A stretch of 64,000 bases of DNA, from positions 1,674,001-1,738,000 of the forward strand of contig NZ_CP114280.1 in NCBI RefSeq assembly GCF_029635795.1. The letters are read 5' to 3'. The notes under the pieces were generated by a model. That model worked only from the letters and a program-made list of their open reading frames with translations. It was not told where the DNA came from and ran no database searches. Positions 1 to 64,000 of this stretch are shown one piece after another. Both the position numbers and the translations under genes were made by a program. The stretch's first letter is position 1. Each line of letters begins with the position of its first letter. This DNA is from Dickeya lacustris (lineage in GTDB: Bacteria; Pseudomonadota; Gammaproteobacteria; Enterobacterales; Enterobacteriaceae).

Positions 1-519
1 CCCCATGTTACGCCCGGCAAAGCGCTCGATCTTGGCTGCGGTGGCGGGCGTAATGCGCTCTATCTCAATCTGCAAGGATTCGATGTCACTGCCTGTGACA
101 AAAATGCCCAAAGTATCAATGCACTCAATGACATCATCGCTGACGAACAACTCAGCAACATAGCAACGTTTGTACACGACATTAATCAGGCCGATATTCA
201 TCACCAGTATGATTTTATCCTGTCTACCGTGGTGTTCATGTTTCTCAACCGAGAGAGCGTCCCTGCGATTATCGAGAATATGCAGGCGCACACCCTGGCG
301 GGCGGTCATAATTTGATTGTGGCGGCCATGTCCACCGAGGATTTCCCCTGTACGGTGCCCTTTTCATTCACTTTCGCACATGACGAATTGCGTCATTACT
401 ACCAAGACTGGGAGATTGTGAAATATAACGAGGAGGTGGGAGAACTGCACAAAACGGACGCGGAGGGCAAACGCATCAAATTGCGCTTTGCGACCCTGCT
501 AGCCCGTAAACCGGACTAG
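1..519 (+). CDS. tehB: TehB-like SAM-dependent methyltransferase (5' end outside window)
   Basis: The reading frame is open from base 1, so the N-terminus is missing; 172 residues are visible against about 197 in E. coli TehB. TehB is a cytoplasmic S-adenosylmethionine-dependent methyltransferase linked to tellurite resistance. The SAM-binding motif I ([10 protein letters not shown]) lies at visible residues 9-18, followed by an acidic residue in FDVTACDKN at the end of the next strand, as expected for class I methyltransferases. The central [12 protein letters not shown] and the C-terminal [12 protein letters not shown] fit TehB. The ATG at 229 is internal, not the start. Whether tehA lies upstream cannot be seen. 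Confidence 0.85.
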
Positions 520-623
520 CTGATGACGGGCGGTAGCGCATGATGTCTTACCGCTTCGCCCTCTTCAAGGCCGTAAAAACGGCCTTGAAGAAACGAGCGC
601 AGGGAGCGATGCGCCTTTGGCTA

Positions 624-1277
624 TCAACCGGCTTTACGCTCAGTGGCCTGACGGTAAGCCACCAGATCTTCAATCGTCAGCACCGGCATGTCGTGTTGCT
701 TGGCAAATGTGATAACTTCAGGCGCTCGCGCCATAGAACCGTCATCATTGGTCAGCTCACACAGCACCCCAAACGGCTTAAAGCCAGCCAGACGCATCAA
801 ATCAACCGTGGCTTCCGTATGACCACCGCGAACCAGTACGCCGCCGGGCTGCGCACGCAGCGGGAACACATGGCCAGGGCGGTTTAAATCGCTCGGGCGT
901 GCGCCGTCAGCAATAGCCGCACGCACCGTGGTCAGGCGATCGGAGGCTGACACCCCTGTCGTTACGCCTTCTGCGGCTTCAATCGTCACAGTAAACGCGG
1001 TTTGATAGTGGCTGGAGTTATTTTCCACCATCATCGGCAGTTCCAGTTTCTGACGACGCTCTTCGGTAATACACAGGCAAACGATACCACTGCCGTGACG
1101 AATGGTCAGCGCCATCTGCTCAACGGTCATGGTTTCAGCGGCAAAAATCATGTCGCCTTCGTTTTCTCGGTCTTCATCATCGAGCACCATCACACCACGG
1201 CCCTGACGCAAAGCGTCCAGCGCACGTTCAACGCGCTCGGCAGAAGTACCAAATTCGGAAAGTAAAGTCTGATTCAT
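624..1277 (-). CDS. ribB: 3,4-dihydroxy-2-butanone 4-phosphate synthase
   Basis: RibB converts ribulose 5-phosphate to 3,4-dihydroxy-2-butanone 4-phosphate and formate, the four-carbon precursor in riboflavin synthesis. From the ATG at 1277 the protein is 217 residues, the same length as E. coli RibB; an in-frame ATG 15 bases upstream is not preferred because the family begins MNQTLL. The acidic metal/substrate loop [11 protein letters not shown] is at residues 33-43, and [10 protein letters not shown] and GHTEATVDL carry the other conserved histidine and glutamate. It is monocistronic as far as seen, behind a long leader with an FMN riboswitch, so it should be repressed when FMN is plentiful. 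Confidence 0.97.
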
Positions 1278-1390
1278 GGTAAAAAACCTCAATTTTTATA
1301 TGGATTACCAGAATCAGGGCGAACTTGAGGAGTTGTTTTATACGCAATCTAAGGCCCCATGACAGGAACCAGAATGACGAACAAAAACGA

Positions 1391-1420
1391 AAAATAACGC
1401 ATGCAGGCAGCGTGCCTGTC
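1391..1420 (-). terminator. Hairpin in ribB leader, candidate riboswitch expression platform
   Basis: Read on the minus strand, ACAGGCA-CGC-TGCCTGC forms a 7-bp stem between the riboswitch aptamer and the ribB start and is followed by a broken T-rich run. It may be the FMN-dependent attenuator or only a stable leader hairpin. The T-run is interrupted, so this is inference. Confidence 0.45.
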
Positions 1421-1428
1421 GCAACTCG

Positions 1429-1585
1429 TTACTCTCTCCCATCCGGACTATTACCGTCGGCCCCGGAATTTCACCGGATCTGCTGACCTCAGGCAACAGC
1501 CTGAGCGCTCGCGGGCTTCCAGTAAGCGATGAGCTTGAACTGGTTTACCGCCGGTGGGGAATTACGCCCCGCCCTGAGAATAAGC
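1429..1585 (-). ncRNA. FMN riboswitch (RFN element) of ribB
   Basis: The minus strand carries the conserved RFN blocks in order: TTCTCAGGGCGGGG, the segment reading CCCCACCGGCGGTAAA, a variable stem with GAAGCCCGCGAGCG, GCAGATCCGGTGAAATTCCGG, then GGCCGACGGTAATAGTCCGG and a closing GGGAGAGAGTA. The aptamer binds FMN and controls ribB about 150 bases downstream. In enterobacteria this element acts through transcription termination and/or masking of the ribosome-binding site; the mode here is not decided by sequence alone. Confidence 0.96.
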
Positions 1586-1744
1586 GCAATTACTATAACG
1601 CTAACCGACGATTCCGGCAATCAATAAGCCCGCGTAAAGATCGCAAAATTCACACAATCAAAATCACTTTTTGTTTATACCAGACCGGTCAGGCAGTACA
1701 CTTGAGACTGTCCGCGATATCGTCAAACCATTCAGGAAAGCGTC

Positions 1745-2029
1745 ATGATTGACCCGAAAAAATTAGAGCAAATTGCCCGTCAGGTGCAGGAATCCATGCC
1801 AAAAGGCATCCGGGAATTTGGCGAAGATGTGGAGAAAAAAATTCGTCAGGTGTTGCAGTCGCAGTTAGGCAAACTCGATCTGGTCAGCCGCGAAGAATTT
1901 GATATCCAAACGCAGGTGCTGCTGCGTTCGCGCGAAAAGCTCGCCCAACTGGAGCAACGTTTGGCGGCGCTGGAAGCGAAAACCACCGCCACTGAACAGG
2001 CCCCACAACCGCCTGCTGACCCGCAGTAA
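1745..2029 (+). CDS. ubiK: Ubiquinone biosynthesis accessory factor UbiK
   Basis: A 94-residue protein of the UbiK (YqiC, BMFP) family, close to the 96 residues of E. coli UbiK. UbiK helps the later steps of aerobic ubiquinone synthesis together with UbiJ and binds membrane lipids. The N-terminus [20 protein letters not shown] and the C-terminal heptad-rich stretch from about residue 50 ([11 protein letters not shown] through LAALEAK), a predicted coiled coil for trimerisation, are typical. A ribosome-binding site (AGGAAAG) precedes the ATG. It lies upstream of and divergent from ribB, as in E. coli. The tail is Gln/Pro-rich and variable. Confidence 0.93.
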
Positions 2030-2035
2030 CACGTA

Positions 2036-2068
2036 TTGACAGGACAGGGGTAGCCCCTCTCCTGTCAA
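2036..2068 (+). terminator. Strong hairpin downstream of ubiK
   Basis: A near-perfect inverted repeat: TTGACAGGA pairs with TCCTGTCAA around an inner CAGGGG-TAG-CCCCT stem. It begins 7 bases after the ubiK stop. There is no T-run on either side, so it may stabilise the 3' end or terminate weakly rather than act as a classic intrinsic terminator. Confidence 0.5.
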
Positions 2069-2166
2069 TCAAGCCATATGTTTCTCACGCAATAAACGTT
2101 TATGTGGCAAACGATATGTATGTAACAAACAACGAGACCGGGCAAACGCGCCAAACCGCATCGGTA

Positions 2167-3420
2167 TTATCTTTCTGGCTGCATCTCTTTTCTGACCGGT
2201 AATCCCAGCCATAATCCTGCCAGCATCAACAACGCATACCAGACTTTTGTTCCAAGCGTCAGTAGCAGCGCGATACACAGAATGCTCCCGACCAATGCCA
2301 TCAGGCGCGAACGTCCACGCAACAAGCGACAGCCAGCTAACATACATAACAGGTAAATCAGGATAAAAATGCCGTTAGCGTAAACGATTAAGACAGACAG
2401 CGGCAGTTGCAACCAGTAAATGCCAAGACAGCAGACAAGACAGCAGGCAACGACCAGGGATAGCGCATTCGCCGGTGCGCGGGCGGCTGACAACTGCGCC
2501 AGCCGACTCCCCGCCGGAGCCTGTGACCAAACCAGCCGGGCGAAGCCTTGCGTGTAAATGTTGACGCTGGCAAAACAGGCAAGGTAGCCAACGATACATG
2601 CCAGCCAAAGCGCTTTTTCCCCAAACAGACGAACCACAATGCCCGGCAGTGACGCCGTGGCTACCTGATGGGGGCCATAAGCGCCGAAATGCAGTACAAC
2701 GACTGTACATCCCCAGTAAACCGCACCGGCCAGTAACATGCCTATCAGCAATGCCCGTGGAAAGTCACGCTGTGGTGAAGTGAATTCCGTCGCCAGATGA
2801 GCGAACGCCTCCAGACCGACAAAACACCAGAACATCACCGCTAATGCGTCAAGCATCACAGGTGCGTTAATCGCTGATGGCGCAGGCCACGGAATCTGTG
2901 TGAGCGCAATATCGCCTTTCCACCAGATAGCGACGACCAGCAAGACAACCAACACCGCGATCAACGTTTGAATCACCGCACTGGAGCCTGCACTACGCAG
3001 CCCCAGTAGCCAGATGGCCGCCAGCGTCAACAACTGCACCCACAGCAACCCTGTCGCGCTAAGACCAAACGCCGCCTGCCAAAAACCGGCAGCAATTTGC
3101 ATTGCCGCCGGCAGCCCGACCGGGATAACGGATAAAAACAACCAGCCGGTGACGCGGGCAAGCCGTGGCCCAAATGCCAGATTGACAAAATGCGCGGCGC
3201 CACCGGCATTAGGGTAGTGTCGGCCAAGCGAGGCGAATGCAATCGCAATAGGAAACACCAGCATAATCAGCAGCGGCCAGGCCCATAGACTGTCGCCGCG
3301 CGACTGTTCTGCAACCAACGCCGGAACAGCGAATACTCCGGTGCCTAGCAAAGAGGTAGACAGTAAACCAATGCCCTGTACTAACCCCAACTCCTGTTTT
3401 AACGTCTGAGAATGACTCAC
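2167..3420 (-). CDS. yjeH: L-methionine / branched-chain amino acid exporter YjeH
   Basis: An APC-superfamily integral membrane protein of 417 residues that matches E. coli YjeH, an exporter of methionine and branched-chain amino acids. Recognisable stretches are LGLVQGIGLLSTSLLGTGVF near the N-terminus, VTGWLFLSVIPVGLPAAMQI, and MFWCFVGLEAFAHLATEF in the middle; about a dozen hydrophobic segments are visible. I place the start at a GTG (3418-3420): AAGGT lies 7 bases upstream and homologues begin just there. The in-frame ATG 84 bases further upstream would add a non-conserved extension. It is convergent with ubiK and seems monocistronic. Confidence 0.9.
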   Translation of the reverse strand: MSHSQTLKQELGLVQGIGLLSTSLLGTGVFAVPALVAEQSRGDSLWAWPLLIMLVFPIAIAFASLGRHYPNAGGAAHFVNLAFGPRLARVTGWLFLSVIPVGLPAAMQIAAGFWQAAFGLSATGLLWVQLLTLAAIWLLGLRSAGSSAVIQTLIAVLVVLLVVAIWWKGDIALTQIPWPAPSAINAPVMLDALAVMFWCFVGLEAFAHLATEFTSPQRDFPRALLIGMLLAGAVYWGCTVVVLHFGAYGPHQVATASLPGIVVRLFGEKALWLACIVGYLACFASVNIYTQGFARLVWSQAPAGSRLAQLSAARAPANALSLVVACCLVCCLGIYWLQLPLSVLIVYANGIFILIYLLCMLAGCRLLRGRSRLMALVGSILCIALLLTLGTKVWYALLMLAGLWLGLPVRKEMQPER

Positions 3421-3583
3421 AGTATCGACCTTGTGGTTAATGCTATCCTTGCCCCTCTCCCATACCGACGTGCGTGGCGTATGGATAATGCCAGTCTGAT
3501 TCAAGTAAACCAGCCAGCGATTACGCCATCACCGTTACAACATCGAAACGAGGTAAAACACACAAGGGTAAAAGGCATAAGAG

Positions 3584-3612
3584 TAAAAAAGCCCCCGCAA
3601 GCGGAGGCTTCA
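3584..3612 (-). terminator. Rho-independent terminator of zipA
   Basis: On the minus strand AAGCCTCCGC-TTGC-GGGGGCTTTTTTA forms a G/C-rich stem followed by six T's, starting 20 bases after the zipA stop. Confidence 0.85.
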
Positions 3613-3632
3613 TCGCACAGTACATGCGGGAA

Positions 3633-4589
3633 TTACGCATCCTGCGCGCTATTGGCCCTCAGCACATCGCGGATACGGCCTTTATACGCTTCAACTTTCT
3701 GCGGCGTCATCAAACGGCGCTCATCATCCAGCACCACGCCACCGACATCGTCAGCAATACGCTGCGCTGATTGCAACATCAGTTTAAAATTCTGACTGGC
3801 ATCGCCATAAGACGGCACCATCATAAAGATAGATACACCCGGGGTACTGAATTCCGCCATCGTATCAATATTGAAAGAGCCAGGCTTGACCATATTGGCC
3901 AAACTGAACAGCACCGGGCCACTGCCCGATGGGTTGACATGGCGATGGAAAATGTTCATCTCGCCAAACTGAAATCCCGACTGTAATACGCTTTGCAGTA
4001 ACAACTCGCCACCGATAACGCCGCCCTGATGGGCTGCCACATGCAACACCAGCACCACCTCACGCACGGCCTCGGGCTGCGGCGGAACGGAAGGCGTAGG
4101 CGTAACCGGAATGGCGGAAGATGCCGTTGGAGAAAACGTCACCGGTGTTTCCGTTACTGGCGCAGCAGGCTGTTGAGGCTGCGGCGCTTGACGATACACC
4201 GGCTCAGGCTGCGGTGCAGACTCTGCCACAGCAGGACGACGGGCATGTACGGTTTCCGGCGGCGCAGACGCATCAAGTAGCGGATCGTACAGAGCTGGCT
4301 CTTGGCGAGTAGCGGGAGCAGAAGTACGTTCATCATGCGATGAATCATAGTGACCAAAAGCGGGAGCCCCTGAAGAGCGTGAAGAAGACGTTACACGCAC
4401 CTCGCCCACGCCATCCTCTTCCGCTTCATCAAGCACAGCGTCATCACGCTTGGGCTTCAAACGTTTAACGGGACGATCGCGAAAAAGGGACGAGCGCTCT
4501 TTACGGCTGGTCCACAGACCATGCAATAACAGTGCGATAATTGCGATCGCGCCAACGACGATTAAGATTAGACGCAGGTCCTGCATCAT
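3633..4589 (-). CDS. zipA: Cell division protein ZipA
   Basis: ZipA tethers FtsZ to the inner membrane at the septum. From the ATG at 4589 the protein has 318 residues (E. coli 328). Residues 5-27 form the single N-terminal transmembrane helix ([20 protein letters not shown]), followed by a charged stretch with [15 protein letters not shown], a long linker rich in Pro, Gln and Ala (about residues 60-180), and the globular FtsZ-binding domain ending near [11 protein letters not shown]. The ATG chosen begins MMQDLRL as in homologues; an upstream ATG adds seven residues. It is divergent from cysZ, the standard enterobacterial arrangement. Confidence 0.96.
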
Positions 4590-4827
4590 TGCTATCCCAG
4601 TTATTCCCATTCATTGCCAAAACGGCACATTGCCACAACGGCAAATACACATACCCCTAACTGTATTTGCCTGAGTAACCAAGTGCAAGTCTGGGCGATA
4701 GTTTATGATAATAAAGATCAATAGGCGGCATTTTTTTGCGTTTTTTTCATGCAAATCACGGCTAGCCAGTTGAAAGCCCTCCCGATATGATGCCGTCACC
4801 TGCATATCATAGGGTGAAAACAGCACC

Positions 4828-5598
4828 ATGTCTTACACGCAACAGCTTGATCGCAAACGCAGTGGCCTGCATTACTTTCTTAAAGGCTGGCAACTGCTGT
4901 CACTTCCCGGCATCCGCCGTTTTGTTCTGCTTCCTCTTTTAGTGAATATTCTGATAATGGGCAGCGCCTTCTGGTGGCTCTTTCATCGATTGGGCGTCTG
5001 GATGCCAGCGTTGATGAGCCATATTCCCGGCTGGCTGCAATGGCTGAGTTACCTGCTCTGGCCGCTGGTTACGGTGTTTGTCTTGTTGGTATTTAGCTAC
5101 TTCTTCAGCACGCTCACCAACCTGATAGCCTCACCATTCAACGGGTTGCTGGCAGAACAACTCGAGGCCCGCTTAACCGGCCAGCCATTACCCGGCAGCG
5201 GGATTGTGGATATTGCCAAAGATATTCCCCGCATTCTGAAACGTGAAACGCAAAAACTGGCCTATTATTTACCTCGGGCGTTGGTGCTGGTGCTGCTCTA
5301 TTTTATTCCCGGCCTTGGTCAGACAGTCATCCCCATCCTGTGGTTCTTGTTTGGTGCCTGGATGCTGGCCGTACAATACTGTGATTATCCCTTCGATAAC
5401 CACAAAGTCAGTTTTCCCGCCATGCGCCAGGCATTAGGCCAACGTAAACTAACCCATTTGCAATTCGGGGCGCTGGTCAGCCTGTGTACCATGGTGCCGC
5501 TGCTGAACCTGCTTATTATGCCGGTAGCGGTGTGTGGCGCGACGGCCTTATGGGTTGACAACTATCGCCATCTCTCTGGCGTATCTCACGCGCATTAA
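4828..5598 (+). CDS. cysZ: Sulfate transporter CysZ
   Basis: CysZ is an inner-membrane protein that brings sulfate into the cell for cysteine synthesis. The 256 residues match the family length (253 in E. coli). Signature segments include [21 protein letters not shown] near residues 12-33, [10 protein letters not shown] near 103-112 and [13 protein letters not shown] near 190. Hydrophobic segments lie around residues 31-50, 66-95, 146-180 and 210-240. It is followed after 210 bases by cysK, so two sulfur-assimilation genes lie side by side, presumably with separate promoters. Confidence 0.95.
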
Positions 5599-5688
5599 CC
5601 GTTAGCCCCGGCGTAGTTTGCTGGCCGCGCCGGGCCGGATGCCACTGCAATCACTCAGACAACTGCATGACGCGGTATAACCAGAAAT

Positions 5689-5709
5689 TGAGGAAAACAT
5701 ATTTCCTCA
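5689..5709. promoter_or_regulatory. Perfect inverted repeat upstream of cysK
   Basis: TGAGGAAA-N5-TTTCCTCA lies 100 bases before the cysK ATG in an A/T-rich region. It could be a regulator-binding dyad (CysB is the expected activator of cysK) but it does not clearly match a motif I know; it could also be a small hairpin at the end of cysZ. Confidence 0.35.
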
Positions 5710-5808
5710 GAACATATAGATATAGCGATTCTTTACTTCACTGGCTGCCCCGAACGAGTATCCTCTCTGAGGTTCGCAAAAATTTCATACAGTTATTAAG
5801 GACGGGCT

Positions 5809-6777
5809 ATGAGCAAGATCTACGAAGATAATTCTTTCACTATCGGCCACACGCCGCTGGTTCGTCTCAATCGCATCGGCAACGGGCGTATTCTGGCCAA
5901 GGTGGAGTCACGCAACCCAAGCTTCAGCGTCAAATGCCGTATCGGTGCCAATCTGATTTGGGATGCGGAAAAACGCGGCGTATTGAAGCCTGGCGTTGAA
6001 CTCGTAGAACCAACCAGTGGAAATACCGGTATTGCTCTGGCTTATGTTGCCGCTGCTCGCGGTTACAAACTGACGCTCACCATGCCTGAAACCATGAGCC
6101 TGGAACGGCGTAAGCTGCTTAAAGCGCTGGGCGCCAATCTGGTGCTGACGGAAGGCGCCAAAGGCATGAAAGGGGCTATCGCCAAAGCCGAAGAAATCGT
6201 CGAAAGCGATCCGCAGCGTTATCTGTTGCTCCAGCAATTCAGCAACCCGGCTAACCCGGAAATTCACGAAAAAACCACCGGCCCGGAAATCTGGGAAGAT
6301 ACCGATGGTGAAGTGGATGTGTTTATCGCAGGCGTCGGCACTGGCGGCACCTTGACCGGCGTCAGCCGCTATATCAAGAATACCAAAGGAAAAGCCATCA
6401 CCTCTGTGGCCGTTGAACCTTCTGATTCGCCGGTCATTACCCAGGCGCTGGCAGGCGAAGAAATCAAACCTGGCCCGCATAAAATTCAGGGTATTGGCGC
6501 TGGGTTTATTCCGGCCAACCTCGATTTAACGCTGATTGACCGCGTTGAGCGCATCAGTAACGATGATGCCATCACCACAGCGCGTCGCCTGATGGAAGAA
6601 GAAGGTATTCTGGCGGGCATCTCGTCTGGCGCAGCCGTTGCCGCAGCGCTTAACCTACTGAAAGAAGAGCAGTTTGCGGATAAAACCATCGTCGTTATTC
6701 TGCCGTCTTCCGGTGAGCGTTATCTGAGTACCGCACTGTTCGCCGATCTGTTTACCGAGCAGGAACTGCAACAGTAA
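5809..6777 (+). CDS. cysK: Cysteine synthase A (O-acetylserine sulfhydrylase A)
   Basis: CysK is the PLP-dependent enzyme that makes L-cysteine from O-acetyl-L-serine and sulfide in the cytoplasm. The 322 residues match the usual 323. The PLP lysine lies in [15 protein letters not shown] (about residue 42), the substrate loop TSGNTGIAL near 69-77, and the PLP-phosphate loop [15 protein letters not shown] near 177-191; [11 protein letters not shown] near the C-terminus is also conserved. A ribosome-binding site (AAGGACG) precedes the ATG. In E. coli the homologue is activated by CysB with acetylserine. A second, B-type synthase (cysM) lies 6 kb downstream. Confidence 0.97.
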
Positions 6778-6809
6778 TTCCTCTCTTTACTGGTAATTAA
6801 AAACTAAAA

Positions 6810-6835
6810 AAAGCACCCTCCGGGGTGCTTTTTTG
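6810..6835 (+). terminator. Rho-independent terminator of cysK
   Basis: AAAGCACCC-TCCG-GGGTGCTTTTTT: a 7-bp stem, tetraloop and T-run, 33 bases after the cysK stop. The A-run on the 5' side means it could also work in the reverse direction. Confidence 0.9.
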
Positions 6836-7176
6836 TGGTCGAGTTCAAATTTTCCGTTACTGACAGATTGCTTTTCACACTCAGGTCTAGTATTTAACCG
6901 GACAATTATTTTGATGCGTAAAATTAATACCCATCGTCCCCTTGCGCACAACAGACAAGCGACATGAAACCCTCGGCCGGATGTTTCAATCGCCAGTCTG
7001 ATAACGGCCTGGGACATCATCGCGGTATTTAGCAAAGAGAAACCCGGCGTTTCCCTTCACCGCATCCCGGCCGGCTCTGATGCTGCCAGAGCAACCAAAC
7101 AGGCTAAAGTTCAGTTCCTACACTAAACTTTAGTTCCACAACATGAATCCAATCCAAATAAGTTGGGGAAAAAAGA
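6836..7176 (+). promoter_or_regulatory. ptsH upstream region
   Basis: About 340 bases without a gene. The last 60 bases, including CTTTAGTTCCACAACATGAA and AAGTTGGGGAAAAAAGAATG before the start, closely resemble the E. coli ptsH leader as I remember it, so the ptsHI-crr promoters should be in this interval. In E. coli these respond to CRP-cAMP and Mlc. I could not place CRP or Mlc sites with confidence. Confidence 0.5.
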
Positions 7177-7434
7177 ATGTTTAAGCAAGACGTTACGATT
7201 ACCGCACCAAATGGTCTGCATACCCGTCCCGCTGCCCAGTTTGTCAAGGAAGCCAAAGGATTTAGCGCTGAAATCACCGTGACCTCCAACGGCAAAAGCG
7301 CCAGCGCCAAAAGTCTGTTCAAATTACAGACTCTCGGCCTGACTCAGGGCACTGTCGTCACGATTTCCGCAGAAGGTGAAGACGAGCAGCAAGCCGTTGA
7401 GCATCTGGTCAAACTGATGGCTGAACTTGAATAA
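7177..7434 (+). CDS. ptsH: Phosphocarrier protein HPr
   Basis: HPr carries phosphate from enzyme I to the sugar-specific EIIA domains of the phosphotransferase system in the cytoplasm. The 85-residue length is exact for the family. The phosphorylated His15 is in PNGLHTRPA, and the region around Ser46 ([13 protein letters not shown]) is conserved. GTTGGGG upstream serves as ribosome-binding site. First gene of the ptsH-ptsI-crr operon; the gap to ptsI is 46 bases. Confidence 0.98.
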
Positions 7435-7480
7435 CAGCCCGCTCTCTTTGTGAATATCAGAATCAAGTAAGGTAAGGGTT

Positions 7481-9208
7481 ATGATTTCAGGCATATTGGT
7501 ATCACCGGGAATTGCTTTTGGTAAGGCGCTGTTACTGAAAGATGATGAAATTATCGTCAACCGGAAAAAAATCTCTGCGGATCAGGTAGACGTAGAAATC
7601 GAACGTTTCCTGACTGGGCGGACGAAAGCCTCTCAGCAGCTGGAAGTTATCAAGAAAAAAGCGGCTGAAACGCTGGGGCCAGAGAAGGAAGCCATCTTTG
7701 AGGGGCATATCATGCTGCTTGAAGATGAAGAATTCGAGCAGGAAATCATCTCCCTGATTAAAGACGACCACGCATCAGCCGATGCGGCGGCGTTTTCCGT
7801 CATCGAGACGCAGGCGAAAGCGCTGGAAGAACTGGATGATGAATACCTGAAAGAGCGCGCGGCGGACATGCGCGATATCGGCAAGCGCCTGCTGAAAAAC
7901 ATTCTTGGCATGCATATTGTCGATCTGGGTGATATTCAGGACGAGGTTATCCTGATCGCCAAAGATTTAACGCCGTCTGAAACCGCACAGTTGAACCTGA
8001 ACAAAGTGCTGGGCTTCATTACCGACATCGGTGGCCGGACGTCTCATACCTCGATTATGGCGCGTTCACTGGAATTACCTGCGATTGTCGGCACCACGGA
8101 TGCAACGCAGAAGATTCATAACGGTGATTTCCTGATTCTGGATGGCGTGAATAACACCATTTATCAGAACCCCGATCAGGCGACGATTGACCAGCTCAAA
8201 GCGATTCAGGAGCAATACAACACTGAAAAACATGAGCTGACCAAACTGAAAGACCTGCCTGCCATCACGCTGGATGGTCATCAGGTAGAAGTGTGCGCCA
8301 ACATCGGTACCGTGCGTGACGTCGCCGGTGCAGAGCGCAATGGCGCCGAAGGCGTAGGCTTGTACCGCACCGAATTCCTGTTTATGGATCGTGACGCGCT
8401 GCCAACCGAAGACGAACAGTTCCTGGCTTACAAAGCGGTAGCCGAAGCGGTAGGGGCTCAGGCCGTTATCGTCCGTACCATGGATATCGGTGGTGATAAA
8501 GACCTGCCGTACATGGACTTGCCGAAAGAAGAAAACCCCTTCTTAGGCTGGCGCGCAATCCGTATCTGCCTTGATCGCAAAGAGATTCTGCATGCTCAGT
8601 TACGTGCGATTTTACGCGCCTCTTCGTTTGGCAAACTGCGCATCATGTTCCCGATGATCATTTCGGTAGAAGAAGTGCGTGCGCTGAAAGCAGAGCTGGA
8701 AATGCTTAAAGCACAGCTACGTGCAGAAGGTAAAGCCTTTGATGAGACGATTGAAGTCGGTGTCATGGTAGAAACGCCTGCAGCGGCGGCTATCGCTCAT
8801 CATCTGGCGAAGGAAGTTGACTTCTTTAGTATTGGGACAAATGACTTAACCCAGTATACTCTGGCAGTAGATCGCGGGAATGAGCTGATTTCTCATCTCT
8901 ATAACCCCATGTCGCCGGCCGTGTTAACCCTGATTAAACAGGTGATTGACGCCTCTCATGCCGAAGGCAAATGGACGGGGATGTGCGGCGAGCTCGCGGG
9001 TGACGAACGTGCTACACTACTGCTGCTGGGGATGGGTCTGGATGAGTTCAGCATGAGTGCCATCTCGATTCCTCGCATTAAAAAAATTATTCGTAATGCC
9101 AATTACGAAGATGCGAAAGCGCTGGCGGAGCAGGCATTAGCCCAGCCGACGGCAGAAGAGTTAAGCAGTCTGGTAAGCCGGTTCATTAAAGAAAAGACGC
9201 TTTGCTGA
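7481..9208 (+). CDS. ptsI: Phosphoenolpyruvate-protein phosphotransferase (enzyme I)
   Basis: Enzyme I takes phosphate from phosphoenolpyruvate and passes it to HPr, the first step of PTS sugar uptake. 575 residues, as in E. coli. The N-terminal HPr-binding helical domain is followed by the phosphohistidine domain with [13 protein letters not shown] (active His near residue 189), and then a TIM-barrel PEP-binding domain with [15 protein letters not shown], the FPMI segment and GMCGELAGD (Cys near 502). AAGGTAAGGG precedes the start. Middle gene of the operon. Confidence 0.98.
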
Positions 9209-9249
9209 TACCGCTGTGCTGACCCAATATTAATGCTTAGGAGAAAATC

Positions 9250-9759
9250 ATGGGTTTGTTCGATAAACTGAAATCTCTGGTTTCTGACGAAAAGAAAGAA
9301 ATCGGCAGCATCGAAATCATTGCCCCGTTATCCGGTGAAATCGTCAACATCGAAGACGTACCTGATGTCGTGTTCGCAGAGAAAATCGTGGGTGACGGTA
9401 TCGCCATTAAACCAAGCGGTAACAAAATGGTGGCACCGGTCGATGGCACCATCGGTAAAATCTTCGAAACCAACCATGCTTTTTCCATTGAATCAGACAG
9501 TGGCATTGAGCTTTTCGTGCACTTTGGTATTGATACCGTAGAGCTGAAAGGCGAAGGCTTTAAACGCATTGCAGAAGAAGGGCAGCGCGTGAAAAAAGGC
9601 GACGTAGTGATCGAATTTGATCTGGCGTTGCTGGAAGAAAAAGCCAAATCCACGCTGACGCCAGTGGTCATCTCAAACATGGATGAAATCAAAGAACTGA
9701 CCAAGCTGACGGGTACGGTTGTTGTCGGTGAAACACCGGTTATCCGCATCAAGAAGTAA
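9250..9759 (+). CDS. crr: PTS glucose-specific EIIA component (EIIA-Glc)
   Basis: EIIA-Glc receives phosphate from HPr and donates it to glucose and trehalose-type EIIB domains; unphosphorylated it blocks non-PTS permeases, and phosphorylated it stimulates adenylate cyclase. 169 residues, exact for the family. The N-terminal membrane-seeking helix [16 protein letters not shown] is present, and His75 and His90 lie in the [21 protein letters not shown] region. AGGAGAAAATC precedes the ATG. Last gene of the pts operon, closed by a terminator 21 bases on. Confidence 0.98.
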
Positions 9760-9780
9760 TACTCTCGTTAGCTGAGACTA

Positions 9781-9807
9781 AAACGGTGCCCTAGGCACCG
9801 TTTTTTA
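9781..9807 (+). terminator. Rho-independent terminator of ptsHI-crr
   Basis: AAACGGTGCC-CTA-GGCACCGTTTTTT: an 8-bp stem, tight loop and six T's. Confidence 0.93.
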
Positions 9808-9946
9808 TTGCTCTGGTTTTTACTGCTCTGATTTTTTATTGATCTCTTCAGGTCGCGAGATATATTCGGCCGCGCGATTTGCTACATCTTTACGGCCTAT
9901 TTTTTACCGTCTATTTTCCCCACATGTTCTATTTCGGGCTCGGCAA

Positions 9947-11368
9947 TTACTGCCAGCGCGGAATACAAAGACGAATCAGCAGGCCCCCTTGAGTCCGGTT
10001 TTCTGCTTCGATACGTCCGCCGTGTGCGCTAACGGCTTTACGCGCTATCGCCAGACCCAGCCCATAGCCTTTGCCGCTCTTGGGCGAGTCAATACGCATG
10101 AAGGGGTCAAAAATACTCGATAACTTGCTGGCGTCGACACCCGGCCCGCTATCTGCAACGCCAATGCACCACTCTTTTTCATCGCGCGATAGCGTAACCA
10201 GCACTTGTTGACCACGCGAGGAAAAGCGCAATGCGTTGCGAATAACGTTATCCAGCGCATGCCGCATCAATTCGGCTGAACCTTTCACGGTATAATCGTC
10301 AAACTCGCCGCAGTGTAATGAAATATCCACGCCCGGCACCTGCGCTTCATAACGCGCATCGTTGACGACCGCATTGACCAGCCCAAGCAGATCAAAATAC
10401 TCTTCGTTATTCAGCGCATGATTTTCGGCACGCGATAGCGTCAATACTTCACCGATCATTTTATCCATGCGTTGTGCCTCGCGCTCCATACGTTGCAGTG
10501 CGCTTTCAACATTATCGGGGTTTTGACGCGCCAGCCCTATCGCCAGTTGCAGGCGAGCCAGAGGCGATCGCAGTTCATGAGAGACATCATGCAGCAATTG
10601 TTCACGCGCGCCCACCAACACCGCAAGGCGCTCGACCATGGCATCAAAATCACGCGCGACATCGGCGATTTCATCATGACGGCGGCGCATCGACGGGTAA
10701 ATACGGACGGATAAATCCCCCCGGGAAACCCGATCAAACCCCTCACGCAATCGGCTCAACGGGCGCGCCAGGTTCCAGGCCAACATCGCGCTAAACAGCA
10801 GCCCGCCTAACCCGCCAATCCAGACTGTCGGCGGCGGCAGGTGTAAAAAGAACGGCACCGGCCCTGGACGCTTATCTTCAGGCATCATATCTTGCCGCCA
10901 GCGGTCAGTATCAAAGCTGACACGGTAACGCTGGCCATCTGCCCCCTCAACGACCTGCTGAACCGCATCATGATGCCACGCCGGGCGGCCACGCTCCTCT
11001 GGCGGCGGTGCAAAATCCGGCAATGCTGGCCGAGGCGGTGGCTCTCTTGCTTCAACCGACGGCGATAGCCGTTCGCCGTTACTGCCATTATCGCGATTAT
11101 CGCCATCACCGATAATCGCGACACTGATGTAGCCCTGCTCGCTTTTAGGCCACTCAGCCAGCGTGCGCCCAAACTGCGCCATCCCACCCTGACGCAGCGC
11201 CTGCGTCGCCAGCGCCATTTGCAATGAAATAGTATGTTTGCCCAGCCGAAACTCTGGCGGATCGTTATGGCCGCCATAGAGCGAGAAACCGACCCACAGC
11301 AGTTGCGAGATGACAAAAAACGTCAACCACAGACCAAACAGCACTTTCCAGAATAGCCGCCCATGCAT
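9947..11368 (-). CDS. Sensor histidine kinase, CpxA-like
   Basis: A 473-residue inner-membrane sensor kinase. A transmembrane helix at about residues 7-29 and a second at about 190-210 (VWIGGLGGLLFSAMLAW) enclose a periplasmic domain with a striking Pro/Arg-rich stretch (EPPPRPALPDFAPPPEERGR). A HAMP linker follows, then the H-box HDVSHELRSPLARLQ, N-box DNVIRNALRFS, and G-boxes VADSGPGV and GYGLGLAIA. The H-box and length resemble CpxA, but the chromosomal context is not the cpx locus, so I give no gene name. Its ATG follows the stop of the response regulator by a single base, so the two are translationally linked. The signal is unknown. Confidence 0.85.
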   Translation of the reverse strand: MHGRLFWKVLFGLWLTFFVISQLLWVGFSLYGGHNDPPEFRLGKHTISLQMALATQALRQGGMAQFGRTLAEWPKSEQGYISVAIIGDGDNRDNGSNGERLSPSVEAREPPPRPALPDFAPPPEERGRPAWHHDAVQQVVEGADGQRYRVSFDTDRWRQDMMPEDKRPGPVPFFLHLPPPTVWIGGLGGLLFSAMLAWNLARPLSRLREGFDRVSRGDLSVRIYPSMRRRHDEIADVARDFDAMVERLAVLVGAREQLLHDVSHELRSPLARLQLAIGLARQNPDNVESALQRMEREAQRMDKMIGEVLTLSRAENHALNNEEYFDLLGLVNAVVNDARYEAQVPGVDISLHCGEFDDYTVKGSAELMRHALDNVIRNALRFSSRGQQVLVTLSRDEKEWCIGVADSGPGVDASKLSSIFDPFMRIDSPKSGKGYGLGLAIARKAVSAHGGRIEAENRTQGGLLIRLCIPRWQ

Positions 11369-11369
11369 G

Positions 11370-12050
11370 TTAGCGAATCCGATATCCGACGCTGCGTACC
11401 GTCTCTATCGCCAGAGTGCAGCCATCAAGCGCGGCCAGCTTCTGGCGAATATTACTGATGTGTACGTCTACGCTGCGATCATAAGCCTCACGGCGGCGGC
11501 CCAGGCACTTTTCCGATAGCTCATCTTTGGTGACAACCCGCTCAGATGAACGCATCAACAACTCCAGCAAGTTAAATTCCGATGCCGTGAGGTCAAAAGC
11601 GTTACCACGCCACTTGCTGCTGCGGGTTAACGGGCACAGCACCAGATCGCCATATGTCACCGTGCCGCTGTCTTCCACTTTTTCCGGCTTATCTTCATAG
11701 CGGCGCAACACCGCGCGCAAACGCGCGACCAATTCACGCGGATAGCATGGTTTGGGCACATAGTCATCCGCGCCCATTTCCAGCCCGATGACTCTGTCGA
11801 TGTTGTCGCCTTTTGCCGTCAACATAATGATAGGAATCGAGCTACTGCGACGTATTTGCCGCAACACATCAATACCACTCATATCCGGTAGCATGATATC
11901 CAGAATCATCGCGGTATATTGTTCAGACAGCGCACCGGCCACGCCCTCCTTGCCGGTCATGACCTGTGACGTCTCAAACCCCTCCGCCGTCAGGTATTCG
12001 CACAACATGTGCCCCAGTTCAGCATCATCATCTACCAGTAAAATTTTCAT
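11370..12050 (-). CDS. OmpR/PhoB-family response regulator, CpxR-like
   Basis: A two-domain DNA-binding response regulator of 226 residues. The receiver has the acidic pair at residues 7-9 (VDDD), the phosphoacceptor Asp in MILDIMLPD near residue 51 and the conserved Lys in GADDYVPKP. The C-terminal winged helix contains LTASEFNLLELLM and the recognition segment DRSVDVHISNIRQKL. The ATG at 12050 is chosen because homologues begin MKILLVDDD and GGGAAG lies 6 bases upstream; an upstream in-frame ATG would add 17 residues. Paired with the kinase just downstream. Target genes are not evident. Confidence 0.88.
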   Translation of the reverse strand: MKILLVDDDAELGHMLCEYLTAEGFETSQVMTGKEGVAGALSEQYTAMILDIMLPDMSGIDVLRQIRRSSSIPIIMLTAKGDNIDRVIGLEMGADDYVPKPCYPRELVARLRAVLRRYEDKPEKVEDSGTVTYGDLVLCPLTRSSKWRGNAFDLTASEFNLLELLMRSSERVVTKDELSEKCLGRRREAYDRSVDVHISNIRQKLAALDGCTLAIETVRSVGYRIR

Positions 12051-12317
12051 GCAAGTCTTCCCATACGTTGTCACCACGCTATTGTCAGCGTTGGTTGTCA
12101 TAGACGCAGCTCCATTTACGGAATCCTTACCTTTTACTGAGCAAAATATAACCCGATCGCACGCTATGGCGAGAAAATCACGCCTGCGCCACCGGTGTGA
12201 CGGCCTCGCGCTAGCCTTCCGGCGGCGTGAAAGGTTCTGTGGAAAGGCTCTGTCGGTGCCAAGAGCAATGGGGGTCGCCTGATGAGGACGTTGATATTCA
12301 GGCGCAGGCGCACTATT

Positions 12318-13226
12318 TCAGCACGGCACCTCATGCTCGGTGCCTGACGCAAAAATGCCCGTAGACAGATAACGATCGCCACGATCGCACACCACCGTAA
12401 CCACCAAACTGCCGGGATGCCCAGCGGCGATGCGCAACGCACCGGCTACCGCACCGCCGGAACTGACACCGCAAAAGATGCCTTCCTCGCGCGCCAACCG
12501 CCGTAGCGTGGTTTCAGCGTCTTGCTGAGAGATATCCATGATGCTGTCAACCAGTTGCGGCTGGAAAATGCCGGGCATGTAGGCCGGTTGCCAGCGCCGA
12601 ATGCCGGGGATCTGACTACCGGCTTGCGGCTGTAGGCCAACGGTATACACCGCCGGATTTTGACTTTTCAGGTAACGGCTCACACCGGTTATGGTGCCGG
12701 TGGTGCCCATACAAGAGACAAAATGACTGACTCGCCCACCGGTCTGCCGCCAGATTTCCGGCCCGGTCGTGGTGAAATGCGCCAGGGGATTATCGGGGTT
12801 ATTAAACTGATCCAATAATTTTCCCTCGCCTGCTTCAGCCATCAATGCCGCCAGATCGCGCGCGCCCTCCATGCCTTGCGCCTGACTAACCAACACCAAC
12901 TCTGCGCCGTAGGCCCGCATAGCAGCCTGACGTTCCAGGCTCATGTTATCGGGCATCAGCAGCCGTAAACGATAGCCTTTCATCGCCGCCACCATCGCCA
13001 GCGCAATACCGGTATTGCCGCTGGTGGCTTCAATTAGCCTGTCACCCGGCGCTATCTCTGCACGCCGCTCTGCCTCGGTTATCATCGACAGCGCCGCCCG
13101 GTCTTTTACCGAACCGGCCGGGTTATTCCCTTCAAGCTTCAGCCAGATTTCACTGTCGGTATGGCGTGCCAAACGTTGCAGTTTGACCAGCGGCGTGTTG
13201 CCAACGCAGTGTTCGAGTGTGGTCAT
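12318..13226 (-). CDS. cysM: Cysteine synthase B
   Basis: CysM is a PLP-dependent sulfhydrylase that makes cysteine from O-acetylserine with sulfide, or S-sulfocysteine with thiosulfate. 302 residues (E. coli 303). Conserved: GNTPLVKLQRL at residues 9-19, the PLP lysine in [37 protein letters not shown] and GVSSGGAVAGAL. The start ATG at 13226 has GGAGAGAGC upstream; an earlier in-frame ATG is not supported by homologues. Preceded by the yfeX terminator, so probably transcribed on its own. Confidence 0.96.
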   Translation of the reverse strand: MTTLEHCVGNTPLVKLQRLARHTDSEIWLKLEGNNPAGSVKDRAALSMITEAERRAEIAPGDRLIEATSGNTGIALAMVAAMKGYRLRLLMPDNMSLERQAAMRAYGAELVLVSQAQGMEGARDLAALMAEAGEGKLLDQFNNPDNPLAHFTTTGPEIWRQTGGRVSHFVSCMGTTGTITGVSRYLKSQNPAVYTVGLQPQAGSQIPGIRRWQPAYMPGIFQPQLVDSIMDISQQDAETTLRRLAREEGIFCGVSSGGAVAGALRIAAGHPGSLVVTVVCDRGDRYLSTGIFASGTEHEVPC

Positions 13227-13255
13227 ATGCTCTCTCCGGTGCGCCCGTCGCACAC

Positions 13256-13283
13256 AAAAAAACAGGCACCACGACGAGTGCCT
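13256..13283 (-). terminator. Rho-independent terminator of yfeX
   Basis: On the minus strand CAGGCAC-N8-GTGCCTG followed by seven T's, between yfeX and cysM. Confidence 0.88.
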
Positions 13284-13307
13284 GACGGTGATATCAATCG
13301 ATAGCAG

Positions 13308-14207
13308 TTATAGCGATAACAGGCGGGTAAGAGAAGGGGCAAAAAAGTAACTGCCGCTCACTGCGCGGGTAAAACGCAGCATGTCGTCACGCTTACCATC
13401 GCGATCGCCGAACATGCTCAGTAACTGCTGCTCAATGTTATAGAGGCGGGCACAGTAGGCGGCGAAATAGAGGCCATGTTTGCCGCTGGCGGTGCCATAC
13501 GGCAGGCTCTGGCGCAGAATTTTCAGCCCTTTACCCTCTTCTTTCAGATCAACGCGGCTTAAGTGTGACGTTACCGGGCGTTCCTCAGCTGAGAGTTCTT
13601 CGTTATCTTGTTTGGTGCGGCCAATCATCTGCTCCTGCTGCTCCACGCTCATGCGGTTAAGCTGGCGCAGGTTATGCTCAAAGCGTTGCACAAACACATA
13701 GCTGCCGCCTTCGCCCGGCTCGCCTTCAGGAATAATCGCGACCGCCTGGCGTGCCTCACCCTGCGGGTTTTCTGTACCATCAACAAACCCGCTCAGGTCA
13801 CGATCTTCCACCCAGCGAAAACCGTGGGTTTCCTCTTCAACGTTGATGGTGTTGCCGAATGCCGCCAGCAACGCCTGTGCCAGAGTAAAGTTGACGTCAT
13901 GACGCAGCGACTGAATATGAATCAACATATCGCGTTGCGTTGCCGGGGCCAGACCATTACCGAGCGGCGTGAACGATTTCAACTCTACCGCACTGTTATC
14001 GCAGTCAAGCTCACGCCAGACCTCATAGCCAAAAGCCACCACCGCACCCAGTCCGGCATCGGGGAAACGCTGCTGCAACTCAGTCAGTGCCTGACAAAAC
14101 TTTTTGCACCCTTGGCGGATGGCATCAAATTCTCCCTGTACCATCGCCTCCATAAAAATGGCAAAACGGCGATGTTCAAGCAAAATACCGCTTTGAATTT
14201 GCGTCAT
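13308..14207 (-). CDS. yfeX: Dyp-type haem peroxidase YfeX
   Basis: A 299-residue cytoplasmic dye-decolourising peroxidase, identical in length to E. coli YfeX, which binds haem and oxidises porphyrinogens. The catalytic-aspartate segment GFVDGTENP and the proximal-histidine region [20 protein letters not shown] are present; [15 protein letters not shown] is also typical. The start ATG at 14207 has AGGAAGC upstream and gives MTQIQSGIL as in homologues; an upstream ATG would add 25 residues. The neighbours cysM and yfeY are partly those of E. coli yfeX, with a permease and regulators between. Confidence 0.93.
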
Positions 14208-14239
14208 CAGTAGCTTCCTCACATTACTCAGCGCAGTGT

Positions 14240-14275
14240 CATCAAGAAAACGCAGAGGCGTGTACCACACGCCTC
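14240..14275 (-). terminator. Terminator downstream of the NCS1 permease gene
   Basis: The minus strand reads GAGGCGTGT-GGT-ACACGCCTC followed by TGCGTTTTCTT. A strong stem with a moderate T-run, between the permease stop (14380) and yfeX. Confidence 0.65.
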
Positions 14276-14379
14276 CAGCCAATGCACCATGATATCAGAC
14301 GATGTTGACGATGACAGAATAACCTTACAGCTCAAGGTAGAAAGCCGCCTTTTTGTCGCCACATGATACCAAGACGTCG

Positions 14380-15687
14380 CTATATTGCCTGCGCGCGTTG
14401 CGCACTGCCCCTTCTTGTCGCAACCATAACCCCCAGCACCCCATACAACAGGCTCGCCGCCAGCAGCGACGTTAATGCCGGAATACCCCAGTCGGTAAAT
14501 GCGCCAACGCCGCTGCCCACCAGACTTGCCACAATCGCCATCCAGCCAATCGCAGGCGTGTGCTTCTCATCCGGCAACGCCCCCTCGCGGCGGCTGTCAT
14601 CAAGCAAACGGCGGCTGGTGCGCAGCAGATAATAATCCACCAACATGACACCAATTACCGGCGGGAAAAATACGCCAAGCCAGGTCAGAAAATCCACAAA
14701 GCGGTCTAAAATGCCTATCACCGACAGGAACGTCCCCACCAGGCCAATCAATAGCGTAATGGATTGATAACGAAGTTTTTTACCGGTAATGCCTTCAACG
14801 GCATTCGCGATACCCAGCGAAGAGGAGTAGAGGTTAATGTCATTAATCCGCAGCGTGGAGAAAATCACGGTAATCAGCCCTATTCCACCGGCGGTTTGTG
14901 ACATGATGGTGACAATATCCGCCGTATTCAGCGCCCGGGCAATTAACATCGCCAGCCCATTGACGAAGAACTCGCCGATGACGATAGAGAGCAGGGTTAT
15001 CCACATCACATGCGAGCCCTGCCGGGAATAGCGCGTCATATCCGGTGTGATGAGGCTTGCGACAATACAGCCGCCAACCACCATCGTTGCCCCGGCACTC
15101 ACCGTAATCACCTCGCCTGAAGCCGCTGTTTGCCACAATACGGCAAGGCTATGGCCACTTAATGTCATTACCGAAATATAACCGACCACCATGATAAACA
15201 GCGGCACGGCAATTCTGGCGGTATAGCGCAGCGCGCGAAAACCGAACGTGACCAGCAGCGTTAATGCGCAGCCAGAAAGCGTTGCAGCAACGCCGAACCC
15301 CAGCCGGTCGCCTAAGGCATAATTTAACGAGCGGGCGAACACAGCGTTTTGCACACCGAACCACCCCAGCAGACTGATGGCGATAATGGCACCGATAAGC
15401 ACCGCGCCCAATCGACCAAAACCACACCAGCGTGCCAGTAAACTGCCGGAAAGTCCCTCTCGCATCCCGGCGTATCCCAGGCCTAAGGTGGCAAGGCCAA
15501 AAATGGCGCTACCTATCGCTATCGCCAGGAATGCATCGCCAGAACTCATACCGTGGCCCAACACGGCTCCCAACATAAACTGATCCAGCGCCGTCAACAT
15601 ACCAATATGCACCAACGCCACATTAAAAAGCGGCAACCGTGCCGACCCCGGCACACGACTCACCGGGTAATCATCAATATTCGCCAT
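14380..15687 (-). CDS. NCS1-family cytosine/purine permease, CodB-like
   Basis: A 435-residue integral membrane protein of the nucleobase:cation symporter-1 family, similar to cytosine permease CodB. About 12 hydrophobic segments are visible; ALVHIGMLTALDQFMLGAVLG near residue 25 and LLGWFGVQNAVFA near residue 105 are typical of NCS1 helices 1 and 3. No codA-like deaminase or other nucleobase catabolism gene lies beside it, so the substrate is uncertain. A PAS-LuxR regulator starts just upstream on the same strand and ends only 15 bases before this start, so the two are probably co-transcribed. Confidence 0.85.
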   Translation of the reverse strand: MANIDDYPVSRVPGSARLPLFNVALVHIGMLTALDQFMLGAVLGHGMSSGDAFLAIAIGSAIFGLATLGLGYAGMREGLSGSLLARWCGFGRLGAVLIGAIIAISLLGWFGVQNAVFARSLNYALGDRLGFGVAATLSGCALTLLVTFGFRALRYTARIAVPLFIMVVGYISVMTLSGHSLAVLWQTAASGEVITVSAGATMVVGGCIVASLITPDMTRYSRQGSHVMWITLLSIVIGEFFVNGLAMLIARALNTADIVTIMSQTAGGIGLITVIFSTLRINDINLYSSSLGIANAVEGITGKKLRYQSITLLIGLVGTFLSVIGILDRFVDFLTWLGVFFPPVIGVMLVDYYLLRTSRRLLDDSRREGALPDEKHTPAIGWMAIVASLVGSGVGAFTDWGIPALTSLLAASLLYGVLGVMVATRRGSAQRAQAI

Positions 15688-15702
15688 GACTGAATGTCCT
15701 TG

Positions 15703-16380
15703 TCAGATAAATAAAATGCCTTTCGTCAGCAATGACGCAGGAATAAAACTATCCAGTCCCTGCTGATAACAGAACTCCTCAAACTGGCTAAATGAATTCA
15801 CCCCGGCCTTTTGATACATACTTTGAATTCTATTTTCGATAGTACGGCTGGAGAGATTGAACTGACGCGCAATTTCCTTACTGGAAAAACGACGCAATAG
15901 CAGAAATAACGTATCCAACTCAGCCCGGGTAAACAGGTGGGTTGTTGCATCGGTTTTCAGTATTGAAGGCTTGCGCTTGTGAATATGGATAAGCGGAGAC
16001 AATGTCCCCATTGGTCTGGCGTTCCATAAAATCCCCACACACTCTTTTTCAGGCGTAAACAGAGGGATTTTTTCGCTAATAAACGGTGAGAGCTCTGACT
16101 TACCGAACCAATAATGTGTTTCAATCACCGCCACTCGCTCTGCACATGCCTCGGTACGACGATCGTGCTCAATAAACTTGTCAGAGAATTCGGCCCAGTC
16201 GATGGGGAACTCCTCATCAAAACGGCCCTCAATATCGAAGCATGCTGGCGTATTGGTGTAACGATACGCTTCGGCATTCATATAAACATGGCGAGAGTTT
16301 ATATCCTTAATCCCCCAAGGCTCATTTAGTCCATTCAGCAAAGGGATAAACGAGCACAGATAAGTCTGCATGTCTGTCAT
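15703..16380 (-). CDS. PAS-domain LuxR-type transcriptional regulator
   Basis: A 225-residue DNA-binding protein. Residues about 10-120 look like a PAS sensor (GIKDINSRHVYMNAEAYRYT), and residues about 150-205 form a LuxR-type helix-turn-helix (FTRAELDTLFLLLRRFSSKE, then FNLSSRTIENRIQSMYQKAG). No receiver or autoinducer-binding domain is seen. I prefer the ATG at 16380 (MTDMQTYL); one four codons upstream is possible. It is followed by the NCS1 permease after 15 bases and is probably its regulator or co-transcribed with it. The ligand is unknown. Upstream is a strongly A/T-rich divergent region. Confidence 0.8.
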   Translation of the reverse strand: MTDMQTYLCSFIPLLNGLNEPWGIKDINSRHVYMNAEAYRYTNTPACFDIEGRFDEEFPIDWAEFSDKFIEHDRRTEACAERVAVIETHYWFGKSELSPFISEKIPLFTPEKECVGILWNARPMGTLSPLIHIHKRKPSILKTDATTHLFTRAELDTLFLLLRRFSSKEIARQFNLSSRTIENRIQSMYQKAGVNSFSQFEEFCYQQGLDSFIPASLLTKGILFI

Positions 16381-16654
16381 GGCAAACAACACCCTGTAGA
16401 TAAAACACGTCCCACATTAAAACAAAAAAAATAATTACCGAGATAATTAATCTTTGTCGTAATTTCAAAACAAAAATAAATCACATAAAAACAATCAACA
16501 TCCAAAATTACTCTTAAATAACTGTTACCAGCATGATATCGCTAAATTCATCAAATGAAATTTAATTCAAGAGTATTTTTTACCTATAAAAGTGTGTAAT
16601 AGTAAAAGCCTGTCACAAAAAATAGCAATCAGCCCTGGTTATAGAGGATTAAAT
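16381..16654. promoter_or_regulatory. A/T-rich divergent promoter region
   Basis: About 270 bases between the PAS-LuxR gene and the sfsB-like gene, distinctly A/T-rich compared with both flanks. It should hold the divergent promoters and is a plausible H-NS target. I could not assign individual promoter boxes. Confidence 0.4.
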
Positions 16655-16948
16655 ATGCGCTCAAGGAGAACGGACTGGCATTCCGCCGATATTATTGCTG
16701 CGTTAAGGAAGAAAGGAACCTCTCTCTCTGCGGTATCACGACAGGCTGGCCTAAGCTCAACCACGCTGGCAAACGCCCTTTATCGTCCATGGCCAAAAGG
16801 CGAGTGGCTTATTGCCAGCGCACTGGGTGTCAAACCGGAAGAGATCTGGCCGAGTCGTTATTACGACCCACAGACAAATACGCTACTTGATCGCAGAAAG
16901 TTGATGCGTAACACCAATACCCAGCCTCATTCGCAACCCTCAGCATGA
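16655..16948 (+). CDS. sfsB: Nlp/Ner-like DNA-binding regulator, SfsB family
   Basis: A 97-residue protein of the Nlp/Ner family, close to E. coli SfsB (Nlp, 92 residues), a regulator first noted for stimulating maltose gene expression. The single helix-turn-helix covers about residues 10-50 (DWHSADIIAALRKKGTSL, then LSSTTLANALYRPWPKGE), and EIWPSRYYDPQT is a family signature. The ATG at 16655 follows AGAGGATT and begins at the conserved region; an upstream ATG would add 21 A/T-rich codons. The family also occurs as Ner repressors of Mu-like phages, but the C-terminal part here is of the chromosomal SfsB type. Confidence 0.85.
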   Translation: MRSRRTDWHSADIIAALRKKGTSLSAVSRQAGLSSTTLANALYRPWPKGEWLIASALGVKPEEIWPSRYYDPQTNTLLDRRKLMRNTNTQPHSQPSA

Positions 16949-17026
16949 GTGAGAGCGCCTACGCTATCTATCTTCAGGCCGGGCAGCAACACCCGGCCTG
17001 AAGCCGCCTGCGGGCGGTAAAAATAG

Positions 17027-17617
17027 TTACTCTCGCCCCTGTGCATGCCAGACGATTTTGCTGACTTTCCAGTGCATGAGAATATCGTCTGGCGGCATAA
17101 GTCCTTCCGGGCCGTTCCAGTCGCCGGAAAACAGGTAGCTGACATGTTTACCCTGTGGCGCGACACACTCTACCGCGCGCGCATCGGCACCTTGCCCAGG
17201 CTGGCACACCCCGAACGCTTTGCTGTATAACCCGCTGAACTCATCACCCAGTTTTACGCCCCATTCGCTGGCGATGGCACGGTCTGTCACCACAACCTGG
17301 CTGACCTGGCCTTTTGGCGCGCCGGTAATTTCCAGCACCACCTGCTCATCCTTCATCGCCTGATAAACCGACACCAGTTTACCGTTGCGGCTTTCCATAC
17401 CGCCACGCAGCCGATAGTCGCTATTGAGTGCATTACTCAACGCAGACTCCAGCATCGGTGTTGATGCATTTACCCCGCCGACGCCCGCATCCGTCACGCT
17501 TAAATGGTGCCCAAACCAGTTAAATGGCGACAGACTTGACCAGGAAAAGCTGGAAAGCGTACTGCACCCAGCCAATAAGAAAGGGAAAAACAGCAATAAT
17601 GGACGCACTTTTGTCAC
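17027..17617 (-). CDS. yfeY: Outer-membrane-type lipoprotein YfeY
   Basis: A 196-residue lipoprotein matching E. coli YfeY, which belongs to the sigma-E regulon; its function is not established. The signal peptide ends in the lipobox LLAGC with Cys at residue 18. Conserved parts are NWFG, GVGGVNASTPM, LNSDYRLRGGM, LYSKAFGVCQ, AVEC and the C-terminal FSGDWNGPEGLMPPDD. The start is a GTG at 17615-17617, with GAGGAG 6 bases upstream; the more distant in-frame ATG would put 25 extra residues before the signal peptide. Confidence 0.88.
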   Translation of the reverse strand: MTKVRPLLLFFPFLLAGCSTLSSFSWSSLSPFNWFGHHLSVTDAGVGGVNASTPMLESALSNALNSDYRLRGGMESRNGKLVSVYQAMKDEQVVLEITGAPKGQVSQVVVTDRAIASEWGVKLGDEFSGLYSKAFGVCQPGQGADARAVECVAPQGKHVSYLFSGDWNGPEGLMPPDDILMHWKVSKIVWHAQGRE

Positions 17618-17677
17618 ACTCGACTCCTCAACATAAAACGGCAGCGCATCGCCGACCCCGGCCATCGCACTGGCTAT

Positions 17678-17704
17678 TGGAGTCTGCAACACACAGAAAG
17701 TGCC
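17678..17704 (-). promoter_or_regulatory. Candidate sigma-E promoter of yfeY
   Basis: Minus strand: GGCACTT, a 16-base spacer, then TCCAA, about 60 bases upstream of the GTG. This resembles the sigma-E pattern GGAACTT-N16-TCTAA with mismatches. Support comes mainly from E. coli yfeY being a sigma-E target. Confidence 0.45.
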
Positions 17705-17806
17705 GTAAAAATTTACGCCGACACTTCACCACATGCGGTTTAAGGTGCCAAGGTTAACATTGATTGGGCCAGCCGGTGAAACCTTCCCCGGCCAGCCCTG
17801 GTGAGA

Positions 17807-19468
17807 TTAGCGGAATGCGGCGAGATCGATATGGTCGTGAAACAAATCCGCCAGTTCCTGCTGGTGAGTAACGGCAATCACCGTGCATGCAGGCAGCGCC
17901 TGACGGATAACCTCCAGCACCTGGCGTGCGGCCTGTTGGTCAAGCTGGCTGGTGGCTTCATCGAGGTACAGATGATCTGGTCGATTGACCAGCGCCCGCG
18001 CCAGCGCCAGCCGCTGGCGTTCACCGCCGGAAAAGACGCGATCCCAGTTCATTTGCTGCTGCAAGCTTTCGCCCCACTCGCCCAGTCCAACCTGTTCCAG
18101 CGCCTGACGCAATACCGCATCGTCTTCTCGCGGCGCGCTCGGGTAACACACCACTTCGGCTAATGTTCCCTGGCCCAGATAGCTGTGCTGCGGCAACAGT
18201 AAGTGGCTACCGCTGCCGGTCTGCCACGCGCCTTCGTAATACGGCCATAGCCCCGCCAGAGTGCGCAACAGCGTCGATTTACCGAGCCCGCTCTGCCCAC
18301 ACAGGCGGCTCCAGCTAGCGGGCGCGCAGCTAAAGGTCACGTTACGCAGCAATGGCTGCCCCTGCGGCGTGGAGAAGCTCAGGCGTTCAACCTGCAACAA
18401 CTTTCCTTGCACCACCGGGCGCGACGTCTCCTGATGCGCGGCAATTTCCTGACGGAACTGATCCAGACGCGTCAGGCTGGCGGACAGCTCCACCAGTGAG
18501 TAATAGACCCGAATAAACCAACTCAGCGCGCTGTGTACCTGGCCGAATGCGCTGCGAATTTGCATTAAGCCCCCCAGGGTAACGGTCTTGCTAAGAAAGG
18601 CGGGCAATGCCGCAAAGACCGGTACAATCAGGCTAACGCGGGTGTAACCAACGGTGAACAGGCCAAGGTTGCGCTCTGCACCCATCAGCGCGCGCCAGTT
18701 ACGCACTATCGATAAAAAATGGCCGCGCAGTTGCTGGCGCTCCTGACGTTCACCGCCATAGAGCGCTATCTGTTCCGCATGATCGTGCTTGCGCAACAAT
18801 GCCGCACGAAAATCCGCCTCGGCCTGCTGTTTGTGGTAGTTGATGCCGTGTAAACGTTTACCCACCCATTGGGTGATCAGGCTGCCAAACAGGGTGTAGA
18901 TAAGCGCCACCCACACCAGATAGCCGCTTACCGAGATGCTGTACCCCCACAGCGAGAACTGCTGCACGCCGGAAAGATCCCACAAGATGAGCAGGAATGA
19001 GAACAACTGGGCAAAGGTGATAAGAAACGACACCGACAAGCGCACCGTCTGGGTGACAAACAGATCGACATCCTGCGCGATACGCTGGTCAGGGTTATCA
19101 ACCTGATTACTCAGTGACAGGCGGTAGAACGCACGCTTGGCCAGCCAGCTGTCAATCAGCTCCGCCGTCATCTGCTCACGCCAGCGAATAATCAGCAGTT
19201 TGGTCAGCCACTCCTGATACACGAACACGCCAATATAAATAAGAATATACAGGCAATATTCCTTGATGAGCAGATAAAGCAGCGCGCTGTCAAAAGCGCC
19301 TAGCGCATCATAGAAGCTTTTGCTCCAGTCGTTGATACGGACGTTGAGATAGACAATGCTGCCGCCCATCGCCACGATAGCCGCCAGCAACAGCCAGTTT
19401 TGCCCGTAGCGCCAGTTCAGCCAGAACGGGCGGCACAGAGAGAGAAACGCGCGCGCGAAGGCCTTCAC
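17807..19468 (-). CDS. fusD: ABC transporter, fused permease/ATPase (FusD, YddA-like)
   Basis: A 553-residue half-transporter of the SbmA/BacA-YddA type: an N-terminal membrane domain with about six helices (roughly residues 1-310) and a C-terminal ATPase. The ATPase has Walker A CGQSGLGKSTLL, signature FSGGERQRLALARAL (F in place of the usual L), Walker B DHLYLDEATSQLD and the switch VTHQQ. Its start overlaps the fusC stop by four bases, so translation is coupled. In Pectobacterium the equivalent protein is thought to remove peptides left after the protease has cut ferredoxin in the periplasm. In E. coli the same partners occur as yddA-yddB-pqqL. Last gene of the operon. Confidence 0.85.
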   Translation of the reverse strand: MKAFARAFLSLCRPFWLNWRYGQNWLLLAAIVAMGGSIVYLNVRINDWSKSFYDALGAFDSALLYLLIKEYCLYILIYIGVFVYQEWLTKLLIIRWREQMTAELIDSWLAKRAFYRLSLSNQVDNPDQRIAQDVDLFVTQTVRLSVSFLITFAQLFSFLLILWDLSGVQQFSLWGYSISVSGYLVWVALIYTLFGSLITQWVGKRLHGINYHKQQAEADFRAALLRKHDHAEQIALYGGERQERQQLRGHFLSIVRNWRALMGAERNLGLFTVGYTRVSLIVPVFAALPAFLSKTVTLGGLMQIRSAFGQVHSALSWFIRVYYSLVELSASLTRLDQFRQEIAAHQETSRPVVQGKLLQVERLSFSTPQGQPLLRNVTFSCAPASWSRLCGQSGLGKSTLLRTLAGLWPYYEGAWQTGSGSHLLLPQHSYLGQGTLAEVVCYPSAPREDDAVLRQALEQVGLGEWGESLQQQMNWDRVFSGGERQRLALARALVNRPDHLYLDEATSQLDQQAARQVLEVIRQALPACTVIAVTHQQELADLFHDHIDLAAFR

Positions 19469-22245
19469 GATGTTTTCTCCTGCGGCAGCGTCACCAGCAC
19501 CGCCTGATTATCCGGGTGCCATAATCTCGCGGCCGCCTCACGAATCGCCTCAAAGGTAATCGACGGTGCCAGGCTATCAAGCTCGGTGAGATAACGAGGG
19601 TCATGATAGTGGCGATAACTGAGGATAAGCCGTGACATCAGCGCGCTGTTGTCTTGCTGACGAGCCCGTTCGCTTTGAATGAACTGACGCCGTTCTTGCT
19701 CAACGTCCTGCGGCGTGATGCGTGCCGCCGCCGTTTCCAGCACCTGTTGCGCGTTGCGCCTTAACTCCTGCGCCCGCTGTGGCGAGGTGGTAAAACGCAG
19801 TTCGGTTTCGATACGTTCATTTTTGTCGTTTAACCGGCTTTCCAGCTTCAGGTTATAAATACCCTGTGCCTCATCACGCAAGCTGGCTTTGAGATAGCGT
19901 GCCGCCAGCCGGGCGGCGATATTCGCCTGCACCGCTTGCTGCGGCGTCCAGCGCTGCGGGGTGAAGCTCCACAGATACACATCTGCGCGAGGCTCCAGAT
20001 TCATCGCCAGCACCCGCTCACGCTTACCCGGTAGTGCCAGATAGGGCGTGCTGGCGTCACTTGCCTGACGCGGCAACGCCGCAAGGTAGCGTGTCACCAG
20101 CGGGCGCAGTTGCTCGGCCGGCATATCCGCCAGCAGATAGTAGGTCACCGGCGCGGCGGCGGTCTGTCGCCACTGATGTAGCAGCGGCTCACGGCTCACC
20201 GCATCTAACGCCGCACGCGTTGGAAACGCCATACCGGTTTTGCCAAACTGCAATTCGGCGATTGCCCGCTCGCGCTGGGTACTCACGCTCTGCTCGCGCG
20301 TGACCTGCTGACGTTTGAGCGTCGCCAGGCTCTCGCGCAGAGCACCTTCTTCAATATCGCCCTGTCGATTCATCGCGTAATAGAGATGAAATAGCGATTC
20401 TAAATGGCTGATGCTGGCGCTGCCGCTCCAGCGCAGCTCATCGGGTTGATAGTCAAGGCTGAGTGAAACCTGCTGCGCTTTTTTCCAGTCGGCCAGATCG
20501 TGGCCTTTCCAGCCCGCAGGCCCATTCTGGCTGACAAGCTGTCCGGCAAGCTGGGCCAGCCACGGGTCGCGCCCCGGAGCCATAAAACCGGTGGGTGACA
20601 GCACCGTCAGCATCGCTGATTTTCCCGGCTGCGCCGGGCGCAACCACACTAACCGGTCGCCATTTGCCAGTTGCCACTCGGCTACTTTTTGTGCCGGAAA
20701 AGCTCGTTCTTGTGTAATTGAGCCCTGCTCCTGTGCCTCCGGTAACGAAGGCACCACCCGCTCGACCGGCGGCTGTAAGGGCGAGAGCGTCGAGTGTGCG
20801 ACCTGCTGATAGCGTTTTTCAACTTCACTCTGGGAAGGCAGCGTAAATGGCTGGCCACCCGGAATGCTGAATTGCACCAGTTGATCCGGCGAGGACAACC
20901 AGCGTTGCAGGCAAGCGTGAATATCCGCATCGCTGATGCCTTGCAGCAGGGTCAACACCTGCTGGCCAAGTTGCTGTTTGCCAACATAAGGCCGCTCCTG
21001 CTGCCAGGCTATGACCAACTGCTGAACCCAGTCAGAGAATTCACGCTGCTCGGGCGTCGCCACCATTTTTTCAGCCGACTGGCGTAACGTCGCTTTGACG
21101 GCGGCAATATCGGCGGCCAATAGCGGGTAACGCTGTAGGCGAGTCATTTCTTGCAGCAGCACATCCAGCCCTTGCAGATGGCTCTCCGGCAATACCGACG
21201 CAAACAGCCCCAGTGCAACGGTGGTGCGGCCAATATCTGACTTACGCACCACCAGACTGCTGACAGCACCGGAGGTCGGCAGCGGCTGGCGCTGCACCTG
21301 ACGACTCAGCGCCTCCAGCGTTATCTGGTTGATCAACCGCTGGCGCACACCCGCCTCTCCCGCTGCTTTACCAACCGAATCATCAAAGCGCAACACGAAT
21401 GACACCTGACTGACGCTGCTCTGGCTGTCTTGCAGGCGCACCAGATGACGTTGCGGGCGCAATTGCGGCTCGGCGTCAGCGCGCTCGGGCAACGCCACAT
21501 CCGGCAGGTTGCCCATTGTCTGGGTAATCGCCTGTTTAACCTCCTCAACCGAGAGATCGCCAATCACCATCAGGCGCATATTACGCGGCTGATACCAGCG
21601 GGAATAAAAGCCGCGCAGCACCGTTACCGGTGTCGATTGAATGGAAGCTTCAGAGCCGATAACCGGGCGGCTGGGATACCGCGAATCATGGCGAATCGCC
21701 GCCACACGCTGCTGATTCATCCGCTCGGCCACGCCGAGTTTACCGCGCCACTCCTCAAGAATAACCTGGCGCTCACGCTGCCAGTCTTCCGGCTCGAAAC
21801 GCGCCTGAGCAGCGATTTGAGCCAGAGCATTCAGCGACAAGGTCAGTGAGGGCTTACCATCCGGCGGGCTTAACATATAGACGGTGCGTTCATAGTTGGT
21901 CATGGCGTTATAGTGCTGACCGCGCACCCAGCCGCGCTGCCCCAGCATCTGCGCCAGCCCTTGCGGGTAATCACGCGTGGCGCGAAACACCATATGCTCG
22001 ACCATATGCGCCACGCCGGACTCGTTATCCTGTTCATCAAGCGAACCGCTCTCGACGCTGAGACGGATATCCAGGCGTTGCTGCTGGCCTGCCAGCGGCA
22101 CAATGGTATAGCGCAAACCGTTCGCCAGTTGCCCTTGCGTTATCTGCGGCAACGGGCTGGTGATAATCGGTGGCTGGGCCGTGGCCAGTGTGCTTAACAG
22201 GCAGCCGCCCACCGCGCTTATCCAGCGTAAAATCATGTTTCTCAT
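19465..22245 (-). CDS. fusC: Periplasmic M16 zinc protease (FusC, PqqL-like)
   Basis: A 926-residue M16 (pitrilysin) protease with signal peptide (ISAVGGCLLSTLATAQP at the N-terminus), the length of E. coli PqqL (931). The inverted zinc motif HxxEH is present as HMVEHMVF near residues 81-85, with the distal glutamate expected in the VILEEWRGKL area near residue 167. FusC in Pectobacterium cuts imported plant ferredoxin to release its iron. It lies between the receptor gene (102 bases upstream) and the ABC transporter gene (4-base overlap), fitting a dedicated import-and-digest pathway. Confidence 0.9.
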   Translation of the reverse strand: MRNMILRWISAVGGCLLSTLATAQPPIITSPLPQITQGQLANGLRYTIVPLAGQQQRLDIRLSVESGSLDEQDNESGVAHMVEHMVFRATRDYPQGLAQMLGQRGWVRGQHYNAMTNYERTVYMLSPPDGKPSLTLSLNALAQIAAQARFEPEDWQRERQVILEEWRGKLGVAERMNQQRVAAIRHDSRYPSRPVIGSEASIQSTPVTVLRGFYSRWYQPRNMRLMVIGDLSVEEVKQAITQTMGNLPDVALPERADAEPQLRPQRHLVRLQDSQSSVSQVSFVLRFDDSVGKAAGEAGVRQRLINQITLEALSRQVQRQPLPTSGAVSSLVVRKSDIGRTTVALGLFASVLPESHLQGLDVLLQEMTRLQRYPLLAADIAAVKATLRQSAEKMVATPEQREFSDWVQQLVIAWQQERPYVGKQQLGQQVLTLLQGISDADIHACLQRWLSSPDQLVQFSIPGGQPFTLPSQSEVEKRYQQVAHSTLSPLQPPVERVVPSLPEAQEQGSITQERAFPAQKVAEWQLANGDRLVWLRPAQPGKSAMLTVLSPTGFMAPGRDPWLAQLAGQLVSQNGPAGWKGHDLADWKKAQQVSLSLDYQPDELRWSGSASISHLESLFHLYYAMNRQGDIEEGALRESLATLKRQQVTREQSVSTQRERAIAELQFGKTGMAFPTRAALDAVSREPLLHQWRQTAAAPVTYYLLADMPAEQLRPLVTRYLAALPRQASDASTPYLALPGKRERVLAMNLEPRADVYLWSFTPQRWTPQQAVQANIAARLAARYLKASLRDEAQGIYNLKLESRLNDKNERIETELRFTTSPQRAQELRRNAQQVLETAAARITPQDVEQERRQFIQSERARQQDNSALMSRLILSYRHYHDPRYLTELDSLAPSITFEAIREAAARLWHPDNQAVLVTLPQEKTS

Positions 22246-22346
22246 TGATCACTCATTATGGATTACATAGAACAGATGGCATCTCGCCAAAATGACACGA
22301 CGGGCGCAAAGCTCTCGCTCTGCGCCCTGTCATTCATGGCCGCTGA

Positions 22347-24908
22347 TTACCAGTTGTAGGCCACACCCAGCCAGAACTGGCGACCCAGTTTGTACGTCAC
22401 GGTATCCCCGGTGGTTTCCTGCGAGGTGGCAATCACGTTGTCAAATACGTTGATGACATCCACGGTCAGATCCAGCGACTGATTTTTGAACGTCGGCACC
22501 GAGTAGTTAAAACGCCAGTCATACGAGACGTAATCCTGATATTTACGGTCGGTATACTGCGTTGCCGCGCCGGTGTAATCGCCGCAGCCGCTGATGCTGG
22601 CAGAACAGGTAATGCTACGGGTGCGATAACCGGTATACCCGGAGGTATAGGCCAGATGGTGATCCCAGTTCAGGCGCAGAGCCGGGAAATAGGTATTCAG
22701 ATTCAGCGCCACTTCCCACGGCGTGTTGTAGTCCAGCGCATCCATGTCACGGCGGTCGGTCAGTTGGCCTTTAAAAATGACCTTGCTGTCATCCTGATTG
22801 CTCTGGTCATAGTAAATCTGCGAACTGCTTTTGTTATCGACTTTACTGGCGCTGAGTTTCCAGCCGATATCGGCGTATTTCAGCTTATAAGGGCTGATAG
22901 GCTCCACTTCCAGCGAGAAAGTATTGCCTTGCGTGCGGGCATCGTTAGTCAGGTAGTAATAGCGCTGGCCGTCGGCGTCGGTTCGGCTGCTGCGGCCAAA
23001 CTGCTCGCGCCCTTGCCGGTTCACCCATTTCAGCGTCCAGACGGTGTCATACACACGCTGTGACAGGCCGAGCGAGAGCTCATCGCTGTACGGGGTTTTC
23101 AGGTCAGAAATATCATAGTCATTGGAACCATAACCGGTCGCGCTACTACTCCAGGCTCCGCTGGCGCTGGTGCGCGATTGCACCACCGACTCACTGATGC
23201 CTGAACGCAGTTTATAGGCCAGCATGTTCTGGGCGTAATAGCGGTTCGCGCCGCCAAACAGCCGCGTCGAACGGTCGCCAAACACATCATAAGAGGCCGC
23301 CAGACGCGGGGCGATATTCAGGTTTTTCAGGTAATCGTCATATTGCAGACGCACGCCCGGCGTCACCTCAAGCCGCTTGTAGCTCACACTGTCTTGCAAA
23401 TACATGGCGTAGTTGAGGTAATCACCCTGCACCTGACGGGCCGGATAGAGGTTACGGCTGCGGTAATATTGCTCGCCGCCAATACAGAAATCATCCCCGC
23501 TGCGGCAGGCCACGCCTTTGCTGATAGTGGGCGCACCCCGGTTGGAATAGACGTCGTTAAAGCGGCGATAGCGCGCCTGATAGGAATCCACCTGCCAGCC
23601 CATATCAAGCTGATGACTGGTGCCCCACAGCGCCAGCGGGTTGAGCTCGTAATCCTGTTTTAGGGTGACGGTCTGTTTTTCTGTCGCATACTTGCCGTAG
23701 CCACCGATCCCGGCGAGCTGAGAGTTTACCCCCGCCGCACCGCTGCCCCAGTCAATGACATTAGAGACAAAACGAGAAGGAAGGTTGTAGCGATACCAGG
23801 ACTGATAGCTGTCGGACTCATGCTCAATGCGGTTTTCCTCAAACTGGTATCCGGCAAGGCTGGTGACTTTCCCCCAGTCCGTATTGTGTTCCCACTCAAT
23901 ATTGCCGCGATATCCGCCGCCGGTATTGGTAAAGCCGCCGTTTTTGATGTCTTTCTTGTAAAAACGGGATTCGTGCGGCGCATACATCCCCGTCAGGCGT
24001 AAAATATCGCCGTTATCCGCCAGATAGGTGCCTTTTAATAAATAGGTTTCCGCCTGACGCGTCTGGCTAACCGTATCGCCCATCACCGTATTATAAAAAG
24101 GGATGGTTGATTGCTGGCGATTATAGGCAAAAATAAACCCGGCTTTATCGCTTAACGGTTGGTTCATACTAACGGAATAAAAATTCTTGGTGAATTTCGG
24201 CTGATAATAAAGCTGGCTGGCAGAAAAGAAGTCCGATGAAATATCATCATCAATATGATAGCGCGCCCAGCTATCGCGGGTAGTGCGGTAAGCTATTCGC
24301 CCTGATGCGCGATCCAACTTCGGGTCTTTTAATTTGGCATCAACCACACCACCGGTAAAATCACCGTATTTAGCGGAAATATTACTGTCGAACACCTGTA
24401 ATTGTTCGATCAGTTCTGAGTTAATCCAGAATGATTGTGCGCCACCTGCTGGTAAATCCGTCGGGCTATAACCATCGGGCGTATTACTCAGCTCACCGTT
24501 ATTCGCCCCAGGGTTAATGACGTTGTTATTTGATAACCCATCAATCATGTAGTTATTCTGGTAAAACTTCTCACCATGAAATGACACATTTTCCGGCTGT
24601 AATTCACCCGGTGTTTGGCTGCTATCCGCTGAGTTTGAAAAACGCACATTGGGGTTATTACGCAGCAATTCCGTCACGCTGCCATTGCGGGTAGGCGTGC
24701 GTTTAATTTGCTCACTGGTAATAATTTGCGTACCCATTGTCTGGCTGGTCGGTGTTGAGCGCACCAGAATAGTATCTTCACTTGCAGGGTTATTTTCCGC
24801 AGCCAGCGGTTTACTATTATCACCCTTTTGTATTTTATCTTGCTGTTCGGCAGCCAGCGCCGTTGACGATACGCCAAGTATCATCATCAAATAAAGATGC
24901 TTATTCAT
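22347..24908 (-). CDS. fusA: TonB-dependent outer-membrane receptor (FusA-like ferredoxin receptor)
   Basis: An 853-residue receptor. The signal peptide ends at about residue 19 (STALA-AEQ). A TonB-box-like EDTILV is near residue 45, followed by the plug domain (VTELLRNNPNV, NNYMIDGLSNNN, ISAKYGDFTGGVVDAKLKDP) and a 22-strand barrel ending in an aromatic residue (YNW). The sequence context, with a TonB-like gene upstream and an M16 protease and ABC transporter downstream, is that of the Pectobacterium FusA system, which imports [2Fe-2S] plant ferredoxin and is parasitised by ferredoxin-containing bacteriocins. A close alternative is the E. coli YddB-type receptor of unknown ligand. Confidence 0.85.
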   Translation of the reverse strand: MNKHLYLMMILGVSSTALAAEQQDKIQKGDNSKPLAAENNPASEDTILVRSTPTSQTMGTQIITSEQIKRTPTRNGSVTELLRNNPNVRFSNSADSSQTPGELQPENVSFHGEKFYQNNYMIDGLSNNNVINPGANNGELSNTPDGYSPTDLPAGGAQSFWINSELIEQLQVFDSNISAKYGDFTGGVVDAKLKDPKLDRASGRIAYRTTRDSWARYHIDDDISSDFFSASQLYYQPKFTKNFYSVSMNQPLSDKAGFIFAYNRQQSTIPFYNTVMGDTVSQTRQAETYLLKGTYLADNGDILRLTGMYAPHESRFYKKDIKNGGFTNTGGGYRGNIEWEHNTDWGKVTSLAGYQFEENRIEHESDSYQSWYRYNLPSRFVSNVIDWGSGAAGVNSQLAGIGGYGKYATEKQTVTLKQDYELNPLALWGTSHQLDMGWQVDSYQARYRRFNDVYSNRGAPTISKGVACRSGDDFCIGGEQYYRSRNLYPARQVQGDYLNYAMYLQDSVSYKRLEVTPGVRLQYDDYLKNLNIAPRLAASYDVFGDRSTRLFGGANRYYAQNMLAYKLRSGISESVVQSRTSASGAWSSSATGYGSNDYDISDLKTPYSDELSLGLSQRVYDTVWTLKWVNRQGREQFGRSSRTDADGQRYYYLTNDARTQGNTFSLEVEPISPYKLKYADIGWKLSASKVDNKSSSQIYYDQSNQDDSKVIFKGQLTDRRDMDALDYNTPWEVALNLNTYFPALRLNWDHHLAYTSGYTGYRTRSITCSASISGCGDYTGAATQYTDRKYQDYVSYDWRFNYSVPTFKNQSLDLTVDVINVFDNVIATSQETTGDTVTYKLGRQFWLGVAYNW

Positions 24909-24944
24909 ATAGTCATTTCCTATAACCCTGGTGGTATTAAAAAA

Positions 24945-25910
24945 TTAACGTTGCAATTCAATATGCCCGTTTAATTGAAAAATAACGGATACCGTTTGGT
25001 TAGTTGCACCAGTACCCGATTGATAACGCCAGCGCGCCATATCTTTGATGACGTCGTGGCTAAACATCCCGGCGGGATCTTCTGATAACACCCGAATCGC
25101 CGTAACCGTACCGCTGTCGGTAATATCAAACTGTAGCCTGACACGCCCCTCAACCCCCATCGCGCGCGCCCGGGTTGGGTAATTCACCCGACGCTGTAGC
25201 GCTTTAACGACCTGGCTCTGGTCATTACCGGCACCCTGGTCAGCCTGCCCTTCACGACTCTCGCCTTGCCGGGATGCGGCGCCAACCTGCTGTGCGCCCG
25301 CATGGCGCGCGCTGGATGCATGTGCCGTTTCTTTCGCGTTCTCCGTCGATGCGCCATCGATTGACTGCGCTTTCACATCTGACTGCGCTTTCGTATCTGA
25401 CTGCATTTTGGCTTCGCGCGGCGCTTTTTCGCGCTCGAATGACGGTGATGCAACAGCAGATAACTCTTCCGCTGTTTTCGGCTCCTCTTGCCGTTTTTTC
25501 ACCGGTGGCGCACTTTTACGCACGGTCGGCTCTTCGCGCTTACGCTCGGAGGCCTCTTTTACCTGACGGCGCGGCACCGGTTTGCTTTCCGGCAGGGTGA
25601 CGACCGCCTGCGCATTCACCGGCAAAATAGCCTCTGCGGGCAATGCAGCCGTCTCAGACGAGTCCGGCATCGCCGAGTCCGACACGGCCAATGGGGCAAA
25701 CGCCTCTGGCGCACTGTCGGTATGTGTATTGATGGCCTGCCACTGCATCGCTGAAGACGATAAGAGCGCGACCTGTAAACCGGACATGCTCTCCCCACTG
25801 CGCCCGGCAGAGAGTGTCAGCGCATCCCGCTGCGTATACCCCCAGAGCAGGGCATAAACCACAGACAGGTGGATAGCCAGAGATAGCAGAAAAGAATGGG
25901 TAACTCTCAA
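24945..25910 (-). CDS. fusB: TonB-like energiser protein (FusB)
   Basis: A 321-residue protein built like TonB: an N-terminal signal anchor (FLLSLAIHLSVVYALLWGY), a long charged, Pro/Ala/Lys/Glu-rich periplasm-spanning linker (about residues 40-230), and a C-terminal TonB domain with NYPTRARAMGVEGRVRLQFD and a final MARWRYQSG. The linker holds a short imperfect repeat (SDTKAQ, SDVKAQ). It is the first gene of the operon, 36 bases upstream of the receptor, so it is probably a dedicated energy transducer for it; in Pectobacterium FusB is reported to contact ferredoxin itself. A Fur-box-like sequence lies about 110 bases upstream. Confidence 0.87.
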   Translation of the reverse strand: MRVTHSFLLSLAIHLSVVYALLWGYTQRDALTLSAGRSGESMSGLQVALLSSSAMQWQAINTHTDSAPEAFAPLAVSDSAMPDSSETAALPAEAILPVNAQAVVTLPESKPVPRRQVKEASERKREEPTVRKSAPPVKKRQEEPKTAEELSAVASPSFEREKAPREAKMQSDTKAQSDVKAQSIDGASTENAKETAHASSARHAGAQQVGAASRQGESREGQADQGAGNDQSQVVKALQRRVNYPTRARAMGVEGRVRLQFDITDSGTVTAIRVLSEDPAGMFSHDVIKDMARWRYQSGTGATNQTVSVIFQLNGHIELQR

Positions 25911-26018
25911 ACTAACACCTTGTTTTATATTATTTTTATTTCAACCGTACACCACTGCGTCGGTATCGTTAGCTGCCTTTTATGGTAACGCTAACAAAGG
26001 CAATGATTATTGAGATCA

Positions 26019-26038
26019 AAACGATACTCATTATCAAC
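26019..26038 (-). promoter_or_regulatory. Fur-box-like site upstream of the fus operon
   Basis: Minus strand TTGATAATGAGTATCGTTTT matches the GATAAT-type repeat of the Fur consensus, and a second similar stretch (AATAATCATTG) follows directly. Iron repression of the operon is inferred. The surrounding 300-base gap (25911-26215) shows no gene. Confidence 0.7.
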
Positions 26039-26215
26039 AAAATGATACAAATGACCAGAAAATTCTGACCATTCTGATAGAAAACTGGCGGGCAGGAGAA
26101 GGTGAAAAAACAGGCAGGAACCACACATCGGCGGCAGGCCGCGCAACGGCACAACAACGCCAGCAGGCTGGCGTTCACCGGGTAGCATCATGCCGCTGCC
26201 CGGTGCAACACATCA

Positions 26216-26641
26216 TTAGTATTCTTGATCTTCAATCAGGCGTTTACCGAGGGTAATACTATCCACCTGATCATAGTTCATTTTTTCATACATACCGATT
26301 ACCGCCGTGTTGTTTTCGCGCACCATCAGATGAATTTTCGGGCAGCCACGGGCAATCAATTTTTTCTCAAGGCGGCTTATCAATGCATTGGCAATGCCGC
26401 GACCACGGTAATCAGGATGGACGCCAAGGTAGTACGCCGACCCGCGATGACCGTCATATCCGCCCATCACTGACCCCACCACCGCGCCGCCCACTTCCGC
26501 CACCAAAAACAGGTCTGGGTCATGATTAAGCTTACGCTCGATATCCATTTCAGGATCGTTCCAGGGACGCAGCAGATCACAGCGATCCCAAAGGGTGATG
26601 ACTTCTTCAAAATCATCTTGCCGGAATACACGAATTTCCAT
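26216..26641 (-). CDS. ypeA: GNAT-family N-acetyltransferase YpeA
   Basis: A 141-residue GNAT acetyltransferase, the same length as E. coli YpeA and very similar throughout ([50 protein letters not shown]). The acetyl-CoA loop is [18 protein letters not shown]. Its substrate is unknown. The ATG at 26641 matches homologues; one four codons upstream is possible. It is divergent from hemF, as in E. coli, where amiA lies between; amiA is absent here. Confidence 0.93.
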
Positions 26642-26714
26642 AAGGCTTGCCATATTGAGTCAATCATTTCCTCTGATTATGCTGTGATCCACCACAGACG
26701 CAACCCTTAGATAA

Positions 26715-27772
<1,058 letters not shown>

Positions 27773-27773
<1 letters not shown>

Positions 27774-28222
27774 TGGCTGCTATCTGGGTCGATGCCGATG
27801 CCTGCCCGAATGTCATCAAAGAAGTGTTGTTTCGCGCAGCCGAGCGCAGCGCAACCCACCTGACGCTGGTTGCCAACCAGCCTCTGCGCACGCCGCCCTC
27901 GCCTTATATTCATAGCCTGCGGGTCGCGGCTGGGTTTGACGTGGCTGATAACGAAATTGTTCGCCGCGCCGAACCGGGCGATCTGGTTATCACTGCCGAT
28001 ATTCCGCTGGCTGCCGAAGTGCTGGCGAAACACGCCGTGGCGCTCAACCCACGCGGCGAGCGCTACAGCCCGGAGACGATCCGCGAGCGGCTGACGATGC
28101 GTGATTTTATGGATACCCTGCGCGCCAGCGGCGTACAAACCGGCGGGCCCGCCACCCTAAACCAGCGTGACCGCCAACAGTTCGCCAACGAGTTGGACAA
28201 GTGGCTACGCCAGCAGGCATAA
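27773..28222 (+). CDS. yaiI: UPF0178 family protein YaiI
   Basis: A 149-residue protein of the YaiI/YqxD (UPF0178) family, E. coli YaiI being 152. The N-terminal [22 protein letters not shown] with its Asp cluster and the central [16 protein letters not shown] are signatures; together with the fold known for relatives they suggest a PIN-like nuclease core, but no activity is established. It shares one base with the hemF stop, so it is in a two-gene operon, closed by a terminator right after the stop. Confidence 0.9.
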
Positions 28223-28251
28223 AAAAACCGGCAGGAGAACCTGCCGGTTTG
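28221..28251. terminator. Bidirectional terminator between yaiI and maeB
   Basis: AAAAAAACCGGCAGG-AGAA-CCTGCCGGTTT: a 9-bp G/C stem flanked by A's and T's, between two convergent genes, so it can serve both. Confidence 0.88.
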
Positions 28252-28276
28252 AATGTTACCTGCAGCTAATCATCTA

Positions 28277-30556
28277 TCACAGCGGCGCGGTCTGTGCCTC
28301 AACGACCGCCAGCGCCACCATATTCACGATGCGACGTACCGAGGCGATCGGCGTCAGAATATGTACCGGTTTCGCCACGCCCATCAGCACCGGGCCGACG
28401 GTCACACCTTCCGAGGATGACACACGCAGCAGGTTATAGCTGATGCGTGCGGCTTCCATGTTCGGCATGATAAGGATATTCGCCGCCCCTTTGAGCGGGC
28501 TGTCTGGCATCTGCTCACGACGAATAGCCTCGACCAGCGCCGCATCGCCGTGCATCTCGCCGTCGATTTGCAGATCCGGGGCCATCTTGTTCACCAGCTC
28601 CAGCGTGGCGCGCATTTTCTTCGCCGTCGGCGAATCGGAGGTGCCAAAGCTTGAATGCGACAACAGCGCCACTTTCGGCTCAATACCGAAACGGCGCACG
28701 GTGCTGGCCGCCATCAGGGCAATTTCCGCCAACTGCTCAGGCGTTGGGTCTGGGTTGACATAGGTATCGGCGATAAAGGTGTTACCGCTCGGCAGCAACA
28801 GGGCATTCATCGCACCGGCAACATGTACGCCGTCACGATAGCCAAACACCTTTTCGACCACGCCGAAATGCTCTTCGTAATTGCCCACCGTACCGCAGAT
28901 CATCGCATCGGCTTCACCACGGTGAACCATGATAGAGCCAATCAGCGTCGGGTTGGCTCGCATCTCGCGCTGGGCCTGCTCCTGTGAGACGCCACGGCGC
29001 TTCATCATCTCGAAGTATTCTGTCCAGTAAGCTTTAAAGCGCGGGTCGGACTCATTGTTGACGACTTCGAAATCCTTGCCGATAGCAATCTGCAAGCCCA
29101 GTTTCTGAATGCGCTTTTCGATAACCCCTGGGCGACCAATCAGCACCGGGAAGGCCAGCCCCAGCGACACCAGCTCCTGGGTGGCGTGCAGGACGCGCGG
29201 GTCTTCCCCTTCCGCCAGCACCACGCGTTTTGGCTGGGTACGCGCCTGGGCGAAAATCGGCTTCATGAACAGGTTAGTCTTGTAGACAAACTGCGTCAGT
29301 TTCTCGACGTACTCGTCAAAATTCGCAATCGGACGGGTGGCAACACCGGAGTCCATCGCCGCTTTCGCTACCGCTGGCGCAATCTTGATGATAAGGCGTG
29401 GGTCAAACGGTTTCGGGATGAGATATTCCGGGCCAAACGACAGATCCTGATCGCGATAGGCCGAGGCCACCACTTCACTCTGCTCGGCTAAGGCAAGCTC
29501 GGCAATGGCGTGGACGCAAGCCAGTTTCATCTCTTCGTTAATGGTGGTCGCGCCAACATCCAGCGCACCACGGAAGATGAACGGGAAACACAGCACATTG
29601 TTGACCTGATTCGGGTAATCCGAACGACCGGTACAGACAATCGCATCCGGGCGCACCGCTTTCGCCAACGGTGGCAGGATTTCCGGTTCCGGGTTCGCCA
29701 GCGCCATAATCAGCGGGCGCGGGGCCATGGTTTTGACCATATCCTGCGTCAGCACGCCGGGGCCGGAGCAGCCAAGGAAAATATCGGCATTCGGGATCAC
29801 ATCCGCCAACGTGCGGCTGCCGTTATCGTCAATGGCATAAGCGGCCTTGGTTTCTGCCATGTTGGCTTCACGGCCTTTATAAATCACCCCACGGGAATCA
29901 CACACCGTGATGTTTTCACGCTTAAGGCCAAGCGCCACCAGCAAATTCAGGCAGGCAATCGACGCCGCACCGGCACCGGACACCACCAGACGGACATCGC
30001 CAATCTGTTTTTCCACCACGCGCAGGCCGTTTAGTACAGCAGCGGTACAGATAATCGCCGTGCCGTGCTGGTCATCATGAAATACCGGAATTTTCATGCG
30101 CTCGCGCAGTTTCTGCTCGATGTAGAAACACTCCGGCGCTTTGATATCTTCCAGGTTGATACCACCGAACGTCGGTTCCAGTGCCGCTATCACGTCAATC
30201 AGTTTATCCGGGTCTTGCTCATCCACTTCGATGTCAAACACATCTACGCCGGAGAATTTCTTAAACAGGACGCCTTTGCCTTCCATCACCGGTTTACCGG
30301 CCAACGCACCGATATTCCCTAATCCTAATACCGCCGTACCGTTAGAGATAACCGCCACCAGATTGCCACGGGCAGTATATTTGTACGCCGCCAGCGGATC
30401 GTCTGCGATTTCGAGACAGGGAGCCGCCACGCCAGGCGAATAGGCCAGCGCCAAGTCACGCTGCGTGGCCAGCGGTTTGGTAGGGGAAACCTGTATTTTC
30501 CCCGGCACCGGATACTGGTGGAAATCCAATGCGCTTTGTTTGAGTTGTTCGTCCAT
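28277..30556 (-). CDS. maeB: NADP-dependent malic enzyme
   Basis: MaeB oxidatively decarboxylates malate to pyruvate with NADP. 759 residues, as in E. coli. The N-terminal malic enzyme part has [30 protein letters not shown] and [16 protein letters not shown], with NAD(P)-binding [16 protein letters not shown]. From about residue 430 a phosphotransacetylase-like domain follows ([29 protein letters not shown]), a regulatory domain that responds to acetyl-CoA. Monocistronic, convergent with yaiI. Confidence 0.96.
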
Positions 30557-30845
30557 AGTTCATTACCTTGTCTTATTGCTTTCAGTAGGGTAGTCACCTA
30601 CCCAGTTTAGCGTGTCTGCGTTTTGCCAAACTATGAAGCATTACAAAATACGCGCCGGAATACTGCTTAATATAATTAATTAACGAGGCTGAAAATCAGC
30701 CACTCTATTGCAGGAGTAAGGCGAAAGAGTGCTGATATATCAATCAACTAGCCTGGAGAATCAGAACAGAAGCATCACGAGCGTCATCAGGCGTAAATTC
30801 GCCTGACCGCGTGATAAAAGCAGGTGGAGAGAATCGGTTCTCAGT
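30557..30845. other. Gene-free stretch upstream of maeB
   Basis: About 290 bases containing the presumed maeB promoter region. No open frame, RNA or repeat is recognisable. GGTAGTCACCTACCC near 30589-30603 is a small dyad just upstream of the maeB start. Confidence 0.4.
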
Positions 30846-30890
30846 AAAAAAGCGCCACCATCGCGCGCGATACGCGCAGTGGCGACTTTA
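30846..30890 (-). terminator. Rho-independent terminator of nudK
   Basis: Minus strand: GTCGCCACTGCGCG-TATC-GCGCGCGATGGTGGCGCT followed by six T's. A long, slightly bulged stem about 60 bases after the nudK stop. Confidence 0.75.
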
Positions 30891-30948
30891 GCGGGCATGC
30901 CACGTCAGGAAACAGGCCAGACACAGCGCTGGCAGGGTTAAATATGCA

Positions 30949-31533
30949 TTAACGCGTTGAATTGAACCAACCGCTGATAAAGGCATGCTGCAATAACATG
31001 ATGGTTTTACCATCGCGAATACGACCGTCTTTGATCATTGCCATCGCTTCAGTAAACGGTAATTCCAGCACTTCAATGTCTTCATCCTCCACCCCGCCAC
31101 CGTGGAAACGTTTTTGCGCATCGTCATATTCCGCCGCAAAGAAATGTACCAGCTCCGTCACGCCACCAGGCGACATATAGGCTTCAAACAACTTCTCAAC
31201 CTCACCTATTTCGTAACCGGTTTCTTCTATTGCCTCATTGCGAATGCACTGCTCTGGCGATAAATCATCCAACAGACCGGCGCATGCCTCCAGCAACATT
31301 CCACTGTCGTTGCCGTTAAGATAAGTGGGCATGCGGAATTGACGTGTCAGCACCACCGTCGCCTTGGCGCGGTTATACAGCAGAATGGTCGCCCCGTTGC
31401 CACGATCATACACTTCACGTACCTGTCGTACCGTATCGCCATTTTTTCTCTTTAAATCAAATACATATTTATGAAGAACAAACCAGTGATCGGATAACAG
31501 CTTCTTTTCAAGCACAGTAATAGGTGCAGACAT
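30949..31533 (-). CDS. nudK: GDP-mannose pyrophosphatase NudK
   Basis: A 194-residue Nudix hydrolase matching E. coli NudK (191), which splits GDP-mannose. The Nudix box is in [20 protein letters not shown], followed by [36 protein letters not shown] and [16 protein letters not shown] are NudK signatures. The ATG at 31533 is chosen because it matches homologues ([13 protein letters not shown]); an ATG 72 bases further upstream adds non-conserved residues. Single gene. Confidence 0.92.
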
Positions 31534-31643
31534 AGGGGTATCCCGGTAACAAAATTCAACATCAGATAATAGCCCTGCCCCAGCGGGAATGCACTTTTCA
31601 TCCAATGAAAAATAAAAGCGCGAGGCACAACGCTCAACTCACT

Positions 31644-31680
31644 ATAAAAACAAACGCCTTCACATCAGTTGTGAAGGCGT
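31644..31680 (-). terminator. Rho-independent terminator of mntH
   Basis: Minus strand ACGCCTTCACA-ACTG-ATGTGAAGGCGT followed by TTGTTTTTAT, about 25 bases after the mntH stop. Confidence 0.88.
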
Positions 31681-31705
31681 CATTCACCCATCCGCTTAGG
31701 TAAAC

Positions 31706-32944
31706 TTACTTACCCAATAAGGTATCTACGATCAAATACAAGTTCAGCGTCACAACCAGGCAAACAATCAGCTTGCCACTGTTTTGTACCAAACGGGTAT
31801 TCACAAGGTTTCCCATCAGTTCACGGTTGCCGGTAAATGCCAACAGCGGGATGAGCGCCAACGCAATACCGAAACTCAGCAGGACCTGGCTTAACACCAA
31901 TACCCTGGTTGGGTCCATACCAGAGAGAATCACAATGAAAGACGGTAGCATTGTGACAACCCGACGCAGCCACAGAGGAATATGAAAGCGTACAAATCCC
32001 TGCATCACCACCTGGCCTGCCAAAGTACCGACGACGGTAGAAGACAGCCCCGCGACAACCAGGCTTAAACCAAAAATCGTGGCGGCCGCTTGTCCCAATA
32101 ACGGTTTCAACGTCAAATAGGCTTGATCGAGTTCAGCAACAGAAGTATTGCCGCTAAAGTGAAACGCGGCCGCCGCCGTCGCCATCATGGCCAGATTCAC
32201 AAAACCGGCAATCGTCATCGCCACGGCAACATCGACCTTGGTTGCGCTATAGCGTTCAGCGCGAGTGACATGACTTTGCTGTTGGGTGAGCGAAGAGTGC
32301 AGGTAAATCACATGCGGCATGATAGTGGCGCCCAGCACGCCAGCAGCCAGAAGCACCGCATCCGAATTCGGCAGGCTCGGCACCATCATGCCGGTTGTCA
32401 GGGCTGCCAATTCTGGGCGAGAAAAAATCAGCTCAACAATATAAGCCGCAGCAACAAACAGCAGTAAACCACCAATCACCATTTCCAGTGGTTTCTGACC
32501 ACGTTGCTGCAACATCAGGATCAAAAACGTGGCAATACCCGTCAGAATCGCGCCTTCAAGTAACGAAACGCCTAACAATAGCTTAAAGCCCATTGCCGCG
32601 CCGACAAACTCGGCCAGATCAGTTGCCATTGCAATGATTTCGGCCTGAACCCAATAGGCGAAAACCGCCGGTTTAGGAAAGCGATCGCGAATATGCTCGG
32701 CCAGATTCTTACCGGTGGCGATACCCAATTTAGCCGACAACAATTGGATTAGCATCGCCATCAGGTTCGCCCACACAACCACCCAAAGCAGTTGGTAGCC
32801 ATACGCCGCGCCGGACTGAATATTGGTGGCAAAGTTACCCGGATCGATATACCCGATCGCCGCGATAAATGCCGGCCCCATCAGGGAAAGCTTGAGCTTT
32901 CTTGACGTACGGCTGACTGATTCCACTACACGACTCCCCGGCAT
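31706..32944 (-). CDS. mntH: Proton-coupled Mn(2+)/Fe(2+) transporter MntH
   Basis: An NRAMP-family inner-membrane transporter of 412 residues, exact for E. coli MntH. The metal-binding DPGN motif lies in [15 protein letters not shown] (helix 1), and [11 protein letters not shown] (helix 6) carries the conserved [17 protein letters not shown] is also diagnostic. About 11 transmembrane helices. A palindromic Fur box lies about 50 bases upstream, so expression should fall with iron; no clear MntR box was found. Confidence 0.96.
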
Positions 32945-32991
32945 ATGAGTAACCCTTCTAATGCTATTGTTGTTTTACTACTCTCGCAAAG

Positions 32992-33008
32992 TTGATAATG
33001 ATTATCAA
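32992..33008. promoter_or_regulatory. Fur box upstream of mntH
   Basis: TTGATAATGATTATCAA is a perfect palindrome fitting the Fur consensus core. A second GATAATG-type element (GGTAATGATAATGAAGC) lies 40 bases further upstream at about 33043-33059. The 350-base gap between mntH and grpE holds no gene. Confidence 0.85.
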
Positions 33009-33245
33009 GTGCATTTAGAACGGAAGTGATGATTGCTCTGATAGGTAATGATAATGAAGCATCTGTGTAATGAACGATACTCGTTTTAATACGTAAATAT
33101 TAACAAAATATAAACAAAAAAGCACTGATGTGCCATTCCTTTAAGGGCTATAAACAAAAAGAAAAACCGGGCAAGTGCAAACGCCAAATAACCGCGACGC
33201 GCAGTAAGACCACGATGGGTTGAAAATGAAACGGGGTAGAACGAA

Positions 33246-33280
33246 GAGGAAAACACAGGGGCACGCAGGCGGCACCCCTG
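33246..33280 (-). terminator. Probable terminator of grpE
   Basis: Minus strand CAGGGG-N13-CCCCTG followed by TGTTTTCC, about 20 bases after the grpE stop. The T-run is short. Confidence 0.5.
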
Positions 33281-33298
33281 GCAGCAGTGCGGAGTCGC

Positions 33299-33886
33299 TT
33301 ATTCCGCCGCTTTAGAAACGGCGACCATCGCCGGACGCAACAGTCGGCCATTTAAGGTATAGCCTTTTTGCATCACCATCATGACGTGATTCGGTTCATG
33401 CTCGGCAGATGGCAACATGGTCATTGCCTGATGAATCTCAGGGTTAAAGGGCACATTAACCTCAGCGACCACCTCAATACCAAATTTCTGCACGGCAGAC
33501 AGCATTGCTTTTAACGTCAACTCAACCCCTTCGATCATCGAGGAAAGGGCATCATTGGACTTATCAGCCATATCCAGCGCACGTTCAAGATTGTCGATAA
33601 CCGGCAACATTTCACCGGCAAACTTCTCCAGTGCGAACTTATGTGCTTTTTCCACATCCAGCTCGGCGCGGCGACGCACGTTTTCCATCTCGGCACGGAC
33701 ACGCAACACACTTTCACGTTCACGCTGTTGCGCCTCGCCCAATTGCGCTTCCAGTTCAGCAATGCGTTCATTTCGCGGATCGGCCATGTCCGTCGTCTCT
33801 GGTTGCGCATCCGCTGATTGACCTTCCACTGCGTCCTTTTGATCGAAGACTTGCTCGTCAGGCGACTTCTGTTCTTTACTACTCAT
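33299..33886 (-). CDS. grpE: Nucleotide exchange factor GrpE
   Basis: GrpE releases ADP from DnaK in the chaperone cycle. 195 residues (E. coli 197). An acidic, disordered N-terminus is followed by a long coiled coil (about residues 40-110: [40 protein letters not shown]) and the C-terminal beta domain ending [22 protein letters not shown]. The ATG at 33886 gives the family start MSSKEQK; an upstream ATG would add nine residues. A near-perfect sigma-32 promoter lies upstream. Divergent from nadK, as in E. coli. Confidence 0.96.
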
Positions 33887-33929
33887 GAAATTCTCCGCGT
33901 TTTTCGCATTCATCTCGCTAGTTCGCTTA

Positions 33930-33957
33930 TTATGGGGATCAAAACCGGGGTTTCAAG
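33930..33957 (-). promoter_or_regulatory. Sigma-32 heat-shock promoter of grpE
   Basis: Minus strand CTTGAAA, a 13-base spacer, then CCCCATAA, about 45-70 bases upstream of the start. Both boxes match the sigma-32 consensus exactly. Confidence 0.92.
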
Positions 33958-34039
33958 GGAACCACTCACATATTGTTAGCCAACTCTGCGGCCTAAAAAT
34001 GTGAGTCTCCGGTGCTCTTATTGAGGACAACGCACCCAC

Positions 34040-34927
34040 ATGAACAGCATGAACAGATCGTTTAATTGCATCGGTATCGTCGGCCACCCACGCCACCCTA
34101 ACGCACTAAGTACCCATGAGATGCTGTATCACTGGCTGCGTGAGCTGGGGTATCACGTCATGATAGAGCAACAGATCGCCCGCGAGTTGCATCTCAATGA
34201 TGCCGACACCGGCAGCTTATCCGACATCGGCCAGCACGCTGACCTGGCTGTCGTTGTCGGAGGCGATGGCAACATGCTGGGGGCCGCGCGGGTACTGTCA
34301 CGCTACGATATTGACGTTATCGGCGTTAATCGTGGCAACCTCGGTTTTCTGACCGATCTCGACCCTGACCACACTCAGCAACAACTCAGCGAAGTGCTGG
34401 CCGGTCGTTATCTGCGCGAACAGCGCTTTATGCTGGAAGCACAGATATGTCGCGCTAACCATCCCGGCAGTAGCAGCACCGCAATCAATGAAGTCGTGCT
34501 GCATCCGGGAAAAGTGGCGCACATGATTGAGTTTGAGGTCTATATTGACGACCGTTTCGCCTTTTCCCAGCGCTCTGACGGTTTGATTATCTCCACGCCG
34601 ACAGGCTCAACGGCCTACTCGCTTTCCGGTGGCGGCCCTATCCTTACGCCCTCTCTGGATGCTATCGCTTTGGTGCCGATGTTCCCGCACACCCTTTCGG
34701 CTCGCCCATTGGTCATCAATAGCAGCAGCACTATCCGCCTGAAGTTCTCGCACATCACACAAGATTTGGAAATTAGCTGCGATAGCCAAATCTCACTGCC
34801 GGTTCAGGAAGGCGCTGAAGTGTTAATTCAACGTAGCCAGTACCACCTTAATTTAATTCACCCAGAAAATTACAGCTATTTCAATACGCTAAGTAGCAAG
34901 CTAGGTTGGTCTAAAAAATTATTCTGA
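34040..34927 (+). CDS. nadK: NAD kinase
   Basis: NadK phosphorylates NAD to NADP using ATP. 295 residues (E. coli 292). The catalytic GGDGNML is near residues 74-80, followed by [23 protein letters not shown] and the NAD-binding [28 protein letters not shown] lies about 13 bases upstream of the first ATG, which I keep; a second ATG four codons in is an alternative. Divergent from grpE and followed by recN after 83 bases. Confidence 0.96.
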
Positions 34928-34947
34928 AAGTCGCCATCCGCTATTTA

Positions 34948-34985
34948 CTGTATAAAAAACCAGTTTATACTGTACGTAATCACAG
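34948..34985 (+). promoter_or_regulatory. Two LexA (SOS) boxes upstream of recN
   Basis: CTGTATAAAAAACCAG (34948-34963) and CTGTACGTAATCACAG (34970-34985) both fit CTG-N10-CAG; the second has the full CTGT-N8-ACAG. E. coli recN also has several LexA sites, so strong SOS control is expected. Confidence 0.92.
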
Positions 34986-35010
34986 TTGTTGTTACCTACA
35001 GGAAACGATC

Positions 35011-36672
35011 ATGCTGGCGCAACTCACAATCAGTAACTTCGCCATTGTACGCGAACTGGAAATTGATTTTCAGGCAGGGATGAGCGTCATTACCGGGGAA
35101 ACCGGAGCGGGTAAATCCATTGCGATTGATGCCCTGGGGCTTTGCCTTGGCAACCGCTCCGATGCCAACATGGTGCGTCCTGGCGCGTCCAGGGCCGATC
35201 TTTGCGCTCGCTTTTCGGTGTCTGATACACCAGCAGCGTTACGTTGGCTGGAGCACAACCAGCTTGATGACAGCAATGAGTGCCTGCTGCGGCGTGTGAT
35301 CAGCGCCGATGGCCGCTCACGTGCGTTTATCAATGGCACGGCGGTTCCGTTATCACAGCTACGTGAGTTAGGTCAGCACCTTATTCAGGTGCATGGGCAA
35401 CACGCACACCAATTGCTATTAAAATCAGATTATCAGCGTCACCTGCTTGATGCTTATGCCGATGAGCCGCAATTGCTGGCCAGCATGCGTCAAGCCTGGC
35501 TGCAATGGCACCGTAGTTGCCAGGCGCTGACACAGCACCAGCAAGCCAGCATCGAGCGAGAAGCGCGCAGAGAATTGCTGCAATATCAACTCAAAGAGTT
35601 GAATGAATTCGCCCCGCAAGCCGGAGAATACGAACAAATTGATGCCGAATATAAACGGCTTGCAAATAGCGGCCAGCGCTTGTCTCTCAGCCAACATGCG
35701 TTACAGCTTCTTAGCGAAAGCGAAGACCATAACTTGCTCAGTATGCTGCACAGCGCAAAACACCAGCTCACCGAACTCATAACCCTGGATGAGAAACTCT
35801 CAGGGGTACTCACTATGCTTGAAGAGGCCAGTATCCAGATTAGTGAAGCCAGTGATGAGCTACGCCATTATTGTGACAGGATGGAGCTTGATCCTATTCG
35901 CCTGTATGAGTTAGAGCAGCGTCTGTCACGCCAACTGATGTTGTCACGTAAACACCATGTTAGCGCACAAGAACTCCCTGCATTCCATCAGCAATTGCTT
36001 GATGAGCAGCGCCAGTTGGAACAACAAGACAGCGACCATGACGCTCTCAATCTCGCCGTCGAAGAGCATTACAAACAGGCATGCCATATCGCCGCGCAGT
36101 TACACCAACGCCGCTGTCAACATGCAGAAGAATTGGCCCACTTAATTACAACGCATATGCACGATCTGGCAATGCCACATGGCCATTTTACAATTGATGT
36201 CACGTTAAACCCGAACACGCTGGCCGCTCATGGAGCCGACCACATCGAATTCCGAGTCACCACGAATCCAGGCCAACCCCATCAACCCTTGGCCAGGGTA
36301 GCCTCGGGTGGTGAGTTATCTCGAATCGCGCTCATTATTCAGGTTATCGCAGCAAGAAAAATGGAAACACCCGCGCTGATTTTTGATGAAGTCGATGTGG
36401 GCATCAGTGGGCCAACTGCTGCCATCGTGGGCAAAATGCTGCGTCAGCTCGGCCTCTCCACTCAGGTCATGTGCGTCACACATTTGCCGCAAGTGGCTGG
36501 ATGCGGCCATCACCATTATTTCGTCAGTAAGCACACCGATGGCGAAGTCACTGAAACCCTCATGCAGTTACTTGGAAAACGTGAACGGCTACAAGAACTC
36601 GCACGATTACTTGGTGGGTCTGCCGTAACAAAAAATACGCTGGCTAATGCCAGAGAGCTATTAGCGGCATAG
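35011..36672 (+). CDS. recN: DNA repair protein RecN
   Basis: RecN is an SMC-like ATPase that acts early in repair of DNA double-strand breaks. 553 residues, exact for E. coli. Walker [20 protein letters not shown] is at about residues 29-47; two coiled-coil arms cover roughly 150-370; the C-terminal half of the ATPase has signature [15 protein letters not shown], Walker [15 protein letters not shown] and [17 protein letters not shown] precedes the ATG. It follows two LexA boxes. Confidence 0.97.
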
Positions 36673-36783
36673 TGAAGGTCAACTTTTTCGAATTCGCATT
36701 GTCTTACAGGCATCTTGCAGGTTTTCAAGTCAGGCAAGGTCTATTATCATCTGCAACCTATGCCCTTAAGGAATCTAATCACT

Positions 36784-37128
36784 ATGCGCTGTAAAACGCT
36801 GACTGTCGTCGCCACGGTGGTTGTTGTCATGTTGACTGCCGGTTGCTCCACCCTTGAACGGGTTGTCTATCGGCCAGACATCAATCAGGGGAACTATCTA
36901 GCATCCGCTGATGTTGCCAAAATTCACAGTGGAATGACCAAACAGCAGGTCATATACACGCTGGGCACACCAATGATGCAAGACCCATTCGGCTCTGACA
37001 CCTGGTATTACGTTTTCCGCCAGCAACCTGGGCACGAAGTCGCTAAACAGCAGACGCTGACCCTGACATTCAACTCACAGGGCCTTCTTACCCATATTGA
37101 CAATAAACCCGCACTACAGACTCAGTAA
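36784..37128 (+). CDS. bamE: Outer membrane protein assembly factor BamE
   Basis: BamE is a small lipoprotein of the BAM complex that inserts outer-membrane beta-barrels. 114 residues (E. coli 113). The signal peptide ends in LTAGC (Cys21); the mature protein has [33 protein letters not shown] and [14 protein letters not shown]. The ATG at 36784 begins MRCKTLT as in homologues and has AAGGA upstream; an in-frame ATG 69 bases upstream overlaps nothing conserved. Its terminator overlaps the end of the convergent rnfH. Confidence 0.96.
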
Positions 37129-37208
37129 CCAAAGTCAGAAGCGGCATACGTCGTTTACATCATGGTAAGTGTCTATATTACTGTGATTTTCTATTACTGA
37201 AGCATGCA

Positions 37209-37235
37209 GGGCGCGTTTAACGCGCCTTGTTTTTA
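37209..37235 (+). terminator. Terminator of bamE, overlapping the rnfH 3' end
   Basis: GGGCGCG-TTTAA-CGCGCC-TTGTTTTTA on the plus strand. The rnfH stop codon (37217-37219) lies in the hairpin loop. Confidence 0.75.
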
Positions 37236-37510
37236 GAACGTTCCGACCGCTGACGACGCAGTTCTTTCGGGTCTGCTAACAGCGGGCGATAAATCTCAAT
37301 GCGATCGCCATCACGCAGCACATCGCTTAATTTCACCGGACGACTAAAAACGCCCACTTTATTTACATTCAAGTCGATATCCGGGCGTAATGCGAGTAGG
37401 CCAGACATCTGAATAGCCAGCTCAACGCTACAGCCCTCTTCCACCGTCACCGATTGCAAAAACTGGCGCTCCGGCAAAGCATAAACGACTTCCACACGGA
37501 TTTCAGGCAC
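37217..37510 (-). CDS. rnfH: RnfH family protein (UPF0125)
   Basis: A 97-residue ubiquitin-like-fold protein of the RnfH family (E. coli 96 residues); its role is unknown although the name comes from the Rhodobacter rnf cluster. Conserved: [41 protein letters not shown] (whole stretch recognisable) and DPKELRRQR. The start is a GTG at 37508-37510 with AGAGG 6 bases upstream; it overlaps the end of ratA by 8 bases, so translation is coupled. Confidence 0.9.
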
Positions 37511-37937
37511 TGTAAACCTCTTTGGCTCGCTGAGTGAAAGCTTGCACCATATTATTAGCCAATTCTTTGAATATTTTGCCAAACGCCATTTCTATCAAGG
37601 CATTTTTAAACTCAAAGTTTAAATTTAGCTCAACTTTGCATGCCGCTTCACTCAACGACGTAAACCGCCAGTCACCATTGAGTTGACGAAACGGCCCATC
37701 CACTAGTTGCATTGCAATGCACTGATTGCTGGTCAAGGTATTACGGGTGGTGAACGTCTTACTGATCCCCGCTTTCGACACATCGACGGCCGCCGTCATT
37801 TCATTCTCACTGGCCGACAACACGCGGCTACCGGTGCAACCGGGTAAAAAAGCCGGGTAAGATGACACGTCATTCACTAATTTATACATCTGTTCAGCAC
37901 TGAACGGCACCAATGCTGAACGACTGATTTTAGGCAT
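37503..37937 (-). CDS. ratA: START-domain protein RatA (ubiquinone-binding COQ10 family)
   Basis: A 144-residue protein of the Coq10/RatA family. The single START-like lipid-binding domain covers the whole chain: [28 protein letters not shown] at the start and [27 protein letters not shown] near the end. E. coli RatA was first described as a toxin that blocks ribosome-subunit association, but homologues bind ubiquinone; the latter is the safer function. Forms a coupled pair with rnfH and is divergent from smpB, the standard arrangement. Confidence 0.92.
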
Positions 37938-38092
37938 ACTCTTTTCCGTGATTCATAAAACGCGCAAAATAATACCACTGATACTCAGTCAGGCAAAAAT
38001 TCTGCGAAGGGCATCGCACCCGCTCACAAAGCGCGACGGGAATCCCGATGAGGGATTTCATTCACAACGACAACCAGTATAATGATGGCACT

Positions 38093-38575
38093 ATGACAAA
38101 GAAAAAAGCACATAAACCCGGTTCCGCCACCATTGCGCTCAACAAGCGCGCCCGCCATGAATACTTCATAGAAGAAGAAATTGAAGCGGGGCTGGCCCTT
38201 CAGGGCTGGGAAGTCAAATCGCTGCGTGCAGGCAAAGCCAACATCAGTGACTGTTATGTCCTGATGCGTGATGGTGAAGCTTACCTGTTCGGTGCCACTT
38301 TTACTCCGCTACATGGCGCATCCAGCCATGTGGTTTGTGACCCGACACGCACCCGAAAACTGCTGTTGAATCAACGCGAACTGGATTCGCTATATGGTCG
38401 AGTCAACCGAGAAGGCTACACCGTTGTCGCATTGTCTCTGTACTGGAAAAATGCCTGGTGCAAAGTCAAGATTGGCGTAGCCAAAGGTAAGAAAGAACAC
38501 GACAAGCGTGACGATATCAAAGAGCGTGAATGGAAGCTGGATAAAGCGCGCATCATGAAAAACGCGGCTCGTTAA
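38093..38575 (+). CDS. smpB: SsrA-binding protein SmpB
   Basis: SmpB binds tmRNA and brings it to stalled ribosomes for trans-translation. 160 residues, exact for the family. Conserved: [28 protein letters not shown], the oligonucleotide-binding core [17 protein letters not shown], and a basic C-terminal tail ([20 protein letters not shown]). The ATG at 38093 gives the family start [10 protein letters not shown]; an upstream in-frame ATG adds 15 residues. Its partner RNA gene ssrA lies 50 bases downstream. Confidence 0.97.
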
Positions 38576-38625
38576 CAGTCGCTAGCGCAGCGAGCCATCT
38601 TTCTGTTATAATGGAAAAATATCTT

Positions 38626-38989
38626 GGGGCTGATTCTGGATTCGACGGGATTCGCGAAACCCAAGGTGCATGCCGAGGGGCGGTTGGCCTCGTAAAAAGC
38701 CGCAAAAAAATAGTCGCAAACGACGAAACTTACGCCGTAGCAGCTTAATAACCTGCTTACAGCCCTCTCTCCCTAGCCTCCGCTCTTAGGACGGGGATCA
38801 AGAGAGGTCAAACCTAAAAGAGATCGCGTGGATGCCCTGCCTGGGGTTGAAGCGTTAAATCCAATCAGGCTAGTTTGTTAGTGGCGTGTCTGTCCGCAGC
38901 TGGCAAGCGAATGTAAAGACCAGACTAAGCATGTAGTACCGACGGTGTAGGAATTTCGGACGGGGGTTCAACTCCCCCCAGCTCCACCA
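38626..38989 (+). ncRNA. ssrA: Transfer-messenger RNA (tmRNA)
   Basis: The 364-base gene starts GGGGCTGATTCTGGATTCGA and ends with the T-arm and acceptor GGGGGTTCAACTCCCCCCAG followed by CTCCACCA, with encoded CCA. A TATAAT box sits at 38607-38612. The tag frame (38716-38745, then two TAA stops) encodes ANDETYAVAA, differing from E. coli ANDENYALAA at two positions. tmRNA rescues stalled ribosomes and tags the peptide for ClpXP/ClpAP. Its 3' end is the attachment site of the island that follows. Confidence 0.98.
38967..38989 (+). other. attL candidate: 3' end of ssrA
   Basis: The tmRNA T-arm/acceptor end is a classic integrase target. An integrase gene starts 83 bases on, and a degenerate copy (TTCAGACTCCCCCAGC) occurs at 49740-49755 at the other side of the foreign block. 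Confidence 0.65.
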
Positions 38990-39071
38990 AACCTAACGGC
39001 TTGATTCTCTTAGAGATTCAGGCCGTTTTTCTTTGAGCATGTGGCACAACTGTGACTCAGGAGTGTACCAT

Positions 39072-40417
39072 ATGTCGTCCAACAGCATCCCCCATTACCT
39101 CTATAAGCGTAACCACACATGGTGGTTTAGAAAGCGCTTTGTATCTCAGGGCAATGCAATCGAGTACAGGCTGAGCCTGCAAACAGCAAGCTTTCAGCGT
39201 GCCCGGCTTCTCGCCCTGCGTTTACAGACACTTTGCCAACAGATGGTTGCTTCTTTGGGGGCCCCCAAGAAACAGAAGAATGGCGTGATGGGAAAATCAG
39301 CACAAGAGCAAATCAAAGCAAAACTTCGAGCAAAAATTGCCGAATGGACCGCCGAAGAGACAGAACATTGGTTCTGCGGTTCTGAACGTAACGAAGGCGA
39401 CCTGAACGATTATCTAGAGACGTTAGATATGGTTGTCTCTGATTTAAAGGAACGCATTGCTTACGATGATAAGCCATCACTGCACCGGGCCGAAGCAAAT
39501 ACAGTTCTGGACGAACTGCCACACCTCAAAGCAACTCTCAGCGAATACGATTATCAAGTTATTGCTCGTATGGTGGCACAAGCTAAGGTCAAATCATTGC
39601 AGGATACCCGAGCAATCATTCTTGGAGGTGATGCTGACTGGCTTACAACTAGCCCAGTTCCCTCACAAGAGACGTCCCGCTCAGATGTTCATTTTCTTTC
39701 AGATATGATCAGCAAGTACCAAGCCGAGAACGCAAGCAAAGAGCACTCGCAGAAAAGTCAGGACAAATATGCTCATTCGCTCGCACTGACCTTCAGTTTC
39801 TTCGGCAATGTGCCCATTTCGGAGATCTCATTATCCAGCGGTAGAGAGTTTCGTGAGTTACTTGCCTCATTACCTGAGAAACTCAAAGCCAAAGAAATGC
39901 TCGAAACTCCACTACTTGAGCTTATTTCTAAGAAAAAGGCTTCCAAAACTATCGCAACGGCTACGGCTAACGATCACCTTGAAAAGGTACGCCGCTTCTT
40001 TCAATGGATGCTAGATACAGGGTATCTGTCTGATGACAATCCCATACCTAAAGAACCATTACCCGAGCCAAAGCAGAGCAATAAGGCAGCGAGACATGCG
40101 ATTTCTGACGAAGATGCAGTAAAAGTGTTTAACCATCACATCTTTACTGAGCATCGAGGCCTTGTGACCAACAAAATTCAACATCCACATCACTTCTGGC
40201 TTCCTTTACTCTGCCTCTTTACAGGCATTCGCCCGAACGAGGCTTGCTTACTGTATGTCGATGACATCGAGCTGGTGGGAAAGGTGTGGTGTATCCGCAT
40301 TGATAAGCGTTTTGATGAACAAAGGTTAAAAACGCCCAACGCCTTACGCTATATCCCTCTACATAAGTGTTTACTGGAAATTGGCTTCGTGAGATATGTA
40401 CATGATTTCAGCTCTTT
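39072..40417 (+). pseudogene. Tyrosine recombinase/integrase, 3' end removed at the IS boundary
   Basis: An integrase gene that starts 83 bases after ssrA. From the ATG at 39072 (GGAG 8 bases upstream) the N-terminus SSNSIPHYLYKRNHTWWFRK is typical of DUF6538-type phage integrases. A core-binding domain follows at about residues 205-320, and the first catalytic arginine is in LFTGIRPNEACLL near residue 390. The frame then enters the IS element at 40418 and stops at 40451. The later catalytic residues (H-x-x-R, H/W and Tyr) are missing, so it cannot be an active recombinase. The missing part is not found beyond the IS, so it was deleted. Confidence 0.88.
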
Positions 40418-40425
40418 TGTAGTGG

Positions 40426-41600
<1,175 letters not shown>

Positions 41601-41674
41601 AATGTCACCTGTTTTTGACTATGAGGCGATGATATCACCTCTATTCAGGTGGCCAAATTTAGTGTGCCACTACA

Positions 41675-42732
41675 TCTACAGCCAGTATTGGTTCTATGGG
41701 GGAAGAGGAAGGAGTTACTTCAGGGCGTGGAGCAACGCGAAAATTTGGTGAGTTAAGGCGATAATTGGGATCCTTTCCACCTAAGCGCTTATCGTCATTT
41801 TCAAAACAAGTACGCTGCGGGTTCCAGGCTCTTGGATGTATTGTTACCGATAGCCCATCGATTTCTTCATCCCAATCAAACTCAATGATGTTATAAGTAA
41901 AGGTGTAGACGTCATCGGAATGATAAGGAACTGTTGCACCAGCTGCGAGCATTAAAACATCACAACCTTGATCAACGCTATCCACGGATACCTTAGGATC
42001 ATGCTCATGACCAGAAATAAATACACGAGCACGGCTACGTACATATTGACGGACTTGCTCTTGATCTTTGTACCAACTAAGAGGATGGTGAACGAGAATT
42101 ACATTTTCAATCCCATCATTACGGGGAATGACGAATTGTCGCGCTCCGATCATTAATTCTGGATCTTCATCGCGTTCTTTTCCATGGCAAAGCAAAGATG
42201 AATTGAGCCTTATAAAACGAATAGAGCGGCCTGGAGCTAAGTTTACTTCCAGCTCGGAAGCAAATGTTCCTTCATCGTTTAGTGGGCAATCGTAGCCGAA
42301 ACTGAAGTTTCCGTAGTCTTCGAATCGAGCAAAAAGAGCGGCACGATCCACTGGATTATTCATAACTTGTTCGTATTCTTTGGGGCCACCAGTACGGATG
42401 TGGTCAAGAATAGCTTGTCCCGATAACGACAACTTTGAACGATCAAGATCATGGTTACCCGGAACCATTTGAACACAATGGATTTCTGCCCCTATGCTGG
42501 AAGCAAGTTGGTCTAGCCATTCCCCTGCAGAGTCGTATTCCGCCTTGGTTCCCGAATGAGCAATGTCACCTGTAACCAAGATCCCATGTGCTACCCCATT
42601 GGCTAAATTTGAAACTACGTGTCGTGCATCAGAAATTAGTTGCTGTTTCACATCATCATGTATGTGGACACGGTCGTCACCTTTTTCTTGACCAAAATGG
42701 ATATCTGATACATGAACAAATACTGCTGGCAT
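41675..42732 (-). pseudogene. Calcineurin-like metallophosphoesterase, C-terminus cut at the IS
   Basis: About 352 native residues remain. The metallophosphoesterase motifs are complete: HVSDIHFGQ (D-x-H), LVTGDIAHSG, VPGNHDLDRS, ILVHHPL and ISGHEHDP, so the catalytic domain (residues 1-260) could bind two metals. After TPSSSPIEPILAVD the frame enters the IS and ends at 41659 with four IS-encoded residues and TAA. Whatever followed (relatives often have a further C-terminal domain) is lost. The start ATG at 42732 has GGGGGTAAG upstream. Base composition is more A/T-rich than the neighbours. Function unknown; an island-borne nuclease or defence role is only a guess. Confidence 0.75.
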
Positions 42733-43016
42733 TCTTACCCCCAACATTTTTCATTTTAGATACACAAAAAATCCATAAAAGCATCAATCCCCTAACAAGC
42801 AAAATAGCACTTCATTCAAATTAGTTAATCCCACCGATATTCACTAGATTATACAATGACTTCTAATCTATGGCCCTTAATCACATATGGACTGTTCTCA
42901 CAACTTGGGCTAATACCACACCGTTAGACGATCCTGCCCTATAACACCGTTCGGTCCAGAGGATAGCATTGTAAAAATCTTCAAATATATATCATTCTTC
43001 TGAACATCTCCCATTA
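42733..43016. other. Gene-free stretch
   Basis: About 280 A/T-rich bases holding the presumed promoter of the phosphoesterase. No gene or repeat recognised. It ends in a plus-strand terminator with no plus-strand gene before it, which suggests sequence was lost here. Confidence 0.4.
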
Positions 43017-43051
43017 ACGGCAGAACCTCACAGTTCTGCCGTTTTTGTTTT
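43017..43051 (+). terminator. Orphan Rho-independent terminator
   Basis: ACGGCAGAAC-CTCA-CAGTTCTGCCGTTTTTGTTTT: a strong stem and T-run on the plus strand, directly upstream of the GTPase gene. The gene it once served is not present. Confidence 0.85.
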
Positions 43052-43067
43052 ACTTTTCAGAGGAGTA

Positions 43068-43937
43068 ATGATGAGCAATTCTGAAGGTCTGCAGTCGCTG
43101 CAGAACTCACTTTCCAGCTTGCCGCAATGGGTATCTGAAAGCATTCTGCACCAGGTAAACCAGTTAACCAACTACGAGCCGGTGATCGGCATTATGGGCA
43201 AAACCGGGGCAGGAAAATCCTCACTGTGTAATGCGTTGTTCGCCGGTGAGGTGTCGCCGGTCAGTAATGTGTCGGCCTGTACCCGTGGGCCGTTGCGCTT
43301 GCGCCTGAACGTGGGTGAGCGTTGCATGACGCTGGTAGACCTGCCCGGTGTCGGTGAAAGTGAACGGCGTGATGCGGAGTATGCCGCGATGTATCGCCAG
43401 CAACTTCCGCATCTCGATCTGGTGCTGTGGCTGGTTAAGGCCGATGACCGGGCGCTGGCGGTGGACGAGCACTTTTACCATCAGGTGATTGGCGAAGCCT
43501 GGCGGCACAAGGTGCTGTTTGTGGTCAGTCAGGCGGACAAGATTGAACCCACTGAGGGCGGCGTGAAGGCGTTGTCTGCCACACAGCGGCAGAGCCTTGC
43601 GCGCAAAATCACCCTGCTGCACACCCTGTTTTTGCCGGTGCATCCGGTCTGTGCAGTTTCGGTGCGGCTGCGCTGGGGGCTGTCGCACATGGCGGCGCTG
43701 ATGGTGGCAAGCCTGCCGCGCGAAGCCAGCAGCCCGCTGGTCACACAGCTACAGCCGCCCCTTCGTAGCGAACGCGTGACTCAAAAAGCCCGTGATGATT
43801 TTGCCGATACGGTGGGCAGCACGCTCGATACCGTCAGCCGTCTGCCGCTGATACCGGCCACGGTGCGCACGCTTATCCAGACGCTGCGCGATACCGTGGT
43901 GTCCGTGGCCCGCACTTTGTGGGCGGTGTTCTTCTGA
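43068..43937 (+). CDS. yfjP: YfjP/YeeP-family GTPase
   Basis: A 289-residue TrmE/Era-like GTPase found in CP4-type islands (YfjP, YeeP). G1 is GIMGKTGAGKSSLCNALF near residues 43-60, G3 is LVDLPGVGES, and G4 is VVSQADKIEP. The C-terminal part (TLDTVSRLPLIPATVRTLIQ) is amphipathic and may bind membrane. Two adjacent ATGs follow AGAGGAGTA; either could be the start. First gene of the conserved yfjP-yfjQ-yfjR module, separated from yfjQ by a terminator. The cellular role is unknown. Confidence 0.88.
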   Translation: MMSNSEGLQSLQNSLSSLPQWVSESILHQVNQLTNYEPVIGIMGKTGAGKSSLCNALFAGEVSPVSNVSACTRGPLRLRLNVGERCMTLVDLPGVGESERRDAEYAAMYRQQLPHLDLVLWLVKADDRALAVDEHFYHQVIGEAWRHKVLFVVSQADKIEPTEGGVKALSATQRQSLARKITLLHTLFLPVHPVCAVSVRLRWGLSHMAALMVASLPREASSPLVTQLQPPLRSERVTQKARDDFADTVGSTLDTVSRLPLIPATVRTLIQTLRDTVVSVARTLWAVFF

Positions 43938-43970
43938 GCCGTTAATTCTGCATTACCCATCCGTTTTCCG

Positions 43971-44006
43971 AGCCCGGTCGCCTGTGCGTCCGGGCTTTTT
44001 ATTTTC
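43971..44006 (+). terminator. Terminator between yfjP and yfjQ
   Basis: AGCCCGG-N12-CCGGGCTTTTTATTTT on the plus strand, about 35 bases after the GTPase stop. Confidence 0.88.
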
Positions 44007-44028
44007 AGCCATCTTAAGGAGTTCCGTT

Positions 44029-44862
44029 ATGACCCGTCTGGCCTCGCGCTTTGGCGCAGCAAACCTTATCCGCCGCGACCGCCCGTTAACCCGCGAAGAG
44101 CTGTTTCGCACCGTACCCAGCGTGTTCAGTGAAGAAAAGCATGAGTCCCGCAGCGACCGATACACTTACATTCCGACGATTACCCTTCTGGATAATTTGC
44201 AACGTGAAGGCTTCCAGCCGTTCTTTGCCTGCCAGACCCGTGTGCGTGATCCGGGTCGTCGTGAACATACGAAGCATATGCTGCGCCTGCGTCGGGAGGG
44301 GCAGATTACCGGTAAGCAGGTGCCGGAAATTATTCTGCTCAACTCTCACGATGGCTCCAGTTCGTATCAGATGTTACCGGGACTATTCCGTGCGGTATGC
44401 CAGAACGGGCTCGTCTGCGGTGAGTCGTTTGGCGAGGTGCGGGTGCCGCATAAAGGGGATGTTGTGACTCAGGTGATTGAGGGGGCGTATGAAGTACTGG
44501 GGATTTTTGACCGTGTGGAAGAGAAACGAGATGCCATGCAGTCGCTGATGTTGCCGCCACCGGCACAACGGGCTCTGGCACAGGCTGCACTGACGTACCG
44601 TTTTGGTGAGGACCACCAGCCGGTGACAGCACCTCAGATACTCTCCCCACGCCGCTGGCAGGATGAGAGCAATGATCTGTGGACCACATACCAGCGTATT
44701 CAGGAGAACCTAATTAAGGGCGGGCTCAGTGGTCGGAGTGCAAAGAGTGCAAAAGGCGGGCGAACGCATACCCGTGCCGTGCGTGGTATCGATGGCGATG
44801 TGAAGCTCAACCGGGCTCTCTGGGTGATGGCGGAAGCGATGCTGAGTGGGTTTCAGTCCTGA
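44029..44862 (+). CDS. yfjQ: DUF932 family protein YfjQ/YafZ
   Basis: A 277-residue DUF932 protein, close to E. coli YfjQ and YafZ (273). Relatives are found on plasmids and P4-like islands; function unknown. Typical segments: MTRLASRFGAANLIRRDRPL at the start, RYTYIPTITLLDNLQREGFQ, RVRDPGRREHTKHMLRLRR, and a central FRAVCQNGLVCGESFGEVRV with two cysteines. The ATG at 44029 follows AAGGAG and agrees with homologues; an in-frame ATG 45 bases upstream lies in the preceding terminator. Near the C-terminus GGRTHTRAVRGIDGDVKLN is also conserved. Confidence 0.9.
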   Translation: MTRLASRFGAANLIRRDRPLTREELFRTVPSVFSEEKHESRSDRYTYIPTITLLDNLQREGFQPFFACQTRVRDPGRREHTKHMLRLRREGQITGKQVPEIILLNSHDGSSSYQMLPGLFRAVCQNGLVCGESFGEVRVPHKGDVVTQVIEGAYEVLGIFDRVEEKRDAMQSLMLPPPAQRALAQAALTYRFGEDHQPVTAPQILSPRRWQDESNDLWTTYQRIQENLIKGGLSGRSAKSAKGGRTHTRAVRGIDGDVKLNRALWVMAEAMLSGFQS

Positions 44863-44884
44863 GCTTGTTATCAGCATGTTAGGA

Positions 44885-44907
44885 AAGGACACTCCCTGTC
44901 CGTTTTA
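44885..44907 (+). terminator. Weak terminator after yfjQ
   Basis: GGACA-CTCCC-TGTCC-GTTTT on the plus strand, 25 bases after the yfjQ stop. The stem is only 5 bp. Confidence 0.4.
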
Positions 44908-45070
44908 CCTCCATTGGGTTGAGTGTTTTTTCACCGCATTTCACGGAGCGCCGCGTCGGGCCTGCCTCCAGTGGAAAATAAAAAATAGTTCATTCCATGT
45001 CCATACCCTGTCCGCCCCCCTCTTTAGAATCATTTCATATTCAGTCAGTTAACTATTACGGAGATTTAAG

Positions 45071-45781
45071 ATGACACAGGCAGAGCGCCGTCACGACCGG
45101 CTGGCTGTCAGGCTGTCACTGATAATCAGCCGCCTGGTTGCAGGTGAAACGCTGAACATGGCGCGGCTGGCTGCAGAGTTTGGTGTGTCAGTCCGTACCC
45201 TGCGACGGGATTTTCGCGAACGGCTGATGTACCTCGACCTTGAGTATCGACGGGGGCAATGCCGCCTGCGCAGCACCGGTGGGGGCGTACAGGGCGAGCT
45301 TGATGCGCTGACCTTCGCGCACCGAGCCGGACTGGCCGATATTTTTCCGGGGCTGGACCGGCGTCTGGCGGGCATGCTGCTCACTGCGGGAGAGATGCCG
45401 TGTCTGGTATGGCAGCCGCCACAGTCTGTGTCCCCGGTCATCTCACTGGTGTTCTACCGTCTCGTCAGTGCTATTACCGCCTGCCAGCGGGTACTGCTGC
45501 TGGCCGAGGGAGAGCGCTGCGACGGGCTGGCTCCGTACCGCCTGATATCACTCGACGGCTGCTGGTATCTCACTGGTGAACTTAACGGGTATATCACCGT
45601 GCATCCTCTGGCGACCATCCATGCGGTGACAGTCCTCAACACTACGTTCACCCCGCTAAAACGTCTCAGCCAGTTAACCACACAGGCGGGCTTTATCCGG
45701 GCCCTTCCGCACTTCAGCTGTATCCGCGAAGTCCTGTCTTCTGGGCCCTCTGAGGAGGAGCCGGGCAACACACTGATTTAA
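45071..45781 (+). CDS. yfjR: HTH/WYL-type transcriptional regulator YfjR
   Basis: A 236-residue regulator matching the island protein YfjR (233). The N-terminal winged helix-turn-helix is at about residues 10-60 (LSLIISRLVAGETLNMARLA, then FGVSVRTLRRDFRERLMYLD); the C-terminal half carries a WYL-like ligand domain (APYRLISLDGCWYLTGE). WYL proteins often sense nucleotides or nucleic acid and control defence or repair genes. It starts after a 200-base gap and probably controls the module downstream. ACGGAGATTTAAG precedes the ATG. Confidence 0.85.
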   Translation: MTQAERRHDRLAVRLSLIISRLVAGETLNMARLAAEFGVSVRTLRRDFRERLMYLDLEYRRGQCRLRSTGGGVQGELDALTFAHRAGLADIFPGLDRRLAGMLLTAGEMPCLVWQPPQSVSPVISLVFYRLVSAITACQRVLLLAEGERCDGLAPYRLISLDGCWYLTGELNGYITVHPLATIHAVTVLNTTFTPLKRLSQLTTQAGFIRALPHFSCIREVLSSGPSEEEPGNTLI

Positions 45782-45806
45782 TTACCTCTGTAAATAAGGA
45801 AAAACA

Positions 45807-46343
45807 ATGACCTGGCATTACGAGAAAAATGGAATACGTCACGACGATGTGACCGAAGACGACATCACTGGCCTGATTATGCGCGGTGAACTGACTGCAT
45901 CCACTCTGGTATGGCGACAGGGAATGACGGAGTGGCAACCGGTCTCCGCTACCCCGTTGGCTTCGGCGCTGCTCCGGAGCACCACACCACCAGCGCTGCC
46001 GGGGAACCGTATTCCGGGCGGAGTCGTATGGACACTGGCATTTGCTCCCTTCATTGGTTATGCGCTCGAGCTGTGGACTGCAGGGCTGAACGGGATGTCA
46101 TTTGACGAGGCATATGAGGCAGTCTCGGGCGGACGGTACTGGTTTATCACACTGCTGCTCAATATCGCTCTGGGGTATCTCGATGAACGAGGCCTGCGTA
46201 AGGCCGGAGTGGATACCACCATGTTCGGCAAACTGGCCTGGCTGGTGCCGTTCTATTTGTGGCGGCGGGCGAAAACCCTCGCTCAGAAACCGGCTTACTT
46301 CTGGGTATGGCTGGTGATGCTGGGCCTGACTGTCTTGGCCTGA
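45807..46343 (+). CDS. GYF_2 (DUF4339) domain membrane protein
   Basis: A 178-residue protein. Residues 1-50 form a GYF_2-like domain (MTWHYEKNGIRHDDVTEDDI, then LIMRGELTASTLVWRQGMTEWQP), a small peptide-binding fold often fused to membrane regions. Residues about 70-178 contain three or four hydrophobic segments (VVWTLAFAPFIGYALELW, YWFITLLLNIALGYL, LAWLVPFYLW, YFWVWLVMLGLTVLA). AAGGAAAAACA precedes the ATG. It lies 25 bases after the WYL regulator and is probably co-transcribed. Not a member of the E. coli CP4-57 set I remember, so it may be a cargo variation. Function unknown. Confidence 0.75.
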   Translation: MTWHYEKNGIRHDDVTEDDITGLIMRGELTASTLVWRQGMTEWQPVSATPLASALLRSTTPPALPGNRIPGGVVWTLAFAPFIGYALELWTAGLNGMSFDEAYEAVSGGRYWFITLLLNIALGYLDERGLRKAGVDTTMFGKLAWLVPFYLWRRAKTLAQKPAYFWVWLVMLGLTVLA

Positions 46344-46384
46344 ATCGTCGCTACCTGATACTTTCTCTGTTAAGGACCAACGTA

Positions 46385-46822
46385 ATGAAAACGCTGATTA
46401 AAATACTGGGCATTACCGGCAGCCTTCTGCTCTGTGCAGGAACTCAGGCTCAGCCTTATAACCGGACGCTACCTGCGGTAGTTAATGACAACAACGGGAA
46501 TATTTTCTGGTGTGATGCTCATCGTCAGGTTACCGGCAAATGCGAAGCCATGTCTGTTGACCGTCTGGGCGGGATGGTCACGGTGCGTTCAGCCCCCTTT
46601 AAAGACTGCGAAGGCGGCCTGTGGGGCTGGATAACTATCATGCACAATGATGTGTCGAAGGGATTCACCATTACTCCGGATAAGAAATTCGGTCTCACCG
46701 TAAAAGATCTGTGCCGTCCGGGCACGGTAGTGACCTTTAAGCCCAACCAGAAGAAGCCGGAATATGACGACCTAGTGGCACTTTACCAGGGCAAAGAGCT
46801 GTTTCGCTACCGGCGCTTCTGA
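46385..46822 (+). CDS. Secreted cysteine-containing protein, hypothetical
   Basis: A 145-residue protein with a clear signal peptide (MKTLIKILGITGSLLLCAGT, cut after AQA). The mature part has the pattern NGNIFWCDAHRQVTGKC, then KDCEGGLWGWI and KDLCRPGTVV, giving four cysteines likely to form two disulfides in the periplasm or outside. The next gene encodes a diverged relative with the same pattern. AAGGA lies before the ATG; an in-frame ATG 126 bases upstream lies in the previous gene and is not used. It takes the position held by yfjS/yfjT-type genes in CP4-57. Function unknown. Confidence 0.75.
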   Translation: MKTLIKILGITGSLLLCAGTQAQPYNRTLPAVVNDNNGNIFWCDAHRQVTGKCEAMSVDRLGGMVTVRSAPFKDCEGGLWGWITIMHNDVSKGFTITPDKKFGLTVKDLCRPGTVVTFKPNQKKPEYDDLVALYQGKELFRYRRF

Positions 46823-46888
46823 TAACACCCGATATCAACCTCTCTCATTTTGCCCGACAGCGGGCTGGATTAATTCAGGAAGAAGACC

Positions 46889-47299
46889 ATGCTGAAAATA
46901 ATGACCTCTGCTGTACCCGCCCTCATTCTGTCACTTGCCGCCTTCAGTGCCGGTGCCGCTCAACTTCCGGCAAGCCTTATGGATAAAGACAATCCCGGCC
47001 AGGAATACTGGTGCCAGGGAAACGATATCAACACCTCCATGTGCTCACTGACAGGTGTCAGCGACGACCATAAATTTGCCCTGATTCACGACCTGCCGGG
47101 CCCGGCCTGTGAAGACTTAAGCTTCGGGGTTATCGACCTCGTGCGCCAGACCGGTGTCAACATTCCTTACGATGGTGGTGACTGTAAGGGCGATGTGCAG
47201 GCCGGTTTTGTGCGTGGCCCGAAAGATAATGCCCTGTATGTGAAAATTGTACGGGGCAGCAAAACCCTGCGGCTGTATAAGGTGCAAACCGGTTACTGA
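46889..47299 (+). CDS. Secreted cysteine-containing protein, paralogue of the preceding one
   Basis: A 136-residue protein with signal peptide (TSAVPALILSLAAFSAGA, cut near AGAA). Mature pattern: PGQEYWCQGNDINTSMC, GPACEDLSFGVIDL and GDCKGDVQAGF, again four cysteines, the first three in the same spacing as in the upstream protein. The C-terminus KTLRLYKVQTGY parallels KELFRYRRF upstream. Probably an old tandem duplication, co-transcribed and ended by a terminator 30 bases on. Function unknown. Confidence 0.75.
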   Translation: MLKIMTSAVPALILSLAAFSAGAAQLPASLMDKDNPGQEYWCQGNDINTSMCSLTGVSDDHKFALIHDLPGPACEDLSFGVIDLVRQTGVNIPYDGGDCKGDVQAGFVRGPKDNALYVKIVRGSKTLRLYKVQTGY

Positions 47300-47327
47300 C
47301 AATCCCCCCACACATGCAAACTCCCAC

Positions 47328-47366
47328 AGCCCCTGACGCAGATGCATCAGGGGCTTTTGCTTTTAA
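47328..47366 (+). terminator. Terminator after the second secreted protein gene
   Basis: AGCCCCTGA-CGCAGATGCA-TCAGGGGCT-TTTGCTTTT on the plus strand. Confidence 0.85.
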
Positions 47367-47376
47367 GGTACACTGA

Positions 47377-47613
47377 ATGTCTGAATCTCACATGCTGCCA
47401 CCGGGACCTTTCACCCGACAGCAGGCCGACGCTATTACCTGCCGGTATCAAAACATCGCCATTGAAGATGCCCGGCACAGTCACTTCCGCCTGGTGGTTC
47501 GTGACTCTGAAGGCCGGATGGTCTGGCGGACGTGGTGCTTTGAACCTGATGCCGGTGAAGGACTTAATCGTTATATCCGCAAGTCAGGCATACTCAAAGC
47601 ATCCTCCCCCTGA
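47377..47613 (+). CDS. DUF905 family protein
   Basis: A 78-residue cytoplasmic protein of the DUF905 type common on enterobacterial plasmids and islands. The pattern PPGPFTRQQADAITCRYQNI, HFRLVVRDSEGRMVWRTW and FEPDAGEGLNRYI fits my memory of the family. No function is known. It lies between two terminators, so it is probably transcribed alone; its ATG lies only 11 bases after the upstream terminator, so a promoter inside the preceding hairpin region or read-through is needed. Confidence 0.75.
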   Translation: MSESHMLPPGPFTRQQADAITCRYQNIAIEDARHSHFRLVVRDSEGRMVWRTWCFEPDAGEGLNRYIRKSGILKASSP

Positions 47614-47654
47614 CTACACCCATTCATCATCCCTGCATGTCCTTTATTTCCTAT

Positions 47655-47684
47655 ACGCCAGCCATCGTCGCTGGCGTTTTTATT
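47655..47684 (+). terminator. Terminator before the antirestriction gene
   Basis: ACGCCAGC-CATCGTC-GCTGGCGTTTTTATT on the plus strand, about 40 bases after the DUF905 stop. Confidence 0.88.
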
Positions 47685-47698
47685 GACGGAGAATATCC

Positions 47699-48157
47699 AT
47701 GACGACACAAACGCAATGCGAATTGATGTCCGCTAATGAACCTCAATTTGACCTTACTGCATCACCAGTACCTGACGAGCAGCGTCTCGATTTCTGGCCG
47801 CTGCACTTTGGTGCTATCACGCAGTGGATAACGCTGGAACCCCGTATTTTCGCCTGGATGGACCGCTTCTGTGATGAGTACAGCGGTGGTATCTGGTCCT
47901 TTTACACGCTCAGCAATGGCGGCGCGTTTATGGCTCCTGATGCTGACAGTGACGATAAATGGCATCTTTTCAACAGCATGAACGGTAATAGTTCGCAAAT
48001 GAGCGCAGAAGCCGCAGGTATTGCTATCTGCCTGATTGAATACAGCCATCACGCCTGTCGTACCGAATGCGATGCCATGACGGAGCACTATTACCGACTG
48101 CGGGATTACGCCCTGCAGCACCCTGAATCCCACGCCATTTTGCGCATTATTGATTAA
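47699..48157 (+). CDS. klcA: KlcA/ArdB-family antirestriction protein
   Basis: A 152-residue protein of the ArdB/KlcA family (YfjX, YafX in E. coli islands), which counters type I restriction enzymes in vivo and helps mobile elements enter new hosts. Typical: PDEQRLDFWPLHFGAITQWI, EPRIFAWMDRFCDEYSGGIW, FYTLSNGGAFMAPD and the AEAAGIAICL segment. ACGGAGAATATCC precedes the ATG. It heads a run of tightly packed genes (klcA, radC-like, DUF987, cbeA, cbtA), the conserved right part of CP4-type islands. Confidence 0.92.
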   Translation: MTTQTQCELMSANEPQFDLTASPVPDEQRLDFWPLHFGAITQWITLEPRIFAWMDRFCDEYSGGIWSFYTLSNGGAFMAPDADSDDKWHLFNSMNGNSSQMSAEAAGIAICLIEYSHHACRTECDAMTEHYYRLRDYALQHPESHAILRIID

Positions 48158-48165
48158 GGATATTC

Positions 48166-48648
48166 ATGATGGAACAGTCACTTATCCCACAGGCTACGGC
48201 ACTTCCATTGGCCGCACAACGCACGGTAAAACGCGCTTTAACGCTGCTTGACCGACACCTGCGAGAAACAGTTGTGGCATTCACCTCCACTCAGGCTGCC
48301 CGTGACTGGCTGAAGCTGAAAATGGCGGGGCTGGAGCGTGAAGAATTTATGGTGCTGTATCTGAACCAGCAGAACCAGTTGATTGCCCACGAAACCCTGT
48401 TTGCCGGTTCCATTAGCAGCACCGAGGTGCATCCCCGTGAGGTGGTCAAACGCGCCCTGTACTTCAATGCGGCCGCAGTGATACTGGCACATAACCATCC
48501 CTCCGGCGACACCACGCCCAGCCAGGCAGATAAGACCATCACGCAGCGTCTGGTGCAGGCGCTTCAGCTCGTTGATATCCGTGTGCATGACCACCTTATC
48601 GTCGGTGGCACGCAGATATTGTCGTTCGCTGAACACGGTCTGCTTTGA
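48166..48648 (+). CDS. yfjY: RadC-like JAB-domain protein (YfjY/YeeS family)
   Basis: A 160-residue short RadC-like protein, shorter than chromosomal RadC because it lacks the N-terminal helix-hairpin-helix part. The JAB/MPN metalloprotease-like core has the motif FAGSISSTEVHPREVVKRAL followed by VILAHNHPSGDTTPSQAD, whose His-x-His...Asp are the predicted zinc ligands, and HDHLIVGG near the end. Common on islands; the activity is uncertain and a repair role for RadC is disputed. Starts 8 bases after klcA; two adjacent ATGs. Confidence 0.92.
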   Translation: MMEQSLIPQATALPLAAQRTVKRALTLLDRHLRETVVAFTSTQAARDWLKLKMAGLEREEFMVLYLNQQNQLIAHETLFAGSISSTEVHPREVVKRALYFNAAAVILAHNHPSGDTTPSQADKTITQRLVQALQLVDIRVHDHLIVGGTQILSFAEHGLL

Positions 48649-48656
48649 GGTATGAC

Positions 48657-48878
48657 ATGAAAATTATCAGTAAACGCCGGGCAATGACGATTTACCGTCA
48701 GTATCCGGCCTCCCGCATTTTTCGATACTGCACCGGCAGATACCAGTGGCACGGCAGTGTCTGTCATTACACCGGTAAGGTAGTTCCTGACATTCCCGGC
48801 GTGCTGGCGGTATACGCCGAACGCCGCCAGGACCGCAACGGCCCTTATGCCTGTCTGATGAGTATCACCCTGAACTGA
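48657..48878 (+). CDS. yeeT: DUF987 family protein (YeeT/YpjJ)
   Basis: A 73-residue protein nearly colinear with E. coli YeeT/YpjJ: KIISKRRAMTIYRQYPASRI, FRYCTGRYQWHGS, DIPGVLAVYAERR and a C-terminal LMSITLN. Function unknown. It is always found just before the cbeA-cbtA pair. The ATG at 48657 begins 8 bases after the radC-like stop; an in-frame ATG four codons upstream overlaps that gene and is not preferred. Confidence 0.88.
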   Translation: MKIISKRRAMTIYRQYPASRIFRYCTGRYQWHGSVCHYTGKVVPDIPGVLAVYAERRQDRNGPYACLMSITLN

Positions 48879-48895
48879 CAATAAAGAGGTTATAA

Positions 48896-49213
48896 ATGAG
48901 CAACACCACATGGGGCCTGCAGCGGGATATCACGCCGCGCCTGGGAGCACGTCTGGTGCAGGAGGGCAACCGGCTGCACTATCTGGCTGACCGGGCCAGT
49001 ATCACCGGTAAGTTTAGTGATGCCGAATGTCTTAAGCTGGATGTGGCATTTCCGCATTTTATCAGCCAGATGGACTCGATGCTCACCTCTGGTGAAATGA
49101 ACCCTCACCATGCCCATTGCGTCACCCTGTACCACAACGGTTTTACCTGCGAAGCCGATACCCTTGGTAGTTGCGGCTACGTATACATCGCCATTTATCC
49201 CACTCAACGCTAA
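48896..49213 (+). CDS. cbeA: Type IV antitoxin CbeA (YeeU family)
   Basis: A 105-residue antitoxin. CbeA does not bind its toxin but protects by promoting bundling of FtsZ and MreB filaments, the toxin's targets. Diagnostic parts: [35 protein letters not shown] and the [17 protein letters not shown] segment, ending [26 protein letters not shown] precedes the ATG. Followed after 20 bases by the toxin gene. Confidence 0.93.
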
Positions 49214-49233
49214 CAAATTTCACGAGAGCAAAC

Positions 49234-49563
49234 ATGAAAAATCTACCTGCTACAATTTCGCGGGCGGCGAAGCCCTGTCTGTCGCCCGTGTCTGTCTGGC
49301 AAATGTTACTGACACGCCTGCTGGAACAACACTATGGCCTGACGCTAAACGACACGCCGTTTAGTGATAAAACAGTTATTCAGGAACATATTAATGCTGG
49401 AGTATCGCTCAGCGATGCGGTGAACTTTCTTGTCGAAAAATACGGGCTTGTCCGTATCGACCGAAAGGGATTTTCGTGGCAAGAACAAACCCCGTATATT
49501 TCCGTAGTGGATATTCTGCGAGCAAGGCGCTCTACCGGCTTGCTAAAAACTAATGTGAAATAA
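49234..49563 (+). CDS. cbtA: Type IV toxin CbtA (YeeV family)
   Basis: A 109-residue toxin that in E. coli binds FtsZ and MreB and blocks their polymerisation. Diagnostic: [60 protein letters not shown] and [13 protein letters not shown]. coli CbtA is 124 residues; the C-terminal tail is about 15 residues shorter here, while the core is intact. The ATG at 49234 matches the family; an in-frame ATG 63 bases upstream lies in cbeA. Last gene of the module. Confidence 0.92.
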
Positions 49564-49665
49564 ACGCTTAAATACAGAGCAGACTGAAGGAAAGCAAAAT
49601 GCTAAACTCATAGACGAAGAGACTCCCGCTGTAACCTCCCCCGAAAAAAACTGACATTTTCTTTT

Positions 49666-49689
49666 AGGACCAACAATGGGACCAAAATG
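49666..49689 (+). repeat. Direct repeats GGACCAA, candidate integrase arm sites
   Basis: GGACCAACAATGGGACCAAA holds two GGACCAA copies 12 bases apart. Similar TGGGACCA repeats are common beside attachment sites of P4-type integrases. They lie 50 bases left of the att-like repeat. Confidence 0.45.
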
Positions 49690-49739
49690 AAAATTGAACT
49701 GAAGATTACAATCCATTTAACAACAAGTTACATTACCAA

Positions 49740-49755
49740 TTCAGACTCCCCCAGC
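49740..49755 (+). other. attR-like degenerate copy of the ssrA 3' end
   Basis: TTCAGACTCCCCCAGC matches TTCAACTCCCCCCAGC of tmRNA (38967-38982) with one extra base and one missing base. The following CTCCACCA is not kept. Its place between the island cargo and a P4-type integrase stub fits an attachment site. Confidence 0.5.
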
Positions 49756-49789
49756 CGGTGATTACCAGAGTCATCCGATGAAGTCCTGA

Positions 49790-49823
49790 AAGCCCGCACG
49801 GCGCAAGCCTTGCGGGCTTTTTT
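49790..49823 (+). terminator. Rho-independent terminator beyond the att-like site
   Basis: AAAGCCCGCACGGC-GCAA-GCCTTGCGGGCTTTTTTG on the plus strand. Such a terminator often separates an att site from the next integrase gene. Confidence 0.85.
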
Positions 49824-49950
49824 GTGCCCTCGATTTGTACCGCGACGTCCGATCTCGACTCATTCAATCCGAACCTTTCAGGCATTTTGTTAGGCCCAGC
49901 GAAAAGCGCTATTTTTTCGTTGGGCCTAAACGCACGGAGACTTACTTCCC

Positions 49951-50049
49951 ATGGCAAGAAAAGCCAAGCCGTTAAGCGATATGGGCATCAAACCCGCCCA
50001 AGGCGCAAATACTCTGACCATGAAATACGGTGTCAGCAACCCTCCTTAG
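49951..50049 (+). pseudogene. N-terminal stub of a P4/CP4-57-type integrase
   Basis: A 32-codon frame starting MARKAKPLSDMGIKPAQGAN. P4-type integrases, including IntA of CP4-57, begin MARKTKPLTDTEIKAAK-like, so the first 17 codons look like the start of such a gene; the rest is lost after a break near codon 18. It lies 195 bases right of the att-like repeat, the normal place for the integrase of a neighbouring island. No further part is seen downstream. Confidence 0.6.
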
Positions 50050-50214
50050 CGTTTTCACGATAAAACACCGACATGATGAGCCGCATGTTTACGCCCAGGA
50101 ACGAGAGACTGATTAGGTTATAGAGCAAAAATATCAGGCTGTCGGTATCACGTTTTTCTCGCGGCTGACGCGACATCATTCAAGTTGCGGGATAACCTCA
50201 ACAGGCACAAAAGA
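50050..50214. other. Gene-free stretch at the island's right edge
   Basis: About 165 bases with no gene recognised. TCATTCAAGTTGCGGG near 50177-50190 vaguely resembles the end of an ERIC element but is too short to call. Confidence 0.3.
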
Positions 50215-50241
50215 AACGGGAGAGCATCGCCCTCCCGTGTT
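50215..50241 (-). terminator. Terminator of the oligopeptide transporter operon
   Basis: Minus strand ACGGGAG-GGCGATGC-TCTCCCGT then TTCTTTTGT, 25 bases after the last ATPase gene's stop. Confidence 0.75.
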
Positions 50242-50264
50242 CGGCACTCGCTAGCGTTTCCGGT

Positions 50265-51071
50265 TTACATCTGCTCCGATCGCACCGCCAGTTCCCGGCT
50301 GTATTGTCGGCTGGCATCGACCAGCATTGAGGTGTAGGCGTTTTTGGGGGTATCGCGCGCCAGGTCGCGGGTAGCGAGCGTTTCCAGAATGCGGCCGTAT
50401 TGCATTACCGCCACGTTGTGGCACAGATGCGCTATCACTCCCAGGTCATGCGTTACCATCAGGTAAGTCAGCTTGTCCTGCTGCTGCAACTCCGCCAGCA
50501 GATTCAGAATCTCCGCCTGCACGGAGACATCCAGCGCCGAGGTCGGCTCGTCGAGCAGCAGTACGCGAGGTTCAAGAATCAACGCTCTGGCGATCGCCAC
50601 GCGCTGACGCTGCCCGCCGGAAAGCTGGTGAGGATAACGGCGGCGGAACTGCGGCCCCAACCCAACCTTTGCTAATAACGTATCGATGCGATCATCGCGA
50701 TCGGCGATACGGTGGATTAACAGCGGTTCCGCCAGAATCGTCTCGACGGTATGGCGCGGGTGCAGCGAACCATAAGGGTCTTGAAATACCATTTGCACCC
50801 GGCGACAGCGCGCCTGCTCAATACGGTGCGCCAGCGGTTGGTCATCAATCTTAAGCTGGCCTTGCCAGTGGTTAAACAGCCCGGCCAGACATTTCAGTAC
50901 CGTGGTTTTGCCAGAGCCTGACTCGCCGACCAGCCCAAAAATCTCCCCGTCGTTAACGGTGAGATTCACATCGTACAACACCTGATTTTGCGCGCTTCCC
51001 TCACCAAACGTCAGGTTCAGGTTACGCACCTCAATCATCGCTCGCGGCGTGGGTTTTGCCTCAGTCGTCAT
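50265..51071 (-). CDS. Oligopeptide-type ABC transporter ATP-binding protein (DppF/OppF-like)
   Basis: A 268-residue ATPase of the peptide/nickel import family: Walker A GLVGESGSGKTTVLKCLAG, Q-loop MVFQDPYGSLHPRHTV, signature LSGGQRQRVAIARAL, Walker B VLLLDEPTSALDVSVQ and H-loop MVTHDLGVI. The SLHPRHTV stretch after the Q-loop and a 4-domain set of partners upstream are typical for DppF. It is the last of five transporter genes; the gap to the other ATPase is 9 bases. The C-terminus is shorter than OppF because the final oligopeptide domain is reduced. Confidence 0.92.
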   Translation of the reverse strand: MTTEAKPTPRAMIEVRNLNLTFGEGSAQNQVLYDVNLTVNDGEIFGLVGESGSGKTTVLKCLAGLFNHWQGQLKIDDQPLAHRIEQARCRRVQMVFQDPYGSLHPRHTVETILAEPLLIHRIADRDDRIDTLLAKVGLGPQFRRRYPHQLSGGQRQRVAIARALILEPRVLLLDEPTSALDVSVQAEILNLLAELQQQDKLTYLMVTHDLGVIAHLCHNVAVMQYGRILETLATRDLARDTPKNAYTSMLVDASRQYSRELAVRSEQM

Positions 51072-51080
51072 AGGTGCTCC

Positions 51081-51983
51081 TTAAGGGTTGAGCCAGGCGG
51101 GATCACGGTTCATGACCGGTAAACGTGGCCGAGGATTATCGATATCCGGCAGGGCATTGAGCAAACCACGGGTATAAGGGTGTTGCGCCTGCTCCAGATC
51201 GGCGGCGGCTATCGACTCCACTACCCGACCGGCGTACATCACCAGCACCCGATCGCAGAAGCTGCGCACCAGATTGATATCGTGGCTGATAAAAATCAGC
51301 CCCAGCCCGCGCTCACTGACCAAATCATCCAGCATCGCCAGCACTTGCAGGCGCACGGACACATCCAGCGCCGAGGTCGGTTCGTCGGCAATCACCACCT
51401 CCGGTTCGGTAATCAGCATCATGGCAATCATGATGCGCTGCCCCTGCCCGCCGGAAATCTCATGCGGATACAAGCCATACACCCGCTCCGGCTGGCGAAT
51501 GCGCACTACATCCAGCATCGCCAGTACCTTTTCCTTCGCCGCCCGCCATGAGACACGGTGGTGAGCGAGATAGGCTTCGGCTATCTGATCGCCGACGCAC
51601 ACCACCGGGTTCAGCGAATACTTGGGATCCTGCATGATCATGGAGATGCGTTTACCACGAATCTGGCGCATGCGCGCTTCGTCCGCTGCCAGCAGGTCGA
51701 TACCGTTAAAGTTCAGGCGGTCGGCGGTAATGCGGGCGCTACGCGGATGTAACTGTAATAAGGCGCGCCCAACGGTGGATTTGCCGGAGCCGGATTCCCC
51801 CACAATCGCCAGCTTTTCACACCCCAGCGAGAAAGACACACCGCGCACGGCATCCGTCACCGCCCGGCCATTGACGAAACTCACCCGCAGATTATCTACC
51901 TCCAGCAGCGAACCGGCTTGCGCCTTGCGGTGAGTCACATTCACATTATTCAGTTCTGGGATCGAGGATGTCACGTAAGCCAT
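51081..51983 (-). CDS. Oligopeptide-type ABC transporter ATP-binding protein (DppD/OppD-like)
   Basis: A 300-residue ATPase: Walker A IVGESGSGKSTVGRALL, Q-loop MIMQDPKYSLNPVV, signature ISGGQGQRIMIAMML, Walker B VVIADEPTSALDVSVR, H-loop FISHDINLV, and a C-terminal oligopeptide domain with HPYTRGLLNALPDID. The signature has QGQR where most relatives have M/QRQR. The ATG at 51983 overlaps the upstream permease by 38 bases, and its AGGAG touches the ATG; a GTG four codons on (51971-51973) has better spacing and may be the real start. Confidence 0.9.
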   Translation of the reverse strand: MAYVTSSIPELNNVNVTHRKAQAGSLLEVDNLRVSFVNGRAVTDAVRGVSFSLGCEKLAIVGESGSGKSTVGRALLQLHPRSARITADRLNFNGIDLLAADEARMRQIRGKRISMIMQDPKYSLNPVVCVGDQIAEAYLAHHRVSWRAAKEKVLAMLDVVRIRQPERVYGLYPHEISGGQGQRIMIAMMLITEPEVVIADEPTSALDVSVRLQVLAMLDDLVSERGLGLIFISHDINLVRSFCDRVLVMYAGRVVESIAAADLEQAQHPYTRGLLNALPDIDNPRPRLPVMNRDPAWLNP

Positions 51984-52851
51984 CTCCTAGGAAATTGAAC
52001 GCCAGACTGTTGATTAAAATCGCCAGCCCCGGGATCGTCACCAGCCACCAGCACTCCATCATGTAGCGGCGGCCTGCCGAAATCATCGCCCCCCATTCCG
52101 GGTCGGGCGGCTGGGCACCCAGCCCGAGAAAGCCCAGGCCAGCGGCCGTCAGAATGATGCCAGCCATGTTCATGGTGATACGAATAATCACCGACGGCAG
52201 GCACAGCGGCACAATGTGATGCAGCAGAATACGCAGCGAAGACGCGCCCTGTAGTTTTACCGCCGAGACAAAATCAGCCTGACGTAGCGACAAGGTCTCC
52301 GCCCGCGCCAGCCGTGCGATCGGCGGCCAGGCGGTGAGCGTAATGGCAATCACCACATGCTCCAGCCCTGGGCCGAGCGCCGCCACAAACGCCAGTGCCA
52401 GCACCAGACTGGGAAATGAGATGAAGATATCGGTGATGCGCATCAAAATGGTATCGACCACGCCGCCGTAATACCCCGCGACCACGCCCAGCAACAACCC
52501 GATGGGCCCGACGGTGACGGACACCAGCGCCACGATATACAGCGTGATACGAGAACCGTATACCAGACGGCTGAACACATCGCGGCCAAATTCATCGGTG
52601 CCAAACCAATGGCTGGCGCTCGGTGCCTGCAACGCATTGGTCAGATCCTGCGCCAGCGGGTCGTGGGTGGCGATAAGCGGTGAAAACACCGCCATCAGCA
52701 GCAACAGCAATACAATGGCCAAACCTATCGCCGTCAACGGGTTGCGCATCATCAGCAGTAAAAAGCTGAATAGACGCGCCCCGCGCAGCTTCTGGCTGCC
52801 GGTACGTTTCTGCGGCTGCGCGCGCAATACCGGCTCAGAGGAAATCGTCAT
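51946..52851 (-). CDS. Oligopeptide-type ABC transporter permease (DppC/OppC-like)
   Basis: A 301-residue inner-membrane permease. An N-terminal helix at about 35-60 (PLTAIGLAIVLLLLLMAVFS) is followed by the BPD_transp domain with five helices; HWFGTDEFGRDVFSRLVYGSR and the ATPase-contact EAA loop around ARAETLSLRQADFVSAVKLQGA are diagnostic. The ATG overlaps the stop of the DppB-like gene by four bases (ATGA). Confidence 0.92.
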   Translation of the reverse strand: MTISSEPVLRAQPQKRTGSQKLRGARLFSFLLLMMRNPLTAIGLAIVLLLLLMAVFSPLIATHDPLAQDLTNALQAPSASHWFGTDEFGRDVFSRLVYGSRITLYIVALVSVTVGPIGLLLGVVAGYYGGVVDTILMRITDIFISFPSLVLALAFVAALGPGLEHVVIAITLTAWPPIARLARAETLSLRQADFVSAVKLQGASSLRILLHHIVPLCLPSVIIRITMNMAGIILTAAGLGFLGLGAQPPDPEWGAMISAGRRYMMECWWLVTIPGLAILINSLAFNFLGDGLRDILDPRTE

Positions 52852-53906
52852 ACTCTCGTCCTCGGATCAAAGACCTGATACAACATGTCCGACAGCAGAT
52901 TCAGGCTGACGAAAATCAACCCGACCAGCAGGACACAACCCATCACCGCGTTCATGTCGCCCAGCAGCAGGCTGCCGGTGAGATAAGAGCCAAAACCCGG
53001 CCACGAGAACACCGTTTCTATCAATACCGCGCCCTCCAGCAGCGACCCGTAAGCCAGCGCCACCACCGTCAGCAACTGCACCAGAATGTTACGGAACGCA
53101 TGTGCCCACACCACGCGAAATTCCGACAATCCCTTCACCCGCGCGGTGATGATGTATTCCTGCGACAACTGCGCCAGCATGAAACTGCGCGTCATACGGC
53201 TGATGTACGCCAGCGAGTGAAACCCCAGCAGCGTGGCGGGCAGCACCAGATGATTGAGCGCGCTGCGGAACACCTCCCAGTTGCCATCCAGCAGCGAATC
53301 GACCAGCAGCAGGCCGGTACGGTTTTCCACCAACCCGTCGTAAGCCATATCGACCCGCCCGGCGCCGCCGACCCAGTTCAACCAGGCATAGAACACCAGC
53401 AGCCCCATCATCCCCACCCAAAAGATCGGGGTGGAATAACCGGCCAGGCTGATGAAACGCACCACGTAATCCGCCCATTTACCGCGCCTTGCCGCCGCCA
53501 GCACGCCCAGCGGCACGCCCAGCCCGGCACCGACGATAATCGCCATCGTCGCCAGCTCAACGGTGGCGGGGAAAACGCGGATAATGTCGTCAATGACCGG
53601 GCGGCCAGTCAGCAAGGCATTGCCGAGATCGCCGTGCAATAGCGCGTTGAAGTAAATCCAGAACTGAACATACAGCGGCTTATCCAGCCCCAGTTGCTGA
53701 TAAACCTGTTGGTAGGTGCTTTGATCGGCATCCTGCCCGACGATCGCCAGCACCGGATCGATAGGCATGACGCGGCCGATAATAAACGTCAGGATCAATA
53801 AACCAAACAGCGTGACCGCGACCTGGAATAGACGTTTCGCCAACCGGCGCAACATCCCTCCCGGCCTCAGCCACTCACCCGGTTTGATTCGATCAGAGAA
53901 AACCAT
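52848..53906 (-). CDS. Oligopeptide-type ABC transporter permease (DppB/OppB-like)
   Basis: A 352-residue permease: an N-terminal helix (LFQVAVTLFGLLILTFIIGR), a periplasmic loop with YQQLGLDKPLYVQFW and the BPD_transp domain; the EAA loop is in YIITARVKGLSEFRVVWAHA and the family ending DMLYQVFDPRTRV is present. The ATG at 53906 is chosen because GAGGGAG lies upstream and helix 1 follows; the longer frame would run into the binding-protein gene and add 47 unlikely residues. The gap to the binding-protein gene is 85 bases. Confidence 0.9.
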   Translation of the reverse strand: MVFSDRIKPGEWLRPGGMLRRLAKRLFQVAVTLFGLLILTFIIGRVMPIDPVLAIVGQDADQSTYQQVYQQLGLDKPLYVQFWIYFNALLHGDLGNALLTGRPVIDDIIRVFPATVELATMAIIVGAGLGVPLGVLAAARRGKWADYVVRFISLAGYSTPIFWVGMMGLLVFYAWLNWVGGAGRVDMAYDGLVENRTGLLLVDSLLDGNWEVFRSALNHLVLPATLLGFHSLAYISRMTRSFMLAQLSQEYIITARVKGLSEFRVVWAHAFRNILVQLLTVVALAYGSLLEGAVLIETVFSWPGFGSYLTGSLLLGDMNAVMGCVLLVGLIFVSLNLLSDMLYQVFDPRTRV

Positions 53907-53991
53907 GTTCTTTCTCCCTCGTTCCCGGTCAGCAACAGACATCAGGCTGCCGCTGACCGGTGATTTCACGTTGGCGCGTTGCTGTCGCCTA

Positions 53992-55602
53992 TTAGCGTTG
54001 CTTGTACACGTCGCGCAGATGGGTGGTGGAAGACGGATGCGGCACATACTTCACCACGTCCTTGCGCAACACCACCGAGTCGATCATCTGAGAAACCGGA
54101 ATAATGGCCGGATACAACGCCTCATAACGGTTCTGAACGTCGATATACATCTGCTTCTGCTTTTGCGGGTCCTTTTCCAGCAACGCCTGATCGATAACCT
54201 CGTTCAGCTGCTTGTCATAAAACGAGGTGCGCCAGCCCTGAAAATTGGTCAACTTGGCTTCATCGCTGTTGTCGGGGTTGTACACCACGGAGCGCAAGCT
54301 GGAATGCGGATGAGGGTCAACCCCGCCGCCGCCGCGCCCGACCAGCATGTCGAACTTGCGATCGCGCATCGCACCATAGACCTGATTACCGGTGCCGGAG
54401 AGGATCTGAACTTTGATGCCAGCTTGCGCCAGTGTCGATTGCACTGAAGTGGCAAGATTGAGGAAAGGTTGATCGGACAACACGCGCAGCGTCGTCTCAA
54501 AGCCGTTGGGGTAGCCCGCTTGCGCCAGCAAGGTCTTCGCCCGCGCCACGTCCAGCTTGTACCCCGGATCGGGCAGCGTGGCGTCCATCCCTTTTTGGAT
54601 CGGGCGCTGATGGTAGAAACCATAGCCGGTCATCACGGTGTTGTTGATGCCATCGTAGTCGATCAGATAGCGTACCGCTTCGCGCACTTTCGGGTTGGCG
54701 AAATACGTGTTCTTCAGGCTCATCGACACGTAATACAACGTGCCTTTGGTCACTTCTTTCACCACGACCTCTTTATCCTGCTTCAGCGCGTTGATATCCG
54801 GCACCGACATGCCGGTCGCCACATCGATGTCGCCTTTCTCTATCATCAACCGCAGCGCCTGCGATTCGGTCATATGCCGGAAAATGACGCGCTTCATTTT
54901 GGCGTCGCCCTGCCAGTAGCCGTTGGCGCGGCTGATACGCAGCACATCTTTTGCCTGCCATACATCCAGCTTGAAGGGGCCGGAACCGGCTTCATTGGTG
55001 GTCAGCCAGCCATTGCCCCAGTCGCCGTTTTTCTCGTGTTGCAGCACGGTTTTGCGATCCAATACCGAGCCGCTGCCGAGCGTCGCCAGTGAATAAATGA
55101 TCAGTTTGGCATCGTTGGGTTTGGGCAGTTCTATCTCGACCGTATGGGCATCTTTGGCGCGGATCATCTTCGCGACGTTATCCGGCGTAAAGCCGTAGGA
55201 TTTCCAGGTGGTCGCCTGCGCCATATTCAGGTGCAGCAACCGGCTCATCGACCAGACAAAATCCTCAGCCGTCACCGGGTTGCCGGAATGGAATTTCGCG
55301 TTATCCACCAGATTGAAAGTGATGACGTTGCCGTCGTCGCTCACGCTCCAGCTTTTCGCCAGCGCGGGCAACACGTGGCTCAGGTTGTCGGGGTCTAGCT
55401 CGACCAGCGAGTCGTAGAGATTCACCACGACGCCGACCACTTCATTGCCGGTCATCGCGGCGGGGTCGAGCGACAGCATGTTGTTCATATTCATGCCGAC
55501 AATCAATTGATCGTCAGGCGTTTTAGCAGACAGAACCGCCGGTGTGGCGGCCATACACAGCGTGCTCAGTAACAGGGTACGAAGTATTGCTCGCGCTTTC
55601 AT
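53992..55602 (-). CDS. Periplasmic peptide-type substrate-binding protein (SBP_bac_5)
   Basis: A 536-residue family-5 extracellular binding protein. The signal peptide (MKARAILRTLLLSTLCMAAT) ends near LSA. Signature parts: VGMNMNNMLSLDPAAMTGNE, SWSVSDDGNVITFNL with AKFHSGNPVTAEDFVWS, and KVREAVRYLIDYDG. It binds the solute (peptides, or for some relatives opines, glutathione, nickel or sugars) and delivers it to the DppBC-like permease. First of five transporter genes; the ligand is unknown, but the enolase-superfamily gene 80 bases upstream suggests a sugar acid or an amino-acid-like compound. Confidence 0.92.
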   Translation of the reverse strand: MKARAILRTLLLSTLCMAATPAVLSAKTPDDQLIVGMNMNNMLSLDPAAMTGNEVVGVVVNLYDSLVELDPDNLSHVLPALAKSWSVSDDGNVITFNLVDNAKFHSGNPVTAEDFVWSMSRLLHLNMAQATTWKSYGFTPDNVAKMIRAKDAHTVEIELPKPNDAKLIIYSLATLGSGSVLDRKTVLQHEKNGDWGNGWLTTNEAGSGPFKLDVWQAKDVLRISRANGYWQGDAKMKRVIFRHMTESQALRLMIEKGDIDVATGMSVPDINALKQDKEVVVKEVTKGTLYYVSMSLKNTYFANPKVREAVRYLIDYDGINNTVMTGYGFYHQRPIQKGMDATLPDPGYKLDVARAKTLLAQAGYPNGFETTLRVLSDQPFLNLATSVQSTLAQAGIKVQILSGTGNQVYGAMRDRKFDMLVGRGGGGVDPHPHSSLRSVVYNPDNSDEAKLTNFQGWRTSFYDKQLNEVIDQALLEKDPQKQKQMYIDVQNRYEALYPAIIPVSQMIDSVVLRKDVVKYVPHPSSTTHLRDVYKQR

Positions 55603-55682
55603 TGTGCTTCTCCAGGTGTGGCAGTATGGAAGACGACAACATCTTGTTTTTTTTAATAAAAATGACCGTACGGATGACTGCG

Positions 55683-56837
55683 CTAGGCCTGGCTCAATGT
55701 GTGCGCCTCAATCCAGTCAAAATTGATGTCCTCGCCCAGACCGGGCCGCTGCGACAGGTGTACAAAACCGTCTTCGTCCATCGGGTCTACCAGCGCATTC
55801 AGATAAGCGGCGGGCTCATCGTAGTTGAGGAACGGATGCAGCAGGCCGCGCTCGTACCAGCGGCAGTTTTTAATCGCTCCCACCACCGCCAGATTGGGCG
55901 CGCCGTTGCCGTGGATTTCGCAATCCATACCGAAGGCTTCCGCCAGATGCGCCACCTTCAGGCACGGTGAAATGCCGCCCACGCCCTGCACCCCGGCACG
56001 CAGAATGTCGCAGGCCCCTTCCTTCACCCAGTCGGCACGGCTGAAGTATTTCCCGCCCAGACTTTCCGGCCCGATGACATCGATATCCAGATTCTTGTTC
56101 AGCCAGCTGTAAGAGGCCATGCTCTGCTCTTCCATCGGCTCTTCGAACCAGCTGAAGTTCAGTTTTTGCAGTTCACGGCCGATGTACAGTGCCTCGCTGC
56201 GGCTGTACCAGTGGTAGCCGTCCAGCATCAGGCTGATATCCGGCCCCACCGCCTCGCGCACCGCCGCACAGGCTTTCACGTCCATTTGCGGGCTCGGCGC
56301 GAACGACACCGGCGGCATCCAGGTGTGCAGCTTGATGGCCTTGTAACCGCGCTGCACCAGTTTTTCGGCGAACTGGCCGTACTCCTCCGGCGTTGACAGG
56401 CCGCCCTTCAGCTCGTCGCCGCACATGGTGCTGCCATAGGCCAGCACTTTGTCGCGGTAGCCGCCCAGCAGCTTATACACCGGCACGTTCAGCGCCCGCC
56501 CGGCCAGATCCCACAATGCCTGCTCGATGATGGCCAGCGCCCGGTCGGTCAACTGGCTGGCGCTGCCGCGCTGCCAGTGCACCAGATCCTGCCACAGGCG
56601 TTCACGATCAAACGGGTTCTGCCCAATCAGCACCTTGCGGAAAAAACTGTTCACCACATACGGGCGAACCACTTCCGGCGGCGCAAACGCATAGCCTTTG
56701 TGCCCGTCATCGGTACTGACCGTCAGCAGCGCCATGCTGGCCTGATGCTCATCGCCCGGATGGGAGTGCCCGGCGCTGTCGGAAACGCGGCGAGTGGGAT
56801 AAGTGAAGACGGTGACGTCGATTGATTCAATTTTCAC
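55683..56837 (-). CDS. Enolase-superfamily enzyme (mandelate racemase / sugar-acid dehydratase type)
   Basis: A 384-residue MR_MLE-type enzyme. The Mg(2+) ligands are visible: Asp in SLMLDGYHWY, Glu in FSWFEEPMEE and Glu in VIGPESLGG. The catalytic strand reads YKAIKLHTW, so the usual second lysine of KxK is His; a general-base His is in CEIHGNGAPN. The superfamily abstracts a proton next to a carboxylate to racemise or dehydrate it. The start is probably the GTG at 56835-56837 (AGGTAAT upstream; next residues KIESIDV); an ATG ten codons upstream is possible. Same strand as the transporter and 80 bases from it, so likely one operon. The exact reaction is not recognised. Confidence 0.82.
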   Translation of the reverse strand: MKIESIDVTVFTYPTRRVSDSAGHSHPGDEHQASMALLTVSTDDGHKGYAFAPPEVVRPYVVNSFFRKVLIGQNPFDRERLWQDLVHWQRGSASQLTDRALAIIEQALWDLAGRALNVPVYKLLGGYRDKVLAYGSTMCGDELKGGLSTPEEYGQFAEKLVQRGYKAIKLHTWMPPVSFAPSPQMDVKACAAVREAVGPDISLMLDGYHWYSRSEALYIGRELQKLNFSWFEEPMEEQSMASYSWLNKNLDIDVIGPESLGGKYFSRADWVKEGACDILRAGVQGVGGISPCLKVAHLAEAFGMDCEIHGNGAPNLAVVGAIKNCRWYERGLLHPFLNYDEPAAYLNALVDPMDEDGFVHLSQRPGLGEDINFDWIEAHTLSQA

Positions 56838-56914
56838 GTTGATTACCTGCCTGAATAGTTGACCCATTTACAAAACGTGCAGCAATAAACTGTGTGTATC
56901 GAAAAATGCATCTG

Positions 56915-57044
56915 ATATACCCGTCATACTTCAAGTTGCAGGTGCGTTGGCTGCCCTCGCTCACCCCAGTCACTTACCTGAGTAAGCTCCTGGGGATTCA
57001 CTCGGTTGCCGCCTTCCTGCAACTCGAATTATTTTGGGTATATA
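56915..57044. repeat. ERIC element (full length, about 130 bp)
   Basis: An enterobacterial repetitive intergenic consensus palindrome with terminal inverted ATATACCC...GGGTATAT and the conserved centre CGCTCACCCCAGTCACTTAC then CTGAGTAAGCTCCTGGGGAT. Intact. Confidence 0.96.
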
Positions 57045-57472
57045 TGGCGAAAATTATGTATCAAGCGAAAAACCGATATATTTCTTTGCCGTCAGACGAC
57101 AAAGACAAAATACCCAAGAAAAGAAACCATGTATTAATTAAAAGGAAATTGCGTTTTATTTAGATTATTATGGCTGTATATCATTTAGTCATTAGGCAAT
57201 TTCTCCCATATGATGAAATTATGATATGGAAAATTAGGCAAACGCCCATGACCTTGTGAGCATTCTCACTAAGAAAAACAGAGCCCTTATACATGACAAG
57301 GTCAAATAACCGTCAAACCCGGCCAGTGGCAAGCGGCAGCCTACCTCAGGATGCAAGTTGCAACGCAATGCGCATTGGCTCGGCAGGGCAAGGCGGAGTG
57401 CAATACTGTTGGCGGGATTTCACTGACTCAAGCGAGGGCTGATGGTGAGAGGGTTTAATACTGACTGCCCGT
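57045..57472. other. Gene-free stretch between ERIC copies
   Basis: About 430 bases. The left part is A/T-rich and contains the continuing frame of no recognised gene; the right part (57300-57460) is G/C-rich. Nothing recognisable as gene or RNA. Confidence 0.35.
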
Positions 57473-57545
57473 GATATATCCGTCATACGTCAAGTTGCAG
57501 GTGCGTTGGCTTTCCTGCAACTCGACTTATTTAGGCTCTATATTT
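57473..57545. repeat. ERIC element with internal deletion
   Basis: ATATATCCGTCATACGTCAA, then GTTGCAGGTGCGTTGGC joins directly to TTTCCTGCAACTCGACTTAT, so the central ERIC palindrome of about 55 bp is missing. The right end overlaps the stop codon of the GNAT gene (57538-57540). Confidence 0.85.
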
Positions 57546-57975
57546 TTATGCTATAGCGGACAAAATCATCGCGTGTGGCCAACTTGTCATATAATAATCG
57601 GGCTGGATTATCCTCTCTGGTATGCCAATATACTTTTGACCACCCCTTTTCTCGAGCTTCATCACAAATAGCGTCTATCAGCGTTTTTCCTATTCCCGAT
57701 CTGCGGGCCTTAATGTCAACAAACAGATCTTCGAGATAACAAATTGGCTGAGTAGACCATGTGCCCTCATGTAAAACGCATATTGCAAACCCAACAATGT
57801 GTTTATTTTTTTCGGCTACCCGGCATATTAATCCAGAGTCTGGCGAAAGCGTTCGCTGCCATGTCGATAAGGTAATCGCATCTGCCAGCTCGGAACCGTA
57901 AAAATGCAGATACCCTTTCCAGAGCGTTAACCACGCGTCATAATCGCTTGCTTCGGCTTTACGAATATTAATCAT
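57538..57975 (-). CDS. GNAT-family N-acetyltransferase
   Basis: A 145-residue acetyltransferase: MINIRKAEASDYDAWLTLWK at the start, the acetyl-CoA region YLEDLFVDIKARRSGIGKTL (R-x-x-G-I-G form of the loop), and VYWHTREDNPARLLYDKLA near the end. Similar small GNATs act on antibiotics, amines or protein N-termini; the substrate is unknown. Its last codons and stop lie in the edge of a deleted ERIC element, so the C-terminus may have been altered by that insertion. Separated from the ATP-grasp cluster by 145 bases on the same strand; it could be a resistance or tailoring gene for it. Confidence 0.85.
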   Translation of the reverse strand: MINIRKAEASDYDAWLTLWKGYLHFYGSELADAITLSTWQRTLSPDSGLICRVAEKNKHIVGFAICVLHEGTWSTQPICYLEDLFVDIKARRSGIGKTLIDAICDEAREKGWSKVYWHTREDNPARLLYDKLATRDDFVRYSIKI

Positions 57976-58120
57976 CGAATATCCCTTTGACTAACCAAAC
58001 AGACCAGGATGGTAACAAGATTAGCTTGCCTGTATTCATCCTGAACATCATTTTCAGTGGCAGAAAATAAATATCCGCCACCCTATCCCGTTATCTCACG
58101 CCAATAAACGTGTTTCACCA

Positions 58121-59377
58121 TTAACTCATCGCGTATTCTGCATCCGTGATACTCGTAATGGATATATGACTAAACATATCAAGCACGAAATTGTGAGCAT
58201 CCTGAAATGATGTTGCGCACAACATGCCTGCCAATGGCGCGACGTTCTCCAGATAAGTCAGTGTCGTGCTCATTTTTACTTGAGCTGGCAGTGGGTGCCA
58301 TTCATAAACCCATGGGGACGCGCTGAACGCGCTGGCACCGTTAATACAGGCATAGCCTTCGGGTAAATGGTGGCCGGGAAAGACAAACCAGCCGAAGTAA
58401 TATTCTTTTTCCGGTGTGTTTTTAATGACATCCGGCACCCAACCTAATTGTGCGCTCAGATGTACCTGGTGCAGATTGACGCCCGTCCGTAACTCAAATG
58501 CACGCACTACGCTAGCCCCACCCGCCCGATGCCCTATTTCCAGAAAAACCCAGCCCGAGGCATGTTGAAAGACCTCCAGATGAAAACAACCCTGTTTGAT
58601 ACCCACGGCTGCAATCACCTGACGGGAGAACGTTAACAGCGTCGCAGGTAGCTCGCACTGTAAAGAACCGAGGGGACTTCCCTGGGCAAAACTCAGGCAA
58701 TTACCGATATAACGGCTGCTCACACAGAGCTCAATTTCACCAGAACGGACATAGCCATCAATATGCCAGATATCCCCTTCAATAAATTCTTCCACTTGAT
58801 ACCGGGCGGTATTCTGTCGCCTATCAATATCATCGATATAAGTGCTGTGGTTATTCAACGCCAGGCGTAATGCATGATGAGAGGGATAAATTTGCACATT
58901 CTCACTGGATGCCCCATCCAGCGGCTTAAGTACGACCTGGGTCGATTTGAATTCATCAAGAATGGTCGGATTATCTAAAACGGCATCCAGCGCATGGCAT
59001 GTAGGTGTCGCCAGCCCCGCTGCCGCCACTGCCGCTTTCATCAACAGTTTGTTCCTAAAGAGCTCAACCTCGGCAGCGCTTGGCCCTGGAATGCTGAAAT
59101 AATCTCGAATATGTGCAGCAATATCAATTTGATATTCAGATAAAGCAATAAAGTTTCGTGGTGAGGGTGTTTTTGTTCTCATCATGTCAATCAGAATATC
59201 CACACCGTCTTGCTCTTGCCATATCCATTTCTCACAGTTCAGTTCATCAGGAATATCAGAAAGGGCACGCTTTGTTCCAATATAGATAATATGGTTATCG
59301 GTATGATTAAGTATTTCATCATAGCGAACACAATAAAAGGGAACTCTATGCCATATATAAATAACATCATCCTGCAT
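58121..59377 (-). CDS. ATP-grasp ligase A
   Basis: A 418-residue ATP-grasp protein. The N-terminal pre-ATP-grasp part (residues 1-100) is followed by the central domain with VVLKPLDGASSENVQIYPS (ATP lysine and glycine-poor loop) and VEEFIEGDIWHIDGYVRSGE, and the Mg/phosphate part GCFHLEVFQHASGWVFLEIGHRAGG. The family joins a carboxylate to an amine through an acylphosphate. It resembles the amino-acid ligase branch (BacD-like) rather than biotin or purine enzymes. AGAAGGAAGC precedes the ATG. Together with the second ATP-grasp gene 130 bases upstream it could make a dipeptide- or tripeptide-like compound. Confidence 0.82.
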   Translation of the reverse strand: MQDDVIYIWHRVPFYCVRYDEILNHTDNHIIYIGTKRALSDIPDELNCEKWIWQEQDGVDILIDMMRTKTPSPRNFIALSEYQIDIAAHIRDYFSIPGPSAAEVELFRNKLLMKAAVAAAGLATPTCHALDAVLDNPTILDEFKSTQVVLKPLDGASSENVQIYPSHHALRLALNNHSTYIDDIDRRQNTARYQVEEFIEGDIWHIDGYVRSGEIELCVSSRYIGNCLSFAQGSPLGSLQCELPATLLTFSRQVIAAVGIKQGCFHLEVFQHASGWVFLEIGHRAGGASVVRAFELRTGVNLHQVHLSAQLGWVPDVIKNTPEKEYYFGWFVFPGHHLPEGYACINGASAFSASPWVYEWHPLPAQVKMSTTLTYLENVAPLAGMLCATSFQDAHNFVLDMFSHISITSITDAEYAMS

Positions 59378-59399
59378 TTTATGCTTCCTTCTTCATTGC

Positions 59400-59470
59400 T
59401 ATACCCGTCATACCTTACGTTGCAAGTGTGTTGGCTGCATTCCTGCAACCCGAATTATTTGGGGTATATA
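59400..59470. repeat. ERIC element with internal deletion, second copy
   Basis: ATACCCGTCATACCTTACGT, TTGCAAGTGTGTTGGCTGCA then TTCCTGCAACCCGAATTATT and TGGGGTATATA. Same deletion as the 57473 copy (centre missing). It lies between the two ATP-grasp genes and would form a hairpin in their transcript. Confidence 0.85.
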
Positions 59471-59506
59471 TCACGTCTGGTGCGCTAAAAGGTTGTCACA
59501 AATATT

Positions 59507-60754
59507 TTAATAAACGTGGTAAAACGCATGTCCGTCCAAATAACGTAGCGTTCCCCAATCACGTAAAACGACCTCTTCAGCACGATGTTTTAACAGCACC
59601 AGCATCGGGTAGGTTGTATCGTCGATGGTTTTGCTAATTTTCTCACCGGGTTTCACGTATTCGCGGATCTCCAACAAACTTTCCAGTTGGTTTATCTGAT
59701 CTTTATAAGGATAAGACTCAAGCACCCCATCAAAAGGACTTATCATTGCGACCGAGGCAAAATAGTGATGAAGAGGATAAGGAACATCACACATTTCATG
59801 GAATTTTTGCGGTTCGGTATAAGCCAATCGAGTCCAGTTTATTTGTGATTGACCCGTGGCAAGCTCGGCATAATAAGGCATATCGCCTCCCGCGATTCGC
59901 GCGCCGATTTCAACCAGACAAGGGCCATCATGACACATTTTTATTTCCATATGCCCTGGCCCATACTGAATATTCATCGCGTCAAGCACCTGTAGTGCAT
60001 AGGAAACTAAAATATCCTGAATCTGCCCCTCGCGTGGCATAATCTGAATGGAATCCCCCATGTCCAAAAAGGCATTCGCGCTGATACGGGTCGTTTTCCA
60101 AATGTCGGTTACACGGTGTTTCCCTTCACAAGATACGGTATTGACCACATATTCCGTACCCGAAAGATACTCTTGTGCCACCACCTCCTGATTGATTTCC
60201 GAAAAGATATTCTTTTTCCCGACAATCGCTTGCAGAGCTGCGTATGACTCATCGGGCGTATCACAGAAGTGTACCCCTTCACCGGCTGCGCTACGGGCTG
60301 GTTTTACCACAATCCGCCCCCCGGTCTTGGTATGCCATTCCCGTAGTGCCTCACCATTTGCCGGAAGATATTGCCGCGTGGCGCGAAGACCCACGCTGCG
60401 CAGACGCTCTATCATGGTGTATTTATGACGCCGTGCCACACTCAATTGAGTTCCGTTTGACGCAAGCCCCAAACGCTCGCTTAATATGTCAGCCAATTCG
60501 ACGCCGATTTCACCACCAGCAATAATGGCGACAGGGTTAAGATTAGCAACGCGCTGGAGCGTAAGTGATAAATCGCCCTGGTGAATAATATTTTCACAAT
60601 AATCATCAAGACTGAATGAACCTTTATAAATATCAGGGATATCAGGTGTGCTCTGCACGCGTGCGCAGCGATAGCCATGCTTAATAAATTCAGGTGCTAA
60701 ACGGCGTGTTGGCGAATACGCATCAACGATAATGACGATACCTTTATTTTCCAT
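59507..60754 (-). CDS. ATP-grasp ligase B
   Basis: A 415-residue ATP-grasp protein of the L-amino-acid ligase type (BacD/DdaF-like). The N-terminal Rossmann-like part (GIVIIVDAYSPTRRLAPEF) is followed by RIVVKPARSAAGEGVHFCDT (nucleotide-binding Lys and loop), VVAQEYLSGTEYVVNTVSCE and the metal-binding PGHMEIKM with LVEIGARIAGGDMP. It forms amide bonds between carboxylic acids and amines using ATP. The ATG at 60754 has GTGAG 9 bases upstream; an ATG three codons upstream has none. Same strand and order as the binding-fold protein upstream. Confidence 0.85.
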   Translation of the reverse strand: MENKGIVIIVDAYSPTRRLAPEFIKHGYRCARVQSTPDIPDIYKGSFSLDDYCENIIHQGDLSLTLQRVANLNPVAIIAGGEIGVELADILSERLGLASNGTQLSVARRHKYTMIERLRSVGLRATRQYLPANGEALREWHTKTGGRIVVKPARSAAGEGVHFCDTPDESYAALQAIVGKKNIFSEINQEVVAQEYLSGTEYVVNTVSCEGKHRVTDIWKTTRISANAFLDMGDSIQIMPREGQIQDILVSYALQVLDAMNIQYGPGHMEIKMCHDGPCLVEIGARIAGGDMPYYAELATGQSQINWTRLAYTEPQKFHEMCDVPYPLHHYFASVAMISPFDGVLESYPYKDQINQLESLLEIREYVKPGEKISKTIDDTTYPMLVLLKHRAEEVVLRDWGTLRYLDGHAFYHVY

Positions 60755-60813
60755 ATTAATCATCTCACTGTTTATTACGTTTCTCGTAAATAAGAATGGA
60801 TTTATTACGGTAT

Positions 60814-61608
60814 TTATTTAATACAATATCCCTTCCAGCCCGCTGGCAGATAACGGCCTCGTTCATCAAAATAATCCGCCCAGGTATTATGTTTCAGGCA
60901 CATGACCTTCCAGGCCATATTCACACTGCGCTTAAGTAAATCGCTATATCCTGGCATTGAAGAACATACCCAAACGCCTGGACGGGCACATTGTGTAAAT
61001 TCTGTAATATCGCAATCATCACAGCAGATAGCTGCGCCACGCCATGATGCCCCTTCATGACGCATACGTTCCAGAATGGAAAAATGCGCCCCCAGATAAA
61101 ATGTCACGCCGCCTTCACCATCATCATTACTGGCATCAATCTCCGGTATTGCATATTCATACTGCTGTTGCAGTAAATTCAGTAACCGGCGGCTGTAATT
61201 CGAGCCATCCGCCCAGTAATAGCGCGTTGAATGAGGAAAGTGGCTATCGGCAATCGCTTTCAGCTCGCTGACCTGCTCCACGTCAGTAGCACAAAGCTGA
61301 AATACCGACTCACCATCCCCCAAATGCGCGGCGGTTGATGCGGGTAACAATAAGGGAATTCCCGCTGCGCGGTAGGCGGGTATCGCCGCCTGTGCGCAAT
61401 CACTGTTGAAATGGCCAATAACTACATCACTGTGCGCTATAATCTGCTCAAGATGACGTTTAACGGTATGCGGATCGGCTTTATCGTCAAAGAAATGAAT
61501 AGACAACCCCTCTTTGGGTAAAACATCCGCCATTGCCTTACGTATCAGTTCGCCATAGCAAGCGCGTGGGCCCGTTAACGGGCCTGCAATACAGACTCTT
61601 AATTGCAT
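60814..61608 (-). CDS. Type-I periplasmic-binding-fold protein without signal peptide
   Basis: A 264-residue protein that begins directly with MQLRVCIAGPLTGPRACYGE, which matches the first strand and helix of leucine/amide-binding proteins (LivK, AmiC, UrtA type); DVVIGHFNSDCAQAAIPAYR and GIPLLLPASTAAHLG continue the fold. There is no signal peptide and no transporter gene beside it, so it should be cytoplasmic. Length is shorter than typical (about 350-400), with a compact C-terminus. Cytoplasmic members such as AmiC act as ligand sensors. Here it is encoded inside a cluster of ATP-grasp and FAD enzymes, so it may sense or bind the product or an intermediate. I do not recognise a named relative. 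Confidence 0.65.
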   Translation of the reverse strand: MQLRVCIAGPLTGPRACYGELIRKAMADVLPKEGLSIHFFDDKADPHTVKRHLEQIIAHSDVVIGHFNSDCAQAAIPAYRAAGIPLLLPASTAAHLGDGESVFQLCATDVEQVSELKAIADSHFPHSTRYYWADGSNYSRRLLNLLQQQYEYAIPEIDASNDDGEGGVTFYLGAHFSILERMRHEGASWRGAAICCDDCDITEFTQCARPGVWVCSSMPGYSDLLKRSVNMAWKVMCLKHNTWADYFDERGRYLPAGWKGYCIK

Positions 61609-61650
61609 TATTGATCCTGCCGGTAATATTTTATGACAGCGATTAACCGT

Positions 61651-63168
61651 TCAAATTTTGGCTGGCTCAACCGATTGACGGTGCCGGAATATATTTAAAG
61701 GATCTCTTTTTGCTTTAATTTCCTGTAGTCGTGGATAATTATCCTTGAAATAAAGTTCAGCCCACGTCACACCGGAAGTGTTTAATGCCAGATCATTCAG
61801 ATCGGCGTCAGGATAATTAATAAAGCATCCATCGGTGATGTGATTACTTACCGGAACACCGCCGGTATCGGCATAGGTGCTGTGGTAAATTTGGCGAATC
61901 CAGTCAAGATTCTGCCGATCATCTTTTTCATCGGCCCAAAGACTCTGATACAGGACTTTCATCACCGAGTCACGTTGTGAGACGGCCGTTGCGTCCGGCG
62001 CAACCTCATTCACCGCACCGCCATAGGGTAAAACCATCACCATCGCATTTTTATTCGTAAAACTGTCCGTCGTCAGATAGCGATATAACGTTTCGGTCTG
62101 CTGCTCGGGAAAATTTTGCCTCATATACGCGGACTTATACGCGCCGCGCAATGTGGGATCCGATAGCGACGGGCTATTGCTGCCCAGTAGCCGTAACGAT
62201 TTTAGCCATGGCAATCTGCGTGGCGCTTCCAGGTGTGAAAGTGCGGAAAAACCCGTAACACCTTCAATACCTTCGAAAATATCACGATGATATTGCGCTA
62301 AAATAGCCTCAGCATTCGCGACTGACGCATCCATCTGTGTCAATAGTGCGACAACCCCCTGCGCTTTTTGATACATGACAAGATAACCAGCCAGCGAGGA
62401 TTCGGGGCTGTCAGCGCGCTGGTGTTTCATATACCACGCGCCGTAATTACGCATCAGGCGTGAGAAATCCCTTTTCCCGAGGCTTTCCCACGGAATCACT
62501 TTTACACTCAAATAGACTTCCGCAGGCGGGCCAGGCAGCATTTTTGCCGGATCGTTCCCCTGAGCGGTTGGCGAGCGAAACCAGAATTTCGTCACAATCC
62601 CCAGTTGCCCGCCGCCGCCGCCAGCATGTGCCCACCATAAATCGTGATTTGGGCAATCCCGATCGCGCCGGGCAATCAGGGCATGCGCCTTACCCGAGCT
62701 ATCGACGGTAACAACTTCGATGGCGTAAAGATGATCGACGGTTAAACCATGACGGCGGGAGAGTAAGCCAAAGCCGCCGCCGCAAACATGACCGCCCATT
62801 CCTGCGTGACTGGCCGGGCCTCCAGGCAGGGTCACATTCCAGCGGCGGTAAAGCACTTCATAGGTTCTGGATAGCGTGGCACCGGCTCCAACGGCAATCG
62901 CCCCCATATCAGGATCAAAAGCGATCTCATCCAGATCAGAGACATCGATAAGAATATCGACATCGGCATGACAGGCGAAATCCTGATAACCGTAGCCCCC
63001 CGCTCGCACACTGATACGCAGCCCCTGCTCCACCGCCTTGTCGATGCACTGCACGGTTTCCTGCGTATTGCCCGGCAAGACGATTTTCGCCGGGCAAGCG
63101 CGCCAGCGCTGGTTCATACCGGTGATATAACTCAGATATCGGCTGTCATTGGGTTCGATAATGGTCAC
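61651..63168 (-). CDS. BBE-type FAD-linked oxidoreductase
   Basis: A 505-residue flavoprotein of the FAD_binding_4/BBE (PCMH) family, which oxidises C-O or C-N bonds with O2. Residues about 25-200 form the FAD domain: VRAGGYGYQDFAC, AVGAGATLSRTYEVLYRRWN, GMGGHVCGGGFGLLSRRHGL and GGGGGQLGIVTKFWF. The C-terminus has the BBE element WAELYFKDNYPRLQEIKAKR then DPLNIFRHRQS. The histidine normally linked to the flavin in the GGH motif is Tyr (GGY), so covalent binding of that type should be absent. Such enzymes are typical in actinobacterial and fungal product pathways. AACGTGACC start; 42 bases from the next gene. Confidence 0.85.
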   Translation of the reverse strand: MTIIEPNDSRYLSYITGMNQRWRACPAKIVLPGNTQETVQCIDKAVEQGLRISVRAGGYGYQDFACHADVDILIDVSDLDEIAFDPDMGAIAVGAGATLSRTYEVLYRRWNVTLPGGPASHAGMGGHVCGGGFGLLSRRHGLTVDHLYAIEVVTVDSSGKAHALIARRDRDCPNHDLWWAHAGGGGGQLGIVTKFWFRSPTAQGNDPAKMLPGPPAEVYLSVKVIPWESLGKRDFSRLMRNYGAWYMKHQRADSPESSLAGYLVMYQKAQGVVALLTQMDASVANAEAILAQYHRDIFEGIEGVTGFSALSHLEAPRRLPWLKSLRLLGSNSPSLSDPTLRGAYKSAYMRQNFPEQQTETLYRYLTTDSFTNKNAMVMVLPYGGAVNEVAPDATAVSQRDSVMKVLYQSLWADEKDDRQNLDWIRQIYHSTYADTGGVPVSNHITDGCFINYPDADLNDLALNTSGVTWAELYFKDNYPRLQEIKAKRDPLNIFRHRQSVEPAKI

Positions 63169-63207
63169 GTTATTACTCCCGATTCAGTCCTGATTGCGGC
63201 CAGCCCA

Positions 63208-64000
63208 TTATTCCGAGGCGACGCTAGCCGGGGCAGAGATAAGCAGCGCATTGATGCCAAACGCGATAGCGGTCATCACCAATGCCAGACCGCCGACCAA
63301 GAAAAAGGCGACATTGAAGCCAAGTGTGTCAACCATCACGCCTGACAACGGAAAGCCAATGGCGTTGCCAATCGTGAGCGCAGAGCCATAAGTGCCCATT
63401 GCCAGTCCACGCTGATGTGGTGCGCTATAGCGGCTAATATCATTGGCTGTCGCCGAGAAAACCGGGGAGCACATCAGCGCGGCTGGAATAATCAGCACGC
63501 AAACAGCAAACGCATTTTGAGAAAAGCCGATCATGCCGGTGGCAAGTGCTAACAGCGCGCAAATTAAAATCGTCTCAGGCGGTTTATCAAAACCGCCATA
63601 CAGTATTCCGCCAACCAATGAAGCGACGCCGCAGGCGATATAAAACCCGGTAGCCCAGGTGATATGCCCGAAATGTTTTAATGCCGCCAGTCCGACAACC
63701 TCATAACTGGCAATCACAAATGTCGCCATCACGGTTAATAGCAAAGACGTGCTTAATCGGCTTTTTAACAAAGAACGCCAGTCGATGCGCTGATCCGGTG
63801 CCTGTTTTTTTTCCTGAGCAGACATACGGGGATTGGCGAAAGAATAGTAAATAATCAGCGCCAGAATAATCGCGCCGCACGCGATCACCGCAGCCTGAGG
63901 CGACAGGCTGGCGCTAATCACAACGGCCAACGGAGGGCCGCTCATATAAGCTAACTCTGTGGTCATGGCATCAAGGGCAAAAGCGCGATGCCGATTTTCA
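63208..64000 (-). CDS. MFS transporter, 5' end outside the window
   Basis: The frame is open past 64000; about 264 residues are visible. The upstream-most part (NRHRAFALDAMTTELAYMSG, then PPLAVVISASLSP) and at least seven further hydrophobic segments fit the second two-thirds of a drug-efflux-like MFS protein; the cytoplasmic loop RMSAQEKKQAPDQRIDW lies between the halves, and SRYSAPHQRGLAMGTYGSAL is a typical second-half motif. Its place at the head of the minus-strand cluster suggests export of the compound the cluster makes, or self-protection. The gap to the FAD enzyme gene is 39 bases. Confidence 0.8.
   Translation of the reverse strand, partial: ENRHRAFALDAMTTELAYMSGPPLAVVISASLSPQAAVIACGAIILALIIYYSFANPRMSAQEKKQAPDQRIDWRSLLKSRLSTSLLLTVMATFVIASYEVVGLAALKHFGHITWATGFYIACGVASLVGGILYGGFDKPPETILICALLALATGMIGFSQNAFAVCVLIIPAALMCSPVFSATANDISRYSAPHQRGLAMGTYGSALTIGNAIGFPLSGVMVDTLGFNVAFFLVGGLALVMTAIAFGINALLISAPASVASE

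Follow-up and report, generated by a model that had tools for sequence, protein, structure and literature searches.

The window analysed here, a stretch of 64,000 nucleotides from Dickeya lacustris (contig NZ_CP114280.1, positions 1,674,001 to 1,738,000), ends in a run of minus-strand genes and raises the question of what small molecule, if any, they make. An initial annotation described five close-set genes and a GNAT gene, and proposed that they produce and export an oxidised dipeptide- or amide-like compound resembling bacilysin or dapdiamide. All six open reading frames lie where it had placed them, and Pfam supports their families: a GNAT acetyltransferase, the last gene of the operon (57538..57975; Acetyltransf_1, 2.2e-16; in the same place and 96.6% identical in G392, a second genome of the genus); a divergent ATP-grasp ligase, ligase A (58121..59377; ATP-grasp_4, 3.3e-8); ligase B, of the PRK07206 / L-amino acid ligase type (59507..60763; ATP-grasp_4, NCBIfam PRK07206); PBPfold, a cytosolic LivJ-fold (type I periplasmic-binding-fold) protein (60814..61608; ANF_receptor); a BBE-type flavin oxidase (61651..63168; FAD_binding_4 and BBE); and the 3' part of the gene for an MFS exporter (63208..64000; MFS_1). 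The gaps are 39 bases between MFS and BBE, 42 between BBE and PBPfold, 129 between ligases B and A, and 145 between ligase A and GNAT; the first three had been reported correctly, while the 59 bases given between PBPfold and ligase B apply only if the second ATG of ligase B is the start, the gap otherwise being 50.

The operon runs on past the end of the window: beyond base 64000 the same strand carries another ten genes, as far as C1:1749078 of the assembly, making 16 in all, of which the window holds the final ones. The MFS gene is completed at C1:1738395 (395 aa), and beyond it, all on the minus strand, lie an ARD-like cupin (C1:1738490-1738999), the asparagine-synthase homologue AsnB (C1:1739013-1740851), an SDR (C1:1740908-1741633), a fusion of a cupin with methionyl-tRNA synthetase (hydrazine synthetase, HS; C1:1741681-1743660), a HAD phosphatase (C1:1743657-1744328), an aldolase-fold HMGL protein (C1:1744318-1745322), a rhaM-like protein (C1:1745404-1745775), an aldolase-fold DHDPS protein (C1:1745787-1746695), a D-amino-acid-oxidase-like flavoenzyme (DAO) in two ORFs (C1:1746698-1747651 and 1747584-1747796) and a lysine/ornithine N-hydroxylase (NMO; C1:1747750-1749078). 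The Pfam scan took in 15 of the 16 products, NMO being compared with the PDB only.

HS carries both of its domains (Cupin_2, 1e-10; tRNA-synt_1g, 7.4e-80) and the motifs HLGH, KFSTS, HRHHE and two CxxC. The nearest solved protein to NMO is MbtG, an L-lysine N6-monooxygenase (1.3e-104); KtzI and ornithine hydroxylases also match, and to judge from sequence the substrate could be ornithine or another amine. DAO, which is intact in G392, matches glycine/sarcosine oxidases. In the accessible parts of the literature, s56-p1, azaserine and triacsin draw their hydrazinoacetic acid (HAA) from the NMO-HS-DAO trio (PMC11705231, PMC10445470), and characterised members of the HS family form N-N bonds from glycine, alanine, serine, glutamate or tyrosine (PMC11705231). 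Since NMO, HS and DAO constitute this published set, we read the operon as an N-N-bond pathway which, by analogy, very probably joins two nitrogen atoms in building an exported small molecule. The comparison with bacilysin and dapdiamide missed the hydrazine pathway because all three genes lie outside the window.

The same 16 genes stand in the same order in G392, and nine of them also form a group, at 30-55% identity, in the relative G160 and on a Streptomyces plasmid, which places the grouping beyond chance. The co-conservation test set by the initial annotation had a mixed outcome: PBPfold and the type-B ligase recur in HS loci; in the clusters of G160 and Streptomyces, BLAST detected no comparable BBE, MFS, ligase A or ARD-like cupin. 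The operon was probably acquired horizontally, and it is conceivable, though we lean against it, that the window strain retains a decaying and inactive remnant of an island, whatever the ancestral pathway. Its DAO is interrupted and split over two frames, and its ARD-like ORF spans 169 aa against 201 aa in G392, so that function in this strain is uncertain and the pathway may be dead here; the location in a tmRNA-linked variable region fits such decay. Against this, the remaining 14 genes have open frames and share 96-100% identity with G392, and a sequencing error is possible.

Building on what is directly observed (gene content, order, families, conservation, fold and conserved pocket positions), we favour a model, with fair though far from full confidence, in which the operon makes a hydrazine-type small molecule without carrier proteins. 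We infer the NMO, HS and DAO steps from characterised homologues. NMO would N-hydroxylate the side chain of lysine or a close analogue; the MetRS-like domain of HS would adenylate an amino acid, probably glycine, and the hydroxylamine would capture the adenylate; the cupin domain would rearrange the ester to form the N-N bond; and DAO would oxidatively cleave one C-N bond to yield HAA or a sister hydrazino acid, or could cleave on the other side, as Apy10 does. The second-module, ligase/BBE, MFS/GNAT and PBPfold steps, like the product, are assigned by inference only. The HMGL-fold and DHDPS-fold aldolases, rhaM-like protein, HAD phosphatase and SDR may build an oxo- or hydroxy-acid partner, which AsnB, retaining Cys2 and SGGLDSS, may amidate or load with the hydrazine. 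The albofungin cluster, also of HS type, likewise has an AsnB-family enzyme, the hydrazine transferase Afn14, a likeness drawn from its description in the part of the source available (PMC11705231); the albofungin partner, unlike the one here, is an aromatic polyketide. Coupling of the hydrazine building block probably falls to the ATP-grasp ligases, one or both of which would join the parts into a putative hydrazide- or hydrazone-type pseudo-dipeptide, in which BBE (matching TamL, 2y08, 3.2e-144) may oxidise a hydroxyl group. The MFS protein probably exports the product, and GNAT may acylate the hydrazine or protect the producer. PBPfold would bind a small compound of the pathway that resembles an amino acid, either HAA or a precursor, and hold or deliver it.

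PBPfold has the type I periplasmic-binding fold in 264 residues, against about 350 in Atu2422/LivJ. It starts directly with the first fold strand (strand 3-9 of the model) and, judged by eye, no export signal or leader precedes that strand in PBPfold or in most of its relatives in alignment A1, in keeping with the signal-less binding-fold protein first described. Invariant residues sit at positions aligned with the ligand site of amino-acid-binding relatives, which we take to be the residues holding the ligand in Atu2422; C106, H175, D197 and D198 are additionally invariant. It is unlikely, in our estimate, that PBPfold plays no part in synthesis and is a transport protein left behind or out of place. 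Among solved structures, those nearest to it are periplasmic transport proteins; Iyer et al. (2010), in the part of the paper available, group such genes with transporters and peptide-binding proteins (PMC2922099); and the protein is missing from ten of the 20 HS loci opened, including that of Chengkuizengella, whose NMO falls in the same clade, although absence here means BLAST of locus ORFs against one query, which can miss distant copies. This reading, however, sits poorly with the lack of a leader, with the invariant residues at the aligned ligand positions, with the lack of an ABC permease or ATPase partner among the 15 operon products scanned with Pfam, and with recurrence near HS in distant lineages, the other ten loci belonging to Enterobacterales, Vibrio, Ramlibacter, Tumebacillus and Streptomyces. 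The Dpp-type ABC system downstream of the operon in the window genome has its own binding protein, and the stretch of G392 read past GNAT shows other ORFs there.

For PBPfold as a participant in the pathway, we tentatively suggest, as a long shot, that it is a dedicated non-covalent carrier of the reactive hydrazino acid, replacing the acyl carrier protein of azaserine and triacsin and handing HAA, which would have the size of beta-alanine, to the ATP-grasp ligases. The closest solved relative of PBPfold is a GABA receptor solved with alanine. If the suggestion holds, a periplasmic-type binding protein would chaperone a metabolite within a biosynthetic pathway. A strict alternation between PBPfold and carrier proteins is weakened by loci that combine PBPfold with ORFs which by eye appear NRPS-like and long (Ramlibacter, Tumebacillus) or AMP-ligase-like (a Vibrio halioticoli plasmid).

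In an NMO tree the PBPfold loci (nine rows) require two changes, as few as in one of 500 shuffles, and a 100/100 branch parts the operon NMO from those of eight HS loci without PBPfold, mostly of azaserine-like make-up. The PBPfold loci are not one clade in the HS tree (eight rows, four changes, several long branches), where 13 of 500 shuffles were as low. In a phylum sample HS was matched at E <= 1e-65 in one of 398 genomes, the window's own; in a family sample 342 of 392 genomes matched at E <= 1e-30, mostly through ordinary MetRS, and six at E < 1e-90 (G000, G273, G160, G352, G070, G014). In G361 the HS locus became apparent only once the locus was read, and the PBPfold copy there matched over 85 residues only; G112 (L055), opened as a candidate HS locus, groups with ordinary MetRS, had no NMO found in it and was dropped. 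Plasmid searches gave 74 records for HS (H1, H3, H5, H8, H9 and H17, the same as H21, were opened) and 89 for PBPfold (H21 and H23 opened, both with PBPfold near HS-like genes); among the plasmid PBPfold matches listed, those with a gene name, none of them an opened record, are by name ABC-transport binding proteins. Serratia sp. Ag1 was ruled out as an independent intact copy, its locus being a contig of 7,262 bases whose reading frames are broken; a search for ligase B in the same genome gave nothing, an empty result that carries little weight. Enterobacteria, vibrios, Ramlibacter, Tumebacillus and Streptomyces share the branch marked by the window locus and its relatives; it has an N-hydroxylase clade to itself and a cytosolic binding protein, and several of its members possess ATP-grasp ligases. 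PBPfold near HS offers a handle for mining unexplored N-N natural products.

The ligases bear on the product class first proposed, of which the small-molecule locus, amino-acid-ligase-type ATP-grasps and exporter stand and the likeness to bacilysin and dapdiamide does not. The two ligases are 21% identical. Ligase A is nearest to the solved L-amino acid ligase 4wd3 (5.8e-13) and reaches 62.8 bits against PRK07206, under the cut-off of 302, which ligase B passes with 352 bits; ligase B also matches the L-amino acid ligase 30vh along its length (4.6e-61). An oxidised dipeptide of the bacilysin or dapdiamide kind without an N-N bond, with NMO, HS and DAO belonging to another pathway, would suit two ATP-grasp ligases beside an MFS gene and the 244 bits of ligase B against the dapdiamide synthase model DdaF. 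That model, however, has a cut-off of 840 bits, which neither ligase passes (ligase A, 43 bits); in two genomes all the genes stand together in a single tight operon; and NMO-HS-DAO is joined by an ATP-grasp gene in Vibrio penaeicida, G160 (a weak match) and Streptomyces as well, the short V. penaeicida version comprising NMO, HS, PBPfold, DAO, an EamA transporter and an ATP-grasp gene. We consider this explanation improbable.

As the initial annotation held, no NRPS, PKS or carrier domain occurs in the 15 of 16 operon products scanned with Pfam. The pyrazomycin and formycin C-nucleoside pathways use a C-glycoside-forming beta-RFA-P-synthase-like enzyme; no such Pfam family occurs in those 15 products. 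As described in the text available, s56-p1 (Spb38/39/40), azaserine (AzsL/M/N) and triacsin (Tri26-28) are made through HAA from operons that, like this one, unite an N-hydroxylase with an FAD oxidase and a cupin-MetRS fusion and also carry a GNAT and an exporter. For azaserine, triacsin and DOBA, the accessible text places the handling of HAA on carrier proteins (PMC11705231). In contrast to azaserine and triacsin, the 15 products include no AMP-ligase, carrier protein, C45 peptidase or acyl-CoA dehydrogenase, and ATP-grasp ligases and PBPfold are present instead. The HS pathways with a named product in that source come from actinomycetes (PMC11705231). Negamycin was dropped as a comparison, paper titles including PMC12154649 pointing to a heme enzyme for its hydrazine.

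The statement that the gene combination matches no known system was too strong. In the part of their paper available, Iyer et al. (2010) predicted operons with paralogous MetRS, ATP-grasp, AsnB, ARD and periplasmic-binding-protein genes, naming Erwinia pyrifoliae (PMC2922099); cupin-MetRS and lysine monooxygenase are shared with the present operon, as are ATP-grasp, AsnB, ARD and the binding protein in subsets, the last differing in being grouped with transporters and not as a signal-less partner of HS. Their reading of such operons as Met-Lys dipeptide pathways, a case built on descent from MetRS, on the ARD gene and on gene neighbourhoods with N6-hydroxylase (PMC2922099), is very improbable given that the characterised HS family forms N-N bonds (PMC11705231, in the text available). 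Within the partial coverage of our literature search, this 2010 prediction is the only description found, with no chemical account of the operon or its product; in the text searched of the Erwinia pyrifoliae genome paper (PMC2827408), locus terms matched in the reference list only.

At the DNA level, no near-identical sequence was found in the E. coli genomes or plasmids searched. The operon region is variable and linked to a tmRNA, which was the sole Rfam match at gathering thresholds in window positions 36000-64000. Upstream of NMO one promoter-like site was seen, against 2.5 in shuffles. Between ligases A and B lies a short repeat (59400..59471, no strand) that occurs at seven other places in the genome; folded as RNA, this gap is unremarkable (z -1.13), and it is about 60 bases shorter in G392 than in the window genome.

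Our analysis describes an operon of 16 minus-strand genes that runs across the end of the window (C1:1674001-1738000; the genome is a single contig of 4,367,773 bases) and is proposed to encode a hydrazine-type (N-N bond) small-molecule pathway. The six genes that the initial annotation had read as part of an unrecognised small-molecule cluster are present as described in an ORF check, with the MFS gene cut by the window end, and the families guessed for them were borne out by Pfam; adjoining chromosome stretches add ten further same-strand genes. Read in transcription order, the operon encodes a lysine/ornithine N-hydroxylase (NMO), a D-amino-acid-oxidase-like flavoenzyme (DAO), DHDPS-fold, rhaM-like, HMGL-fold and HAD proteins, a cupin-MetRS hydrazine synthetase (HS), an SDR, AsnB, an ARD-like cupin, an MFS protein, a flavin oxidase (BBE), a signal-less cytosolic LivJ-fold protein (PBPfold), ATP-grasp ligases B and A, and a GNAT. 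Fifteen products were searched with Pfam and NCBIfam; for NMO the comparison covered solved structures alone.

According to the cited reports, hydrazinoacetic acid (HAA) for s56-p1, azaserine and triacsin is made by an NMO, HS and DAO set (PMC11705231, PMC10445470), the first two steps to DOBA are performed by DobG and DobE (PMC13061610), and N-nitroglycine draws on HAA from nngKLM (PMC13274452). The HS of the operon has both cupin and MetRS-like domains (Pfam) and the motifs HLGH, KFSTS, HRHHE and CxxC, while the nearest solved relative of NMO is the lysine N6-hydroxylase MbtG, followed by KtzI and ornithine hydroxylases. AsnB retains Cys2 and SGGLDSS; hydrazine transfer in albofungin synthesis is the work of an AsnB-like enzyme (PMC11705231). 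L-amino acid ligases are close relatives of ligase B and distant ones of ligase A. The nearest relatives of BBE are TamL, AknOx, CrmK and a hexose oxidase, which suggests that BBE oxidises an alcohol. Operons of this type were predicted from gene neighbourhoods by Iyer et al. (2010; PMC2922099), who name E. pyrifoliae and note ARD, AsnB, ATP-grasp and PBP genes, but assign a Met-Lys dipeptide as the product; we add a reading of the operon as probable hydrazine chemistry.

Within the genus, PBPfold occurs at 99-100% identity in two of nine genomes; the other seven have a 35-36% match of about 95 residues inside a larger ORF and nothing more. The second carrier, G392, has all 16 genes open, in the same order and 95.7-100% identical. 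The window's own genome has DAO broken into two ORFs and an ARD-like ORF of 169 residues with a Pfam score below the cut-off, compared with 201 residues and a score above it in G392; these differences may reflect decay or sequencing error. Homologues in Erwinia pyrifoliae are 76% (HS), 73% (PBPfold) and 72% (ligase A) identical, and for all three the longest contig measures 4,122,351 bases. A 7-kb piece in Serratia sp. Ag1 (contig58), from rhaM to AsnB, is 66-93% identical with broken frames and is apparently a remnant.

We also recognise a putative second building-block module common to enterobacteria through Streptomyces. Genome G160 encodes DHDPS (48%), rhaM (43%), HMGL (37%), HAD (30%), SDR (35%), NMO (39%), DAO (31%), HS (41%) and PBPfold (33%) homologues, together with a PLP decarboxylase, a GNAT, and one ORF with a weak ATP-grasp match and no Pfam match. 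The same nine genes lie on a plasmid of Streptomyces sp. NBC_01483 (DHDPS 48%, rhaM 42%, HMGL 36%, HAD 33%, SDR 55% and 52%, NMO 39%, DAO 34%, PBPfold 32%, and HS in pieces, the longest 35%), which additionally has an AsnB gene (56%) and fragments of ATP-grasp (54% over a 74-residue stretch, 24% over 215 residues); HS and ATP-grasp are each split over frames. HHAKS and FKPE stretches are common to all three DHDPS-fold proteins. BLAST found no match to BBE, ligase A or the ARD-like cupin in either cluster.

PBPfold emerges as an HS neighbour that lacks a leader, conserves its site and accompanies its own N-hydroxylase clade. It lies near HS in 10 of 20 loci examined (the window's genome, G392, Ramlibacter, Tumebacillus, two V. 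penaeicida strains, G160, G361, V. halioticoli and NBC_01483), a sample biased in that PBPfold searches contributed G392 and V. halioticoli, and HS searches the remaining 18. No PBPfold was found in the other ten (Chengkuizengella, G352, G070, G014, R. rhizogenes, Mesorhizobium, S. meliloti, two further Streptomyces and Serratia Ag1, a truncated contig). In a tree of 18 NMO sequences, a branch with 100/100 support parts nine NMOs of PBPfold loci plus that of Chengkuizengella from eight without PBPfold; the HS tree has no single clade of PBPfold loci. Among 5.8 billion proteins, 22 PBPfold homologues were found, and the longest contig of eight (nine with the window's own) exactly equals in size that of one of the HS proteins listed, as does that of 9 of the 12 whose contig measures 8 kb or more; equal size is an indirect sign of one contig, and 117 lengths were compared, from 120 HS proteins listed of 478.

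The operon sits in the interval from the tmRNA gene (window 38626-38989) to a conserved block (C1:1750280-1752656), markers that are 5.8 to 68.8 kb apart in the seven of nine genus genomes with both on one contig. In 2-kb bins its GC content is 0.41-0.54, and 0.47-0.62 in the bins flanking it on both sides. Between GNAT and tmRNA, G392 has ORFs resembling transposase pieces and an integrase-like ORF, as judged by eye. The site resembles an integration hot spot, and the operon appears acquired. The tmRNA gene is followed (window 43068-48648) by GTPase, DUF932, GYF_2, antirestriction and RadC genes, together resembling a CP4-57-type island that the operon adjoins. Directly downstream of the operon, on the same strand (window 50265-56867), are genes for a Dpp/Opp-type ABC transporter, which has a binding protein of its own, and for an enolase-superfamily (MR_MLE) protein; in the stretch of G392 read beyond GNAT, other ORFs stand in place of the Dpp/Opp genes. 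Short intergenic-type repeats occur at window 57000-57047, 57471-57547 and 59400-59471, with many near copies genome-wide (33 matches in all, including the window); the last separates the genes of ligases A and B, and G392 lacks it.

Other HS loci vary in content. That of Rhizobium rhizogenes pC5.7b is annotated with PEP-mutase family, dapA, TauD, Rieske, GST and MFS genes; directly after HS comes a 384-aa protein that matches no Pfam family. In G361 (locus L054, 9386-17351) cupin and MetRS are separate genes, alongside two NMO genes, a 455-aa protein, DAO and a distant PBPfold. The Vibrio halioticoli plasmid has MetRS-like, GNAT, AMP-ligase-like, cupin, DAO, PBPfold and NMO genes, for which its record carries no annotation. 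Both Vibrio penaeicida loci (L016 and L017, 8659-16324) have a short operon of NMO, HS, PBPfold, DAO, an EamA transporter and ATP-grasp, perhaps the simplest system for finding the product.
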